Source of the DNA: Thioploca ingrica
GTDB lineage: Bacteria > Pseudomonadota > Gammaproteobacteria > Beggiatoales > Beggiatoaceae
Assembly (NCBI GenBank): GCA_000828835.1
Contig: AP014633.1
Span: 310,001-374,000, forward strand
Length of the DNA stretch: 64,000 nt
Direction: 5' to 3'
Positions 1-64,000 of this stretch are shown here, piece after piece. The translations under genes and the position numbers were made by a program. The notes beneath the pieces were generated by a model, which ran no database searches, was not told the DNA's origin, and saw only the letters and a program-made list of their open reading frames with translations. The stretch's first letter is position 1; every line of letters starts with the position of its first letter.

Positions 1-1278
1 ATCGGTAATCAGGATACGAAATCGCCCTAAGCCTTGGCTTCTTTGGTAGCCGATAATTTTCGCTGGGTCTGTTTGCGTGTCCACCTCGTTTAGCGTAGAT
101 ACCGCTTCTGCTGGAATTTGCACGCGAAAAGTACTACCTTCTCCCGGTTTGCTTTCCAAACTGAGTTTGCCGCCCATCGCTGTCACTAGGCGGTGGCTAA
201 TGGATAAACCCAGACCGGTGCCCTGTTGTTTGTAAGCGGCGTCACCAACCTGACCGAAGGGCTGAAAAATTTTTTCAGTTTGAGCGGCGGGAATACCGAT
301 ACCGGTGTCTGTTACTTCTAGCACTAACCGGCCATCAAGGTAAGTACTGCGTAGGGTAACACCACCCCGCTCGGTAAATTTTACTGCGTTGCCCAACAGG
401 TTCATGAGCACCTGGCGCAGCCGCTTGTCATCACAATGCAGTACTGCCGGTAAAGCGGTCGTGCTTTGATAATCGAAGAAAATACCTTTCTGTTGCGCAC
501 GGATACGGAACATCTCGCATAAACTGAGAAAAAATGGGGAGGTTTTCCAGGTTTGGGGGAACAATTCAAAACGTCCCGCCTCGATTTTCGCTAAATCTAG
601 AATATCGTTAATGAGGGTAAGCAGGTAATCGCCGCCACTGCGGATATTTTGTACGTTATGGCGATGTTTTTCAGAGAGCGATGGGTCGTTTTCTAGGATT
701 TGCGCAAAACCGAGAATGGCGTTAAGTGGGGTGCGCAATTCGTGATTCATATTGGCAATGAAGGCGCTCTTGGCACGGTTAGCCGATTCGGCTTGTTCCT
801 TGGCCTGACGTAGGGATTCTTCTAACCGCTGGCGTTCCAACAGTTCTTGCTCCAGCCTAGCGTTTTTAGCTTCTAGTTCATGGTGCAGACGTTGCAGTGC
901 CAACTGTTTGCCCACGCGAGCCAATACTTCTTCAGCACAGAATGGTTTGGAGACATAATCGACTGCTCCCAGTTTGAAACCACGCACAATCGCTTCACTG
1001 TCCGACAAAGCACTGATAAAAATAATCGGGGTTGCTGCAGTGGGTGGGTGTTCCCGGAGTCGCCGGTACAATTCAAAGCCGTTCACATCCGGCATGATGA
1101 TATCGAGCAAAATGAGGTCTGGAGTAAAATGTCGGAGTCGGGTGAAGGTACTATTGGCGTCCTGTGCGGGCACCACGTGGTAGTTAGCCTGTTTTAGGGT
1201 AGTAAACAAGACCTGTAAGTTCGCTAAATTATCATCGATGATGAGAATCGTCCCGGCATTGTCATGGGAGGAGCGCAT
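1..1278 (-). CDS. REC-HisKA-HATPase hybrid sensor kinase (cut by window start)
   Basis: Cytoplasmic hybrid histidine kinase; 426 codons are visible and the 3' end lies outside the window. An N-terminal receiver domain (about residues 10-122) has acidic pocket DD15-16, phosphoacceptor D59 in LLDIMMP and K111 in SKPF. A coiled coil (128-170) leads into HisKA with the phosphorylated H179 in the NHELRTPLN motif. The HATPase domain shows the N box (NLLGNAVKF), DTGIGIP and GTGLGLSI. The last visible codons (RFRILITD) look like the start of a second receiver domain. No membrane segment is present, so its input must come through the first receiver or a partner. The ATG at 1278 lies only 6 bases after the stop of the upstream membrane hybrid kinase, so the two are probably co-transcribed as one phosphorelay. 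The partner output protein is not visible. Confidence 0.93.
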
Positions 1279-1284
1279 AGGAGG

Positions 1285-3588
1285 TTATATTTCCGGTTTT
1301 TCCAGATAGGTGCTTAACTCGTTGAGTTGCAGATTTTCCGCTAACGCCCGTACCCGGCGGACAAAGGCTGAATAGTCTGGATGCAGGGTTTCGACCAACG
1401 CGATTATCCCATCAATGTTACCGGCTTCGGTTAGTTGCTGCAGTTCTTCGATCAGCTTGGTTGGTGGTAGTTGTAACGTTTTCGGTTCCGCTAGGTGAGT
1501 TTCTGTATAAACCCATTCTAGACCCAGTAAAGATTCCAATAATTCATAGAGTTTTTCTGCTTTGACCGGTTTGGGCAGAAACCCGTTACTACCCACAGCG
1601 ACGCTTCTTTCCCGATCTTCCTCCAACACGCTGGCTGAGCTAGTAATGATGACGATGTCTTTGAGTTGTTCGTCGTTTCTCATCCGGTAGATCAATTCAA
1701 ATCCGTCCATGCCCGACATGCGTAAATCCGTAATTACCACATCTGGTCGTTGAGCGCGTGCCGCCGCGAGACCGGCTTCGCCATTCTCCCTCTCCCTCAC
1801 CTTAATTCCCAGCGGACTGAGCAAATTAACCAACACGGCTCGGTTGTCGGCGTGGTCGTCCACCACTAGCACCTCGGGTGCGTTGCCCTTCACGCCCAAG
1901 ATGCGGGCATGGCTGAGGGAAGAATCCACCGCAGCCGCTTCAACCACGGGTAAATTGACTGTGAACCAAACGACGGTGCCGTGCGCCAGTTGCGGTGTTG
2001 GGCGTGTTGCGGCTGTCGTGGCTATCCATTCGCCCTCAAGGCGTTTGCTCATTATTTCTAAGCGTCCACCCATCATTTCCACCAGGGTATGGCAGATGCT
2101 CAAACCCAAACCAGTACCTTCGCTCTGTTGTGCAGTAGAACTGACTTGTTCGAAGGGTTTAAACACGTCATTTATCTTGGCGGCGGGAATTCCCGGGCCG
2201 GTATCAGTCACTTCGAAGCGAAGTGGTACTCGTTTAATTTCCTCCTCTTCCGGTAGCTGAAGAGAACTGTGAGTAGAAGACCAAGCAGGTTGAGAGTGCT
2301 CCTCGCCGAGTACGAATACACCCAGCGTGACATTGCCCCGTTCAGTGAATTTGACCGCATTGCCCAGTAGATTGAGGAGGATTTGTTGTAGACGCTTGCT
2401 GTCAGCTTGTATCGCCACCGGCAAATCATTAGTGTCTAGATTGAGGGTTAATCCCTTATTTTCTGAGCGTATCCGAATCAGGGCCATGACATCGGTCAAC
2501 AGGACAGATAGATAAACCGGCTCAGGATTGAGTTCCAATTTTCCGGCTTCGATTTTAGCCAGATCCAATACCTCATTAATCAAATTGAGCAGGTGATTAC
2601 CGCTACGTTCGATGACCGCAATACTCTGTTGCTGATCAGCGCTGAACTTGGGATTTTGTTGCAGGATTTGCGCATAGCCCAGAATACCGTTCAAAGGGGT
2701 GCGTAGTTCGTGGCTCATGTTGGCGAGAAATCGGCTTTTAGCTTGATTAGCTGTCTCTGCGGCAGTGAGCGCCTGTTGCAGTTCGGCGGTCCGTTGCTTG
2801 ACAATGACTTCCAGTCCTTCTTGGTACGCTTGTAAGGCATTGATCTTTTCGCGAATTGAGTCCCGCATGTGGGCTACGCTACGTGACAAAGCGCCCAATT
2901 CGTCATGGCCAATGGTGTCAATGGCGGCGTCCAGTTCACCCTGGGCAATTCGGGCCGTGACTTCTTGTAACCGGGCGATAGGCTTGATCAAAAACCGGTT
3001 CAACAGACCGTACATCGCACCACTGCTCAGCAGCATGAAAGCGAGCGAAAGGCTGATGGTTTGTGCTAGCAGGTTGCGAATCTTGGCATGAATCGTACTA
3101 CTGTCGAAACCGATATCCACTGTGCCCAGATAACCTTGATCATTACCAAATACCGGAATTAAGCTATGGTAAACACCATTAACCAGAACTGTTTTAGGCT
3201 GTGGGTAGTTTAGCAAGGCGCGCAGGGTTGGGTCCGTCACCGGCAGACCCCGTTGCTCAATGCGATTGTGCCCCAGAATATGCCCGCTTCGATCCAGCAC
3301 TGCCACATGTACCACGCCGCCGTCCTTTTTCAGCTTGAACAATGCCATCGCATTGATGGATTGCAACCGGAGAATCCATTCAATATTTTCACTAGTTTCC
3401 CGTAATTTTTGAATATCGGCGATAATGTCAGCGGCTAATGCCTGCGCTTGTTCACCGATCCCGGCCATCAATTCTTGTTGTAATTGCCTGACGTGTAGCC
3501 AGGAAATAGCGCTCAACACCAAGATGATGATGCCGCCCACCAAGAACATAATCTTGGCACGAAGACTTAGTTTGCTAATAGCCAGCAT
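1285..3588 (-). CDS. Membrane hybrid sensor histidine kinase/response regulator
   Basis: Inner-membrane phosphorelay kinase of 767 residues. TM1 (about 12-31) and TM2 (about 173-197) bracket a periplasmic sensor region of about 140 residues that ends in [10 protein letters not shown] and looks Cache-like. HAMP covers about 198-250, followed by a coiled coil. HisKA has H293 in [11 protein letters not shown]. HATPase has N410 in [16 protein letters not shown] (462-468) and GTGLGLSI (491-498). The C-terminal receiver (about 572-690) has D621 in [13 protein letters not shown] and K673 in LPKPV. The start is supported by AGGA about 9 bases upstream. It follows a small lipoprotein gene by 28 bases and precedes the REC-first kinase by 6 bases. 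The signal sensed cannot be read from the sequence. Confidence 0.95.
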
Positions 3589-3616
3589 TATTGTGTTCCT
3601 GTGACTGTTCGGCGGG

Positions 3617-3850
3617 TTAGTCCCTTGACCATGATTTGTTCCACTTGTTGCCGTCAGTCAATATTAGCTCGCTGCCAGGAGGAAAGGTCGAAAGTGGTGG
3701 TCGGTACTGATACCGGTTTAGCAACGGGGGGGTATTACGTGTGTTAGCGTTGGAATCCGACCCTGATTCGCAAGCCGTCAGAGCAGCTACGAGCCAAACG
3801 CAAAATCCCTTGATGATGGCAAAATAGACGGGATCTCGTGAGATAGTCAT
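3617..3850 (-). CDS. Small predicted lipoprotein upstream of the hybrid kinase
   Basis: 77 codons, no family recognised. A hydrophobic segment (about 9-25) ends in a lipobox-like LTAC with C27 as the predicted lipidated cysteine, followed by ESGS, so the mature protein would be about 51 residues. Aspartate is not at position +2 (it is Glu), which leaves sorting to inner or outer membrane open. AGGAAA lies 8 bases before the ATG, good support for translation. Only 28 bases separate its stop from the membrane hybrid kinase start. It could be a sensory accessory protein for that kinase (inference), or a shortened remnant of a larger lipoprotein. Confidence 0.6.
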
Positions 3851-4017
3851 AATTGCTTTCCTAGCAATAACGATTGCGAAACAAAAACAGATGTACTTAA
3901 TTAGACACCACGAACAGATGAACCGATTTATTGGAGTGTATCAAATAATCGGTTGGCAAGAAATTGCTAATCTAGCTTGGCTAGCTAACTCATTTAGCCA
4001 CTTATCAATAAGAAAGC

Positions 4018-4043
4018 GAGGTAGTACATACAAATACTACCTC
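4018..4043 (-). terminator. Hairpin terminator after first cytochrome c gene
   Basis: A perfect 9-bp inverted repeat, GAGGTAGTA / TACTACCTC with an 8-base loop, lies just downstream of the 158-codon cytochrome gene. Read on the minus strand it is followed by GCTTTCTTAT, a weak U-rich tail. The same stem recurs after the second cytochrome gene at 4787-4815. Confidence 0.7.
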
Positions 4044-4081
4044 ACCTTTCAGCAAGTTATTGAGATAACTTTGCTTAAGCT

Positions 4082-4528
4082 TTATTTAGGTTCAGCGGGT
4101 TTAGCTTCTTCAGCGGGTTTCGCTTCTGCTTTGGCTTCACCACCTACAGCCAAAACCCATTCAACAATCTTTTTGGCTTCATCTTCAGTAACCATGGTAT
4201 TCGGCGTCATCACGGCACCACCATAAACTGGCGCTGAACCGGCGTTACCTTTCATAATTTTTTCTGCCAACATCTTCATCGTGCCCTCTTTATCTTTAGC
4301 GGCTTCTTCTTTGCGTTTGGCAGCGACTTCTTGGTAACTCGGACCGACTAATTTCTTATCGAGTTGATGGCAAGTTTTACAGGGAGGAACTTTCTTTTCC
4401 GTGAATTTTTCAAAAGCGGCCCAATTATCACCCGGTTTTAGATCGACAGCATCTTCTGCGAATGCAACACCGGCAAATAAAGTACCTGCGGTAGCAAGAC
4501 CGATACAAAGCGCTTTTAAAGTTGGCAT
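4082..4528 (-). CDS. Periplasmic monohaem c-type cytochrome (tandem copy 1)
   Basis: Secreted class I-like cytochrome c, 148 residues from the chosen start. The signal peptide (MPTLKALC to VAFA) is followed by the haem motif CKTCH, and a distal VMTPNTM segment can supply the axial Met. The C-terminus is a low-complexity A/K/P/E tail (AKAEAKPAEEAKPAEPK). An ATG ten codons upstream (4558) is in frame, but AAGGAA lies at the right distance from the ATG at 4528, and that start gives a clean signal peptide. The neighbouring gene is a close paralogue, so this is a tandem duplication. Both follow the molybdopterin oxidoreductase on the same strand. They are plausible electron carriers for that enzyme (inference from position). 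Confidence 0.93.
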   Translation of the reverse strand: MPTLKALCIGLATAGTLFAGVAFAEDAVDLKPGDNWAAFEKFTEKKVPPCKTCHQLDKKLVGPSYQEVAAKRKEEAAKDKEGTMKMLAEKIMKGNAGSAPVYGGAVMTPNTMVTEDEAKKIVEWVLAVGGEAKAEAKPAEEAKPAEPK

Positions 4529-4777
4529 AATAATATTTCCTTGGTTGATTGAACTCATTGTTTAGAGGTTGTGATAATAAATTTAATTTTACTTCAAATG
4601 ACGAATCTCTTTTTTATATCCAAGCTCATTTGGATGGCTAAGCCACTACCCCCATTATCCATCTCTGCTTGCCTTTGTTGCTTCAGAGTTGGAATAATAA
4701 TATGATAATTTCTTTAATAATCTATCTAAATTTCAAGTTGAATGCTGTTTTTCTGCTCGACAGAATCGGCTATAAAC

Positions 4778-4815
4778 AAAAAAAGCGAGGTAGTACAGAT
4801 GATAAATACTACCTC
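4778..4815 (-). terminator. Rho-independent terminator between the two cytochrome c genes
   Basis: The stem GAGGTAGTA/TACTACCTC (4787-4795 with 4807-4815) is followed on the minus strand by GC and a run of seven T (4778-4784). This is a textbook intrinsic terminator for the second cytochrome gene. The 324-base gap around it (4529-4852) otherwise holds only AT-rich sequence, presumably the promoter for the first cytochrome gene. Confidence 0.85.
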
Positions 4816-4852
4816 ACCTTTCAACCCATTATTTAAGTACTCTGCTTAAGTT

Positions 4853-5323
4853 TTATTTCGCTGTTTCAGCGGGTTTAGCTTCTTCAGCCGGTTTGGCTAC
4901 TGTAGTCGGTTTGGCTTCTTCCGCTTTAGCTTCACCACCTAAAGCCAAAACCCATTCAACCAGTTTTTTGGCTTCTTCTTCTGTAACCATAGTATTAGGT
5001 GTCATCACTGCTCCACCGTAGACTGCGGGTGAACCAGCATTGCCTTTCATAATTTTTTCTGCCAACATTTTCACCGTGCCTTCTTTATCTTTAGCGGCAT
5101 CTTCTTTGCGTTTGGCAGCGACGTCTTTGTATGCAGGACCAACTATTTTCTTATCTATAGAATGGCAAGTTTTGCAGGGGGGAACTTTCTTTTCCGTAAA
5201 TTTTTCAAAAGCGGCCCAGTCATCACCCGGCTTTAGATCGACTGCATCTGCTGCCAAAGCGATACCTGCAAATAAAATACTTCCTGCGGCAAGACCGATA
5301 CCAAGCGTTTTTAAAGTTGGCAT
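4853..5323 (-). CDS. Periplasmic monohaem c-type cytochrome (tandem copy 2)
   Basis: 156 residues from the chosen start. It has a signal peptide (MPTLKTLGIG to IALA), then AADAVDLKPGDDW, haem motif CKTCH, MTPNTM as probable axial-Met region and an A/E/K/P tail slightly longer than in copy 1. An in-frame ATG lies at 5353, but AAGGAG sits about 8 bases before the ATG at 5323 and that start restores the signal peptide. The two copies agree over almost the whole mature domain and differ mostly at the tail. Even the terminator stem is duplicated. The stop lies just upstream of its own terminator. The probable role is soluble periplasmic electron transfer. Confidence 0.93.
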   Translation of the reverse strand: MPTLKTLGIGLAAGSILFAGIALAADAVDLKPGDDWAAFEKFTEKKVPPCKTCHSIDKKIVGPAYKDVAAKRKEDAAKDKEGTVKMLAEKIMKGNAGSPAVYGGAVMTPNTMVTEEEAKKLVEWVLALGGEAKAEEAKPTTVAKPAEEAKPAETAK

Positions 5324-5387
5324 AATGACATCTCCTTTGTTTGTAAAACTCATTGTTCAGAAATTGTTGTAATCAATTTAATTTTAC

Positions 5388-7937
5388 TTAAGATGATGAA
5401 TCTCGACGAAAAATGTGACTTCGTGCCGTAGCGAGTCTATCCCAACCGGGACGATGACTCAGATCAGTTTTTTTAATATTGATTAATACGGTGTTATAAG
5501 CAAACGCACCCGCTGGACTAGGTTCATCTAAGGTCAAAAAGTCAGGATTACCTGAGCGATCAACACCGATTTTATCCAGATCCATCCACGCACCTTCATG
5601 TAAAACCGCCACCCTCGGCATACAACGTTCTGTTACATATGCTGGGGCTATTACCCTACCACGTGCGTTCCATAATTCTACAATATCACCGGTTTTAATG
5701 CCAAGCTTTTTCGCATCATCAGCATTCAAAGTGACTTCTTGTTCATAGGTTTCGCGTAATAAAGCGATATTGTGAAAAATAGAATGAGTACGCCAGCGCG
5801 GATGGGGTGTAATCAGGTGAAATGGATATTGAATTGTTTTATCGTCATTGAGCCATTCCCAAGGTTCGATCCATTTAGGAATAGCCGGAATTTCATAGCC
5901 ATAAGCTGTTCTTGACCAATCGTGGATTTGAGCTAAGTAAGTGGAGAAAATTTCTATTTTTCCAGAAGAAGTTGGCCAAGGTTGTCCTTGTTCTACATTA
6001 TCTTGGAAAGCGATTTGAGGACGTGATAGTTTAAATTTATAGATACCTTGTTGTTTAAATTCTGCCCAGGTCATTTCAACTTGTTGACGAGACATGACTT
6101 TGTTTTCCCACCATTCTTGTAAATACGCTTCATCTACCGCATCGTTGTTATGAAAATAATCTCGAGTCGCTTTAGGATTATATTTTTTGCCAAAACCAAG
6201 ACGGTAAGCCAATTCGGTTAACACTTGCAAATCAGTTTTACTTTCTCCCAAGGGTTCAATGACTTTGGGGCGATGAATATAATAATGCCCTTTATACCAA
6301 GGTAAAGCGACATCGTGACGTTCAAAATGAGTCGCAATCGGCAATAAAAGGTCTGCCCATAACCCCGAAGGCGTAATAGTGGCATCCATACAAACCACTA
6401 ATTCTAATTTATTAATCGCTTGAATGGCTTTATTGATATTCGGTAATTGATTAAACCAATTGGAACCTTGCCAAAAAATTCCTTTAATATTCGGTATTTG
6501 TCCATCAGTATCTGACTGCGGCCATAACCCAATTTCTTCACGTTTGACCTGAGGATAATTGAGTACACAATGTGCCCACCGATCGGATTTAATGGATTGT
6601 TTCCAAATATTACTATATTCATCATAGGGATAAGCAACGGCTTCGGGATGCCAACCTTTGCCAACACCTTCAGAGCAACCGCCCAATACGCCAATATTTC
6701 CCGTCATCGCTTGTAAAGCCGCTGCCATCCGATTATATTGTTCTCCGTAGGCATTACGCCCGGGTGCCCAAGAGGCTTTTAAGGCAGCCGGTTTGGTGGT
6801 GGCATAAAGGTGAGCCAATTTTTTAATATTCTCGGCGCTAACGCCACAAATGGGTTCTGCCCATTCCGGACTTTTGGGTTGTCCATCGGATTGACCTAGG
6901 ATGTAATCTTTGAAATTTTCACGTTTTCGAGCCCAAAACGGCATCGTACCGGCGTCCATACCTTGAGTAAATTTATTAATAAAATCTTGATCTTGAATAT
7001 TATTAATAAAAATATAATACGCCATAGCCGCTAACATAGCGGCATCGGTATTGGGTTTAATTGGAATCCACCAAGCATTATAGGATGCAGCAGAATCCGT
7101 GTATTGGGGATCAACGACCACGAATTGACAGCCCCGTTGTTTAGCCAGACGCATGTAATAAAAAGTATTACCCCCATGAAAAGTATAAGCGGGATTCCAA
7201 CCCCACATGATGATCAATTTGGAATGAGCAAAGGTATCATCTTCATTACCATCGTCAATGCTACCAAAAGTGACTTGGGAACTAAAAACCGTGCCTTGAT
7301 AAGAGGGGACTGACCAGGAACTGGTACGGCAACCAAACATACCGAGAAATCGTCCGAGTAAACCGCTAATTTGATCGGATTTATGTAAAACGCCCCATGA
7401 AGCCCCCGCATAACTTTGGTCTAACAGAGCCGTGTCTCCATACTCCCATTTTAAATACAGCATTTTTTCAGCGATAAAATCTAAAGCAGCGTCCCAAGAA
7501 ATTCGTTTAAATTTACCTTCACCGCGTTCGCCTACCCGTAACATGGGATAGAGTAACCGTTCTGCCGAGTAAACTCGCATACGGTAAGAACGTCCACGTA
7601 AACAAGCACGTAATTGAGGTAATTCTTCAGTATCGGTACCCCAAGGTGAACCCTGATATTGGCCATTATCAGTCGATAATCGAACAATAACATCCCCTTT
7701 CTTATGGGCCACTAAAACATGCCGAGAACCACAATTATGAGCACAACTCGTTACCACTGTGGTTAATTCATCATCTCGTGGGTAAGGTTCATAAGCAAAA
7801 GCCTTTGCCGACCGATTGGAAGTAACTAATCCATTGGCGATAGTGGAACCGGCTACGGCGGTTAGAAATCGGCGTCGCGTCATATTTAAATGAGATGCAA
7901 GCCATTTCAAGGTATTATTATTTACTTTATTTTCCAT
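5388..7937 (-). CDS. Tat-exported molybdopterin oxidoreductase, DMSO reductase family
   Basis: 849-residue catalytic subunit of the bis-MGD (DmsA-like) superfamily. A twin-arginine signal (RRRFLTAVAG, from residue 21) predicts folded export to the periplasm. The Fe-S motif is C65-x3-C69-x3-H73-x38-C112: the third ligand, cysteine in DmsA, is His here. Further family hallmarks are GWNPA near residue 245, VVVDPQYTD, a TKPAALKASWAPGR block, and the C-terminal cofactor domain with SGKIEIFS and TPHPRWRTHS. Serine-rich SVPSYQG is in the region of the Mo ligand. No dmsB or dmsC lies beside it; neighbours are two cytochromes c and a Met-rich secreted protein, suggesting a soluble enzyme using cytochrome c. 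The substrate (sulfoxide, N-oxide, sulfur or oxyanion) is undetermined. No clear Shine-Dalgarno is seen; Met19 is an alternative start. Confidence 0.92.
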   Translation of the reverse strand: MENKVNNNTLKWLASHLNMTRRRFLTAVAGSTIANGLVTSNRSAKAFAYEPYPRDDELTTVVTSCAHNCGSRHVLVAHKKGDVIVRLSTDNGQYQGSPWGTDTEELPQLRACLRGRSYRMRVYSAERLLYPMLRVGERGEGKFKRISWDAALDFIAEKMLYLKWEYGDTALLDQSYAGASWGVLHKSDQISGLLGRFLGMFGCRTSSWSVPSYQGTVFSSQVTFGSIDDGNEDDTFAHSKLIIMWGWNPAYTFHGGNTFYYMRLAKQRGCQFVVVDPQYTDSAASYNAWWIPIKPNTDAAMLAAMAYYIFINNIQDQDFINKFTQGMDAGTMPFWARKRENFKDYILGQSDGQPKSPEWAEPICGVSAENIKKLAHLYATTKPAALKASWAPGRNAYGEQYNRMAAALQAMTGNIGVLGGCSEGVGKGWHPEAVAYPYDEYSNIWKQSIKSDRWAHCVLNYPQVKREEIGLWPQSDTDGQIPNIKGIFWQGSNWFNQLPNINKAIQAINKLELVVCMDATITPSGLWADLLLPIATHFERHDVALPWYKGHYYIHRPKVIEPLGESKTDLQVLTELAYRLGFGKKYNPKATRDYFHNNDAVDEAYLQEWWENKVMSRQQVEMTWAEFKQQGIYKFKLSRPQIAFQDNVEQGQPWPTSSGKIEIFSTYLAQIHDWSRTAYGYEIPAIPKWIEPWEWLNDDKTIQYPFHLITPHPRWRTHSIFHNIALLRETYEQEVTLNADDAKKLGIKTGDIVELWNARGRVIAPAYVTERCMPRVAVLHEGAWMDLDKIGVDRSGNPDFLTLDEPSPAGAFAYNTVLINIKKTDLSHRPGWDRLATARSHIFRRDSSS

Positions 7938-8196
7938 AATATTTTTTGGATTTAAATCGGATTGTTATTAAAAAAATTAGATGAGCAAAATAAACAACGA
8001 GATAAGGAAATAGTCGGCAAGAATTAACTGCTAACTGATAAAATGCGGAAAGGAATTAGAAACTGACTTTACTCAGGGTAGGAATTACGCTAATAATAAG
8101 TTTTGCTTCTATTTAGCCGAGAAAATGAGGCTGCTTTTCTTATCAGGGGTTGTTATCTCTAAATACCCCTAACTAAGAAAAATTTTTAAATCCTAT

Positions 8197-8958
8197 TTAT
8201 GGCTTGTTCTCTACGCTATCGGTGACACTGGTCCCTTCGGTATTATTGTCTTCCATACTTTTTATAGCTTCACGATGGTTTTCATCTTCGGTTTTATTCA
8301 TACCCCACATATAGAATATATTATTACTGGGATACAAAATGAGATTACCCTCTTTATCGATCCAAAATCGACCAAATGTCATTTGATAGCCTTCAGGAGG
8401 AATACCGTACATACTGGCTATCCCTAACATACCACTCATCGCTGACATGCCGTACATGCCCGCCATACTAGGAGACATCCCCGCCATTCCCATCATGCTC
8501 GACATACCCCCCATACTAGGAGACATTCCCGCCATCCCCATCATGCTCGACATTCCCCCCATACTAGGAGACATCCCCGCCATCCCCATCATACTCGACA
8601 TTCCCCCCATACTAGGAGACATCCCCGCCATCCCCATCATACCGTTCATTCCTAACATACCACCCATTCCAAGCATTCCATACATGCTACTCATACCTAA
8701 CATACTGTTCATGTTAGTTGTTGTATCTATACTGGCTCCAGTCACTATCGGGTAAAGAACAATTTGACCATTGGGATAACGTTCATACCAGCCGCTGCTT
8801 TTAGTTATATTACCCACAATATATCCATTTCCTATACTTTTTTGATTGGATAGGTTAGTCATGTCAGTACTCAAAGCCGAAAGAGGTAGAAATAATATAT
8901 TGATAACTAAAAATAAATTTAATAAATTTTGCAATCGAGATGGGGATCTATAAATCAT
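8197..8958 (-). CDS. Secreted Met/Gly-rich repeat protein
   Basis: 253 residues, no family recognised. An N-terminal hydrophobic signal (about 11-30) precedes a short domain with YERYPNGQIVLYP. The central part (about 80-190) is extremely rich in Met, Gly and Ser, with a 16-residue unit of the type MGGMSSMMGMAGMSPS repeated about four times. After it comes FGRFWIDKEGNLILYPSNN, which resembles the N-terminal segment and may be a second copy of the same small fold. The AAAGGAG ribosome site fixes the ATG at 8958. Methionine clusters of this kind bind Cu(I) in copper-handling proteins, so metal binding or an adhesive/low-complexity surface role are both possible (inference). It lies upstream of the Mo enzyme on the same strand, 259 bases away. 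Confidence 0.85.
   Translation of the reverse strand: MIYRSPSRLQNLLNLFLVINILFLPLSALSTDMTNLSNQKSIGNGYIVGNITKSSGWYERYPNGQIVLYPIVTGASIDTTTNMNSMLGMSSMYGMLGMGGMLGMNGMMGMAGMSPSMGGMSSMMGMAGMSPSMGGMSSMMGMAGMSPSMGGMSSMMGMAGMSPSMAGMYGMSAMSGMLGIASMYGIPPEGYQMTFGRFWIDKEGNLILYPSNNIFYMWGMNKTEDENHREAIKSMEDNNTEGTSVTDSVENKP
8463..8643. repeat. 48-bp tandem repeat inside the Met-rich gene
   Basis: Units beginning with CTAGGAGACAT start at 8468, 8516, 8564 and 8612, exactly 48 bases apart. The fourth is partial and diverges after about 8640. Copies differ by only a few bases, many of them silent, so the array looks recently expanded and capable of copy-number change in steps of 16 residues without breaking the frame. 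Confidence 0.95.
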
Positions 8959-9209
8959 TCTTTTCTCCTTTAAGTCAATCCATCTATATTTTAAGTATAT
9001 TATAGGAATAATAAATGTTATAGTTACTTGTCAGGACAAATCACAGTAACTTTTTAATTCTCAATTAATTTTCGATACTAAAAAAATAACCAAAAGCAAA
9101 GCGAGAGAAAAAATTTAATTACCCTCTGCATCTCCAGATAGACGATTGAGTTGAGGAACGAGAAACAGATGTGTAAACTTGCCTAAAAATCATTTAGGAA
9201 AACAATACG

Positions 9210-9515
9210 ATGAACAATTTGATTTATTCTGGCATCCATAATGACGATTTTGGTGGTATGACTAATATTGGTAAAATCATTCGAGATGCTTGGGTATTTG
9301 GTTTGCTTCCAGAAACACAAACCTGTGAAGGATGGAGTTTAGGACAATTAGAAAAACTTTATGAGCAGGTTCATCAAGCTTGGATGCCTTATGGACACTT
9401 GATGAGTCACTTACCGACTGAACTGCGCCAGCGGTATGAACGTATTCATGGCGAAGCTTTTCAACAGGCGAAAGCGCAAGGTTGGTCAATAAATGAATTA
9501 GAAGAAGATGATTAG
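9210..9515 (+). CDS. Conserved-looking small hypothetical protein
   Basis: 101 residues, cytoplasmic, no signal peptide or membrane segment, not recognised. Features: GKIIRDAWVFGLLPETQTCEGW followed by a helical region LGQLEKLYEQVHQAWMPYG and an acidic C-terminal end (NELEEDD). TAGGAAA lies about 9 bases before the ATG. Composition is that of a folded globular protein rather than a random reading frame, with Trp, Tyr and Cys present. It stands alone on the plus strand, facing the Met-rich gene promoter, and its 3' end runs into a MITE-like repeat. The 251-base upstream gap holds no recognisable element beyond AT-rich sequence. Confidence 0.7.
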   Translation: MNNLIYSGIHNDDFGGMTNIGKIIRDAWVFGLLPETQTCEGWSLGQLEKLYEQVHQAWMPYGHLMSHLPTELRQRYERIHGEAFQQAKAQGWSINELEEDD

Positions 9516-9527
9516 TGAGTGTAAAAT

Positions 9528-9684
9528 CACTGCCGTCAACTTAAGCGATTTGAGCTTCCCTCTCTCCTTGGGAGAGGGCTGGGGTGAGGGAAACCATTCG
9601 GTGAGGGTTCAAGCCTATTTGACCCTCACCCCTAACCCCTCTCCCAGCGGGCGAGGGGAAGTTTTCCTTAACTTAATGGCAGTG
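9528..9684. mobile_element. MITE-like element with 17-bp terminal inverted repeats
   Basis: The left end CACTGCCGTCAACTTAA (9528-9544) is inverted relative to the right end TTAACTTAATGGCAGTG (9668-9684), matching at 14 of 17 positions. Between them lies a long imperfect palindrome (9559-9644): a CTCTCC/GGAGAGG-GGTGAGGG arm facing CCCTCACCCC-CCCTCTCCC. The right end is identical over 17 bases to the right end of the element at 47570-47686. No transposase is inside, so it would be mobilised in trans. Clear target duplications are not visible. Confidence 0.65.
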
Positions 9685-9771
9685 GAGCGTAGGGCGCACC
9701 CCGCATACCATTGATCACTTAATTTCAAAAAAATTCTAGCGGTGGGATAAAATGAGCTGGTAAATTCATCA

Positions 9772-12700
9772 TTAAAATACTTCAAAACACTGTTGTCCCA
9801 TCACCCATAATCCCTTGTCTTTCGTTTCAAACACCTCGTTTTGCTCCGGCGAGAGAATCCCGTACAAACAATATTGACCGGTGGGTAAACTCGTGGATAA
9901 GGTTAAATCGAACAACGTCAAGGAACTGTGCGGTTTTCGTTGACCATACCAAGGTTTGGCTTCATTGACTGTTCTTAAGTCATTGGTGGCTTGGTTGAGG
10001 GTAAAAAAGTTGCCATCCGGTAAGACCACTGCGGCATAGAGGTCATAACCCCAACCTAAATCTTCGGTGAGCGTCGCTTTGAATAGTTCACCCCGTTGGT
10101 AGCGGGTTTTATCCAAGTAAATCTGAACTTGTGCCTGAGTAGGTGGATCAATTCCTCCTGTCATGGTTAGCGTAACGGGTATGTCACTACTAGCAACATT
10201 GCGGTTTTCGTCTTCGGCATAGAAAGTAATAGAATAATCACCATTGTATATCGCATCATTCCAAGTCGTTTGCCAGGTTTCTTGATAATTTGGTGTTTGT
10301 CCTAACGAAACACGTGGATAAGCTAAGATCGGTGTACCGTTGGTATCCAGCACTAAGTTCATTTTGGGTGGTCTTATCACTGCCCACGCACGCTTAACTT
10401 GACCTGAAGTCTTGGCCGTTAGCATAACCTCTTGACCTACCTGCAAACGACTTGAGGAGATCGCACTTTCAATGGCGAACGTATCGTCACCGGTAATTTT
10501 AGACAAGTTGTTGAGGTAATGTTTACCCAATTCGCCATGAGTACCATCATAAAACTGTGGGATTTGTTCAATATTCTGACTTTTATCGTCGGTAGAAGCG
10601 GTTGTTAATTTAGAGAGGTCTCCCACTAATTTTTGCTGTTCTTTATTAGCGTAATCAAAGGCTTCTTTGAAAGTCATCCCTTTATCTAAACTCTTGGCAA
10701 AAGAACGACTAAATCCTTGTTTGTCAGCACGGTCAAAATAGGCCACCGTGTCGTTGGTACTGCTAATGATTGCGCGGCGAAAACGTTCATCCAGGAGTTG
10801 TTGCGAAAAAGTCCCTGAGTAACAAGCGTCTATCAGGAGGAGGAGATCATTACCGGTTGCGGTTTGATAGTCATCTAAAAGCATTTTAAACTCTGGAGCC
10901 GTTATTTTGTCAATCTTGCTCAGTTGTAATTTATCGGTACTACCGTGGTCAATGAAGAATAGGTAAAGTGGCAGATCGAGTTTACCGCGTGCTTTGGCCC
11001 AGTCTAGGGCAGCTTTAACATCTTCAATCGTTATGGGGCGTTCTGGTTTGGGAGCATCCACGATATGGTCATCAAAACCGTCACCATTAAAGTCTGACCA
11101 GCCTTTAGGAGTTAGGTAATAAATTTCATCGTTATCAAAACCGCGTTTGTTAAGGACGTTATAAAAGTTACTACTGATGAATTCAGTGGTATCCCAAAGG
11201 GTGTTCTCGGATTGGGCACCACCACCCGCGATGATGATAGCGGCTCGTTGGTTAGCTTGTAGAGCTTGACAGGTGGCATCATCCACCGCTTGCTGAGTAC
11301 ACAGAGCAGTTTTTTGTCCAAAAGTAAGATAAGTTAAGCCATCTCCCAATGTTCCTATCCAGAGTCCACTTTGCTGATCCAGTAATAACGTTGAAATAAA
11401 TTTATCATTCAAACCGGAGTTAGTTTCATCAAAAAATGTCCATTGATTCTCTATACTGAGATGTAGTAAACCGCCGGGGGTTGCTATCCATAATCCGCCT
11501 TGTCCATCGTTTGATAGAGTAGTGACCCAATTCATCGGTAATGGCGAGTTACTGGTGTTAAATATCGTCCATTGATGATCAGCACTAAAATGGGCTAAGC
11601 CACCTTGATGCTCTAGGTCCCACCAAAAAGTGCCTATCCAGAGTCCATCTTGGTTGTCAAGCAATAACGTTTCTATGTTGTTAGAAGGTAAGGAAGAATT
11701 AGCGATGTTGAAAATAGTCCATTGCTGATCAGCACTGAGATGCGCCAAACCACCACCGCTTCTCTCTTCAACGCTAATACGTCCCATCGTACCTATCCAA
11801 AGTCCATTGTTACCATCATGGATTAAACTTGAAACTACGTTATCCGGCAACTGAGAATTTTCAGTGTTAAAAATGGTCCACTGTCCATTATCGTTAAGAT
11901 GGGTTAAACCGCCACCAATCAATTTTTCTACACTAAGATCTTCTACGGTTCCTACCCAAACACCATTTTTCCCATCGTCTAATAATGCGAATACGCTATT
12001 ATAAGGTAATGGTGAATTTTCGGTGTTAAAAATCGTCGATTTTTCATCGGCATGACGATGGATTAATCCGCCAGTCGTTCCTATCCAGATGCCATCATGA
12101 CCGTCAGTGGCTAAAGAAAGAATCCCATTGCTAGGTAATTCTGAATTGATCGTATTAAAAACTACCCACTGTTTATCAACAGTACGATAAGCTAAACCAT
12201 CGTTAAGCGTACCTAGCCACAAATTTCCTTGAGCATCATTGACTAATGCAGAAATTTGGTTGCCAGGAATGCTTATTTCCTTGGTCTCGAAAGTAACCCA
12301 TTCCTGTTTAGCGTTAAAATAACTGACGCCCCAAAAGCTACCCACCCATAAACCACCCTTTTTATCACTGGCTAAGCCGGTAACTCCTTTAGAAGGAAGG
12401 TTAGGGTTATTCGATATGGTCCATTCTCCATTCGCACTGAGATGAGCTAATCCACTGCCCAACGTACCCATCCACAAGCCCCCGTGCCCATCACTCAGGA
12501 GGGTACTGACCCAATAATTATCTGGTAACTCAGAATTGTCAGAATTAAAAATCGTCCACTCGCCGTTAGCATGACGATGTACTAAACCACCGCCAACAAA
12601 TTGATTATCTTGTTGAATTGTGGCTGCACCTATCCATAAACCACCGTAACCGTCATCTAATAAAGCTTGAATGCCGCCATTAAGAGGGAGTGGTGAATTT

Positions 12701-13323
12701 TCAGAACTAAAAACTGACCATTGATTATTCGCGTCACGATAAAACAAGTAACCTCCATGAGTACCGACCCACAAACCACCTTGCTGATCCGCTAACAAAG
12801 ATTCCACCCAGGTATCCGGTAATTTAAAATCGCCTGGTTGAAAAACAGTTGTCCATTTGCCACTGTTGTCACGGTGCGCCAAACCTTTCATTGTTCCTAC
12901 CCACAAACCGCCTTGACCATCGTTTAGCAAGGTTTCAATGAAATCAGATAATAACGCTGAATTCTCCGTGTTAAAAACGGTCCACTGTTCTGAAGCACTG
13001 AGATAAGCCAATCCACTTCCCGGTGTCCCTATCCATAATCCGCCATGAGTATCATCAACTAGGGTCTCAATGCTACTCTCTGGAAGCCCATCTTCTTTAG
13101 TAAAAATCCGCCGATTTCCCGTTGGTATATCTAGCTTTTCTAATCCACCGTCTGTTGCTATCCATAGGGTATTACCCTCTACTGACAAAACCAGTGCCGT
13201 AATCCATTCACGATTAGTAAACACAGACCAATTGGCATTTTCAAAATTTAAGTCGGCCGCTGGTGCTATTGAAAAACTCAGCAACCACAACAATAGGATG
13301 TACATCTTTAGTGAATTAAACAT
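9772..13323 (-). CDS. Secreted beta-propeller / caspase-like (clan CD) peptidase fusion
   Basis: 1183 residues. A signal peptide ends near APAAD. Residues about 27-660 carry some 15 repeats with the GGLWIGT / DGxGGLWVG signature of the two-component-regulator propeller (Reg_prop), enough for two seven-bladed propellers. A caspase-like domain follows (about 685-880), with catalytic H793 in FFIDHGS and C834 in LLLIDACYSG, as in C13/C14-type clan CD peptidases. The C-terminal 300 residues contain beta-rich modules (one near VQIYLDKTRYQRGE). The ATG at 13323 is preferred over 13329: AGGAG lies 8 bases from the former but only 2 from the latter. Propellers here probably bind a ligand or partner that gates the peptidase (inference). 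It lies in a run of minus-strand protease genes. Confidence 0.9.
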   Translation of the reverse strand: MFNSLKMYILLLWLLSFSIAPAADLNFENANWSVFTNREWITALVLSVEGNTLWIATDGGLEKLDIPTGNRRIFTKEDGLPESSIETLVDDTHGGLWIGTPGSGLAYLSASEQWTVFNTENSALLSDFIETLLNDGQGGLWVGTMKGLAHRDNSGKWTTVFQPGDFKLPDTWVESLLADQQGGLWVGTHGGYLFYRDANNQWSVFSSENSPLPLNGGIQALLDDGYGGLWIGAATIQQDNQFVGGGLVHRHANGEWTIFNSDNSELPDNYWVSTLLSDGHGGLWMGTLGSGLAHLSANGEWTISNNPNLPSKGVTGLASDKKGGLWVGSFWGVSYFNAKQEWVTFETKEISIPGNQISALVNDAQGNLWLGTLNDGLAYRTVDKQWVVFNTINSELPSNGILSLATDGHDGIWIGTTGGLIHRHADEKSTIFNTENSPLPYNSVFALLDDGKNGVWVGTVEDLSVEKLIGGGLTHLNDNGQWTIFNTENSQLPDNVVSSLIHDGNNGLWIGTMGRISVEERSGGGLAHLSADQQWTIFNIANSSLPSNNIETLLLDNQDGLWIGTFWWDLEHQGGLAHFSADHQWTIFNTSNSPLPMNWVTTLSNDGQGGLWIATPGGLLHLSIENQWTFFDETNSGLNDKFISTLLLDQQSGLWIGTLGDGLTYLTFGQKTALCTQQAVDDATCQALQANQRAAIIIAGGGAQSENTLWDTTEFISSNFYNVLNKRGFDNDEIYYLTPKGWSDFNGDGFDDHIVDAPKPERPITIEDVKAALDWAKARGKLDLPLYLFFIDHGSTDKLQLSKIDKITAPEFKMLLDDYQTATGNDLLLLIDACYSGTFSQQLLDERFRRAIISSTNDTVAYFDRADKQGFSRSFAKSLDKGMTFKEAFDYANKEQQKLVGDLSKLTTASTDDKSQNIEQIPQFYDGTHGELGKHYLNNLSKITGDDTFAIESAISSSRLQVGQEVMLTAKTSGQVKRAWAVIRPPKMNLVLDTNGTPILAYPRVSLGQTPNYQETWQTTWNDAIYNGDYSITFYAEDENRNVASSDIPVTLTMTGGIDPPTQAQVQIYLDKTRYQRGELFKATLTEDLGWGYDLYAAVVLPDGNFFTLNQATNDLRTVNEAKPWYGQRKPHSSLTLFDLTLSTSLPTGQYCLYGILSPEQNEVFETKDKGLWVMGQQCFEVF

Positions 13324-13362
13324 GATCATTTCTCCTCGTCAGAATCAGAATTAGCAGAATTT

Positions 13363-13414
13363 TAGAATTTTCAGAATGAATTTGGCAGAAATGTAGAATT
13401 TTCAGAATGAATTT
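13363..13414. repeat. Pair of 21-bp direct repeats
   Basis: TAGAATTTTCAGAATGAATTT occurs at 13363-13383 and again at 13394-13414, 31 bases apart, in the leader of the propeller-caspase gene. A partial third copy (CAGAATTAGCAGAATTTTAG) precedes it. Function unknown; direct repeats at promoter distance could be operator sites or simple replication slippage. Confidence 0.7.
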
Positions 13415-13474
13415 TGAAGTTTATCCGGTTAGTTCTTTAATTCTGATTTTGACAGTTAGGGTAAATTGGAGCAA

Positions 13475-14230
13475 TTACAATTCCTTCACCTCCATCGAGT
13501 CACTGTAGACTTCAATTCCCAACTGTTTAGCTACTGGGCACGCTTTGGCATCAACCATCGGCGAAATCACCAACATTCGCGTGACTGGCCGCTGATGCTT
13601 CTTCTCGTAAAAACGAACCTTACGTTCAAAACTATACATCCCGGCTTTGTCTATGGAAGATTTGATTTCGCAAATAATCAACAGACCATTTTTGATAATC
13701 ACATCTAACTCAATTTGGTCAGGTCGCCCAAACACCACGCCTTCATCATCATAGTCATTAATATTGAGCACCTGCACCCCAAAACTCTTTTCCAAAATCC
13801 CCACCAACGCATTGCGGAAGGAACTTTCTGATTTAATTCCCCAATGAGCACCGATGGCAGTAATACTGCGGTCATATTTCTTGGCGACGGCCATAATAGC
13901 TTCGTGCATCCTATCAAATTCACGTTTGGCATCCTCCCATTTACGATTTTGTTCATCCCACTTACGGTTTTGTTCTTGAGTATATTCCTCCCATTTGCGG
14001 TTTTGTTCTGCGGTGTACTTTTCCCATTTGCGCGTTTGTTCTTCTCGGTCTCGTCTTAATTCTCCTAAAAGTTGGTAGAATCGGTCATCGGTTTCTTTAC
14101 GATCCGCAAAATTCTGCCGCGCTAAGTCCAAAACTAGCCCTTGAATTTGCGCGTTTTGCTGCACAAGCGTGGGTAATCTCTGCAAAATCAGTTGGTCAAG
14201 TTGCTCAGAATCGATGGTCAGTTGGGTCAT
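13475..14230 (-). CDS. DUF3782-type PD-(D/E)XK nuclease-fold protein with coiled-coil stalk
   Basis: 251 residues from the ATG at 14230 (a TTG five codons upstream is in frame, but GAGG is well placed for the ATG). The N-terminal half is a long coiled coil containing near-identical NRKWEEYTQEQ / NRKWDEQ units, so stalk length is repeat-encoded. The C-terminal half (about 135-251) has the nuclease-fold pattern: IELD followed by ICEIKSS, the D...ExK catalytic set. DUF3782 proteins of this shape are frequent in cyanobacteria and large sulfur bacteria; activity has not been established. It sits between the C11 and caspase-like peptidase genes on the same strand. Confidence 0.85.
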   Translation of the reverse strand: MTQLTIDSEQLDQLILQRLPTLVQQNAQIQGLVLDLARQNFADRKETDDRFYQLLGELRRDREEQTRKWEKYTAEQNRKWEEYTQEQNRKWDEQNRKWEDAKREFDRMHEAIMAVAKKYDRSITAIGAHWGIKSESSFRNALVGILEKSFGVQVLNINDYDDEGVVFGRPDQIELDVIIKNGLLIICEIKSSIDKAGMYSFERKVRFYEKKHQRPVTRMLVISPMVDAKACPVAKQLGIEVYSDSMEVKEL

Positions 14231-14287
14231 ATTGATTTTCCTCAAGGTATAGAGTCCAAAACCGATTTTGGACTCGTCAATGATTAT

Positions 14288-16555
14288 TTAAAAAACGTTA
14301 AGACGTACACCGGCTTTGAACTGAAAATCGGTCGAGCGGCAACTTTCATCTTCATCGTTTGCTTGGCACACACAATCTCCTTTATCACAGAGCGATTCAA
14401 ACTGCGGTTGATTGTTGTGACTAAAATAACTCGCTGCAATAACCGCTTTTTGCAGGTCACACATTGAGTTAAGAATAGGGGCCGTCTCACCTACTACCAG
14501 CGAACGACTTTGCTGTGAACTCAGTTTACCCTCTTGCAGGTGGAGTACGGTAGGTGTGAGGGTATCGCCGGTGGAGAGCGGTTCATCGCGTCCCCAAAGA
14601 CTTGATTGCTGTGGTAAGACACTACAAGCCTTCCAACTCGCATTTTCATCTTGGCAGAGCGTGAGAATCGCCGGTCGGTCATTGTATAAAACCTCGGCCA
14701 GCCGTAATCTCTGGCTTTCGGTCACAGTGAGGTTGCTGCATTCCGTTTTACTGACACAGAGTTGATATTGACAGGCTTCTTGACCCTTGACTCCAATGGC
14801 TAAATTTTGTTCTAAGGGTTGATAACGATAGAGCGGTTTAATCAAGTAAACATCCATCCCTTGTTCAGCCGGCTGACCGTAATAGCCGTCAATAGAGATT
14901 ACCTCATCAGCTTGCAATTCCAACCATCTGGCAGCGGCGCAAATGAAGCCACTTAGACAAACAAATTCTCCATTGGGTTCAAAGGTATCAGCTTGGCGTC
15001 GCTGGCTATAATAGTCTAACGCTTGGCTGAATTGCGTATAGGCCGCCGGTAATACCGGTAAGTATGATTTCTCGCTACCAATATCGATGCTGATACGTCC
15101 AGCTTCTGGATTAATAGCTTTGACTGGGTCGTTGGTTTCATAATCGACCACTAGCCGCTGAAGGTTCGTTTGCAATTCTTCAGCGTAAGATTTTAATTGT
15201 GGAAACTGTAGAGAAATAGTTTGCAGAAAATTGTAAAGGTCAATACGAATAGTTTGCTGTTCGTCTAATGAACGCAATAATCTGCCGGTTTCTTTGATTG
15301 GGTAGCCGGGTACCCGAATGATACCTTGACTCAAAGCTTCATAACTGAGGAACCCTTCTTCCTTGAATTTATTTCCCAGTTCCTCGGCAAACTGACTGAA
15401 AGCCTCGCTAAATGTCGACAACTGGGTGAGGTCAAGGACGCTGTAAGTAATTTGAGAGGTGTTGAAAGTTTTTACCGCTTTACTCTGTTGGATATAGCCT
15501 TCTTTAGCTAGCTGGCCTACAACAATCCCCTCAGTGGGCAAAGCTGTGCTCAATTGACGAAGTAAATAAGTGTAGTCTATCCCATGTGCCGGTTCTATTT
15601 CCGCTGAGCCAGCCATCGCGTTGGCTACCGTAGCCGTAATTTCTGCGACTTCGATAGTAGCCATAACGCAGGCATCGTAGATAACAAGATCCAGCGGTTT
15701 GCCAAGCCCAGGACGAATCGTTTGAAAGGCCTGATGCAGTTGTGAGAGACTCATCATTTGCTCATTGGCATTTTTGGAAGTATCTTGGCCAAAACCTTGG
15801 GTACCACCGCCGTGATTCCACAAAATGAGCGCATTTTGTCGGGCTGGGAATTTATCTTTGGCCCACAAGACAAAATCGCTTAAGGTTTGAGGATTCCCCA
15901 TGGATTGTTCACCTAAATCTTCTAACACATACCATTGCCCATCCCGGATAAGCGAACGTTTGACCGTTTTCCAGCCTTCACGACTGGAACCCCCGGTAGC
16001 AATCACGACGTTGATATTGCGGTTTTCGGGGAATTGCATTCCGGCTAACATTTCTAAAATGTCCTTACTGGCGTTTCCCAACGTTTTTGCGGCCACTCTC
16101 TCTAAAGTTGAACCCACCTGATAAACCATGACTGTCCAAGCCTTTTCTTCGCTAGTCAGCGGAGGTGTGTTCTCAAAGATTCTTAGATATTTCTGCTGTT
16201 CAATGAGGTCACTAAAAGAATGACCAACGCCAGCATAGAGCTTGATGCCTTGCAATGAGTCCGCTGAAAAAGGGCCGAAACAATTAGGTCTGATTTTTTT
16301 CTCAAGAAACACCGGGGGATCAATCGGGGGTTGCCAAGCAGTGAAATTAATTGCACCGGTAGTAGTGGGCGAGAGGAAGAGCAAGTCTTTATCGTCTACC
16401 GTTAAGGCTAGATATATCTCTTTTTCAGCCGAATCCAGAAGAAAACAAAACGAAGTGCCTTGAGGACTGGGAGTGATATTAATACTGGCTAAGTCGTAGA
16501 TAGCAAAGGTAGGAAAGGTGAGCAGGTAACAACAGATGAATAGTTTGATACGCAT
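14288..16555 (-). CDS. Clostripain-like C11 cysteine peptidase, secreted
   Basis: 755 residues. A short signal peptide (to about residue 18) precedes a beta-rich N-terminal region. The C11 core (about 138-420) begins AWTVMVYQVGS and carries the catalytic H248 in LWNHGGG and C296 in IYDACVMAT. The C-terminal 300 residues are Cys-rich and lack an obvious family. Clan CD peptidases of this type cut after basic residues; specificity here is not readable. GAGGA lies 8 bases from the ATG. The gene is 57 bases upstream of the DUF3782 gene and on the same strand as the metzincin and propeller-caspase genes, suggesting a secreted proteolytic cluster. Confidence 0.92.
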   Translation of the reverse strand: MRIKLFICCYLLTFPTFAIYDLASINITPSPQGTSFCFLLDSAEKEIYLALTVDDKDLLFLSPTTTGAINFTAWQPPIDPPVFLEKKIRPNCFGPFSADSLQGIKLYAGVGHSFSDLIEQQKYLRIFENTPPLTSEEKAWTVMVYQVGSTLERVAAKTLGNASKDILEMLAGMQFPENRNINVVIATGGSSREGWKTVKRSLIRDGQWYVLEDLGEQSMGNPQTLSDFVLWAKDKFPARQNALILWNHGGGTQGFGQDTSKNANEQMMSLSQLHQAFQTIRPGLGKPLDLVIYDACVMATIEVAEITATVANAMAGSAEIEPAHGIDYTYLLRQLSTALPTEGIVVGQLAKEGYIQQSKAVKTFNTSQITYSVLDLTQLSTFSEAFSQFAEELGNKFKEEGFLSYEALSQGIIRVPGYPIKETGRLLRSLDEQQTIRIDLYNFLQTISLQFPQLKSYAEELQTNLQRLVVDYETNDPVKAINPEAGRISIDIGSEKSYLPVLPAAYTQFSQALDYYSQRRQADTFEPNGEFVCLSGFICAAARWLELQADEVISIDGYYGQPAEQGMDVYLIKPLYRYQPLEQNLAIGVKGQEACQYQLCVSKTECSNLTVTESQRLRLAEVLYNDRPAILTLCQDENASWKACSVLPQQSSLWGRDEPLSTGDTLTPTVLHLQEGKLSSQQSRSLVVGETAPILNSMCDLQKAVIAASYFSHNNQPQFESLCDKGDCVCQANDEDESCRSTDFQFKAGVRLNVF

Positions 16556-16619
16556 AGAAAATATCCTCTGAATTGGCAGACCTTTGGGATTGGTGAGTTC
16601 GCAAAGGTTTGTGGTTAGA

Positions 16620-18323
16620 TTACATACCCGGTAGCTGCGTGGTGGACGCCTGGAAATAATTGCCGTCAGAATCCCAATTGGAAACTACTTTAAGGATACA
16701 AATGGGTGAATCGTTGACTTGGATTCCCCAATCCATACTCAATATCAATTTTTGATTGTTATCATAGAGCCAACTCTCGGTGCGCGCTGGAATAATCCAG
16801 GTACCCCAAGTCCATTGCGGTATGTCGGGGTGATAGAGTTTCACCGTAACCGTGGAAACAGTTGGGTTATTGAACGCAATAGAGCCGCTATGCCCATCCC
16901 ATAAAGCAGCGCCCGGGCGGTAGTCATTGGGGTTATAGGTATAAGAACAACCGTTTCCGAGTGATCCTTGTGGATAAAAACCGGCAATTCCCGCTTTATC
17001 CTTGGCGGAAAGGTCAGTTTTAGGGGCTACGCAGTAGTATTCAGTGGTCGCATCGGGACATTTTTGCGGATCCGCTAAATCTTCCGCTGAAACCCAGGTT
17101 TTAGGCAGGTAATAAATCATGATGGAATTGGGGTCGAATTCAGTGACAAAAAAAGCACTTTTTGAATTGCCTTTGAGCAGGCTATCTATAACATTAGAGC
17201 GAACTTTTTGTTCATCCCATCCCCATTTTGCCAGTTCGGCAATAATCTGTGCTTCATTCCAATGGTAAGCCACATTGGGACTGTTATGTTCATGCTGTAA
17301 ACCAATCGCATGACCAAATTCGTGGAGTATCGTTCCTCTGAAATTTTCAGGAGAAGTTAAAAAACTGAATGCTAAGTTCATGGTTTCTTCATTTCGAGCT
17401 CTTTCTTGAGCATCCGTACCTACGACAGAGTATGAACCTCTTTCACGAAAACGTACCCGTATATCTGCTTCATCCCAAGAAGTTTTTCTAAAATAAATAT
17501 TGCCATATTGACTCCACGCACTGGCTGTCTCGATAACCACATCCGCTACCGCATTCTCGCAAGCACTTCTTTCCATGCCTACCGGACATACCGCTGGCGG
17601 GTTGTCAAAATTTGCACCATCAAAATCAAAGCCGACCTTTAGATTCTGACCATTAGGCCAGCGTAACGCATACTGTCCTACTAGACGACCATCGCTTTCT
17701 TCAGTAAGCAACGGGGTAACGTCTATCCGAACGGGCTGTTTTGCTTGTTCTACCGCTTTGGTATTGACGGCTTCTGGTATAATCTCTGCGACTATATCAA
17801 TTGGCAATTGGTTGGTTATCAACGTGCCGTCTTCAAGCAAATACCCAAAATAAACTTGCACCTGGCTTTCTGGCAAAAGCCCATTGTAAATCTCGAGGGA
17901 ATGGTTAGCTTGTAATGGGATTAGTTTTACAAAAGGGACGAGGCTAGTCACTTCAGAATTCCAGGGCAATATCCTCCCATCTTCGGCTAACATGAGCGAA
18001 ATGATATTATTGGGGGCATCTAGAGTAGAATAATGAACATAAACCACGAAGTCGGCCATTTTTCCCAGATGATTGGGATCAACCTTAATTTCACCTCTGA
18101 TTTTAACGGGATTGGCTACGTTGATATTACCATCACCACGGAAAAGTTCTTCTTTAATTGAAAAACCACCGCTGAAAGTCGCCGTAGTTTTAACGGGTCG
18201 TCCTTCAATATCAATACCCTGAGTGCCTAATTCAGGCAACTCCGCCGCTAATGTCTTCAATGGAATAAGCCCCAATGAAATGAGTAGCCCTAGGGTTGCA
18301 AGTAATCTGCTGAATTTCAACAT
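16620..18323 (-). CDS. Secreted metzincin zinc metallopeptidase
   Basis: 567 residues from the ATG at 18323, which has GGAGA at a good distance and begins a classical signal peptide (MLKFSRLLAT to KTLAAE). An in-frame extension to 18635 exists but runs through palindromic repeats and is not credible. The zinc site is HEFGHAIGLQH (334-344), followed by E345 as in astacins; a Met-turn-like SIMIYYLP follows. The first 200 residues form a beta-rich prodomain-like region, and the last 120 residues, with paired Cys and Trp, look like a beta-sandwich binding module. The family is between M10 (matrixin) and M12A (astacin). It is probably extracellular or periplasmic, alongside the C11 and caspase-like genes. 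Confidence 0.88.
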   Translation of the reverse strand: MLKFSRLLATLGLLISLGLIPLKTLAAELPELGTQGIDIEGRPVKTTATFSGGFSIKEELFRGDGNINVANPVKIRGEIKVDPNHLGKMADFVVYVHYSTLDAPNNIISLMLAEDGRILPWNSEVTSLVPFVKLIPLQANHSLEIYNGLLPESQVQVYFGYLLEDGTLITNQLPIDIVAEIIPEAVNTKAVEQAKQPVRIDVTPLLTEESDGRLVGQYALRWPNGQNLKVGFDFDGANFDNPPAVCPVGMERSACENAVADVVIETASAWSQYGNIYFRKTSWDEADIRVRFRERGSYSVVGTDAQERARNEETMNLAFSFLTSPENFRGTILHEFGHAIGLQHEHNSPNVAYHWNEAQIIAELAKWGWDEQKVRSNVIDSLLKGNSKSAFFVTEFDPNSIMIYYLPKTWVSAEDLADPQKCPDATTEYYCVAPKTDLSAKDKAGIAGFYPQGSLGNGCSYTYNPNDYRPGAALWDGHSGSIAFNNPTVSTVTVKLYHPDIPQWTWGTWIIPARTESWLYDNNQKLILSMDWGIQVNDSPICILKVVSNWDSDGNYFQASTTQLPGM

Positions 18324-18422
18324 AGATGAGTTCTCCGATAAAATGATTGGAAATGTTATTAGCGGTAATGGATTCCACCTACGTGACACCGGCGATCCCC
18401 TTTTAAGCCGTAACCGTAGTAG

Positions 18423-18526
18423 TAGGGTGGGCACCGATGCCCACCTAAATGAGGGTGGGCAACGCTTCGCTTTTGCCCACCCTACCTGGCTAAAGTGTAT
18501 GACGCTTCGCTTATACACCCTACGCG
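18423..18526. repeat. Cluster of short palindromic repeats
   Basis: Three consecutive hairpin-forming units: TAGGGTGGGCA-CCGA-TGCCCACCTA, GGGTGGGCAA-CGCTTCGCT-TTTGCCCACCC, and GTGTATGACGCTTCGCTTATACAC followed by CCTACGCGC. The loop word CGCTTCGCT recurs. Such elements are dispersed in large sulfur bacterial genomes. This cluster directly abuts the stop codon at 18527 and may also act as a bidirectional terminator. Confidence 0.8.
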
Positions 18527-19960
18527 CTAACGAAAAAGTTTTGGCAATAATATCATTAATAAAATTCCCACGACACCGAGAGGTAAACCGCTCGCGAGCA
18601 AATGGACTAACATTTCCAGAAAGTGATTTCCCCAAAAATTTTCCAGGTGAGGAATGGATAAAACCGCTAATACGTGTTCAGCAAATTGATGATCATAATC
18701 GAGTTTGACCGAAATAGCCGCCCCTTCCAGTGTAAAAGCCAGCCAGGCGACAAAAATCTCTAAGTGATGCTGCCTTTCAAAACCACTGGCGATAGAATGC
18801 ACCTCGATTAAACCTTGGAGTGTGGGGATCAGTTGCGCAAATAATTGTTGACCCGGAGTAAGATAGTTTAAATCGATTTGAATTTGTTTTTGTAAGGTAG
18901 AACAACTGCGGTTATAAAAATTTTGTAAAAAATCGAGTTTATCTTCGGGTTGACTGAGTTGCCGAATATTTTCTAGCCAATTTTGGTAGTTAAGCAAGTT
19001 GGCTTCAATCGTCGTATGATAATCTTGTAATTCGCGCAACTGTTCTGCGTATTGGAGCGATTTTACGGGCATTTCTTCTAGTAATCGCTGCAATTCTTGT
19101 AGACGTCGTTGCGTGGTGGTCGCCGCTTGTTTAAACGTATGATTATATTGTTCCAAGTGCGCGTAGAGTGAACGACCTTGCGTATTAGACTGACGCGATT
19201 GCGCATAACTATATAGAATCTTGTTACGACAACAGAATAAATTGAGTAAATGTGAATTAATTGTTTCAGCCTGTTTCAATGTCTCTGCATTACCTAACCA
19301 AACGAGAATATGAATATGGTTTGAAACTTGTTCTGAACCAATCTCATACTCAAAAATCGCCCCACCCAACAATTGTCCCGATTGAACCAGCGGCGGTAAG
19401 GCGGCTGGGGAATCTCGCCAAAAGGCTTGTAAACAGGCTTCAGCTAACGCTTGGTCAGCCACCATTCCTTCTAATGGTTCAGCATACAACAACAAAGTTT
19501 GTCCCAATGAAGCCGTTGATGTTTGTAGATAAGCCGGGGATAAACAGCCTTGGGGATTTAATTGACTCAATTGGCTGATTTCAATTTGTTGGTTAGCATA
19601 AAACAGGGTTAAATCCACCGCATAAACATCATGCAGTTTCACTGGATACAGCGAACCACGCAAGGTTAGGTTTGATGTTGGCGAAGTTTGGTGAAAATCT
19701 AAAACCCGCTGAGGTAATAATTCGAGATGTTCAGTCGCTTGACGGAGTTCTGCGGCGGGAGAATAGTGACCATCTTTGTAACAAATCAATTGGTTAGTGA
19801 AATTATGCAATTCCGGAATAGCGAACTTTTCACTCAGGGTGGTTAATTTTTCCCACAATTCGGCTGCTTCTTTAACTACTTCACTACCTAATTCCGAACG
19901 GAGATGGAAAGCGTAGAGGGTAATGCTAGGATTTTTAATATAAAAATTATCAGGAGACAT
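18527..19960 (-). CDS. Hypothetical coiled-coil protein with C-terminal membrane anchor
   Basis: 477 residues, not recognised as a named family. The N-terminal half is globular (residues 1-240), with motifs such as YPVKLHDVYAVDLTLFY and an IHILVWLG strand. A helical coiled-coil region (about 270-400) follows. The last 25 residues (GLPLGVVGILLMILLPKLF) form a single membrane segment ending in positively charged KLFR. The overall plan recalls CorA-like helical proteins with the pore replaced by a tail anchor, but no GMN-type signature is present, so no transport function is claimed. No strong Shine-Dalgarno precedes the ATG. The stop codon lies in palindromic repeat sequence, so the extreme C-terminus may have been altered by the repeat insertion. 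Confidence 0.75.
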   Translation of the reverse strand: MSPDNFYIKNPSITLYAFHLRSELGSEVVKEAAELWEKLTTLSEKFAIPELHNFTNQLICYKDGHYSPAAELRQATEHLELLPQRVLDFHQTSPTSNLTLRGSLYPVKLHDVYAVDLTLFYANQQIEISQLSQLNPQGCLSPAYLQTSTASLGQTLLLYAEPLEGMVADQALAEACLQAFWRDSPAALPPLVQSGQLLGGAIFEYEIGSEQVSNHIHILVWLGNAETLKQAETINSHLLNLFCCRNKILYSYAQSRQSNTQGRSLYAHLEQYNHTFKQAATTTQRRLQELQRLLEEMPVKSLQYAEQLRELQDYHTTIEANLLNYQNWLENIRQLSQPEDKLDFLQNFYNRSCSTLQKQIQIDLNYLTPGQQLFAQLIPTLQGLIEVHSIASGFERQHHLEIFVAWLAFTLEGAAISVKLDYDHQFAEHVLAVLSIPHLENFWGNHFLEMLVHLLASGLPLGVVGILLMILLPKLFR

Positions 19961-19985
19961 AAGATTTTGCTATCAAGTTAAGTGG

Positions 19986-20582
19986 TTATTCTAAACCAAC
20001 GACTTTCTGGTAGACCCATTCGATGGGGCAACGTAAATGAACACTGGTTAATTCCAATATTTCACCTCGCGTGTAGCGTTGCGCTAGCCATTCTCCCCCT
20101 TCACTACTACGGCGAAAACATTCGACTTGGATACGAGTTTGGCTTACCAAAACGTACTCTTGTAGACTAAATAATGTGCGGTAATCACTAAACTTTCCAT
20201 TACGATCAAAGACTTCAGTGGCTGGAGAAAGAATTTCGATAATCAATAACGGTGCGGAAATAAAAGCGGCTTCTGTTTCAAGGTCAGACTTATCGCAAGT
20301 CACGGATACATCAGGATAATAAAAACAATGGGCTGATTCTAATCTGACCTTAATGTCTGAGCCAAGCACGATGCAAGGTAAATCACGTAAATGGTTGTTC
20401 AATAACGTTGTTAAATGACTCCCAATCAGTACATGCGCTTTTTTCGCGCCAGCCATAGCATAAACTTGACCACCACGATATTCGTGCTTAATCGGGCTAA
20501 CTTGCTCACCAGCGAGATAGTCAGTTGAAGTTATGTAAAAATCCTTGATTTTCTGGGCATTCATCTCTTTCGTCTCACTCAT
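19986..20582 (-). CDS. Uma2-family (DUF820) endonuclease-fold protein, second of a pair
   Basis: 198 residues. Uma2 hallmarks: ISPIKHEYRGGQVYAMAG-type N-terminal helix-strand, YYPDVSV with the acidic residue, LLIIEILSPATEVFDRNGKFSDY with the E...D...K set, and EYVLVSQ. This is the PD-(D/E)XK superfamily; Uma2 genes are strongly amplified in cyanobacteria and Beggiatoaceae and their function is unsettled. The ATG overlaps the stop of the upstream Uma2 gene by 8 bases, so the two are translationally coupled. An internal Met7 is an alternative start. Confidence 0.88.
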   Translation of the reverse strand: MSETKEMNAQKIKDFYITSTDYLAGEQVSPIKHEYRGGQVYAMAGAKKAHVLIGSHLTTLLNNHLRDLPCIVLGSDIKVRLESAHCFYYPDVSVTCDKSDLETEAAFISAPLLIIEILSPATEVFDRNGKFSDYRTLFSLQEYVLVSQTRIQVECFRRSSEGGEWLAQRYTRGEILELTSVHLRCPIEWVYQKVVGLE

Positions 20583-21369
20583 CCGGATTGATTCCCAAAG
20601 CCCGTAATTTGGTCGCTAATTGTTCCGCACGTTGTTCGGCTTGGTTAGCACGTTGTTCGGTTTGTGCAACACGTTGTTTTTCTTGTTCTAAGTTGTTCTC
20701 TGCCTGCATGGCATGTTGCTCAGCTTGTTTCACCAGTTCTTCACGAGTGGGAAGTAATTGACCTTCCAAAGTAGCCCAGCGTAGCCAGGTCGTATTGACT
20801 TCTCGATAACTCCCTGACCAACGGACTAATGCCAGTTGCAAGTTGGGGCTGACATAACGGTCATGCGTATCTAATTCTAGCGGCTGATAGCGACCATCCC
20901 GCAACACAAAACCTGCCCAATCTTCCGCATTCCAAGGATCAAACCAGTAGTATTCCGGCGCCCGTAATTGATTTTGGTAAACTAATTTTTTTTGAGTTTT
21001 ATCATGGCGGGCAGTGCTGGATGAAAGTAATTCAATAATCACATCGGGTGCTTTGCCTTCTTCCCAAACGACCCAACTTTTACGCTCTTTTTTCGGTACA
21101 TTTAACACTGCAAAAAAATCCGGGCCGCGAAAATATTCACCCCGCACTTGAGCCATGCTAAAGTAAACGAACATGTTACCACCGACATAACCGTTATCTC
21201 GGTCCTTTAACCAATATTCCAGCGTTTCAATTAATAAACTCATTTGCATGATATGGCGTTGCGTTTCCATTGGTTCACCGTCATCAGAAGGTAATTCGTC
21301 TTGCGTTGGAGGTAAAGGAATCGGTTCTGCTACCACCGCCTCTGGTGGGAAATCGGCTAAGATGGTCAT
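20575..21369 (-). CDS. Uma2-family protein with C-terminal coiled coil
   Basis: 264 residues from the ATG at 21369, which has GAGG nine bases upstream; an in-frame ATG at 21384 lacks a ribosome site. The Uma2 core (about 30-190) shows FRGPDFFAVLNV and APDVIIELLSSSTARHDKTQKK, with E and D/K in the nuclease positions, then YYWFDPW. Residues about 210-255 form a heptad coiled coil of AEQRA/QAEQRAEQ units, a common extension that probably mediates oligomerisation. It overlaps the second Uma2 gene by 8 bases and follows a small hypothetical gene closely, so all three are likely one operon. Confidence 0.87.
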   Translation of the reverse strand: MTILADFPPEAVVAEPIPLPPTQDELPSDDGEPMETQRHIMQMSLLIETLEYWLKDRDNGYVGGNMFVYFSMAQVRGEYFRGPDFFAVLNVPKKERKSWVVWEEGKAPDVIIELLSSSTARHDKTQKKLVYQNQLRAPEYYWFDPWNAEDWAGFVLRDGRYQPLELDTHDRYVSPNLQLALVRWSGSYREVNTTWLRWATLEGQLLPTREELVKQAEQHAMQAENNLEQEKQRVAQTEQRANQAEQRAEQLATKLRALGINPDE

Positions 21370-21386
21370 CGCTGCTAACCTCATAA

Positions 21387-21749
21387 TTATTTAGAAGAAG
21401 ATTCGGGCACAGTCGCCGGCGTCGATAGTTGCGCTGGCTCAGGACGACGTAAAATGTTCAGAATTTGGTTTTTAGGGTCACTCAGCTTGGGTAACGAATA
21501 ACCGGTGCCACCGGCTCCCTTATCCTGGAGAGCTGCTTTCTCTTTCCAAGCGGATTCAATACCTTGTAAAGCTTCATCCAGTTGGGGATCTTCTTCACAC
21601 CAGGTAACGAGGGTATCAGAAAGTTGTTCAAGACTAGAAAGCGGGATGAGCAGTTCAGCTAATTCCTCTTGCTGTGACGATGACAACAAGGTCGGTTGCT
21701 CATTTAACAAATGGATAAAAGCATTAACAGTTATTTCATAAATAGACAT
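21387..21749 (-). CDS. Small hypothetical protein of the Uma2 operon
   Basis: 120 residues, cytoplasmic, not recognised. The N-terminal 65 residues are helical and acidic (LLSSSQQEELAELLIPL, WCEEDPQLDEAL); the C-terminal part is Pro/Ser-rich and probably disordered. AGGAG lies 9 bases before the ATG, good translation support. Its stop is directly followed by the coiled-coil Uma2 gene. The link to that gene is positional only. Confidence 0.65.
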   Translation of the reverse strand: MSIYEITVNAFIHLLNEQPTLLSSSQQEELAELLIPLSSLEQLSDTLVTWCEEDPQLDEALQGIESAWKEKAALQDKGAGGTGYSLPKLSDPKNQILNILRRPEPAQLSTPATVPESSSK

Positions 21750-21764
21750 GACAACACTCCTGCA

Positions 21765-22464
21765 TTATTGACCGATAGCGCAAAAAGCCGCCCAATGGTA
21801 GGGCGCTTGATAAGGTTGGATATTCGGATCTTTTTTATAAAAAAATTGGTGACGAAATGCCCTTTGCCAAGTCGCACCGACAGGTAATTGCTTGCTCCAA
21901 GCAAATAATGCTTGGTTCGTCGCGTTTCTTAACCACAACTGCGCTTGATTGAGCGCCACCGCCACCGAGGTATTGCCCCGGCGGTAGTTTTGATAGAATT
22001 TTATCATGAGTAAAGCGTTAGACAAATCATCGTTTCGGTATGATTTTGCGGCAAAGCATCTCGGGTATAAATTTGCAACGCCTGTTGGTAACATTCAATT
22101 GCCCGTTCCAGATTGTTGGCATGATCACCGTCGATGCGGTCATGATAGGCATTGCCCAGATTATTTTGGATACTTGCCTACGCTTGTAGCAAGGCGTCGC
22201 GAGTAAAAACGGTTGCTGCGATGTTATGAGCGGCGATGCTAAGTTCTAGGTTAATGGCTCTGTTACCCAAGGGAAACTGTTGAATTAAATTACCCAAATT
22301 GCCAATATATACTGCCATGTCATGTTTAACTGTTTCTTCTAAATGGGGAAACGTTGTTTCTGTCCAATCCTGTAGTAGTTTGATTAAATTGGCATTTAAT
22401 TTATCCAGATTCGCTTGCAACAAGGGATAGACAACATCCGAATTGCCTTCAATGTCGTCGCTTA
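21765..22464 (-). pseudogene. Broken TPR-CHAT protein gene
   Basis: Pieces of a TPR-containing CHAT peptidase remain in order. The 5' part (22178-22464) has helical repeat sequence ending ATVFTRDALLQA and then an in-frame TAG. Downstream of the stop the same frame continues as a TPR unit (NNLGNAYHDRIDGDHANNLE, then YQQALQIYTRDALPQN, about 22025-22177). A frame change then leads to the CHAT C-terminal end (21765-22060: LSNALLMIKFYQNYRRG and YHWAAFCAIG). The catalytic CHAT core with its His and Cys is missing, so an internal deletion, a frameshift and a nonsense codon have all accumulated. This is a dead relative of the clan CD peptidases found nearby. Confidence 0.8.
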
Positions 22465-22630
22465 ATGATTATTTTAATTTTAGAGCATGTTGAAACTAAT
22501 AGCGAACGTCTGGTGCGTCCTACGCATCGTAAGCAGTTGAAATTAATTAAGATATGCGTAGAATGTACTCGACTGACTTTAACGATAATATAGCGTAGTC
22601 GTATTGAAGTTCATTAATGCTTACTCCAAC

Positions 22631-23581
22631 CTACTCGCTCGCTAAAATTTCTTGTAATGATTGTGCATTCCATAACTGGGCAGACAGCTTCAACAGGCTT
22701 TCCCCATTCAAGCGATAAATTTGGTGTTTTTGTGCTGGAGTGAGTTCGCCAAAACGCGTTTCTAAAAGAATAATTAACATTTCTGCTTGGCCTTCGGTTT
22801 TGCCTTCCACTTTTCCCTGCTCAAAGCGTTTTTGCCGATCTTGATCAATTGCTGTCTCTAACATCGTTTTCGCCTCTGGTTTACTGGTAATAACTGATTC
22901 CAATTCATGATAATCGATAGTGGATCGACGACCATGCACGACTAATTGCTTAAACCAATTTAATAATAAGGAAATGGCTTGTTTATCTTCTTCTCGGTCA
23001 AATGAATTAAGTAATTCATTTTTGAGTAATTCAATGTCAGGTTGGGTCTCCGCTAAAAATAATGTGGAGACGAGGTTTCCTATTTGGAGTAATTGCGTTT
23101 GACTATATTCATTTTCAATGATTTTGAAGTAACGAAATTGCGGTTGATAGTCTGTAAATAAGTCGGGTTGTTCCCAAAGGTGGGCTAATTGGGTAGCCGC
23201 TGTCCAGGGTTCTTCACCACTGTACAATACAATGGGAAAGATCGGGGGTAATTTTGGACATTTAGGGTGATTTTCCGCATAATCTAACCAAAAACTGCTC
23301 ATATAATGTAATACCCGTAAGGCCATGAACCAATTCACGGTCGATTGAAATTCAATAAGGATATAAACATAGGCTTCTTTCTTTTGGAAGGGGACTTGGT
23401 AGAGAATATCGCTTTCGGTTTCCTTATAGTGTTCGGAAATAAAGCTTTTATCAACCTTCTCACTTTGCTCAAAGTCAAGGTCTTTTATCCACGCTTCGTT
23501 GACAAAAGTTTCTAGCAATTGACGAAAGAAGCGTTTATTGGAAAACAGTCGCTTGTAACCACGATCATGGATTGGAAACAT
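22631..23581 (-). CDS. Rpn/YhgA-like PD-(D/E)XK nuclease family protein with DUF4351-like tail
   Basis: 316 residues. The N-terminus (HDRGYKRLFSNKRFFRQLLETF) and the ESDILYQVPF...YVYILIEFQS motif match the recombination-promoting nuclease / putative transposase family, with D and ExQ in the nuclease positions. FPIVLYSGEEPW is a further conserved block. The C-terminal segment (EGKTEGQAEMLIILLETRFGEL to LWNAQSLQEIL) is the DUF4351 type. E. coli RpnA relatives promote RecA-independent recombination. No strong ribosome site precedes the ATG. Flanked by repeats on both sides; likely horizontally mobile. Confidence 0.88.
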   Translation of the reverse strand: MFPIHDRGYKRLFSNKRFFRQLLETFVNEAWIKDLDFEQSEKVDKSFISEHYKETESDILYQVPFQKKEAYVYILIEFQSTVNWFMALRVLHYMSSFWLDYAENHPKCPKLPPIFPIVLYSGEEPWTAATQLAHLWEQPDLFTDYQPQFRYFKIIENEYSQTQLLQIGNLVSTLFLAETQPDIELLKNELLNSFDREEDKQAISLLLNWFKQLVVHGRRSTIDYHELESVITSKPEAKTMLETAIDQDRQKRFEQGKVEGKTEGQAEMLIILLETRFGELTPAQKHQIYRLNGESLLKLSAQLWNAQSLQEILASE

Positions 23582-23630
23582 ATTTTAACAGTTTTGACTA
23601 ATTTGAGTTCCTATTCTGCTTGAGTTTGTT

Positions 23631-23664
23631 TTCCTGGATTCTGCTGCACTTCATCCAGGCTACG
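23631..23664. repeat. REP-like interspersed repeat, copy A
   Basis: Reads CGTAGCCTGGATGAAGTGCA...AATCCAGGAA on the minus strand, with a 7-bp inverted repeat CCTGGAT/ATCCAGG. A second copy is at 47531-47563 (27 of 33 positions equal). It resembles the dispersed GTAGCC(C/T)GGAT...ATCC(A/G)GG palindromes seen in many proteobacteria. The rest of the 267-base gap (23582-23848) is AT-rich leader of gmd. Confidence 0.6.
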
Positions 23665-23848
23665 TTTTACTAAGGCTAGCGAAATAAACTATTTATGGCA
23701 CACACTTTGCCAACTAATCCAATTATCATTTTACTCATCTTGTTAAAAGCATTGTTATAATTACAATACTCTATCAATAAATTTAAAAAATTGAATTAGT
23801 TAATCTTTAAAATTAACGACATCACTGAATAAGAAATAGGTACCTAGA

Positions 23849-24946
23849 ATGATAAACAAAAAAAAGGCTTTAATAACCGGTATTACCGGACAAGATGGGG
23901 CTTATCTGGCCGAATTTTTACTGGAGAAAGGTTATGAAGTACATGGGATTAAGCGCCGTGCTTCTTCATTTAACACCAGTCGCATCGATCACTTATACCA
24001 GGAACCCCATCAATCGGATCGACGTTTTATTCTTCATTATGGCGATTTAACGGATTCAACTAATTTAATCAGAATTATTCAAGAAGTTCAGCCGCATGAG
24101 ATCTACAATTTAGCCGCACAAAGTCATGTGGCTGTCTCATTTTCTACCCCAGAGTATACGGCTAATGTAGATGCTTTAGGTACCTTGCGGATCTTGGAAG
24201 CCATTCGTATTCTCAATTTAGAAAAGCAAACCCGTTTTTATCAAGCATCCACTTCCGAATTATTTGGTAAAGTCCAAGAAATTCCACAAACAGAAACGAC
24301 TCCGTTTTATCCGCGTTCACCCTATGCGGTGGCTAAATTATATGCTTACTGGATTACGGTGAATTATCGAGAGGCTTATGGTATTTATGGTTGTAATGGT
24401 ATACTTTTTAATCATGAAAGTCCGCTCCGTGGTGAAACATTTGTTACTCGTAAAATTACCCGCGCCTTAGCTAGAATTAAACTCGGTTTACAAGAGTGTC
24501 TTTATTTAGGTAATTTAAATGCGAAACGGGATTGGGGACATGCGCAAGATTATGTTGAAATGCAGTGGTTAATGCTACAACAAGATGAACCGGATGATTA
24601 TGTTATTGCGACCGGCATTCAATATTCCGTGCGGGAATTTATAGAAGCAGTTTGTCAACATTTAGATATTTCTATTCAATGGCAAGGTAGCGGCATTGAG
24701 GAAAAAGGTTATGAAAAACGAACTGACCAATGTATCGTGGCAGTCGATCCCAGATATTTTCGTCTGACTGAAGTTGAAACTTTACTCGGCGATCCCAGTA
24801 AAGCTAAACAAAAACTAGGCTGGCAACCTCGTATTTCTTTTGAACAGCTAATTGAACAGATGATAAAAGAGGATCTTAAATTGGCTGAGCAAGAGGCATT
24901 TTGTCAATGGAAAGGATTTAAGACGTTTAAACATTATGAAGAATGA
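23849..24946 (+). CDS. gmd: GDP-mannose 4,6-dehydratase
   Basis: 365 residues. Converts GDP-D-mannose to GDP-4-keto-6-deoxymannose with NADP(H), the first committed step to GDP-L-fucose for exopolysaccharide or O-antigen. It is a short-chain dehydrogenase of the extended type: Rossmann motif [16 protein letters not shown] (residues 10-25), [25 protein letters not shown], active-site S/E region [11 protein letters not shown] and the YxxxK pair in [12 protein letters not shown]. The [18 protein letters not shown] segment is diagnostic for Gmd. It overlaps the next gene, fcl, by 11 bases, so the two are one transcription unit. The start context is weak (AGG 9 bases upstream), but length matches the family. 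Confidence 0.97.
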
Positions 24947-25880
24947 TGCGCGCATTTATATTGCTGGTCACCAAGGCTTAGTCGGTTCAGCCATTCTGCG
25001 GCTATTACTACAACGTGGCTATTCAAATCTGTTATTACGTAGTCATGCTGAACTGGATTTAACGCAAGCAGTCGCGGTGAAACAATTTTTTCAACTAGAA
25101 CAACCCGAATACGTTTTTTTAGCGGCAGCGAAAGTCGGTGGTATTCAAGCTAATGACACTTATCCGGCTGATTTTATCCGTGATAATTTACAAATTCAAA
25201 TTAATATCATTGATGCGGCTTATCAAACCGGGGTGAAAAAATTACTATTCTTAGGATCCTCTTGTATTTATCCTAAATTAGCTCCCCAACCACTGAAGGA
25301 AGATTATCTTCTAACTGGCTCATTAGAACCCACTAATCAATGGTATGCCATTGCAAAAATTGCCGGGATTAAAATGTGCCAAGCTTACCGCCGCCAATAT
25401 CAATTTAACGCTATTTCTTTAATGCCAACTAATCTTTACGGTCCCGGAGATAATTTTCACTTAACCCATTCGCATGTGTTGCCCGCTTTAATTCGCAAAT
25501 TTCATGAAGCTAAATTACATGGTGAGTCGGCAGTTAGTGTTTGGGGTAGTGGTAACCCACGGCGAGAATTTTTACATGTAGACGATTTAGCGGATGCTGC
25601 ACTATTTTTAATGCAGCATTATGACAGTGAGGCCATTATCAATATTGGGGTAGGTAAAGATATTCGTATTCGAGAACTGGCTGAACTGGTTAAGGAAGTG
25701 GTAGGGTATCCAGGCGCTATTCAGTTCGATACCTCTAAACCGGATGGGACACTTCAAAAATTGCTTGAGGTATCACGTCTCCAAGCACTGGGATGGCAAG
25801 CCCGTATTTCCTTACGAGCCGGAATTGAATCCACTTATCAATGGTACTTGGCTCATCAAGGCCAATTTCGACAATCATGA
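24936..25880 (+). CDS. fcl: GDP-L-fucose synthase
   Basis: 314 residues. Bifunctional epimerase/reductase that turns the Gmd product into GDP-L-fucose using NADPH. The Rossmann motif is [10 protein letters not shown] (12-21). [29 protein letters not shown] and the YAIAK catalytic pair follow, then [13 protein letters not shown] and [17 protein letters not shown], all characteristic. It overlaps the end of gmd by 11 bases. The gene converges on rplQ of the ribosomal cluster; a hairpin at 25895-25915 lies between them. Confidence 0.97.
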
Positions 25881-25892
25881 CAATTGATGAGT

Positions 25893-25916
25893 ATAAAAAA
25901 CCGGGTTCATCCCGGT
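25893..25916 (-). terminator. Terminator of the ribosomal protein/rpoA cluster
   Basis: On the minus strand ACCGGGATGAACCCGG forms a 5-6-bp GC stem with an ATGAA loop, followed by TTTTTT. It lies 36 bases past the rplQ stop, in the convergent space with fcl. Confidence 0.85.
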
Positions 25917-25950
25917 CATTTCCGCCGATCAAACCAGTTAATAGAGGATT

Positions 25951-26340
25951 TCATCCTTGAGCTTCGGCAGTTTCTACCATTATGGGCCTATCAACTAATT
26001 CTACAATAGCCATCGGCGCACTATCACCTACCCGAAATCCACATTTGAGAACCCGTAAATAACCACCCGGTCGTTCCTTATAACGCGGACCCAGTTCATT
26101 GAACAGTTTAGTTACAGTTTCTCGATGACGTAATCTAGCAAATGCTAAACGACGTTTAGCCACGGAATCTTCTTTTGCTAAAGTAATTAAAGGTTCAGCA
26201 AAACCACGCAATTCTTTGGCTTTTGGTAAAGTCGTTCTAATCAGCTCATGATTCAGTAAAGCAATGGCTAAATTTTTCAATAACGCTTTTCTATGACTAC
26301 TTGGACGATTAAAGTATCTACCCGCATGACGGTGACGCAT
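25951..26340 (-). CDS. rplQ: 50S ribosomal protein L17
   Basis: 129 residues, normal length. Near the peptide exit tunnel of the 50S subunit. Begins [17 protein letters not shown], with [27 protein letters not shown] and [21 protein letters not shown] as family signatures. It is the last gene of the series, 114 bases after rpoA, and is followed by an intrinsic terminator. Confidence 0.98.
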
Positions 26341-26454
26341 AAATCTCTATCCTTTACTCTTTCTTTCTATCTATTTTCAGTTAGTTGCTATGACCACCAA
26401 CGGGCTTTAATTAAACCAACTGACTGAAGGTGGTTTTATGTCAACTTTTTTTAG

Positions 26455-27459
26455 TTAAGAATGGCCCTTAGGATCCTGATCATAAAGTCCTGGTGGTGGC
26501 CAATTTTCTAAACGCATACCGAGAGATAAACCCCGTGAAGCGAGTACATCTTTAATTTCAGTTAAGGATTTTTTACCTAAATTAGGTGTTTTGAGTAATT
26601 CATTTTCGGTTTTTTGAATTAAATCACCAATGTAATAAATGCTTTCGGCTTTAAGACAATTCGCTGAACGAACTGTTAATTCTAGTTCATCCACCGGTCT
26701 TAATAAAATAGGATCAATATCATTCTTTTCAGCCGTGGTTTCGGTTTCAACATTCCCTTCTAGATCCACAATCACCGATAACTGATTTTGCAAGATAGTG
26801 GCTGCTTGTCGAATAGCCGACTCGGGATCAATGGTTCCATTGGTTTCCAATTCAATAATCAATTTATCTAAATCGGTACGTTGCTCAACCCGTGCACTTT
26901 CAACTCTGTAGGCTACTCGTGAAATAGGACTAAATGACGCATCCAATTTGAGGGTACCAATTGGAGCGCTACTTTCATCCTCTTGACCACGTTGACCCGC
27001 CGGTTGATAACCACGTCCCAACATGATTTTCAAGGTCATGTTAAGCTCACCCGATTGAGTCAAATGGGCAATAACATGAGTTGGATTGATAATTTCAACA
27101 TCATGATCCAAACTGATGTCGGCAGCACAGACGACTCCAGGACCTTTCTTACTTAAATGTAAATTAGTTTCCGTACGACCATACATACGAATCGCTAACC
27201 CTTTTAAATTGAGTAAAATGTCGGTAACATCCTCCTGGACTCCATCAATCGTCGTATACTCATGCAAAACACCTTCAATCATGACTTCAACCACGGCTGC
27301 ACCGGGCAAAGATGATAAGAGTACACGTCTTAGGGCATTACCCAAAGTATACCCAAAGCCACGATCTAATGGCTCTAAGGTTATCTTAGCTGTCGTATCA
27401 TTGATGTGTTTGACATCAACTATACGTGGCTTTAATAATTCCATTACACTGGATTGCAT
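26455..27459 (-). CDS. rpoA: DNA-directed RNA polymerase subunit alpha
   Basis: 334 residues, close to E. coli (329). The N-terminal domain (1-235) nucleates polymerase assembly and carries [16 protein letters not shown] and the [24 protein letters not shown] stretch. The C-terminal domain (about 250-325) keeps the UP-element/activator surface [10 protein letters not shown] and [14 protein letters not shown]. It ends with a short tail after ENWPPPG. All expected residues are present, so this alpha is fully functional in contrast to the beta' homologue at 59.7 kb. It sits in the usual alpha operon place between rpsD and rplQ. Confidence 0.98.
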
Positions 27460-27518
27460 ATAATCAGTAACCAGTTACAGTTGAGGTTAATTTCTTAATA
27501 TATCTACCTATCAAGAAA

Positions 27519-28139
27519 TTACTTAGAATACAATTCAACAACAAGTTGTTCATTAATATCGCTTGGTAAGTCCATGCGTTCCGGTACAGTTTTAAAAATT
27601 CCTTGCAATTTATTCACCTCAACTTCAACCCATTGAGGAAAACCATATTCTTCAGCACTACTTAATGCCGCTTTGACCCGTAACTGTTCACGACACTTAT
27701 TACGAATACTAATCACGTCATTCGCTTTGACTTGATAAGAAGGAATATTAATGAGTTTATCATTGACTAAAATAGCTTTGTGGCTAACCAGTTGTCGTGC
27801 TTCTGCACGCGTTGAGGCGAATCCCATTCGATAAACCACATTATCCAAACGACCTTCGAGTAATTTTAATAGATTCTCACCGGTAGAACCTTTTAACCGA
27901 TTCGCTTCAACATAGTAATTGTGAAATTGCCGTTCTAAAATGCCATATAACCGGCGTAGCTTTTGCTTTTCGCGCATTTGTACAGCATAATCTGAGGTTC
28001 GCTGACGTTTATCACCATGTTGACCAGGTAATTTTTCTAGCCGGCACTTAGAATCTAAAGAACGTGCCCGACTCTTTAAAAATAAATCCACACCTTCTCG
28101 ACGGCTTAATTTACATTTGGGTCCAAGATATCTTGCCAT
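27519..28139 (-). CDS. rpsD: 30S ribosomal protein S4
   Basis: 206 residues, same length as E. coli. Primary 16S rRNA binder and, in enterobacteria, the translational repressor of the alpha operon. [16 protein letters not shown] start, [15 protein letters not shown] and the S4 RNA-binding domain (about 95-155, [23 protein letters not shown] and [10 protein letters not shown]) are visible. 59 bases separate it from rpoA. Whether a pseudoknot leader for S4 autoregulation exists upstream of rpsM was not resolved by eye. Confidence 0.98.
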
Positions 28140-28210
28140 AGATTGATTATACTTACCTTGAGTTAAAGGAATAGATAATATCTTGATTACTCATCCATTC
28201 CATTGTGCTA

Positions 28211-28600
28211 CTAAACTCTCCGCCTTTTGGGAGGGCGACATCCATTATGAGGAATCGGGGTGACATCCGTAATGCTGGTAATTTTAAAACCACTCGCATT
28301 GAGAGAACGTACAGCCGATTCACGTCCTGGACCTGGACCATGAATCCTTACTTCCAAATTTTTTACCCCAAACTCTTTAACGAGCGTGCTCACTTTATCT
28401 GCTGCTACTTGAGCGGCAAAGGGTGTACTCTTACGTGAGCCACGAAAACCACTCCCGCCAGCGGTCGCCCATGCTAAAGCATTCCCTTGACGGTCGGTAA
28501 TGGTAATAATCGTGTTATTAAAAGAAGCATGTATATATGCAATACCATCTGTTACATTTTTTTTGACTTTTTTACGTAAACGCGGTGCTGTTTTTGCCAT
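28211..28600 (-). CDS. rpsK: 30S ribosomal protein S11
   Basis: 129 residues, standard. Platform protein near the mRNA exit and E site. Family signatures: [57 protein letters not shown] and the conserved end [18 protein letters not shown]. Placed between rpsM and rpsD as in the alpha operon. Confidence 0.98.
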
Positions 28601-28652
28601 AGTTACTGTATTTTATAAATAATTTATCTACACTAAGCGCAAATGAATATTG

Positions 28653-29009
28653 CTATTTTTTGATAATTTTACGGGGACCCTTACGGGTACGTGCATTAGT
28701 CCGCGTGCGTTGACCATGTACCGGTAAACCACGCCGATGGCGTATCCCACGATAACAACCGAGGTCCATTAACCGCTTGATATTCATTGCGACTTCTCGA
28801 CGTAAATCGCCTTCAACATTACATTTAGCGACTTCAGCACGTAAACTTTCTAACTCTTCTTCGGTTAAATCTTTGACTTTAGTACTTGGGATAACCCCAC
28901 TGCCTGCACAAATTTGCCGTGCTAAAGTAGGCCCAACGCCATAAATAGAAGTTAATGCAATTACAGTATGTTTATTGACTGGAATATTAATACCAGCGAT
29001 ACGAGCCAT
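28653..29009 (-). CDS. rpsM: 30S ribosomal protein S13
   Basis: 118 residues. Head protein contacting the P-site tRNA and the 50S bridge. [19 protein letters not shown], [16 protein letters not shown] and the basic end [22 protein letters not shown] match the family. First ribosomal gene after rpmJ, 115 bases downstream of it. Confidence 0.98.
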
Positions 29010-29124
29010 AATTTTCTATCCTCAGTTAAGGTAAAGGGAAGTGATTGGTTTGACACAGTAGCCTCATCACTTTATTTTTACCTTCGCTTCTTGAAGCCTT
29101 CATTTATTTCTTCAAGCTTAAATT

Positions 29125-29238
29125 TTACCCTTGTCGTTGTTTATGTCGTTTTTCAGTACAAATGACTCGAACAACGCCTTTACGTCGAACAATTTTACAA
29201 TTTCGACAAATTTTTTTTACAGAAGCTTTTACTTTCAT
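29125..29238 (-). CDS. rpmJ: 50S ribosomal protein L36
   Basis: 37 residues, starting [14 protein letters not shown]. The zinc ribbon is intact: C11 and C14 (CRNC), C27 and H32 (ICTEKRH), so this is the zinc-binding form. It lies between secY and rpsM as in E. coli. The ATG at 29238 and TAA at 29125-29127 give the exact family length. Confidence 0.95.
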
Positions 29239-29312
29239 AACAATATACCGGTTATTCCTTATCGCGATTATTCAGTAACCGCGCCTTGAGTGATACGGAC
29301 TACTGATTGAAA

Positions 29313-30647
29313 TTAGCGTAATAATGGACTCCGTCCCTTTAAATTAGCTTTTTTCATCAAGCCTTCATATTGATGTGACATCAAATGGGCTTGTACTTGA
29401 GACATAAAATCCATGGTAACCACCACAATAATCAGTAGTGAAGTACCACCAAAATAAAAAGGCACATTCCATTGTAGGGTTAAAAATTCTGGCAACAAAC
29501 ATACCCCAGTAATATAAACAGCGCCGGCTAAAGTAAGATGAGACATGACTTTATCAATGTATTCTGCGGTTTGTTTACCTGGTCTTACGCCAGGAATAAA
29601 AGCACCCGATTTCTTCAAGTTATCAGCAGTTTCTTTTGGGTTAAATATAATGGCGGTATAAAAGAAACAGAAAAAGATAATGGCTACCGCATAAAGCATC
29701 ACATACAACGGTTGACCTGGTGATAAAGTTTGCGATAAATCTTTTAACCAAGTCATGCCTTCGGCACTACCAAACCATCCCCCTAAAGTTGCTGGAAATA
29801 GAATAATACTCGAGGCAAAAATAGGAGGAATAACCCCGGACATATTTAACTTTAGGGGTAAATGACTACTTTGACCGGCATAAACTTTATTACCAATTTG
29901 TCGCTTAGCATAATTAACGGTAATACGACGTTGTCCACGTTCGATAAAGACCACAAATCCAGTGACCACTAATACAATCGCAAATAAAAGCAATACGGTT
30001 AACACATGCAATTGGCCAGTCCGTGCTAATTCTAAAGTACCACCAATCGCCGCCGGTAACCCCGCCACAATTCCTGCAAAAATGAGCATGGATATACCAT
30101 TACCAATGCCTCGTTCGGTAATTTGCTCACCTAACCACATTAAAAACAAGGTTCCGGCCACTAAACTGACTGCTGCCGTTATTCGAAAAGCAAAACCCGA
30201 CTCAATAACCACACTACTTTGATTTTCCATAGCAATTGCTACACCGGTTGCCTGAAATGTTGCCAATATTAGGGTACCATAACGAGTATATTGGGTAATT
30301 TTGCGCCGTCCAGTTTCACCTTCTTTCTTGAGCTGTTCCAGTTTTGGTGATACCACCGTCAGCAATTGGATAATAATCGATGCTGATATATAGGGCATAA
30401 TGCCGATGGCAAATACCGAGAAACGTTTTAAAGCACCACCGGAGAACATATTAAACATATCTAAGATGGTACCCCGTTGATGTTCAAACATACTGGCTAG
30501 TGCCACCGGATCAACCCCGGGTACGGGAATAAATGTCCCAATCCGAAAAACAATAATCGCTCCCAATACAAATAGGAGACGTTGTTTCAGTTCGGTAAGC
30601 CGGCCAAGTTTGCTTAACTCGCTTACTGTTGTTGTATTGATAACCAC
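29313..30647 (-). CDS. secY: Sec translocon channel subunit SecY
   Basis: 444 residues, ten membrane segments, inner-membrane protein-conducting channel. It has FIPVPGVD in the first loop, the [27 protein letters not shown] plug/TM2 region, [23 protein letters not shown] in TM4-5, and the cytoplasmic loop [14 protein letters not shown] plus [10 protein letters not shown]. The stop directly precedes rpmJ by 74 bases. Its start is adjacent to the stop of rplO with no gap. Confidence 0.98.
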
Positions 30648-31088
30648 TTAATCCTCAATGGAGCCACCCGCTGCTTCTATAGCAGCCCGCGCACCTTTAG
30701 TTATTACTATCCCTTTGATTTTAACGGGTTGAGTCAATTTTCCTGAAGCAATAATTTTAGCCTGTTTAGCCACACGCGGAATAATTTTAGCTGCCTTTAA
30801 ACTAACTAAATCAATTAGTTGACCGGGTTGAATCCGTTCCAATTCATGTAAACACACTTGTGCGGTGGTTTGCGCTTTTAACGATACAAAACCAACCTTT
30901 GGCAATCGTCTTTGTAAAGGCATTTGCCCACCTTCAAAACCGACTTTATGAAATCCGCCGGCTCGTGCACGTTGACCTTTATGTCCACGCCCACAAGTTT
31001 TGCCTAACCCTGAGCCAATACCTCGACCCACACGCTTACGCGCTTGTTTGGCACCCACAGCCGGTTTCAACGTGTTTAAATACATCAT
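30648..31088 (-). CDS. rplO: 50S ribosomal protein L15
   Basis: 146 residues. Late-assembly 50S protein. [13 protein letters not shown] start, [24 protein letters not shown], the [15 protein letters not shown] block and [14 protein letters not shown] end are the family pattern. The ATG overlaps the rpmD stop by one base (TAATG), so translation is coupled. Confidence 0.98.
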
Positions 31089-31270
31089 TAAATTTCTTCC
31101 ACTTTTAAAAGATAAGCCACTTTATTAACCATACCACGTACCGCTGGCGTATCTTCAAGTTCAACCGTATGACGTATTCGTCGCAACCCTAATCCCGCCA
31201 CACAAGCGCGGTGTTTAGGTAAGCGCCCGAATATACTCCGTATTTGGGTTATTTTCAGCTTTTTTTTCAT
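31088..31270 (-). CDS. rpmD: 50S ribosomal protein L30
   Basis: 60 residues. [28 protein letters not shown] and [11 protein letters not shown] are the L30 signature. It overlaps rplO by one base and follows rpsE by three bases. Confidence 0.97.
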
Positions 31271-31273
31271 TGG

Positions 31274-31783
31274 TTAACCTTGAATTTCTTCGACTGTTTT
31301 ACCCCGTTTAGCAGCAATGGTTACCGGATCGGACATGTTAGTTAATCCTCTGATAGTCGCACGGACTACATTAATTGGATTAGAATTACCAATCGTTTTA
31401 GCCAATACATCACGTATGCCTAACACCTCAAACACCGCACGCATAGCACCTCCGGCAATAATACCAGTTCCTTCTGAAGCCGGTTGCATATAGACTTTGG
31501 CGGCACCATGTTGTGCTGTTATTGGATAATATAAAGTGGTTCCTTGGAGCGGAACACGTTGCATATTTTTACGCGCACTATCCATCGCTTTTTGAATAGC
31601 GGTGGGTACCTCTCGGGCTTTGCCATAGCCAAATCCAATTTGGCCTTTACCATCACCCACGACGGTCAATGCTGTAAAGCTAAAGATTCGACCACCTTTA
31701 ACAACTTTAGCAACGCGGTTAACTGCGACCAGCTTTTCCAATAATTCATCGGTTTTAGTACTTTGTACCTCGTAATTTGCCAT
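31274..31783 (-). CDS. rpsE: 30S ribosomal protein S5
   Basis: 169 residues. Body/mRNA-entrance protein with an S5 double-stranded RNA-binding domain ([43 protein letters not shown]) and the C-terminal superfold ([26 protein letters not shown]). Normal length and position in the spc operon. Confidence 0.98.
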
Positions 31784-31841
31784 TTACTCCCTATTACTCG
31801 CTGTTATTATTTATATTCTATCCATTATGATAAGTGGACCC

Positions 31842-32198
31842 CTAAAAAATCAACCCATTTTCACGTGCTGCTTCGGCCAACGCTTTAACTCGTCCATGGT
31901 ATTTAAACCCGGAACGATCAAAGGCAACTTGTGTCACGCCGACTGACTTAGCTCCTTCAGCAATCATTTTACCTATCACTGCTGCTGCTTTGACATTGCC
32001 TCCATAAGTCATTATCTCTTTAAATTCTTTAGTAACGCTTGAAGCACTGGCGAGCACTTGTGAACCATTGGGAGCAATCAGTTGTGCATAAATATGTTGT
32101 GGCGTTTTATGTACACACAAACGTGGCGCACCCAGTCGTTTAATAGTAACACGGGTATGACGCGCACGCCGCAAACGCGCTATCTTTTTAGCTATCAT
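31842..32198 (-). CDS. rplR: 50S ribosomal protein L18
   Basis: 118 residues. Binds 5S rRNA in the central protuberance. [33 protein letters not shown] and [23 protein letters not shown] fit the family. Between rplF and rpsE. Confidence 0.98.
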
Positions 32199-32239
32199 TC
32201 ATCTCGCCTCTTCAAGTTATTATTTTTACTTGATACATA

Positions 32240-32773
32240 TTATTTCTTTTTAGCTTCCTTCATGATAATCACTTCATTACTATACTTTATCCCTTTTCCT
32301 TTGTAAGGTTCCGGTGGGCGATAACTGCGAATTTTGGCAGCGACTTGCCCCACTTTTTGTTTATCAATGCCTTTAATCACAATCTCAGTTTGAATCGGTG
32401 ATTCTATTGTAATTCCGACTGGAATATTAAAGTTAAGCGGATGAGAAAAACCTAAATTAAGATTGAGCGTACTACCCTGTACTTGGGCACGATATCCTAC
32501 GCCGACTAAAATCAATTTTTTCTCAAATCCTTGCGTTACGCCTTGCACTAAATTATTAATTATAGCACGTGTCGTTCCGGCTAAGGCATCTGCTTGAGCA
32601 GATTGATTACGGGGTGTGAAAGTTAAGGTATTACTATCCAATTTAACTTCCACGAGTTTATGGATATCGTGGTCTAAACTCCCTTTCGCTCCTTTCACTT
32701 TAAAACATTGCGCTTGTAACTCAACTTCAACCCCGCGGGGAAGTGTAATCGGATTTTTAGCAACTCTTGACAT
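32240..32773 (-). CDS. rplF: 50S ribosomal protein L6
   Basis: 177 residues. Located at the L7/L12 stalk base and sarcin-ricin loop. Starts [17 protein letters not shown]; the C-terminal signature [21 protein letters not shown] is complete. Ends with a basic EAKKK. Confidence 0.98.
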
Positions 32774-32788
32774 TTCAATTTCCCTATC

Positions 32789-33181
32789 TTAAGAAACCAC
32801 ACACAACACTTCACCACCATAACCCTCTGCCCGTGCCCGGCGGTCTGTCATCAAGCCTTTGGAGGTAGAAACAATCGCAATTCCTAATCCTCCCAGGATT
32901 TTAGGTAATTTTTCTTTGGGTTTATAAATCCGTAAACCCGGCCGACTGACCCGTTTTATTTCCGCGATAACCGCTTTACCTTGGTAATATTTTAAGACAA
33001 TCTTGAGTACCGGTTTAATTTCAGCGGAAACACTATAATCTAAAATATAGCCTTCTGCTTTTAGCAGTTGGGCAATCGCTAATTTCGTTTTGGAAGCGGG
33101 CATTTCCACTACTTTTTTCCGGGCAGCTTGACCATTTCGAACTCGGGTCAACATGTCAGCAATCGGATCAGACATACTCAT
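32789..33181 (-). CDS. rpsH: 30S ribosomal protein S8
   Basis: 130 residues. 16S rRNA binder and, in E. coli, translational repressor of the spc operon. Starts [45 protein letters not shown] and the end [11 protein letters not shown] are conserved. GAGGA lies 9 bases before the ATG at 33181, which decides for this start over the second Met two codons on. Confidence 0.98.
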
Positions 33182-33231
33182 GAATATATATCCTCATTGG
33201 TCAATTGGAGTAAGCATTGAATCATACGCTG

Positions 33232-33537
33232 TTACCAACTGGCTTTAACTAAACCAGGAATAAATCCTTGCATAGCCGCTTCGCGTAATTTATTCCGGCC
33301 TAAACCAAATTTTCTATAAAAACCGTGTGGTCGACCCGTTATTTGACAACGTTGACGAATTCGACACGGACTGGCGTCACGTGGTAAAGATTGGAAGCGA
33401 CGCCGTGCCGCTTGCCGCTGTTCCTCTGTCGTCGCGGGAGAAGCTAAAATTTGTTTCAATTCGGTTCGCCTAGTCGCGTACTTCTTTACTATCCGTAACC
33501 GCTTACTCTCTCTATTTATCATGGACGTTTTTGCCAT
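33232..33537 (-). CDS. rpsN: 30S ribosomal protein S14 (zinc-free long form)
   Basis: 101 residues, the long proteobacterial type without the four zinc-binding Cys. [16 protein letters not shown] start; [49 protein letters not shown]. Sits in the S14 slot between rplE and rpsH. Confidence 0.98.
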
Positions 33538-33551
33538 TTCGTTACTTTACC

Positions 33552-34091
33552 TTAGTTTCTAAAGGGGAAGTTAAATGCACTTAACAATGCCAAACCTTCG
33601 GCATCCGTTTTAGCTGTGGTAGTGATAGTAATATCTAGGCCACGAATAGTATCAATTTTATCATAATCAATTTCTGGAAAAATAATTTGCTCACGGATAC
33701 CTAAACTATAATTGCCTCTACCATCAAAACCTTTATTACTAAGCCCTCTAAAATCGCGAATTCTTGGAATGGCAATACTAACCAATCGTTCTAAAAATTC
33801 ATACATCCGTTCCCGACGTAAATTAACTTTACAACCAATGGGCCAACCTTCTCGAATCTTAAAGTTCGCAATGGATTTACGCGCATGAGTGACGACCGGT
33901 TTTTGACCGGCAATGGCAGCCATATCAGCCATAGCTCGTTCAATAATTTTTTTATCACCAACCGCTTCACCCACACCCATATTTAAAGTAATTTTTGTCA
34001 ATTTGGGTACTTGCATAATACTTTCGTAGCTAAAGTTTTGCATCAATTGAGGAACAACTGTTCCACGATAATATTCTTGCAATCTTGCCAT
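33552..34091 (-). CDS. rplE: 50S ribosomal protein L5
   Basis: 179 residues. 5S rRNA-binding protein touching P-site t[70 protein letters not shown]-type end with [22 protein letters not shown]. 14 bases from rpsN. Confidence 0.98.
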
Positions 34092-34146
34092 TTTTATCTT
34101 ATTCTCTACTCAATTTATCTTGATTAATTTGGTATTTGTTTGGGTT

Positions 34147-34464
34147 TTAAGCTGAAATAATTTCACCATTGGATTTAAAGTAACGTACTTTGTTGCCATC
34201 TTCTAGAAACTTAAACCCCACTTTATCCGGTTTATGGGTGGTCGGATTAAATAATGCTACATTAGATATATGAATAGGCATTTCTTTTTCAAGAATACCA
34301 CCCGCCATCCCTCGCAGGGGATTACCCTTGGTATGACGTTTAACAAGATTAATGTTTTCTACCACCACTCGATCATGGGTAGTATAACGAATAACTTTAC
34401 CCTGTTTACCTTTGTCTTTACCCGCAATCACGATAACTTCATCACCTTTCTTTATTCGTCGCAT
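34147..34464 (-). CDS. rplX: 50S ribosomal protein L24
   Basis: 105 residues from the ATG at 34464 (AGGT at suitable distance); a TTG three codons upstream is in frame but unneeded. Assembly initiator of the 50S subunit with a KOW motif: [35 protein letters not shown] and [20 protein letters not shown] are conserved. Confidence 0.97.
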
Positions 34465-34490
34465 ATATCTCAACCTGATATGGGTATCAA

Positions 34491-34859
34491 TTAAATCACT
34501 TCTGGCGCTAAAGAAATGATTCTCATAAAACGTTCACTACGTAATTCACGGGTTACTGGCCCAAAAATACGAGTACCAATGGGTTGCTGTTGATTATTAA
34601 GCAGAACAGCGGCATTACCATCAAAACGAATAACCGAGCCGTCAGCTCGTCTAATTCCTTTCCGCGTTCTTACCACCACGGCCTCATAAACTTCACCCTT
34701 TTTTACTTTGCCTCGTGGAATAGCTTCTTTAATGCTTACTTTAATAATATCACCGATGTTAGCATAACGGCGGTGTGAACCACCTAATACCTTAATACAC
34801 ATCAGTCGCCGCGCCCCACTATTATCAGCAGCCTCTAATATCGATTGCATTTGTATCAT
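34491..34859 (-). CDS. rplN: 50S ribosomal protein L14
   Basis: 122 residues, canonical length. [57 protein letters not shown] and the end [18 protein letters not shown]. First gene after rpsQ, with a 100-base gap before it. Confidence 0.98.
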
Positions 34860-34959
34860 CGTTTAACTCCTAACGACGCCAACAACATGATTCTCCATAA
34901 ACTGGTTATTCTAACACTAAAAAAAAATTGTGAAAACATTGCCGTTGGTTATATCTTTT

Positions 34960-35235
34960 TTAGACAGTTACCGCTTTGCTGACAATTTTATGTAACCGCC
35001 AAGCTTTCGTTTTAGCTAAAGGACGACAAGGTTCGATCATCACGATATCACCTTCTTGGCATAATTGTTCTTCATCATGAACATGTAACTTAGTTGAACG
35101 CTTAATGTATTTCCCGTACTTAGGATGCTTAATTTTTCTTTCAACTAAAACGGTAATGGTTTTTTGCATTTTGTTACTAACAACCTGCCCAGTCAAAGTT
35201 CGAATGATTTTGGTTGGTTCATTAGACTCATTCAT
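34960..35235 (-). CDS. rpsQ: 30S ribosomal protein S17
   Basis: 91 residues. OB-fold primary binder of 16S helix 11. [59 protein letters not shown]. Overlaps rpmC by 8 bases. Confidence 0.98.
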
Positions 35236-35431
35236 GCTGTGTTGTTAACCTCTTTTCATTTAAAATGGTTTGCACTCTCGCTATATCACGCCGAATACTT
35301 TTCAGTTGCGTATGTCGATTTAACTGTTCGTGGGCTTTTTGCATGCGCAAGTTAAACTGTTCTCGCAATAACTCCAATAATTGCTGATTCAGTTCACCAA
35401 CCGGTTTTGCTCTTAACTCCTTTGCTTTCAT
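35228..35431 (-). CDS. rpmC: 50S ribosomal protein L29
   Basis: 67 residues. Two-helix protein at the tunnel exit. [50 protein letters not shown]. Overlaps rplP by one base and rpsQ by 8. Confidence 0.97.
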
Positions 35432-35844
35432 TACATCACCATTCGAGTTACAAACTGAGTAGATACCGCTAATTTAGCAGCGGCTAGTCTAAAGGCTTCA
35501 CGCGCAATATCTTCCGAAACACCTTCTATTTCGTACAGCACTCGACCTGGTTGTACTGGAGCAACCCAATACTCGACATTGCCTTTACCTTTACCCATTC
35601 TCACTTCCAAGGGTTTTTTGGTTACTGGCTTATCTGGAAAAATCCGAATCCACAACTTTCCGCCTCTTTTCACATAACGAGAGATGGTACGTCGTGCTGC
35701 TTCAATTTGACGTGACGTAATATGAGCATGGCCAGTTGATTTTAAACCAAATTCACCAAAACTGACTTTATTACCACGCTGGGCTTGACCACGGTTTCTG
35801 CCCTTCATTTGTTTTCTAAATCTAGTTCGCTTTGGTTGTAACAT
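35431..35844 (-). CDS. rplP: 50S ribosomal protein L16
   Basis: 137 residues from the ATG at 35844 ([16 protein letters not shown]); an upstream in-frame ATG at 35883 adds 13 residues without homology, while AAAGGA lies correctly before 35844. Near the A site; carries [18 protein letters not shown]-like [24 protein letters not shown] and [21 protein letters not shown]. Confidence 0.97.
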
Positions 35845-35898
35845 AACAATAATCCTTTCAATAATAAGAAAAGTGAAATGCACTTAGATAATCAACGC

Positions 35899-36561
35899 TC
35901 ACTTTTCTAATCTTACGGTTTCTGTTCCTTGCTTACCCAAAACTTCGCCCTTAAATATCCAGACTTTAACGCCAATAACGCCATAGGTGGTATGGGCTTC
36001 AGCCAAGCCATAATCGATATCAGCACGTAAAGTATGTAAAGGAACGCGGCCTTCGCGGTACCATTCTCGGCGAGCGATCTCAGCGCCATTGAGTCGACCA
36101 CTGACGTTGATACGAATACCTTGTGCTCCCAAGCGCATCGCATTACCTACTGCGCGTTTCATCGCTCGTCTAAACATAATACGGCGTTCTAATTGTTGCG
36201 CAATACTGACAGCGACCAAATAGGCATCCAATTCGGGTTTACGAATTTCTTCAACACTGATGTGAACTGGAATCCCCATCATTTCAGAAATTTGTTTTCG
36301 CAAGCTATCAATATCTTCCCCTTTTTTGCCAATGACAATGCCGGGACGGGCAGTATGAATAATAATTCGGGCGTTACGTGCCGGTCTTTCAATGCGAACT
36401 TCACTGACTGAGGCTTGGGCAAGCTTAGTTTTAATAAATTCTCTTACTTTTAAATCCGTATTGAGGTAGGTTGCGTAGTCTTTATTACCGGCATACCACT
36501 TGGATGACCAGTCTCTAATAATACCTAAGCGCAAACCGGTTGGATGTACTTTTTGACCCAT
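35899..36561 (-). CDS. rpsC: 30S ribosomal protein S3
   Basis: 220 residues. mRNA-entrance helicase-site protein. [20 protein letters not shown] domain with [17 protein letters not shown]-terminal [37 protein letters not shown]. The tail is a little shorter than E. coli S3 (233). Confidence 0.98.
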
Positions 36562-36572
36562 AATAATTTCTC

Positions 36573-36905
36573 TTAACTGTCAGCCACGGTTACGGTAATA
36601 TGGCTGGTGCGTTTTAAAATCCGGTTACCACGTCCTTTAGCTCGCGCATGCAACCGTTTTATAGTTGGACCTTCATCAACGTATATCGTTGTAATACGTA
36701 ATTCGTCTACATCGGCACCGGCATTATTCTCGGCATTGGCAATAGCAGATTCTAAGGCTTTTTTGATTAAGGTTGCCGCCCGCTTGTTACTAAACATTAA
36801 TATATTCAGTGCTTTTTCAACCGCTAATCCCCGAATCTGATCGGCAACCAACCGACACTTTTGAGGTGAAATACGTAGGTATTTATGTTTACTAGAAACT
36901 TGCAT
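36573..36905 (-). CDS. rplV: 50S ribosomal protein L22
   Basis: 110 residues, as in E. coli. Lines the exit tunnel. [48 protein letters not shown] and the tunnel loop [23 protein letters not shown]. Gap of 11 bases to rpsC. Confidence 0.98.
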
Positions 36906-36946
36906 TGTCAGTGATTCTTCATTGTTAAGTTAACAATTACCTAAAT

Positions 36947-37222
36947 TTAACGTTTCGCTTTTTTATCGGCCGCATGTCCTCGGTAGGTACGAGTTAAGAC
37001 AAATTCGCCTAATTTATGTCCTACCATATTTTCGGTAACCAGTACGGGGATATGTTGACGCCCATTGTGAACTGCTATCGTTAACCCTACCATTTCTGGA
37101 ATGACCATGGAACGACGTGACCAGGTTTTTATCGGACGTTTATTACTACTCGCTTGAGCTTCTTCAACTTTTTTAACCAAGTGAAGATCAATAAAAGGAC
37201 CCTTTTTAATTGAACGTGGCAT
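36947..37222 (-). CDS. rpsS: 30S ribosomal protein S19
   Basis: 91 residues. Head protein. [45 protein letters not shown] and [21 protein letters not shown] are standard. Confidence 0.98.
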
Positions 37223-37290
37223 AGCTTTTCTTTCAAACCCGAGTTAAATGACTTGCTTTTGTCAAAAAAATTTTCCGCCCACCGGTGTTC

Positions 37291-38115
37291 TTAACCACGA
37301 CGACGGCGTATAATCATTTTAGTGGTGCGTTTGTTATGACGGGTTTTAGCACCTTTGGTGGGAAATCCCCAGGGAGTGACTGGGTGACGTCCTCCAGAAG
37401 TGCGTCCTTCTCCACCCCCATGGGGGTGATCAACTGGATTCATTGCCACTCCTCGTACCGTCGGTCGTATACCACGTCTTCTCGTTGCACCCGCTTTCCC
37501 TAAAGAAATCAGGTTATGCTCTACATGTCCTACTTCGCCAAGGGTTGCCCGACATTCAGTCAAAATTTTTCTGAGTTCGCCGGAACGTAACCGTAAAGTG
37601 GCATACTGTCCTTCACGAGCAATCAGTTGTGCTGACGTACCGGCACTGCGTGCTAGCTGAGCACCTTTATTGGGCTTTAATTCAATACAATGAACTAAAC
37701 TACCCACTGGAATATGGCGCAAAGGCATACAATTCCCGGCTTTAATAGGTGCACTGATACCCGACATAATAACATCGCCTTGGCTAACTCCCTTAGGAGC
37801 AATCATATAACGACGTTCACCATCCTGATACAGAATTAAAGCAATATGGGCACTCCGATTGGGATCATATTCAATCCGTTCAACTTTTGCGGGAATACCA
37901 TCTTTATTTCTTTTAAAATCAATCAGTCGATAATGTTGTTTATGTCCGCCGCCTTGATGACGAACGGTAATACGTCCCTGATTATTACGTCCACCGGTCT
38001 TGGACTTTTTTTCAAGTAGCGGCGCATAAGGGGCTCCTTTATAGAGTTCCGGCGTATTGACTTTCACTACAAAACGTCGCCCCGGTGAAGTCGGTTTGGC
38101 TTTATACAACGCCAT
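37291..38115 (-). CDS. rplB: 50S ribosomal protein L2
   Basis: 274 residues. Peptidyl transferase centre protein. Contains [43 protein letters not shown] and the peptidyl transferase loop [24 protein letters not shown] with the conserved His; ends KMIIRRRRG. Confidence 0.98.
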
Positions 38116-38169
38116 GATACATCCTTATTCTTTTATAAATGACTTGCATTGATTGGCTTTAGGAAAATA

Positions 38170-38466
38170 TTATTCACTGCCTCTAAAATTAATGTCAAAA
38201 CCTTCTTGTAATTTTACATAAGCTTTTTTCCAGTCGGAGCGCTTACCTTTAATACGACCAAAGTTTTTTTGTTTGCCTTTGACTCGGACTGTTTGCACTT
38301 GTTCGACTTTAACTTTAAATAGTAATTCAACCGCTTGTTTAATTTCTGGCTTAGTTGCATTAGGCATCACTTTAAATACAAACTGTCTTTGATTATCAGC
38401 GACTCTCAATGCCTTTTCAGAAATATGCGGTGTTCTTAAAATTTGCATTAACCGTACTTGATTCAT
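38170..38466 (-). CDS. rplW: 50S ribosomal protein L23
   Basis: 98 residues. Exit-tunnel docking protein for trigger factor and [48 protein letters not shown], end [10 protein letters not shown]. Overlaps rplD by 4 bases (ATGA). Confidence 0.98.
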
Positions 38467-39083
38467 GATGTTAGCCTAGCTTCCATTTGCTTGATCGCCG
38501 GTACGGTTATCAGCACTTTTTCAAAGTGAAGAAGACTCATTGGGTCAACTGTTTTAGCTTCACTCACTTGAACATGAGGCAAATTACGGGCAGCTAAGGC
38601 CAGATGTTCATTGTTTTCAGCAACCACAATCAATACTTCTGGCAACTGTAGCGCTTTGAGTTGATTGGCTAAAGCCTTAGTCTTAGGTGCTGCAACCATA
38701 AATTGTTCTAATACCAATAAACGACCTTGCCTTAGCAATTCTGATAAAATTGAACATAAGGCATTGCGGTACATTTTTTTATTGACTTTTTGCGAATAAT
38801 TATTCGGTTTGGCAGCGAAAACCACGCCGCCGCCTCGCCACAAAGGACTGGTCACTGTTCCAGCACGTGCTCGTCCCGTGCCTTTCTGCCGCCAGGGTTT
38901 TTTGCCACTCCCTTTCACTTGCGCGCGACTTTTTTGTGCTCGAGTACCCTGACGAGCGCTCGCCGAATAGGCTGTGATGACTTGATGAATTAATGCCTCA
39001 TTAAATTTTGCTGCAAACACCGTATCAGAGACATGAATAATGCCCCCGCCGCTGTTTTCTACAGAATGTAGGCTTAGTTCCAT
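38463..39083 (-). CDS. rplD: 50S ribosomal protein L4
   Basis: 206 residues. Tunnel protein; in E. coli also the S10-operon autoregulator. Tunnel loop [30 protein letters not shown] is intact. Overlaps rplW by 4 bases. No S10 leader structure was identified by eye. Confidence 0.98.
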
Positions 39084-39144
39084 TTTGCTATTCCTACTTA
39101 AAGTAAACCGTTAAGAATCAATCGGTGAAAGGCAATTTGATTGC

Positions 39145-39795
39145 TCATTTTTTACCTTTCACTTTAATTGCTGGGCGGACAACTACGTCACCACCTGGCG
39201 CACCTGGCACTGCACCTTTAATCAGTAACAGATTTCTTCCTACATCAACTTGGGCAATTTCAAGATTGAGTATAGTTCTGCGTACATGTCCCATGTGTCC
39301 GGCCATTCTTTTACCTTTAAACACTCGACCTGGTGTTTGGTTTTGACCAATTGAACCTGGGGCACGGTGCGATAAAGAATTACCATGGGTCATATCTTGC
39401 GTACTAAAATGATGACGTTTAACCGTGCCCGCAAAACCTTTCCCTTTGGTCAATCCGGCAACATCTACTTTTTGGCCGTTCGTGAAAATAGTGACGGTAA
39501 TTTGATTACCCACTTGAATCGCTTTCGCTTCCTCTTCATTCAAACGAAATTCCCACAAACCACGCCCCGCCTCTAACTTCGATTTAGCGAAGTGACCACT
39601 TTGTGGTTTATTAACCCGGATGGGGCGGCGATTTCCGCAAGTAACCTGGATAGCGCAATAACCATCATTCTCGGGTGTTTTTAATTGAGTGACACGGTTA
39701 GGCGGCGCCTCAACTACTGTTACTGGGATAGAAATACCCGCTTCTGTAAACATTCGGGTCATTCCCCGTTTGCGACCGATAATTCCCAGGGTCAT
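39145..39795 (-). CDS. rplC: 50S ribosomal protein L3
   Basis: 216 residues. Peptidyl transferase centre assembly. [58 protein letters not shown] with the methylatable Gln, and [22 protein letters not shown] 116-base spacer with direct repeats separates it from rpsJ. Confidence 0.98.
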
Positions 39796-39859
39796 TTTAG
39801 TAAACCTCTTTATTCAGTATCAGTTATCAGTTATCAGTTTAGTAATCATTAACCATGAC

Positions 39860-39911
39860 TCACTGATTAAACTGTGTGGTGCTAAGACAATGGTTCACTG
39901 ATTAAACTGTG
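39860..39911. repeat. 17-bp direct repeats between rpsJ and rplC
   Basis: TCACTGATTAAACTGTG occurs at 39860-39876 and 39895-39911. Next to it a 9-base word (TATCAGTTA type) is repeated about three times at 39818-39838. Unusual for the middle of the S10 operon; probably slippage-generated spacer. Confidence 0.8.
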
Positions 39912-40223
39912 CTAATTCAATTTAATTTGGACATCAACACCCGCCGCTAAATCTAATTTCATTAACGAATCAACCGTTTTATCAGTCGGGTCAATGATAT
40001 CTAGCAAGCGTTTATGAGTGCGAATTTCGTACTGATCTCGCGCATCTTTATTCACATGTGGTGAGATGAGTACGGTATACCTTTCTTTTTTAGTCGGTAG
40101 AGGAATAGGACCACGGAGTTGTGCACCCGTGCGCCGAGCTGTTTCCACGATTTCACGCGCTGATTGGTCTATCAAGCGATGATCAAACGCTTTTAAGCGA
40201 ATACGAATTCTTTGATTAGCCAT
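39912..40223 (-). CDS. rpsJ: 30S ribosomal protein S10 / NusE
   Basis: 103 residues. Ribosome head protein and NusB-binding antitermination factor. [61 protein letters not shown]. First gene of the S10 group after tuf. Confidence 0.98.
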
Positions 40224-40264
40224 AGTTTTTTATTTAATTCCTGTTGGTTTCTTCGTCGTATTCG

Positions 40265-41455
40265 TTATTCTATAATCTTAGCGACAACACCCGCGCCCAC
40301 AGTTCGACCCCCTTCCCGGATAGCAAACCGTAACCCGTCTTCCATCGCAATCGGGGAAATTAACTTGACCACAATCTTAATATTATCCCCCGGCATCACC
40401 ATTTCCACGCCTTCGGGTAATTCACACGCGCCAGTCACATCGGTGGTACGAAAGTAAAACTGCGGCCGATAACCATTGAAAAACGGCGTATGACGTCCAC
40501 CTTCCTCTTTACTCAACACGTACACTTCCGCTTCAAAGTGGGTATGTGGCGTAATCGAGCCCGGTTTGGCTAACACTTGGCCCCGTTCGACATCTTCCCG
40601 TTTGGTGCTTCGTAACAACACGCCGACGTTATCTCCCGCCACGCCTTCATCTAACAGTTTGCGAAACATTTCGACGCCGGTACAGATCGTTTTGGCGGTG
40701 TCACGCAAGCCGACAATTTCGACTTCTTCACCGACGCGGACTTTACCCCGTTCGATTCGGCCAGTCACCACCGTGCCACGACCGGAGATGGAAAAGACGT
40801 CTTCGATCGGCATTAAAAACGGTTGATCGATGTCACGTTTGGGTTCCGGAATGTAACCGTCCATCGCTTCGACCAGTTTAATAATCGAGCCGGTTCCCAG
40901 AGCCGTTTCATCTCCTTCCAAGGCTTTCAGGGCGGAGCCGACGATCACCGGGGTTTCGTCTCCCGGAAATTGGTAGCTATCGAGCAGTTCTCTGACTTCC
41001 ATTTCCACCAGTTCCAGGAGTTCTTCATCGTCGACCATGTCGGCTTTATTCAGGTAGACCAGAATATAGGGCACGCCCACTTGCCGCGCGAGCAGGATGT
41101 GTTCGCGGGTTTGCGGCATCGGCCCGTCCGCCGCCGATACCACTAGGATCGCGCCATCCATTTGCGCGGCACCGGTGATCATGTTTTTGACGTAGTCGGC
41201 ATGACCAGGACAGTCAACATGGGCATAGTGCCGCGTTTCCGATTGGTATTCGACATGGGCGGTCGCTATGGTAATTCCACGCGCTTTTTCTTCCGGGGCA
41301 TTGTCAATTTGATCATAGGCGCGAAATTCGCCACCGTATTTTTTGGCCATGCATTGGGTTATGGCTGAGGTTAGGGTGGTTTTGCCATGATCGACGTGAC
41401 CTATCGTCCCGACGTTCACATGGGGCTTGTTGCGTTCAAATTTTGCCTTGGACAC
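40265..41455 (-). CDS. tuf: Elongation factor Tu
   Basis: 396 residues. GTPase delivering aminoacyl-tRNA to the ribosome. G1 GHVDHGKTT, effector [15 protein letters not shown]3 DCPGHADY, G4 NKADMVDD, G5 SALKAL; domains II and III complete, ending [10 protein letters not shown]. Base composition of this gene is visibly richer in G+C than the neighbouring ribosomal genes, as usual for a very highly expressed gene or a gene-converted tuf pair. A second tuf copy may exist elsewhere. Confidence 0.99.
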
Positions 41456-41486
41456 GCTGTTATCCTCTTTTTTTCAAATCCTAATT

Positions 41487-43589
41487 TTATTGATGATGTT
41501 TTTTTATCACTGCTTCAGCAATGCTAGTTGGTGCTTCCTGATATTTAGCAAATTGCATGGTATAACTGGCACGACCTTGGGTAAGCGAACGTAAAACGGT
41601 TGCATAACCAAACATCTCTCCTAACGGTACTTCAGCCTTAATGGTTTTTCCCGTGGGGATATCTTCCATCCCTTGCAATATGCCACGCCGGCGATTTAAA
41701 TCACCCATGACATCTCCCATATAGTCTTCCGGCGTAACGACTTCAACCGACATAATCGGTTCTAGTAATAGGGCACCGGCTTTTTTAGCACCTTCCTTAA
41801 AAGCTTGTGAACCAGCAATTTTAAAAGCCATTTCACTCGAATCAACTTCGTGATAAGAGCCATCGAAAACCGTGACTTTGACATCGACTACCGGATAACC
41901 AGCGATAACGCCATTTTGCATCTGTTCCTTCACCCCTTTATCAATAGCCGGAACATATTCTCTAGGGATAACACCACCCACAATGGCATTGACAAATTCA
42001 TAACCATTCCCTGGTTCTTTCGGCTCTAATTTCAACCACACATGCCCATACTGACCACGTCCACCGGATTGTCGAACAAATTTACCTTCTTGTTCAACGG
42101 TTTTACGAATTGTTTCACGATAAGCCACTTGTGGCGCACCCACATTGGCTTCGACGTTGAATTCTCGACGCATGCGATCCACAATGATTTCTAAATGCAG
42201 TTCACCCATTCCCGAAATGATTGTTTGGCCTGATTCTTCATCAGTTTTAACTCGAAAAGAGGGATCTTCAGCCGCTAATTTAGATAAAGAAATCCCCATC
42301 TTTTCCTGATCTGCTTTAGTCTTCGGTTCGACCGCCACTGCAATAACCGGCTCAGGGAAATCCATTTTTTCTAAGGTAATAATATGCTCTTTATCACAAA
42401 GCGTCTCACCGGTAGTCACATCTTTTAATCCTACCGCGGCGGCGATATCCCCGGCCCGTACTTCTTTGATTTCTTCTCGCGTATTCGCATGCATTTGTAG
42501 AATACGTCCAATTCTTTCTCGTTTACTTTTGACCGGGTTAAAAATGGTATCTCCAGACAAGAGCACTCCCGAATAAACTCGGAAAAAAGTAAGCGAACCC
42601 ACATAAGGATCAGTGGCTACTTTGAAAGCTAAGGCTGCGAAATGAGCATCATCAGAAGCTGGGCGAGTTGCTTCAGTTTGTGCGGCATCATTAAGTACCC
42701 CTCGAATGGGCGGAACGTCCACTGGAGAAGGTAAGTAATCAATAACCGCATCTAACATCGCTTGTACACCTTTATTTTTAAAGGCAGAACCACATAAGGT
42801 TGGCACTAACTCATTCGCTAAAGTACGTTGCCGTAAACCTTGATGAATTTCCCGTGCGGATAAGGTTCCTTCTTCTAAATATTTATTCATTAATTCTTCA
42901 TTGGCTTCTGCAGCCATTTCTATCATTTTTTCTCGCCATTCCTCACAGGCTGTCTGCATATCTGGCGGAATATCGCGTTCCTCAAATTTCATACCCAGCG
43001 TACTGTCATCCCAGTAGATTGCTCTCATCTTGACTAGGTCAATAATCCCTTCAAAGTGGTCTTCGGCGCCAATGGGCAATTGGATTGGCACCGGTTTAGT
43101 ACCCAGTCGGGTTCTTATCTGTTCGACTACCCGCAAAAAATCGGCACCCATTCTATCCATTTTATTGATAAACGCTAAGCGCGGAACGCCATATTTATTC
43201 GCTTGTCTCCATACTGTCTCTGATTGAGGTTCAACCCCACCCACGGCACAAAATACCGCACAGGCACCATCTAATACTCGTAGTGAACGTTCTACCTCAA
43301 TCGTAAAATCAACATGCCCTGGGGTATCAATGATATTAATGCGATGTTCCGGGTATTGTAAAGCCATCCCACGCCAAAAGCAGGTGGTTGCTGCCGAGGT
43401 AATGGTAATACCACGTTCTTGTTCTTGCACCATCCAATCCATGGTGGCAGCACCATCATGTACTTCACCAAGTTTATGTGATACACCGGTATAATAAAGA
43501 ACGCGCTCTGTTGTTGTGGTCTTACCCGCATCAATATGCGCCATAATACCAATGTTGCGATAGTGCTCAATGGGTGTTTTACGTGCCAC
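41487..43589 (-). CDS. fusA: Elongation factor G
   Basis: 700 residues. Translocation GTPase. G1 [46 protein letters not shown]; domain IV with [13 protein letters not shown]; domain V end [10 protein letters not shown]. Full length, no anomalies. Between rpsG and tuf as in the str operon. Confidence 0.99.
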
Positions 43590-43685
43590 GTTGTCAACCT
43601 TTTATCTATATAACTAATATAATTGAGTATTAATAATTGAGAATTGATACTGAATTCTCAATTACCCATTCTCAATCAGCAATAC

Positions 43686-44156
43686 TTACCAGCGAAAATG
43701 TGAAAATGCTTTATTAGCCTCAGCCATACGGTGCATATCTTCCCGTTTTTTTATTGCAGTTCCTTTATTTTCATAAGCATCTAAAATTTCCGCTGCTAAA
43801 CGAAGTCCCATTGATTTCTCACCACGCTTCCGGGCAGCTTCTGCTAGCCAGCGCATCGCTAATGCAGTACGGCGAATCGGTCTAACTTCCACTGGAACTT
43901 GGTAAGTTGAACCGCCTACTCGCCTTGATTTCACTTCGACTATCGGGCGAACATTGTCTAATGCTTTACCAAAAATTTCTAATGGTTCCGCCTTGGTTTT
44001 TTCAGCAACCTTATCTAAAGCGCCATAAATAATCTGTTCCGCTACTGATTTTTTACCACTTTTCATCACTACATTAATAAATTTAGCAACGGTTTCATCC
44101 CGATATTTGGGATCGGGTAAAATAACACGCTTGGCGATAATTCTTCTTCTTGGCAT
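43686..44156 (-). CDS. rpsG: 30S ribosomal protein S7
   Basis: 156 residues. Head assembly initiator. [85 protein letters not shown] and the end [15 protein letters not shown]. Confidence 0.98.
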
Positions 44157-44201
44157 TTTGGTTTAGCTTCCTACTTTCTTAAAGTCACTGAAATTTTATT
44201 T

Positions 44202-44576
44202 TTAAGATTTAGGCCGTTTAGCACCATATTTGGAACGACCTTGACGTCTTGAATTCACTCCCGAGGTATCTAATGAACCACGTATGGTATGATATCGTAC
44301 GCCCGGTAAATCTTTAACCCGACCCCCGCGGATCAATACCACGGAGTGTTCTTGTAAATTATGACCTTCTCCACCAATGTAAGTGGTTACTTCTATTCCA
44401 TTAGTCAGACGAACGCGAGCAACTTTGCGCATAGCCGAATTGGGCTTTTTAGGCGTGGTAGTATACACTCTGGTACATACGCCTCGCTTTTGTGGGCAAC
44501 CATTTAAGGCCGGTACACTGCTTTTAGTCGGTTGACTTTTGCGCGGATTCCGCACGAGCTGATTAATTGTTGCCAT
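44202..44576 (-). CDS. rpsL: 30S ribosomal protein S12
   Basis: 124 residues. Decoding-centre protein. [21 protein letters not shown] with the streptomycin-site Lys, and [21 protein letters not shown]. It is the first gene of the str series. The position upstream, where rpoB-rpoC normally sit in proteobacteria, holds two tRNA genes and then a plus-strand accessory gene. Confidence 0.98.
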
Positions 44577-44655
44577 GGCTATTCCCGTTCCTTAATTGGA
44601 ATTTAATCGCATATAAATCGTCCATCATATCGCATCACAATGCTACTTTTCTACA

Positions 44656-44689
44656 ACAAAAATAAAAACAGGCCGGGACAAACCCGGCC
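44656..44689 (-). terminator. Terminator between the tRNA genes and rpsL
   Basis: On the minus strand a 7-bp stem GGCCGGG/CCCGGCC with a TTTGT loop is followed by TGTTTTTATTTTTG. It ends tRNA transcription, so rpsL must have its own promoter within 44577-44655. Confidence 0.85.
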
Positions 44690-44749
44690 AACCTTATCAA
44701 AGGTGCATGATTCTAGTAAGAGAACTTATTCATGTCAAGTTTTGGAAAT

Positions 44750-44826
44750 TGGCGCGCCCGGAGAGATTCGAACTCCCGACCGCCTGGTTCGTAGCCAGGT
44801 ACTCTATCCAGCTGAGCTACGGGCGC
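44750..44826 (-). tRNA. tRNA-Arg (anticodon ACG)
   Basis: 77 bases including an encoded CCA. Acceptor GCGCCCG/CGGGCGC, D-arm AGCTCAGCTGGATAGAG, anticodon stem CTGGC/..CCAG with loop CTACGAA (anticodon ACG, whose A34 is normally edited to inosine), T-arm with GTTCGAATC. Ser tRNA gene lies 20 bases upstream. Confidence 0.97.
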
Positions 44827-44844
44827 TTAGTTGTGTAGCAGGAT

Positions 44845-44937
<93 letters not shown>

Positions 44938-45397
44938 TCCGTGTTAGAGGATTTCCGCCTAAACTAGAATTGCATATTTTAAATGCCAATTTGAAAAAAG
45001 ACAAGTCTTTCTTTTGGTTATTTTCCTAAATCTAATCAATCGTCCCGTTGGGAATAACTTATTGGCAGTCTCCACGAATCCAACGAAGTTCTATCGAAAT
45101 TTGAGGTTTGGATTCAAGATCATCCTCGCTATTGAGGTTAATCGGTGCAACAAAGCTCTACCCATCTTACTCTTGCTTCTTTAGTCACGTTGATCATCTT
45201 CTCTTCTTGCACTTGGATTTCATCTCGAACACATTCAATTTTTTGACGCACTGATTAATCGATTCCTCCTTGGTCAACTGGAAAAGTCAGTGCGGGATCA
45301 TTTTTTAAGTGCTAGCCGTAAAACTAAAATAATATTGATTTCCAAGAGAGAATAACTTGAAGAAATTAAGTTTTTTGTTATGCTAATTTAATTTTGA

Positions 45398-47293
45398 ATG
45401 GTTTATTATTCTAATTTTTTTGAAAAAATAATTATCATGATGAATTCTTCGACGCTCACTCTTAAAACTAAAGAAACTAAGGTTGAACCGAACTTAGGAT
45501 CCAGCAAAACAATTACTTTTCCTAACGGCCATTCAGCCAGTTTAGTTACTGTTGCTCCTAAAACTAATCTACAATCGATTTCAACCTCTCTTCAGCTTAC
45601 TCCAACTTCATTTAACGCACTAATCATCTTATCCGGAGGAGCCGCTTATTTTGAGCAGTTAGAGCGAGGCTTGCAATTACGTTTGCAACAGCTATTTGGT
45701 CGCGGTATTGTCCGTGCTGCCACAGAAATTGGTGCTGGATTTATCAGCGGCGGAACCGACAGTGGTGTGATTGCTTTGTTAGGCAAAAGTGTAGCTGAAT
45801 ATCACTGTCAATGTCCTTTGATAGGCATTGCGCCGGCTCCTTTAATAACTTATCCGGCCAAAGATATCTCAGCGGAAGGTGCCTTATCAGCAGAAGAACA
45901 GGTACCGCTAGAGCCTCATCATACGCACTTTGTCCTGGTGGAAACTCCTCAGTGGGGTGGAGAAACCGAAACGATGTATAGCTTGGTTTCAGCTTGCCGC
46001 CAACAAACGGAAAATCTACCTATTTTTACCGTGCTGGTGAATGGTGGCGAGATTTCTCGTCTGGAGATATTACAAAGTGTCCGCTTAGGTATTCCCATCA
46101 TTGTCATAGCCGGAAGTGGACGATTAGCTGATGAAATTGCTACCTTACATCGAGAGTATCAAGATTCCAAAGATTCAGATTCTCCTAAATTTATTGAAGA
46201 TCCGGCTTTAGCAGAGATTATTACTGAAGGCAAAATTAATCTGTTTTCGATTGAGGGTGAAGCCACTGAGTTAAAAAGGCTTATTCATCGAGCTTATCGG
46301 CAATCACAGGGTGACACGGTTCTCCAAGTCGCCTGGCGACGGTTTAGCCTATACGATTACAACGCAACTCGTCAACAACATCAATTTCATTATTTGCAAT
46401 TGGCTATCTTAGGCTTTGGTATATTGGGTACTACCTTAGCATTGATACAAAAGGAATGGGACTTTTCTTCAACTTCATTTTTACATTATTTAATTGTACT
46501 GGTTCCTATTATTAGTACTATCCTTTTAGCCGCTGCCAATCGTTTTAATGCCGGCACAAAATGGATACTCTTACGCACCGGTGCAGAGGAAGTTAAACTG
46601 GAAATTTTTCGTTATCGTGCCCAAGCTGAAATTTATAGTCCGACTAACGCAACCGCTCCAGAAGTTAAATTTGCCGAGAAATTACAAACTATTGCTCAAG
46701 GGTTAGTACAAACGGAGGTTAATGTATCCTCACTGCATCAACCGAAACGGGAGGTTATTCCTCCACCCAATAGCGTAGCACCCGATGATGATGGCTTAAG
46801 CATATTATCGCCAGAACGCTATATTAATACCCGTCTTGAAGATCAATTACGTTATTACACTAATAAAGTTAAAAAATTAGAAAATCGCTTAAAAACGCTA
46901 CAATGGTTAATTTACGCTATCGGTGGTCTTGGTACTTTCTTAGCGGCAATCAATTTAGAATTATGGATTGCTTTAACGACCGCATTCGTAACTGCCCTGG
47001 CCACTTACATGGAGTATCAACAAATAGAGAGCACTTTAATTAAGTATAATCAATCAGCGACTGACCTTTTCAGTGTGCGTACTTGGTGGATAGCCTTATC
47101 GGAAACGGAGCAAGCTAAACAATATAATATTGATCGGTTGGTGGGACAAACTGAACGTATCTTACAAAGTGAGTTTAGAGGGTGGATGAAAGAAATGCAG
47201 GAAACTTTAGCTGACTTAAAAAAACAGCAAGGTGAAGAACAATCCTCGCCACCAGAAACAGGACAACCGGCTGATAAAACTAATAAATCCTAA
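45398..47293 (+). CDS. SLOG (prokaryotic LSDAT)-SLATT membrane protein
   Basis: 631 residues. The N-terminal part (about 38-300) is a Rossmann-like LSDAT/SLOG nucleotide-ligand sensor of the type related to TRPM channels: LIILSGGAAYF, FISGGTDSGVI (116-125), LVNGGEISRLEI and IVIAGSGRLADEIA (236-248). Residues about 312-410 form a first two-TM module (TM about 332-350 and 361-381) and about 470-600 a second (TM about 508-526 and 529-548) of the SLATT/DUF4231 type with helical flanks. SLOG-SLATT pairs were proposed by comparative genomics as nucleotide-gated membrane effectors in biological conflict systems. Met14 or Met15 (45437, 45440) could be the true start; neither has a clear ribosome site. 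It stands alone, bounded by tRNAs and repeats. Confidence 0.85.
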   Translation: MVYYSNFFEKIIIMMNSSTLTLKTKETKVEPNLGSSKTITFPNGHSASLVTVAPKTNLQSISTSLQLTPTSFNALIILSGGAAYFEQLERGLQLRLQQLFGRGIVRAATEIGAGFISGGTDSGVIALLGKSVAEYHCQCPLIGIAPAPLITYPAKDISAEGALSAEEQVPLEPHHTHFVLVETPQWGGETETMYSLVSACRQQTENLPIFTVLVNGGEISRLEILQSVRLGIPIIVIAGSGRLADEIATLHREYQDSKDSDSPKFIEDPALAEIITEGKINLFSIEGEATELKRLIHRAYRQSQGDTVLQVAWRRFSLYDYNATRQQHQFHYLQLAILGFGILGTTLALIQKEWDFSSTSFLHYLIVLVPIISTILLAAANRFNAGTKWILLRTGAEEVKLEIFRYRAQAEIYSPTNATAPEVKFAEKLQTIAQGLVQTEVNVSSLHQPKREVIPPPNSVAPDDDGLSILSPERYINTRLEDQLRYYTNKVKKLENRLKTLQWLIYAIGGLGTFLAAINLELWIALTTAFVTALATYMEYQQIESTLIKYNQSATDLFSVRTWWIALSETEQAKQYNIDRLVGQTERILQSEFRGWMKEMQETLADLKKQQGEEQSSPPETGQPADKTNKS

Positions 47294-47530
47294 TTCGTTT
47301 TGCTAGTTGAGCAACCGATTGAACGCCCGAACAAAAACAACAACGGCACGACATTGGCAAAAAAAAGTGACACACTCGTTCCCAATGTCCTCGTTGGAAA
47401 GCTTGTTTAGCTTATGCTTGACAAAATCGGTAATGTGAATTTCCCTCACAGCGTGATTCCCAAGTTGGAGACGATGAGCCAGTTTAATGGGTTGGGTGGA
47501 AATCTTTTTCTGCCGCTGTTGACATTCTTT

Positions 47531-47563
47531 TCCTAGATTCCACTGCGTTTCATCCAAGCTACT
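47531..47563. repeat. REP-like interspersed repeat, copy B
   Basis: Matches the copy at 23631-23663 at 27 of 33 positions. Together with the degenerate words CTCGTTCCCAA (near 47370) and GATTCCCAAGTTGGAG (near 47455), which resemble other widely dispersed proteobacterial repeats, it shows that 47300-47570 is a dump of decayed repeats, not a gene. Confidence 0.55.
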
Positions 47564-47569
47564 AACCTC

Positions 47570-47686
47570 AATGCCATTAAGTTAATAGTAAATACCTGGG
47601 TTTGCCCCAACGAAATATCACATCTATCGGGGTGAACCGATGTATGGGTTCACCCTCACGCTAAAAAGCTTAACTTAATGGCAGTG
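47570..47686. mobile_element. MITE-like element, 117 bp, with 17-bp terminal inverted repeats
   Basis: CAATGCCATTAAGTTAA (47570-47586) and TTAACTTAATGGCAGTG (47670-47686) are inverted copies with one mismatch. The interior contains a GGTGAACC/GGTTCACC hairpin (about 47631-47655). The right end equals the right end of the element at 9528-9684 base for base. No coding capacity. The rest of the gap 47294-47866 holds only decayed repeats. Confidence 0.75.
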
Positions 47687-47866
47687 AATCTCCGCTTGCT
47701 AAAAACATTTTGGTAGGCAACTAGTGTAGCAACGGTTTTGAATTTCCGTTCACTAAACAAGTCAAAGACCCGTTGCACCGGAATAACTTAATCTTAGTGT
47801 TGTCAAGCTTCCATTAAGTTGAACCAGGGTGTTAAGTTAGCTAAAATAAGCTTGTTATTCTGAGAG

Positions 47867-48757
47867 TTAGTTGGCGGAAAGGGATTCTTCTACTTCAACC
47901 CTCATTATCTCTGGAAAAAATTTAGCCATTAATTTTTTGCAATGGGTATTCACTTTCTCATCTAAAAAGTCTCTATCTATCTGGGAAAGTAAATTATATT
48001 TATCTTTTTCCTTTCTAACATTGATTTTCGTATCGCGAGGAAGACTTCCTGGAATAAGTCCGAGAAAATCCTCAATCTTAGGAATAAATTGCTTAAATTC
48101 TGAGGTTTTGATAATAAGTAATCGTTCTTTGGGAACGGTTGTAAGTACTTTAGTAGTGTGTTCTGCCCAATATGAAAGATAACCATCTATAGTATAAAGC
48201 CCATTTTTAGCAAGTATCTGTTCTGGTTTGGCATGTTTAAATTGATGGGTTTTATAGATAAAATTCTCCCACTGGATAAAATGTTCTCCACGCCAATATT
48301 GCCATCTACTCCATTTCTGTTGTCTTTTAGAGATAAAAAGACTATGGTTAATAATGGAATCAAGCCATGAATAACAATCTCGAATACTTAAAATAAATTT
48401 CGCTTCTTTAAATTCCTCAGCGAGAATATCTACTATGTAACCATTTATCCAAGAAGAATCCATTTCCAACTTTAATCGCCTATCCCGTTTTTTAATGGAT
48501 TGCGTTAATTCCTCTCGAGCAATTTTTCCCTGTTCAAAAGCTAATAGCTTATGAATAAGAAATCGAGCCTCAGTTTCATGGGACGTTCTGTAATTTTGAA
48601 ACAGAAAGTACAAAGAAGCAGTACCCGTTTTGGGTAATCCAACGCCATAAACTCTAAATTTCAATGGGCGCTCTGGAAAGCACCAGATTGGTAAGTGATC
48701 GTAAATTGGCGGGGCCCAGTTATTATCAAGTCTATGTATAAGACTATTACTTTTCAT
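47867..48757 (-). CDS. Sulfotransferase-like protein
   Basis: 296 residues from the ATG at 48757, preceded by AGGGAT; an in-frame start at 48835 adds 26 poorly supported residues. The phosphosulfate-binding loop of PAPS-dependent sulfotransferases is recognisable in YGVGLPKTGTASLYFLF, and FILSIRDCYSWLDSIINHS matches the 3'-phosphate-binding strand with its Arg and Ser. The distal part (LLIIKTSEFKQFIPKIEDFLG) is also typical. No signal peptide is seen, so a cytoplasmic enzyme acting on small molecules or glycans is likely; the acceptor is unknown. Isolated between repeats, consistent with gain by transfer. Confidence 0.8.
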   Translation of the reverse strand: MKSNSLIHRLDNNWAPPIYDHLPIWCFPERPLKFRVYGVGLPKTGTASLYFLFQNYRTSHETEARFLIHKLLAFEQGKIAREELTQSIKKRDRRLKLEMDSSWINGYIVDILAEEFKEAKFILSIRDCYSWLDSIINHSLFISKRQQKWSRWQYWRGEHFIQWENFIYKTHQFKHAKPEQILAKNGLYTIDGYLSYWAEHTTKVLTTVPKERLLIIKTSEFKQFIPKIEDFLGLIPGSLPRDTKINVRKEKDKYNLLSQIDRDFLDEKVNTHCKKLMAKFFPEIMRVEVEESLSAN

Positions 48758-48929
48758 AAAAATATCATCCCTACCTAAAATAGTCATTAAACTTAAAACA
48801 TTTTCTATAATAACAAAACTGATACCAGAATTCAAAGATTGATTATGGCTCTTTCAAATGCTTTATCGCAGTATGCTGATAAAACCTACCTATATCATCT
48901 GTAGGAGCAAACACACGTGTTCACCCTTC

Positions 48930-48947
48930 TTAAACTCAATGGCAGTG
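48930..48947. repeat. Solo end related to the MITE-like elements
   Basis: TTAAACTCAATGGCAGTG closely resembles the right terminal repeat TTAACTTAATGGCAGTG of the two MITE-like elements, again preceded by a GTGTTCACCC hairpin remnant. No inverted partner was found upstream. The 537-base gap 48758-49294 otherwise contains no convincing gene. Confidence 0.5.
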
Positions 48948-49235
48948 ACACCTATCTTCATTATGGGGGGCAATGCTCACTCTACTTGGCTTGAAGGGGT
49001 ACTGCGGGATGACCTATTTTCCAAGTATTCTGGAAAAAATGGATATAAATTCGATGATATTGTTGGTGACTGGTTTGAATCGTTTCGATTTCAAAAGGGG
49101 GGAAGGAGAAATTCAACAGTTAACCCGTATTCATCTTCAGGGCGTATTTGAAAAGGAGAAAAGTTAGCTTCAACCACACTGGATAAGCTCAATAACAGCA
49201 ATAAAAATCTTGGAATAAACATCACTTTCTGACTT

Positions 49236-49269
49236 AAAAAAAGGGCACAATTTGTTATTGTACCCTTTA
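49236..49269 (-). terminator. Intrinsic terminator after the secreted-protein fragment
   Basis: On the minus strand AAAGGGTACAAT and ATTGTGCCCTTT pair (with one G-U) around an AACAA loop, followed by TTTTTAAG. It ends transcription coming from the symporter/fragment side. Confidence 0.8.
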
Positions 49270-49294
49270 TTCACTAACTAAGAAGCTCACTACT

Positions 49295-49857
49295 TTATTG
49301 GACTGGGAGCACAACAATGACACCCGGCGCAACATTTTCAGCCGCTACTGTACCATTCGGGAAGTAAACATCTTCTCTATTGGCACCGGTATTCGTCACA
49401 ATAGTACTGGGAATACTAACCAAATTATTATTCAAAGGTCGACATGCTGGTGTTTCGTAGTCAACCCGAATACAGTAACCGGTGTTATTAACCGGGCTAG
49501 CCGTTAGAGTCACATCAATCGTATGGCTACCGGCTGTAAGACCAGCCTCTAGACCATGATAGGCACCATTTTGCCAAGCGTTTTGACAAAGTGGGTTGAT
49601 AGGATCATTGGGCGACGACAACGTTCCGCCTGCAACAGGAACTGTTGTCAGGGTATTACCATTTTCTACCTTGGTTACTTTAAAGGTATCTCCTGGAATA
49701 AGCGCGGCGGTAATTCTTAAACACCCGGGCTGTTCGGTGACAATAGTGAACCGGTTTGTTTGTCCCACTGGGGCTATATTGCAGGCTTTCCACGACGCGC
49801 TATTTGGCACAAGCGTCGCGTTAGTGCAATCATAAGGATCAGCAGCAGTGGGCCTAA
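49295..49857 (-). pseudogene. 5'-truncated secreted-protein fragment
   Basis: About 185 codons of open frame with no credible start. The frame is already open inside the 3' end of the upstream symporter gene and its first readable residues (TAADPYDCTNATLVPNSASW) continue straight into a beta-rich, Cys-containing domain: CNIAPVGQTNRFTIVTEQPG, LCQNAWQNGAYHG, TIDVTLTASPV, CIRVDYETPACRP. The composition (Thr, Asn, Pro, paired Cys) is that of an exported beta-sandwich module, yet no signal peptide is present. It is best read as the C-terminal remnant of a larger extracellular protein joined to the symporter end by a deletion. A GTG at 49810 could still start translation. Confidence 0.55.
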
Positions 49858-51297
49858 TTACGATGGATTGTTTAGTCCTAATCCCTTATCCAACCAACTT
49901 ACCACGACAATGGCAATGCTACTGAGTATAAACGCTGGAACCATTTCGTAAAGTGAAAAGGGGATGAAGCCTTGATCAGTTAAATAACGCCATAATACCA
50001 CCATTATCGCACCACTAAACAACCCAGCCAGCGCGCCATTACGTGTCATCATTGGCCAAAATAAACTGAAAATAATCACTGGACCAAATGAACTCCCAAA
50101 TCCAGCCCAAGCATAACCCACCAAATCTAAAATGGTACTCTCTGGATTTTGAGCAATGATAAGGGCAACCATGGTAACGCCAACTACGGCTAATCGCCCA
50201 ATCCAAACTAATTGAGACTGATTGGCGTTAGGATATAAAAATGCTCGATAAAAATCATCAGTCAGCGCACTGGAAGCCACGACGAGTTGAGCGTCAACCG
50301 TACTCATGATGGCAGACAAGACTGCTGCTAACAAAATACCGGTTATCCAGGGATTGAATAACACTTGGCTTAATACTAAAAAAACTTCTTCTGGATCATC
50401 TAAGGGGTTGTTGGCAAAGTAAGCAATTCCAACTAAACCAGTCAAAGTTGCCCCCAACAGCGAAGCTATCATCCAAGTCATCGCAATTCGACGTGCTTTG
50501 GGAATAGCTTGCACTGATTTCACGGCCATAAAGCGAGCTAAAATATGAGGTTGTCCAAAATAACCCAGTCCCCAAGCCATGAGTGAAATAATTTCTAGCA
50601 CATTGGTATCATAAAATGGTTCTAATGAAGTGGATTGAACAGAAGCAATAGCACTCATTGTGGATTCCCAGCCACCCATTTCAACAATGGCGACAATCGG
50701 TACAATAATTAATGCCAATAACATTAAAAGTCCCTGAAAAACGTCTGCCCAGCTAATGGCTAGAAAGCCACCAATGAAGGTGTAACCCATAATAATCAGA
50801 GCGCTAATCCATAAAGCGATGGTGTAATTTAACCCAAAACTATTTTCAAACAAGGTTGCGCTACTCACCAATCCGGAAGAGACATAAAAAGTAAAAAAAA
50901 CGAGAATGACTAACGCTGAAAAAATACGTAATAACTGAGAATGATCTTGAAAGCGATTATGTAAAAATTCTGGAATTGTCAAGGCATTATTCGCTTTTTC
51001 CGTATCAACACGTAACCGTTTGGCCAGCAATAACCAATTCAAATAGGCACCGATAATCAAGCCGACCACAATCCAAATTTGATTTAGTCCAGAGGCATAC
51101 ACAGCACCTGGTAATCCTAATAACAACCAACCACTCATGTCGGACGCACCAACGCCTAATGCAGTTACACCACTACTTAATTGTCGTCCCCCGAGTATAT
51201 AATCAGCTAAATCGTGAGTTTTGCGATAGGCAATAATACCTAATATTATCAATCCTATGAGGTAAATAACAAACGTGATTAAAGTTGCTATATTCAT
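49858..51297 (-). CDS. putP: Sodium/solute symporter, proline-type (SSS family)
   Basis: 479 residues with about 12-13 membrane segments; inner membrane. Imports a solute, most likely proline, with Na+. PutP-like features: YRKTHDLADYILGGRQL, ALGVGASDMSGWLLLGLPGA in TM2, RLRVDTEKANNALTIPEFLHNRF, the WGLGYFGQPHILARFMA signature, AAVLSAIMSTVDAQLVVASSALTDDFYR, GYAWAGFGSSFGPVII. Length is slightly below E. coli PutP (502). Its stop runs into a truncated secreted-protein fragment, marking a rearrangement joint. Substrate assignment is by similarity; pantothenate or other SSS substrates are less likely. The 569-base gap upstream (51298-51866) holds the divergent promoters and a small GGTCGCAACC/GGTTGCAACC hairpin near 51461. 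Confidence 0.9.
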   Translation of the reverse strand: MNIATLITFVIYLIGLIILGIIAYRKTHDLADYILGGRQLSSGVTALGVGASDMSGWLLLGLPGAVYASGLNQIWIVVGLIIGAYLNWLLLAKRLRVDTEKANNALTIPEFLHNRFQDHSQLLRIFSALVILVFFTFYVSSGLVSSATLFENSFGLNYTIALWISALIIMGYTFIGGFLAISWADVFQGLLMLLALIIVPIVAIVEMGGWESTMSAIASVQSTSLEPFYDTNVLEIISLMAWGLGYFGQPHILARFMAVKSVQAIPKARRIAMTWMIASLLGATLTGLVGIAYFANNPLDDPEEVFLVLSQVLFNPWITGILLAAVLSAIMSTVDAQLVVASSALTDDFYRAFLYPNANQSQLVWIGRLAVVGVTMVALIIAQNPESTILDLVGYAWAGFGSSFGPVIIFSLFWPMMTRNGALAGLFSGAIMVVLWRYLTDQGFIPFSLYEMVPAFILSSIAIVVVSWLDKGLGLNNPS

Positions 51298-51866
51298 TTT
51301 TTACAGCCTTTTTGCTTGATATGAATTCTCTTTTTATCTATACTTGGTTTTTTTAAAATAGCGTTAATAAATATCCTATAAATAAACTAAATAGGGTAAA
51401 AATAGTTAGGCTGGTTTGAGTAAAAGTTAAGATAGTACTAAATGAGTAACGATATTAGCTTGGTCGCAACCAGGGGTTGCAACCGCTAATGATACTAAAA
51501 TCACTATCTTTATTAGCACTATAAAAATTAAGCCGGTATCACTATGGATATATTAGTTGGCTTTGCTATACTTAACATTAACAAGAATTAAGTAGTGAAA
51601 AACTTGACATGCCTTGATTAACATTATGTTAACTGCTTTTAACCAAAAAGTAGATAACTTCCCTGCTTAAATACCCTAATCTTGTCATTGACCCCCTTCT
51701 TTGTATCTGAATTAATTAAAATAATCTCCAAATAACTGGTTTGAACAGAATCAAATTTTTGTTCAGAAAGTTATAACCGAGCATTCTATTTTTATGGATT
51801 CTAGTTCTGAATAACCGCTGAAAAAATTGTTTTCCTTATCTTATGTACTTACTGAGGATTTGCCCA

Positions 51867-52739
51867 ATGAAACAATTAGCTCGTTTAAAAATCGTTTTGA
51901 CAATAACGACATTGTTATTTACTGGCGTTGGCGTTGCACAACCGGCTGAAGTTATCCTACAAATTAAGGATAACAACAAGCAAATCAGAACATTTTCTCT
52001 TTCACAACTCAAGATGATTCTTCCTTCTGCTGTTGTTAAGGTATTGGATCCTTATGAACAACACCTTGAGCAATATAGAAGTTTTGCCATTAATGCTCTC
52101 TTTGATTATCTCTATGGAGATAATTGGCAACAACAAGAGGAAATATTGTTAACCTGTATGGATGGCTATCAATCTTCTCTTCCGGTGAAACACTTTCTGC
52201 AATATAAAGGTTTTTTAGCCTATGAAAAATTGGATTCACCGCGATTTGAAATAAATGATGATCTTCTCCAGCAACCCGTTGTGGAATTAACGCCATTTTA
52301 CTTAATTTGGGATAATGTCAACCAACCTCATTCTTCTCAGCTATCACAGTGGCCTTATCAAGTCATGAATATCGAGTTTGTCACCTTTGCCGAGAGGTTT
52401 CCTCAAATGACACCACCAGATGGGAGCAGTGACAATGTCAAACGCGGGTTTCTTACTTTTAGAAATTTTTGCCAAAATTGCCATTCGATCAATGGAGACG
52501 GTGGTAACAGCAGAGCGATGGATTTAAATTATCCAATTAGTGTCATGGAGTACATGGATGAAACCAAATTGAAAATCTGGATTAATAACCCTACTAATAT
52601 TCTCCCTGATACGACTATGCCAGCTTTTCCTCACTATATAAAAAATCGTGAACGACAGATAGGTGATATTATTGCCTATTTGAAGACCATGGCTCAGTAT
52701 AAACGTGAACCGGCGGGGGAGGTATTGACTTCTCCCTAG
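51867..52739 (+). CDS. Periplasmic monohaem cytochrome c with N-terminal domain
   Basis: 290 residues from the ATG at 51867 (GAGGA 8 bases upstream; an earlier in-frame ATG at 51843 lacks a site). A signal peptide ends around VGVAQPA. Residues about 27-175 form a domain reminiscent of molybdopterin-type or SorB-like accessory folds (SLSQLKMILPSAVVKVLDPYE, LTCMDGYQSSLPVKHFL), but no cofactor signature is present. The cytochrome domain (about 190-280) has haem motif C202-x2-C205-H206 (CQNCH) in GFLTFRNFCQNCHSINGDGG and a distal TTMPAFPHY giving the axial Met. It precedes the cytochrome c' gene by 77 bases. It is a candidate electron donor or acceptor for a periplasmic oxidoreductase (inference). 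Confidence 0.87.
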   Translation: MKQLARLKIVLTITTLLFTGVGVAQPAEVILQIKDNNKQIRTFSLSQLKMILPSAVVKVLDPYEQHLEQYRSFAINALFDYLYGDNWQQQEEILLTCMDGYQSSLPVKHFLQYKGFLAYEKLDSPRFEINDDLLQQPVVELTPFYLIWDNVNQPHSSQLSQWPYQVMNIEFVTFAERFPQMTPPDGSSDNVKRGFLTFRNFCQNCHSINGDGGNSRAMDLNYPISVMEYMDETKLKIWINNPTNILPDTTMPAFPHYIKNRERQIGDIIAYLKTMAQYKREPAGEVLTSP

Positions 52740-52816
52740 AGAAAATTTCACAATAGCTTGGTGAATTTATCACAGTAAATCTGACCACAATAGATGAAAT
52801 GATAGGAGGATAATTT

Positions 52817-53278
52817 ATGGTGAATCAGTTTAAGATCGGTTTAATGGGCACTCTATTATCTATTGGTATCAACACCATAGTCGACGCAGCGGAAAATAAA
52901 ACGACAGATGCGATTGAATATCGCCAAGCGGCTTTTGAGGTGCTCGCATGGAATTTTGGCCCGATGGGCGCTATGGTTAAAGGCAAGATTCCCTTTGATG
53001 CCAAAACTTTTGCAGAAAGAGCCGCTAATGTGGCTTTTTTAAGCAAAATGCCGCTAGAAGGTTTCATTCCCGGTTCTGAGCAAGGTGAAACTGATGCTAA
53101 ACCGATAATTTGGCAAGAGTGGGATGATTTCAAAGCAAAAATGGGACAACTTCAAGAGAAATCAGCCAAGCTAGCTGAAGTAGCCAAGACTGCTACCAAA
53201 GTAGAAGAAGTAGCTAATCAATTTGGTGAAACCGCTAAAGTTTGTAAAGGTTGTCACGAAAAATATCGAGAAGATTAA
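52817..53278 (+). CDS. Cytochrome c' (class II cytochrome c)
   Basis: 153 residues. A signal peptide ends at VDA. The four-helix bundle pattern (IEYRQAAFEVLAWNFGPMGAMVKG; WDDFKAKMGQLQEKSAKLAE) ends with the C-terminal haem motif CKGCHEKYRED, the arrangement of cytochromes c' and c556. Typical roles are NO binding/detoxification or electron transfer; a c' with a free distal side is likely but not provable here. GGAGG lies 8 bases from the ATG. It follows the other cytochrome gene on the same strand, suggesting a small redox operon. The following gap 53279-53592 contains nothing recognisable. Confidence 0.93.
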   Translation: MVNQFKIGLMGTLLSIGINTIVDAAENKTTDAIEYRQAAFEVLAWNFGPMGAMVKGKIPFDAKTFAERAANVAFLSKMPLEGFIPGSEQGETDAKPIIWQEWDDFKAKMGQLQEKSAKLAEVAKTATKVEEVANQFGETAKVCKGCHEKYRED

Positions 53279-53592
53279 ATATCAATAACGGCAGTTCAAG
53301 GTAATTTTTACCGATTTAAAATCAAATAATGAGGTAATTATATCTTATCTTTCATTGCCACGCTGGAAGGTCAGTGTTCTTAATTCGGATTTTAAGGATT
53401 CTAAAGCAGTTTAATAGTTGGATAATTTTAGTCATTTTTTATTATCCTTAAAATCTGAATTCAAATTTTTACCGGTTGAAATGAGTAGCCTATTCACTCG
53501 CAAAAGTGGGTTGGACACATCTGTTTACGCCATAAACCGCCCTACGAGTTCAATCCGGCCTACCCTTTATCATACAAAAAAAGCCACTTTTT

Positions 53593-54348
53593 ATGCAAAT
53601 TTATGCTATTGAAGTCACCAGTTGTTGTAATCTGCATTGTTCCTATTGCCCACAACCCTCTATGCAACGTGCTAAGGAACATATCCCATTAACTTTATTT
53701 GAAAAAGCCTTAGATTATCCTTTTGGCATGGATGTTGTCGTGGGACATTTATTTGGCGAAGCGCTGTTACACCCAGATTTGCTTAAAATCACACAATTGT
53801 GCCATGAGCGCGGACTCGCTTTTGGCTTTTCTACCAATACGTTACTGCTTAACCTTGTCCAGTTGGAACAATTAATAATGGCTGGATTGTCCTGGCTAGT
53901 CATCTCCTTTCACACGCCTCAAGCTAAAATGTGGGTAGCAACCCTCCAAAAAACTTTTCCCGAATTGCCAGTGTTTACCAGTTCATTAGAAACTAAACAC
54001 GATTGGGCAGGGCAAGTGCATTCTAAATTGGTAAAAAGTTTTCATAATCAAGGAGATTGTATTTTTCATGCTTACAATTTGGTCACGATCACCGTACAAG
54101 GAGATATTTTGGCGTGTTGTTTGGATGCGAGCGGTAAAAGTCGTTTAGGCTCGCTATTTGACTATTCACCGCAGGAATTTGCATTATTAAACAACGAGAT
54201 TTGGTTTGAACTTTGTCAACAATGTCCCCTGCGCCTAGTCAATCCCACCCCTGAATATGTCACGCTCCAAAATATGGCGCAGCAAATTCATCATTATCGT
54301 CAACATTTCCTTGCTAAACCCACCACCTCACTCACTCTTTACCTCTGA
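53593..54348 (+). CDS. Radical SAM protein with SPASM-like C-terminal cysteines
   Basis: 251 residues. The SAM-cluster motif is C-x3-C-x2-C in TSCCNLHCSYCPQ near the N-terminus. FGEALLHPDLL corresponds to the SAM-binding strand. A second set of cysteines (GDCIFHAYNLVTITVQGDILACCLDASG and CQQCPLR) fits a SPASM/twitch auxiliary cluster. The protein is shorter than typical SPASM enzymes. It is probably a peptide- or cofactor-modifying enzyme; no precursor peptide was spotted nearby. The ATG has no clear ribosome site. Confidence 0.85.
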   Translation: MQIYAIEVTSCCNLHCSYCPQPSMQRAKEHIPLTLFEKALDYPFGMDVVVGHLFGEALLHPDLLKITQLCHERGLAFGFSTNTLLLNLVQLEQLIMAGLSWLVISFHTPQAKMWVATLQKTFPELPVFTSSLETKHDWAGQVHSKLVKSFHNQGDCIFHAYNLVTITVQGDILACCLDASGKSRLGSLFDYSPQEFALLNNEIWFELCQQCPLRLVNPTPEYVTLQNMAQQIHHYRQHFLAKPTTSLTLYL

Positions 54349-54431
54349 GCGACAACTACCTACGATCTTCTCCCTAACGCGTTACAGCACCAAAAACCCG
54401 CTTAACTGGCCCGACGCGCTCAATTTTCCAG

Positions 54432-55085
54432 TTATCCAGCATTAGGGTTGTTTAATATCTTGAGTAATATTTCCGCTGTTGCTTGTGGATTTTCTAACAT
54501 GGGAAAATGGTTAGCATTGGAAACAAAACCCAAGGCAATTTTATCTAATAATTCTGACGACCATCTTAACTGTGAAGCCAACTGCTTTAGATCCGAATAA
54601 CCTCTATCTCCATAAAGTGCAGTCACTTGGCAATGAAGTTGAGAAAATAAACCGCTTAAGTTGATTTTTCTCAGGGCATCAGCTAATCGTGGGGAATAAT
54701 GTTCCTTTTCCAGATTAAGCATGTTAATAATTTGATTTTGTAATTCTTTTGAAATAGAAGGTTCAAAAAGATTTTGAAAAAACCGTGAGGGTGGTGTTAT
54801 AAAAGAATCAAGCAAAATGACTTGCTTTATCTTTGGTAAAAAGGCAGCCATTTGAATCGCTACAATACCTCCCATACTATGTCCAAGAATAAAATCATAG
54901 TGATGATTTTTTATCTCATCCTGAATGAGCCAATCAACGAAATCACTTACCGTATGAAAATGAGGTAATAAAGCAGTTGGCCAAGTCACCAGTTGCAGAT
55001 CGAGCGGCGGCGTAAGATATTGGGTTAAACGGTGCCAAATCCAAGGTGTACAAGCATAGCCACACAGACCCAGTCCGGTTTTCAT
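54432..55085 (-). CDS. Alpha/beta-hydrolase
   Basis: 217 residues, cytoplasmic. Nucleophile elbow GHSMGGIVA (68-76), acid in LYGDRGYSD and catalytic His in SNANHFPMLENP form the standard triad. MKTGLGLCGYACTPWIWHRLT at the N-terminus carries the oxyanion strand. Small lipase/thioesterase/esterase-like lid. Substrate unknown. It lies 14 bases after the M23 peptidase gene on the same strand, so probably in its operon. Confidence 0.85.
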   Translation of the reverse strand: MKTGLGLCGYACTPWIWHRLTQYLTPPLDLQLVTWPTALLPHFHTVSDFVDWLIQDEIKNHHYDFILGHSMGGIVAIQMAAFLPKIKQVILLDSFITPPSRFFQNLFEPSISKELQNQIINMLNLEKEHYSPRLADALRKINLSGLFSQLHCQVTALYGDRGYSDLKQLASQLRWSSELLDKIALGFVSNANHFPMLENPQATAEILLKILNNPNAG

Positions 55086-55099
55086 AAGGCCATAATCAA

Positions 55100-56107
55100 C
55101 TAATGTTTTAGTAAATACTGTTCTACTAAATGGTCTCGGTATTGAGTTGACTTGATAAGTTGCTGTTTAAAATACTGAATTTTGTCCTTAATTGGCTGGT
55201 CAGCTTGATAAAATTTCTCAATTAGTGGCAACGGATCAATGTTTTTATTTTTTACTTTGATTTCAAAGTGTAACTGAGGTGAAATGGCATTACCGGCAGC
55301 ACCATCAATCCGTCCTATCACTTCACTGCGGTTGATAAATTGACCTTTTTTGACTAAGGCTTGATTAAGATGAACATAAACCGTAGTTAGATTGTTATCA
55401 TGATTAAGTTTAATGTATAAACCCGCTTGATAACTTTTGCCAATCCGACTAACAACGCCAGGTGCGGCAGCAATCACATCCACTTTATCCGTATAAATAT
55501 CATACCCGAGGTGTTTTCTCGTTTTCTTCTTCCAATCGTCACGCTTAGATCCAAAATGAGGTAATCCATCTCTAATAATATCGTGGGGAACAAAACCAAT
55601 AGAACGATCAAGGAATTCTGCTATCAACATATTTTTTAAAGGAATTTGAAACAAGGTATTTTCCAGTGAAAACATGAGCGTTTGGGATTGGGTTAATTTT
55701 TCTAAATCTTCGGGGGATTGTTTTAGCCCACACGACTTTGCCAGACAAATGGTGTATTTATCAGGAGAAGGGACTATTTCAAATTGATAATCGGTTAAGA
55801 AAGTAACCACTATCCATACCGTGGTAGGATCATGTTGTGCCCAGTGAATTTGCTTTAGGTTACCCGTCGACCGGGGAATTTTGCCAGCCATACTGGTGCA
55901 ATGTTCTAAAGGTAAAATAAGTTTGTTAGTTCCAGTAAGCGGTTGTTTTAAATAACAACCCTGGTGATGAATAACGAGTTTATTTTCATTAAAAGATAGA
56001 TTATTTATTTTACCTGCCTGACCGGTAACTGGAAGAAACAGTAACAATATAAGCAATAATTTATTTATTTTTCTCAACAGGTTTCTCCGGTTGACAATTT
56101 CGATCAC
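55100..56107 (-). CDS. Secreted M23-family peptidoglycan peptidase
   Basis: 335 residues; signal segment NKLLLILLLFLPVTGQAG. Residues about 30-190 form a beta-rich domain (AMIN-like). The LytM/M23 core (about 190-290) has HLGYDIYTDK (metal His and Asp), VYVHLN and QLHFEIK. It cleaves peptidoglycan peptide cross-links. The GTG at 56107 overlaps the kinase gene by 47 bases; a TTG at 56077, with GGAGA 6 bases upstream, is an equally good start and overlaps by 17. The overlap with the kinase indicates strict co-expression. Confidence 0.88.
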   Translation of the reverse strand: MIEIVNRRNLLRKINKLLLILLLFLPVTGQAGKINNLSFNENKLVIHHQGCYLKQPLTGTNKLILPLEHCTSMAGKIPRSTGNLKQIHWAQHDPTTVWIVVTFLTDYQFEIVPSPDKYTICLAKSCGLKQSPEDLEKLTQSQTLMFSLENTLFQIPLKNMLIAEFLDRSIGFVPHDIIRDGLPHFGSKRDDWKKKTRKHLGYDIYTDKVDVIAAAPGVVSRIGKSYQAGLYIKLNHDNNLTTVYVHLNQALVKKGQFINRSEVIGRIDGAAGNAISPQLHFEIKVKNKNIDPLPLIEKFYQADQPIKDKIQYFKQQLIKSTQYRDHLVEQYLLKH

Positions 56108-57587
56108 TTCTCATCAGGTAATAAGAATTAACCCACCCTTGTACGTCCTTATAAGCTACTTTTACCCACACGTGCTTACCGACAAAGCGCAATTCTCCTC
56201 CGCCTAAATATTCAACACATTTTTCATCTTTAGGTATTTTACCGACAATTTTATTGAGATGACCCGGAAATTCCCGAATATTTAAAAAGCCATCATTTTC
56301 TGGTACGTTAGTAATATCGTAATAATGAAATTCTTCAAAACTAATTTCTTGTTTACCGAGGATCTCCGGTTCAAAACGCCTTGCTACTTCTATCAGGGCT
56401 TGTGCTTGCCGATAGTCGATTTCAACTTCTTTACGACGTTGCTTTTCGAGGTTGAATCTATTTTCAACTAATTTTAATTTTTCTTCGACCTGTTGGCGGG
56501 CAAGTTGTTCTTTGCCAAGCGTGGCGGTGGTTTCTTGACGGATACGTTCTATAGCAACTTGTATTTCATGGTCTTGTTGCTGCCATAATAGACCGATAGT
56601 GACTAAAAGCAATAATATAATGACTATACTAGCCAAGTTAAATAAAGTCCAACGGGGTGGAGATTTATCGGCTGGTCCAAGCGTAAAGGGAGTCGGATCA
56701 GTACAAATTTTTTCACGCCATTGTTCGACACTTTGAGGTCGGTCTTCACCACTGAGTTTTAATGCCCAATCAATCGCTTGTAATAAATTTTTGTTGTATT
56801 TGCCTTCGCCGATTTTGATTGCCGGGGGCATCGGATCTTTTCTGACACGACGAGTTGCCGCTGGCGGCGCTTCACCACTAATGAGACAGTACATCACTGC
56901 ACCGAGTGCATAAATATCAGTCCAGGCACCTTGCTCATTTAACTCAGTGTCATATTGTTCTAAGGGGGCATAACCGGGTGTGACAATACTGGTGACACTA
57001 CGACTTTTCTGACCAACCGCATAACGAGCCGAACCAAAATCCAGCAATACCGGCATTTTGTCTTCGCGAATATAAATATTGTTGGGTTTGATATCACGAT
57101 GTAAAAAGCCGGCTTTGTGGATTTCTTGGAGACCATCTAAGAGAGGTAAGATAATGGTTAATAATTCTTGTTCAGGTAAGATGCCGCCTTGTTTTAAATA
57201 ATCCGAAAGACATTTGCCTTGTTGATATTCCATTACCATATAGGCGGTGCCATTGGCTTCAAAAAAGCGTAATACTCTTACAATACTGGGATGGTTAAAG
57301 CGGGCCAGAACTCGTGCTTCTTCAATAAAGCATTTTAATCCCCATTGAAACGATTCTTCATAAGAAGAGGAGCGGACATAAACAGTACTTCTACCTTCAC
57401 GGATAGCAAATTCACTGGGCAAATATTCTTTGATAGCAACTAATTGCCGCAGATGCGTATCGGTTGCCAAATAAGTGATTCCAAAACCACCCGGCTTTCC
57501 GAGTACTGTCTCAATTTGATATTCATTGAGCCAAAACCCTTTCGGGAGAGTATTACGGTGTTGTTGCTCTTCCAAGGCTAGCGTCAT
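56061..57587 (-). CDS. Membrane Ser/Thr protein kinase with C-terminal SH3-like domain
   Basis: 508 residues. Hanks-type kinase domain (about 22-295): GKPGGFGITYLA loop, K53 in VAIKEY, HRDIKPNN (163-170) with catalytic D165, DFGSAR (183-188), APLEQY. A single TM (about 315-335) follows, then a coiled coil (about 338-405) and a bacterial SH3-like domain (about 425-490, LNIREFPGHLNKIVGKIPKDEKC, HVWVKVAYKDVQGWVNSYYL) outside the membrane. The layout is that of an envelope-sensing PknB-like kinase with SH3 replacing PASTA. It overlaps the M23 peptidase gene, so wall sensing and wall hydrolysis appear coupled (inference). Confidence 0.93.
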   Translation of the reverse strand: MTLALEEQQHRNTLPKGFWLNEYQIETVLGKPGGFGITYLATDTHLRQLVAIKEYLPSEFAIREGRSTVYVRSSSYEESFQWGLKCFIEEARVLARFNHPSIVRVLRFFEANGTAYMVMEYQQGKCLSDYLKQGGILPEQELLTIILPLLDGLQEIHKAGFLHRDIKPNNIYIREDKMPVLLDFGSARYAVGQKSRSVTSIVTPGYAPLEQYDTELNEQGAWTDIYALGAVMYCLISGEAPPAATRRVRKDPMPPAIKIGEGKYNKNLLQAIDWALKLSGEDRPQSVEQWREKICTDPTPFTLGPADKSPPRWTLFNLASIVIILLLLVTIGLLWQQQDHEIQVAIERIRQETTATLGKEQLARQQVEEKLKLVENRFNLEKQRRKEVEIDYRQAQALIEVARRFEPEILGKQEISFEEFHYYDITNVPENDGFLNIREFPGHLNKIVGKIPKDEKCVEYLGGGELRFVGKHVWVKVAYKDVQGWVNSYYLMRSDRNCQPEKPVEKNK

Positions 57588-58120
57588 AATCCTATTGTTT
57601 AGGCAACGAAATAGTATAAAGCGATCGTGCCGCTTACCTGCAAATGGTATATAGGCTTTCCCAAAATGAACTTACTCCACGGGCATTATATTGACAGTCA
57701 TCTTCCTTGGCTACTGGGCACCTTTCGTTTTATCGATGAACTTTCAAAATAAAAGCGGTGTTGGAATTGGCTTAAACTAGAGTCATGAACCGTTCTCATT
57801 TGAAGAATAAGAACAATGCCAGCGTCCAGCGTCTATGATAATTGTATTTAATACCTTATGTGTTATGCAGTTAAATGGAACTGAAATCAAGATAATTGTT
57901 GCAAGTTAACTCATTTTACTTAACTGAAATCAAGCATTGCTACTTATTATTAAAATCACAAATATTTTCTCCTGTCTATATGGAGTGCGTCAATGCTATT
58001 AGATTAATTTATTTTTATTTTTCTAAACCGGTTATCAGAATAAAAATAACCGGTTTTAACTAAAAAACGATTCCAATTTCAATCTCTTCGCCATGGGTTA
58101 TTACTGATTGATTTTAAGTC

Positions 58121-58195
58121 GGGTGTGTCAGCGTAGCGTAACACATCTTAGCCTTTTAAAATCGGTGCGTTACGACTGTCGCCTAACGCACCCTA
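58121..58195. repeat. Palindromic repeat pair
   Basis: Two hairpin units: GGGTGTGTCAGCGTAGCGTAACACAT and CGGTGCGTTACGACTGTCGCCTAACGCACCCTA. The second has an 8-bp GGTGCGTT/AACGCACC stem. Same style as the units at 18423-18526. The 806-base gap 57588-58393 contains no gene. Confidence 0.75.
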
Positions 58196-58393
58196 TCGAA
58201 AAAAGTAGGGTTCATTTAAATTATTAAATAATTTTTAAAAAAATAATTTTATAGCCACCTAACTCATAAAAGATCAAAGGAACACCAAGCTAATATTAGT
58301 TTAGCTTACTGGCATAAACTTTGCGGATCCTCCGGGATAGAAATAGAGAAAAAGTAATCATTTTCTTAACATGACGATATGGAGGATAACTTT

Positions 58394-58951
58394 ATGAGTG
58401 ATATTAGTAAATTGAATATAAATAATCTGGATAAACTTAAAATGACTAATAAGTGTGGTGGCTGTCATCTAAGAGGAGTTGATTTAAGTGAAACTAATTT
58501 AAATGGTGCTGACTTAAGTTATGCTGATTTAGTCGGTGCTGATCTCAGTCGGGCTTATTTATTTAAAGCCAACTTAAGTGCCGCTAATTTAATGGGTACT
58601 GATTTAAGCTGGGCTGATCTCAGTAATGCTGATTTAAGAGAAGCCAATTTGAAAGCAGCGGATTTAAAAAAGGCGGATTTAAGTGAATCCGATTTAAGCA
58701 AAACCGATTTAAGCGAAGCGGATTTGACCGAGGCGGATTTAAGATGGGCTGATTTATATCAAGCAAAATTGCGTGGTGCCGTTCTCAGTCACGCTGATTT
58801 AAGTGGAGCTGATTTAACCGAAGCCGATTTGAGTGACGCTAATTTAACTGGAGCTAATTTAACTCGTGCTGACTTGACTAATGCCATTTTAATGAACACG
58901 AATCTAAATGAAGCTATTTTAACCAATACGATTGGGATAGAACCGACTTAA
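58394..58951 (+). CDS. Pentapeptide-repeat protein
   Basis: 185 residues from the ATG at 58394, which has GGAGGA 7 bases upstream (an earlier in-frame ATG at 58379 lies before that site). Over 25 A(D/N)LxX units from about residue 30 to the end build a right-handed quadrilateral beta-helix. It begins with CGGCHLRGVDLSETNL; the C-x2-C pair is a common capping motif in pentapeptide proteins and not a haem site, since there is no signal peptide. Cytoplasmic. Some pentapeptide proteins (Qnr, MfpA) mimic DNA to bind gyrase, but most have no known target. It is the gene immediately before the beta' homologue, 730 bases away with only AT-rich sequence between. Confidence 0.9.
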   Translation: MSDISKLNINNLDKLKMTNKCGGCHLRGVDLSETNLNGADLSYADLVGADLSRAYLFKANLSAANLMGTDLSWADLSNADLREANLKAADLKKADLSESDLSKTDLSEADLTEADLRWADLYQAKLRGAVLSHADLSGADLTEADLSDANLTGANLTRADLTNAILMNTNLNEAILTNTIGIEPT

Positions 58952-59681
58952 GATGAAAATAAGTTCATATTATTATATAATTCGCTAAAAATATTTTTTT
59001 TACTAATTGACCTTCATTTACTTACCTTATAAATAACTCTTCACCCCTGGATATGGCATTAACTTTTTTTTTGGGTCTACTTCAACTACAACTAAAAATG
59101 ATTGTAGGTTTATTTATTACTTTAGCATAACCAATGAGTTAATGCTTCATCATCAATCACGCCTATTCCTTTCGAGTAGAGAATATGACCTGAATGGCCA
59201 TTTCTTCAGGTCTTAATCTCACCATTTAAGAAAATATTTCTTAATTTGCTAATCTAAAGTGATGTTGAATAGAATCGATGAGATAGTCGACGATCGATCA
59301 TATTATCTACAAATTTAGTTACTAAACTATAGTTAGCATGCTGATACTTCAATACATTTACGCCTAAAAACTTGAGATTAAGTATTAGAACAGCAAGAAA
59401 ATGCGGTTTAAACTAAAAAAAATGCTTTACTACTTAATGATTTTAGAGTAATTTTTTGAATTTTAGATTGCGAGTTCACCTCTATCACTAACTTACCATC
59501 ATGAGTCGAGTCACTTATCAGAATAAGTATTAACTCAATTATATTGATATTTAACTCCTATTAAAATAAAGGTAAAACCACTTTCAAGACTTATCAATAA
59601 GTAAAATTTAGTATACGATTCATTGTACGTGTGGGCAATTACTTAGTTATATCACTATAAAATAACCTTGAATAACTTAAA

Positions 59682-62600
59682 ATGGACGATTTATTAAATT
59701 TATTAAATAATCTTACCAAGACAGAGGATTTTGATAGAATTTGTATCGGATTAGCTTCCCCAGATAAGATCCGTTCATGGTCCTATGGAGAAGTCAAAAC
59801 CCCAGAAACGATTAATTATCGAACTTTCAAACCAGAACATGAAGGATTGTTTTGTGCGCGAATTTTTGGCCCAGTCAAAGACTATGAATGTGTTTGTGGT
59901 AGATATAAATTACTGAAATATCAAGGTACTGTTTGCGAAAAATGTGGTGTTGAAGTCACTGTAGCAAAAGTACGTCGGGAACGGATGGGACACATTGAGC
60001 TAGCGAGTCCAGTAGCTCACATTTGGTATTTAAAATCATTACCTTCTCGGATTGGGCTCCTGTTGGATATGTCTTTGCGTGACATAGAACGTATTTTGTA
60101 CTTTGAAGCTTATGTTGTTATCAATCCTGGGATTACTTCTTTAAAATCATTTCAATTGTTGTCAGAAGACGCTTATCTTGAAGCTTTAGAAGAATATGGG
60201 CAAGAATTTGATGCTCGAATGGGAGGGGAAGCTATCTATGATTTACTGCGTTCTTTAAATTTGGCGGAGATGGAAAACCAACTTCGTCAACAGTTGGAAG
60301 TGACCCAATCAGATTTGCTGCTTAAAAGAGTAAGGAAACGCTTAAAATTAGTTCAACACTTACGCCAATCCTGTAATCAGCCAGAATGGATGGTATTAAA
60401 AGTATTACCGGTATTGCCGCCCGATTTGCGCCCCTTAGTCCCACTCGAAGGTGGACGGTTTGCTTCTTCGGATTTGAATGATTTATATCGACAAGTGATT
60501 AATCGCAATAACCGCATTAAACGGTTACAAGAACTGAACGCACCCGATGTTATTGTTCGTAATGAAAAGCGAATGTTACAAGAAGCCGTTGACGCTTTAC
60601 TGGATAATGGACGGCGTGGTCGAGTAGTCACGGGTGCGAATAAATTGCCACTGCACTCTTTATCTGATCTCATTAAAGGTAAACAAGGGCGCTTTCGCCA
60701 AAATTTGCTGGGCAAACGGGTAGATTATTCCGGTCGTTCGGTGGTGGTCGTGGGACCCACCTTAAAATTACATCAATGTGGGTTACCCAAAGAAATGGCC
60801 TTAGAATTATTCAAACCATTTCTGTTAAATCTGCTTCAACAACGGGATATTGCACCCACTATTAAAATAGCCTATGAAGAAATTGAAAAAAGATCACCGG
60901 TGATTTGGGAATTACTCCAAGAAGTGATTCGAGAACATCCGGTATTGCTTAACCGCGCTCCAACTTTGTATCGCTTAGGGATACAAGCTTTTGAACCAGT
61001 TTTGATAGAAGGTAAAGCCATTCAATTACATCCCTTGGTATGTAAGGCATTTAACGCTAATTTTGGCGGTGATCAAATGGCTATCTATGTTCCCTTGTCT
61101 TTGGAAGCACAGCTTGAAGCGCGGGTATTAATGATGTCTTCTAATAATATCCTTTCTCCGGCTAACGGCGAACCATTGATTGTTCCCACTCAAGAAATCG
61201 TCTTTGGTTTATATTTCTTAACCCGTGCGGTACCCGGTACGCGTGGTGAAGGAATGATATTTGCGGATATTAATGAAGTGCATCGTGCTTATGAAAATCG
61301 TGTCGTTGGTTTACAAGCTCAGATTGAAGTCAGGATTCCTTTACCGACCACGGTCAATTCTTTTCACCACCCAGAATCCCATTCGGTTTCAGCTAGTCAT
61401 CACTCGAGCAACCCAATTTACCAACGAGTAGCAACCACAGTGGGTCGTACTTTACTCATCCCCATTTTGCCAGCGGGATTTCCTTTTGAATTAGTTAATC
61501 GTTGTTTAACTGCTCAGGCTATTTTTGAATTAATTCGTTTTTGTTACCATCATTTTGGAACTAAACCAACCGTTATTCTGGCTGATCAATTAATGGCGAT
61601 GGGTTTTTTTTATGCGACTCGTGCTGGCATCACTTTAAACATTGATGATTTTGTCATTCCCAAGCAAAAACCACAGTTGATTGCGGAAGCCTTTGTTGCA
61701 GTTGATAAAGTACAACAACAATATCTAGATGGATTGATGACGGATACCCAAAGATATCAGAAGGTCATTGATATTTGGACGTATTATACCGACGCGATAG
61801 CGCAAGCGATGATGGCTCAATTAGCCGGTCATTCTAGTAGCGATGAAGTATCTTATCAACCTTCGTCAACCCGTTCACCAACCAACGAAAATGCCTTGTA
61901 TATGATAATACAAGCCGGAATAAAAAATTTACTGCAAGTTCGTCAGTTGGCTGGAATGCGCGGGTTAATGGCTAAACCAGACGGATCTATTATTGAAACC
62001 CCGGTGACAGCCAATTTTCGCGAAGGTCTGGATGTCCATCAATATTTCATTTCTACCCACGGAACTCGTAAAGGCTTAGCTGATACTGCACTGAAAACCG
62101 CCAATGCTGGCTATCTGACTCGACGACTGATTGATGTTGCACAAGATGTTATTATTACTGAACTGGATTGTGGTACTCACGATGGTTTGACACTCACCGT
62201 TTTGCAAAAAGGTGAGCAATTGATTGAATCTTTAGCGGATCGGTTATTAGGACGGATTACCGCAGAGGATATTTTTATTCCTGGTCTTCACCAACTTGTG
62301 ATCCCCAAAGGAACATTACTGGATAAAAATGCGCTAGAACGTTTGGAACAATATGGCATAACCCAAGTTAAAGTCCGCTCACCTATGACCTGTCAAACCA
62401 AAATCGGTATTTGTAGGCAATGTTATGGACAAGATTTAGGTCGTGGTGAATTAGTGAGTATTGGCGAAGCCGTTGGCGTGGTTGCTGCTCAATCCATTGG
62501 TGAATCGGGTACCCAACTCACCATGCGTACTCATCATACCGGTGGGGTGGCAACCCGCCAAACGCCTATTAATCACATTAAATCTAAAGTTAAAGGCGTT

Positions 62601-63941
62601 ATTCGCTTTCATCATCTCAAATCGATTGCCTTATCAAGCCCCAATCCTCACGCGGTTATCTTTCCACTCTCCTTATCGGAATACCAAGATGAATCAACCA
62701 CATTCAACCCACCACCGCGTTCTGATAGTGACTTATTGATAACTCTCTCTCATAACGGTGAACTCAGTATTTGCAACGAATTTGGCAACCAGCAACACAG
62801 TTATTCAGTCCCTTATGGTGCTATATTGACTGTCCATGAAGGTGAACCCGTTGCAATCGGTCAAATAATCGCTTATTGGGATCCACATACTTATCCTATT
62901 ATTACTCAGGTGAGTGGTTACGTCCGTTTTGTGGACATAGTAGAAGGGGTGACGATCACCCATCAACGCGATGAGGTGACCGGGCTGTATCGACAGATTG
63001 TTTCTGATCCGTCGCAACGACCAACCCACGCTAAAGACCTCTACCCGATGATTAAGTTGGTTGATAAAGAGAGCCAGGATTTAATTATTACCGGTACCCA
63101 ACTGGTGGTTGCTTATCCGTTACCTCCGGGTGCCATAATCAATGTCGAAGAAGGCGTGAAAGTAACCACTGGAGAAATTATTGCTCGGGTACCCTTTGAT
63201 ACGCCCAAAATGCCAGATATTACCAATAGTTTACCTCGGGTAGCCGATTTACTCGAAGCACGTGTTCCTAAAGAATCCGCTATTTTATCTCGGTGCTATG
63301 GTACGATTCGCTTGGGTAAACGCAATAAAACCAAACAACAAATAATCATTATTGATGAGCAAGGTCAACAAGAAGAACTCATGATTCATAATTGGCAATT
63401 CCTCAATGTAGTTGAAGGTCAGCCTATTGTGAAAGGAGAAGTGATCGTTGAAGGAGAGCTTAATCCACATGACATACTGGAATTAAGAGGAGTTCATGAA
63501 TTAGCCAGTTACTTAGTCAAGGAATTGCAGGAGATTTATCGTTGTCAAGGTGTTAAGATAAACGATAAACATTTTGAAGTGATTATCCGGCAGATGTTAC
63601 GGACCGTTACCATTGTTGATCCAGGCGATACACCATACTTACCCGGGGAACAACTGGAACTCAACCAATTAATAAAAGAAAATCAAAAAATCACCCAACC
63701 GAACTCAACTCACCGCAATAAAAAATTAGCGACTTGGAAAACGACTTTATTAGGAATTACTAAAGCTTCTTTAGCCACAGATTCTTTTATTTCCGCTGCT
63801 TCGTTTATTGATACAACTCGGGTTTTATTGGCTAGTTCAATCAATGGCCAATGTGATGAATTGCGAGGTCTTAAAGAAAACGTCATCATTGGTCGGTTAA
63901 TTCCGGCCGGAACGGGTTTTCTTTACCATAAAAATCGGTAA
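59682..63941 (+). CDS. rpoC-like: RNA polymerase beta' homologue with degenerate catalytic motif
   Basis: 1419 residues, aligning end to end with E. coli RpoC (1407). Retained: zinc ribbon 1 (C70, C72, C85, C88); clamp helices [17 protein letters not shown] and [17 protein letters not shown] that bind sigma70; [11 protein letters not shown]425 and N458; bridge helix [19 protein letters not shown]; zinc site 2 (C830, C904, C911, C914); and the SI3 insertion. Altered: NADFDGD is NANFGGD (N460, G462, only D464 kept); H430Y; H469Y; the MADSGARGSAAQ loop is [12 protein letters not shown], so the Arg that contacts the NTP phosphates (R731) is not aligned; trigger-loop MRTFHIGG is [14 protein letters not shown] is GESGTQ; and DITGGLP is DITNSLP. 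The C-terminal tail is about 40 residues shorter, ending YHKNR, offset by insertions near 555-585 and 985-1015. No rpoB precedes it. Inferred: catalytically dead paralogue, expressed but non-polymerising. Confidence 0.9.
61053..61073 (+). other. Degenerate Mg-binding motif of the beta' homologue
   Basis: Codons 458-464 read AAC GCT AAT TTT GGC GGT GAT, giving N-A-N-F-G-G-D instead of the near-universal N-A-D-F-D-G-D. Codon 460 differs from GAT by one base; codon 462 differs at two positions from GAT. The change is not a frameshift: flanking residues [11 protein letters not shown] and QMAIYVPL align without gaps. Confidence 0.97.
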
Positions 63942-64000
63942 ATTGAACGCTTTGGTTTCGTTGCTTAAGTTAATTACCGACATCAATAGCACTGACATGG

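What the first reader, a model, noticed from the sequence alone, without database searches (positions are those of the whole stretch)
9772..18323. Cluster of secreted clan CD and metzincin peptidases
Within 8.5 kb on one strand lie a propeller-caspase fusion, a C11 peptidase and a metzincin, all with signal peptides, plus a dead TPR-CHAT gene 3.5 kb further on. Three different clan CD lineages in one stretch is notable. The propeller array coupled to a caspase-like domain suggests ligand-gated proteolysis outside the cytoplasm, possibly in matrix remodelling, predation defence or programmed lysis.
Basis: partly seen in the sequence, partly recalled or inferred. Interest (0 to 1): 0.55.

Follow-up and report, generated by a model that had tools for sequence, protein, structure and literature searches.

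The report
Conserved secreted protease gene cassette
Large sulfur bacteria carry, side by side, genes for two secreted caspase-related proteases, one fused to an exchangeable recognition module, often with a further secreted peptidase next door; this looks like a small extracellular proteolytic switch that has not been described.

Summary
The genes are real. On the minus strand lie a metzincin (16620-18323), a C11 clostripain-type peptidase (14288-16555), an unrelated PDDEXK gene, and 'PropC' (9772-13329): twin propeller, C13 legumain-like peptidase, two Ig-like domains. The CHAT gene is a 109-aa remnant. Of 20 evaluable loci of this C11 subfamily, 18 have one within 6 kb, in large sulfur bacteria and two of three Desulfamplus MAGs; four distant C11 loci have none. 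Metzincin and CHAT linkage is not conserved beyond the Thioploca pair. A third secreted protein, absent from the window's genome, sits at 12 of 22 loci. PropC's N-terminal module is exchanged between relatives (propellers, LRR, LRR plus Calx-beta, WD40), and peptidases of other folds appear beside C11. Best reading: a secreted recognition-protease paired with an Arg/Lys-specific processing protease that matures it or its neighbours, as fragipain activates fragilysin. Linkage, catalytic residues and module swapping are shown; order of action, ligand and substrate are inferred.

The parts
9772..13329 (-). PropC: secreted twin-propeller + C13 legumain-like peptidase + two Ig-like domains (1185 aa)
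   Evidence: Reg_prop and Peptidase_C13 by Pfam; AF2 model mean pLDDT 79.6, pTM 0.51; H795 in 16 of 17 and C836 in 17 of 17 aligned rows
11323..13233 (-). twin beta-propeller (residues 33-669); 14 blades counted by hand from the predicted strands
   Evidence: structural match to PorZ 5m11 Z 30.6, 4.0 A over 574 residues, and to HTCS sensors BT3049/BT4663
10594..11259 (-). C13-like peptidase domain (residues 691-912)
   Evidence: profile A6 matches legumain 2.8e-7 and GPI transamidase 6e-5 in PDB sequences
9775..10509 (-). two Ig-like domains (residues 941-1062 and 1063-1185); the second is C-terminal in nearly every ORF seen
13475..14245 (-). PDDEXK_10/DUF3782 protein between C11 and PropC; probably an unrelated insertion
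   Evidence: shared only with the sister genome G040 among the neighbourhoods compared
14288..16555 (-). secreted C11 clostripain-type peptidase; catalytic H248/C296, S1 D294
   Evidence: fold match to clostripain 9cip Z 32.5 over 352 residues
14291..14989 (-). C-terminal beta-rich part of the C11 protein (residues 523-755) with ten cysteines invariant in 21 of 21 rows
16620..18323 (-). secreted astacin/myroilysin-like metzincin with an N-terminal domain that recurs in many other proteins of the genome
   Evidence: nearest solved relative myroilysin 2.6e-19
21765..22094 (-). CHAT C-terminal remnant; real, but not judged part of the cassette

Best explanation
A secreted proteolytic cassette. 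PropC is a recognition-protease: an exchangeable N-terminal module (here a twin propeller of the glycan-sensor/PorZ type) joined to a C13-like peptidase and two Ig-like domains. The neighbouring C11 enzyme is an extracytoplasmic Arg/Lys-specific processing peptidase that matures secreted zymogens encoded beside it: PropC everywhere, and a variable effector peptidase where present (the metzincin in Thioploca). SHOWN: conserved linkage, intact catalytic residues in the window genes, an acidic residue two before the catalytic Cys in both enzymes, module swapping, other peptidases in neighbouring positions. INFERRED: that C11 acts on PropC and/or the metzincin, that ligand binding by the N-terminal module sets where or when PropC cuts, and that the output is controlled extracellular proteolysis.
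For: Linkage: a C13-Ig protein lies within 6 kb of 18 of 20 evaluable loci of this C11 subfamily; two more loci end at a contig edge; 0 of 4 distant C11 loci. Genome level: 11 of 11 order genomes with a near-full-length C11 are among the 15 of 42 with a strong Ig2 match; Fisher p 3.2e-7, uncorrected for kinship, thresholds set after seeing the data. The dependence is one-sided: 4 genomes have a strong Ig2 match without this C11, as expected if C11 serves PropC. Cassette also in Desulfobacterota MAGs L140 and L141. Catalytic residues: C11 H248 20/21, C296 19/21, D294 21/21; PropC C836 17/17, H795 16/17, D/E at 834 17/17. The Asp two before the catalytic Cys is held to set Arg/Lys specificity in PmC11 (PMC4850288, passages read). 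Module swap: Reg_prop, LRR, LRR+Calx-beta, WD40 before the same C13 core. Next to C11: metzincin (window, G040); C39-like in L126, whose C11 is the nearest outside Thioploca at 100/99 support; papain C1 in L154; M23 fused to an X255-like domain in L140. Precedent: the C11 fragipain activates the metzincin fragilysin (PMC6964027, passages read).
Against: No direct evidence that C11 cuts PropC or the metzincin. C11 and C13-core trees agree only in part: distance correlation 0.51, and the nearest relative is the same for both in only 6 of 18 pairs, so partners are reshuffled. The metzincin link rests on two congeneric genomes. Sister G040 has PropC split into two frames at the propeller/C13 junction (real or assembly error). 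Two Desulfamplus C11 loci (L142, L154) have no C13 nearby. No conserved cleavage site was found. Many loci come from related MAGs and are not independent.
Confidence: 0.45

Rival explanations
1. Surface attachment device working like the PorZ-PorU pair of type IX secretion, in one chain: the propellers hold a surface glycan and the C13 domain, of the family that includes GPI transamidase and plant ligases, transfers secreted proteins onto it; Ig2 would be the retained C-terminal sorting domain.
For: The predicted propeller pair overlays PorZ at 4.0 A over 574 residues while HTCS sensors overlay only at 18-19 A; PorZ binds A-LPS and delivers it to the sortase PorU (PMC8545088, abstract read); C13 profile matches GPI transamidase 6e-5; Ig2 lies within 23 residues of the stop in 81 of 82 ORF rows (overlapping loci included), also in LRR proteins without peptidase.
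Against: Only three Ig2 places in the window's genome: two PropC and a fragment with a stop, so there is no set of tagged cargo. NCBIfam PorZ scores 116.7 against a cut-off of 260. PorU-like matches exist in 21 of 42 genomes but none over the cut-off, and those of the window's genome lie far from the cassette. Propeller packing in a pTM 0.51 model is uncertain.
Confidence: 0.15
2. Ordinary nutrient-scavenging or housekeeping exoproteases that travel together because they share regulation, without acting on each other.
For: Mixed peptidase folds, partner reshuffling, metzincin found elsewhere unlinked.
Against: C11 occurs only in genomes with a strong Ig2 match (11 of 11) and nearly always beside a C13-Ig protein, though PropC copies are numerous and scattered; inactive C11 copies with all structural cysteines kept sit in tandem with active ones, which suggests regulation rather than bulk digestion.
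Confidence: 0.25
3. Self-directed lysis or remodelling: the cassette cuts the cell's own envelope or sheath, for example in filament breakage.
For: M23 domain on the X255-like protein of L140; found mainly in large filamentous or chain-forming sulfur bacteria; T. nelsonii is rich in metacaspases (PMC4853749, passages read).
Against: The only envelope-hydrolase domain is in one Desulfamplus MAG; nothing links expression to lysis.
Confidence: 0.1

Closest known systems
Fragipain (C11) and fragilysin (metzincin) of Bacteroides fragilis
   Same: A secreted C11 Arg/Lys-type peptidase and a secreted metzincin zymogen in one genome; here the genes are adjacent.
   Different: The conserved partner here is a C13 protein, not the metzincin; no activation has been shown; the metzincin is closest to myroilysin, and its N-terminal domain is a recurrent domain rather than a known prodomain.
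[quoted passage not shown]
   Same: Twin seven-bladed propellers working with a clan CD peptidase outside the cell; beta-sandwich C-terminal domain.
   Different: Single chain, C13 rather than C25 peptidase, PorZ model cut-off not reached, no tagged cargo found in the window's genome.
Hybrid two-component sensors such as BT4663 (HTCS)
   Same: Same Reg_prop twin-propeller sensor type, 20-23% identity over about 550-566 residues.
   Different: Output is a peptidase, not a histidine kinase.
Legumain / asparaginyl endopeptidases and GPI transamidase (C13)
   Same: Profile match to the catalytic part, His-Cys pair, acidic residue two before the Cys.
   Different: Bacterial, with recognition module and Ig domains; Asn specificity not established.
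Clostripain (C11)
   Same: Fold of residues 136-522, dyad, S1 Asp.
   Different: Extra N-terminal beta domain and a cysteine-rich C-terminal part.

Membership tests
Clostripain family C11 (window 14288-16555) | C11 domain and His/Cys dyad with Asp two residues before the Cys | tested here: met
   Pfam C11 1.7e-31; H248, D294, C296; clostripain 9cip Z 32.5, 3.1 A over 352 residues
Clostripain family C11 (window 14288-16555) | Arg/Lys P1 activity and self-processing | not testable with these tools
   needs enzyme assays
Peptidase family C13 (PropC) | C13 sequence relationship and His/Cys dyad | tested here: met
   Pfam C13 4e-8 over its cut-off; A6 to legumain 2.8e-7, GPI transamidase 6e-5, no other clan CD family among the 50 sequences at E up to 1
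Peptidase family C13 (PropC) | asparaginyl S1 pocket of legumain | tested here: inconclusive
   the profile alignment to legumain starts after the N-terminal pocket residues
Astacin-like metzincins M12A (window 16620-18323) | HExxHxxGxxHE zinc motif and Met-turn | tested here: met
   HEFGHAIGLQHE and SIMIY in the sequence, conserved in four relatives; myroilysin 2.6e-19
T9SS PorZ | curated PorZ score | tested here: not met
   116.7 bits against 260
T9SS PorZ | two seven-bladed propellers in the PorZ arrangement | tested here: inconclusive
   Z 30.6, 4.0 A over 574 residues, but on a model of pTM 0.51
T9SS sortase PorU in these genomes | curated PorU score | tested here: not met
   0 of 42 genomes over the cut-off, 21 of 42 with a sub-threshold match
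HTCS sensors | histidine kinase output | tested here: not met
   C13 and Ig domains follow the propellers
Known anti-phage defence systems | match to a PADLOC model | tested here: not met
   no match for PropC, C11 or metzincin at E up to 0.01

The most novel reading that the evidence does not exclude
PropC is a one-chain counterpart of PorZ plus PorU that arose outside Bacteroidota: a glycan-holding twin propeller fused to a C13 transpeptidase that links secreted proteins to the cell surface or sheath of giant sulfur bacteria, with C11 maturing the enzyme and swapped N-terminal modules choosing the acceptor.
Probability: 0.08. Interest if true: 0.85.

Novelty: new variant of a known kind. Interest (0 to 1): 0.5.

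Why it matters
Clan CD peptidases are usually studied one at a time. Here two families are co-inherited as a pair, one with swappable receptor-like modules, in the largest known bacteria and in some sulfate reducers. If C11 matures PropC or its neighbours, this is a compact bacterial analogue of an extracellular protease cascade, and it would give a function to some of the many caspase-fold genes of these bacteria.

Tried and rejected
Cluster including metzincin and CHAT: rejected as a conserved unit. Metzincin catalytic homologues are few and unlinked outside Thioploca; CHAT is a remnant and one of 12 matches.

Ig2 as a general sorting tag: tested and not supported in the window's genome (three places), although Ig2 ends within 23 residues of the stop in 81 of 82 ORF rows (many rows are the same gene seen in overlapping loci; L207 is the exception, and three rows, L207 included, were flagged as cut at a locus end).

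Third gene X255 in the window: none in the window's genome or its sister at E up to 1e-5.

Strict co-evolution of C11 and C13 partner: only partial.

Kinship of the 924-aa Marithrix neighbour (L114) with the C39-like peptidase of L126: only an 18-residue match around CxxGCG; no Pfam or PDB peptidase match, so it is not counted as a peptidase.

Literature: searches listed no paper that, by its title and start of abstract, describes the C11-C13 pairing or a propeller-C13 fusion; only open-licence PMC papers are covered, so this is not proof of absence.

Rows left out: the C11 count ignores two short C11 fragments in L108 and treats tandem pairs as one locus; G040 and G031 loci end at contig edges; L142 has only 3.5 kb of contig on one side. 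The Fisher test counts as 'without C11' three genomes with only distant C11 matches (G001, G028, G029).
Full report
WHAT IS THERE. The window lies in a complete one-contig genome of 4,810,005 bases. The same-genus genome G040 has a contig of the same length (43,850) and gene content as one of Thioploca sp. SL_4_0, so the window is most likely from Thioploca; the size fits Thioploca ingrica, which I recall but could not check because the paper is not held. On the minus strand, in order of reading: metzincin 18323-16620, C11 16555-14288, PDDEXK_10/DUF3782 14245-13475, and PropC 13329-9772. Gaps are 64, 42 and 145 bp. Against G040 the four genes show dN/dS of 0.23 (metzincin), 0.15 (C11), 0.06 (PDDEXK), 0.21 (PropC propeller piece) and 0.11 (PropC C13-Ig piece). 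In G040 the PropC frame is broken in two at the propeller/C13 junction, by mutation or assembly error.

WHAT THE PROTEINS ARE. PropC: an AF2 model (mean pLDDT 79.6, pTM 0.51) shows a long beta-propeller region in which I count 14 blades, then a caspase-fold domain and two beta-sandwiches. Sequence says Reg_prop and Peptidase_C13. A profile of 17 rows of the catalytic part finds legumain (2.8e-7) and GPI transamidase (6e-5) in PDB sequences and no other clan CD family. The propeller pair matches HTCS sensors best by Foldseek E-value (about 20% identity) but overlays them as a whole only at 18-19 A, while PorZ (5m11) overlays at 4.0 A over 574 residues. C11: the model (pLDDT 81.7, pTM 0.78) matches clostripain 9cip at Z 32.5 over residues 136-522, with an N-terminal beta domain and a C-terminal part holding ten cysteines invariant in 21 of 21 rows, which fits an oxidising extracytoplasmic place. 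The aspartate two before the catalytic cysteine is invariant (21 of 21); in PmC11 this residue is thought to set Arg/Lys specificity (PMC4850288, passages read). Metzincin: zinc motif and Met-turn intact, nearest solved relative myroilysin (2.6e-19); its residues of about 15-190 match at many other places of the genome (24 matches in G000, itself included).

IS THE CLUSTER CONSERVED. I searched all 42 genomes that the order search returned for PropC, C11 and metzincin, fetched the neighbourhoods, and scanned the genome-contig collection for C11 relatives. In the final table, 22 loci belong to this C11 subfamily. Two end at contig edges beside C11 (G040, G031). Of the other 20, 18 have a C13-Ig protein within 6 kb: the window, T. 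nelsonii (two loci), G039, G020 (two), G016, two Marithrix genomes (two loci each), G018, G014, three loci of one SulCav MAG, and two Desulfamplus MAGs. L142 and L154, both from a third Desulfamplus MAG, have none; that MAG does hold C13 matches elsewhere. Four distantly related C11 loci have none. Eleven of 11 genomes with a near-full-length C11 are among the 15 of 42 with a strong Ig2 match (E up to 1e-30; Fisher p 3.2e-7, not corrected for kinship and with thresholds set after seeing the data). Four genomes have strong Ig2 matches without C11. An even sample of 369 genomes of the class gave three C11 matches, one of them partial. A third secreted protein of about 255 aa ('X255', alignment A2) lies within 6 kb at 12 of the 22 loci and is absent from the Thioploca pair.

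TRANSFER BETWEEN PHYLA. In a C11 tree of 24 rows, the Desulfamplus row L141 nests with Thiotrichaceae rows at 100/100 support, while L140, L142 and L154 lie outside the Thiotrichaceae rows. L141 also carries X255 at 72% identity to a Thiotrichaceae copy. Mis-binning of that contig is not excluded; its own C13 protein is divergent (28-31% identity). Gene exchange between a filamentous sulfate reducer and large sulfur oxidisers has been proposed (PMC6390638, start of abstract and passages read).

EXCHANGEABLE PARTS. The C13-Ig-Ig part is constant, but what precedes it changes: Reg_prop propellers (window, L126, L140), LRR (L128, T. nelsonii), LRR with Calx-beta (L133), WD40 (second Marithrix locus, L177). 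LRR proteins with Ig2 but no peptidase also exist. Tandem C11 pairs in T. nelsonii and G039 contain one active copy and one with the catalytic Cys changed to Ser (and in T. nelsonii the His to Tyr), while D294 and the ten structural cysteines are kept. Near C11 one finds other peptidases: metzincin in Thioploca, a C39-like enzyme in L126 (the closest C11 outside Thioploca), papain C1 in L154, and an M23 domain fused to the X255-like domain in L140.

HOW IT MOST LIKELY WORKS. All of these are secreted by the look of their N-termini (no predictor was run). The simplest reading is a two-enzyme extracellular module: PropC recognises a ligand through its exchangeable front part and cuts or joins a substrate; C11, an Arg/Lys-type enzyme, matures PropC and, where present, an effector zymogen next door. 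Fragipain, a C11 enzyme, activates the metzincin fragilysin (PMC6964027, passages read), which is a direct precedent for the window's C11-metzincin neighbours. One-sided dependence (C11 only with PropC, PropC also alone) fits a service role for C11. Inactive C11 copies hint at regulation. Not shown: any cleavage, any ligand, any complex. C11 and C13 distances agree only in part (r 0.51; same nearest relative in 6 of 18 pairs).

RIVALS. A PorZ/PorU-like attachment device is attractive from the propeller overlay, the C13 link to GPI transamidase and the C-terminal Ig2, but the window's genome has no set of Ig2-tagged cargo and the PorZ and PorU model cut-offs are not reached. Plain exoprotease scavenging does not explain the tight linkage. 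Lysis or sheath remodelling remains open.

PRIOR KNOWLEDGE. T. nelsonii was noted for 59 metacaspases (PF00656, a different clan CD family) without a mechanism (PMC4853749, passages read). A survey of prokaryotic caspase homologues lists WD40 and TPR partners; a term search of its text found no 'propeller', 'C11' or 'C13' (PMC3501461, passages read). The polymorphic-toxin survey treats caspase-like peptidases as releasing domains or toxins and notes clostripains as implicated in processing of surface proteins (PMC3482391, passages read). No listed paper describes this cassette by title or start of abstract (open-licence papers only).

VERDICT.

Noticed in passing
window 8197-8958 (-): Secreted-looking Met/Gly-rich repeat protein with a 48-bp tandem repeat (8446-8640), possibly metal binding.
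   Followed up: no
window 1285-7937 (-): DMSO/selenate-reductase-type molybdoenzyme (5388-7937) beside two c-type cytochrome-like genes and a TorS-like hybrid kinase.
   Followed up: no
G000:C1:1677506-1679596 and 1273431-1275551; 21 of 42 order genomes: C25/PorU-like proteins covering model positions 2-733 at E about 1e-81 to 1e-85 but below the curated cut-off: another clan CD family in these Gammaproteobacteria.
   Followed up: partly
G000, 24 matches of the metzincin query: The N-terminal domain of the metzincin (about residues 15-190) recurs in many large ORFs of the genome, a possible lineage-specific surface domain.
   Followed up: no
L105:8438-10645 and L107:4529-6760: Catalytically dead C11 copies in tandem with active ones in T. 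nelsonii and G039.
   Followed up: partly
L123:7859-17905: The second PropC of the window's genome sits next to a 2013-aa protein with TIR and WD40 domains, and another PropC-like fragment with a stop lies at 3.93 Mb.
   Followed up: no
L105:1666-3542, L107:10854-12860, L126:2119-4350: A C14 caspase followed by a possible outer-membrane barrel recurs near the C11 locus in three genomes.
   Followed up: partly
L140:8055-9347: X255-like N-terminal domain fused to an M23 peptidase in Desulfamplus.
   Followed up: no
L179:788-1594: A distant C11 (G028) has an X255-like gene 242 bp away, so X255 may be tied to C11 rather than to PropC.
   Followed up: no
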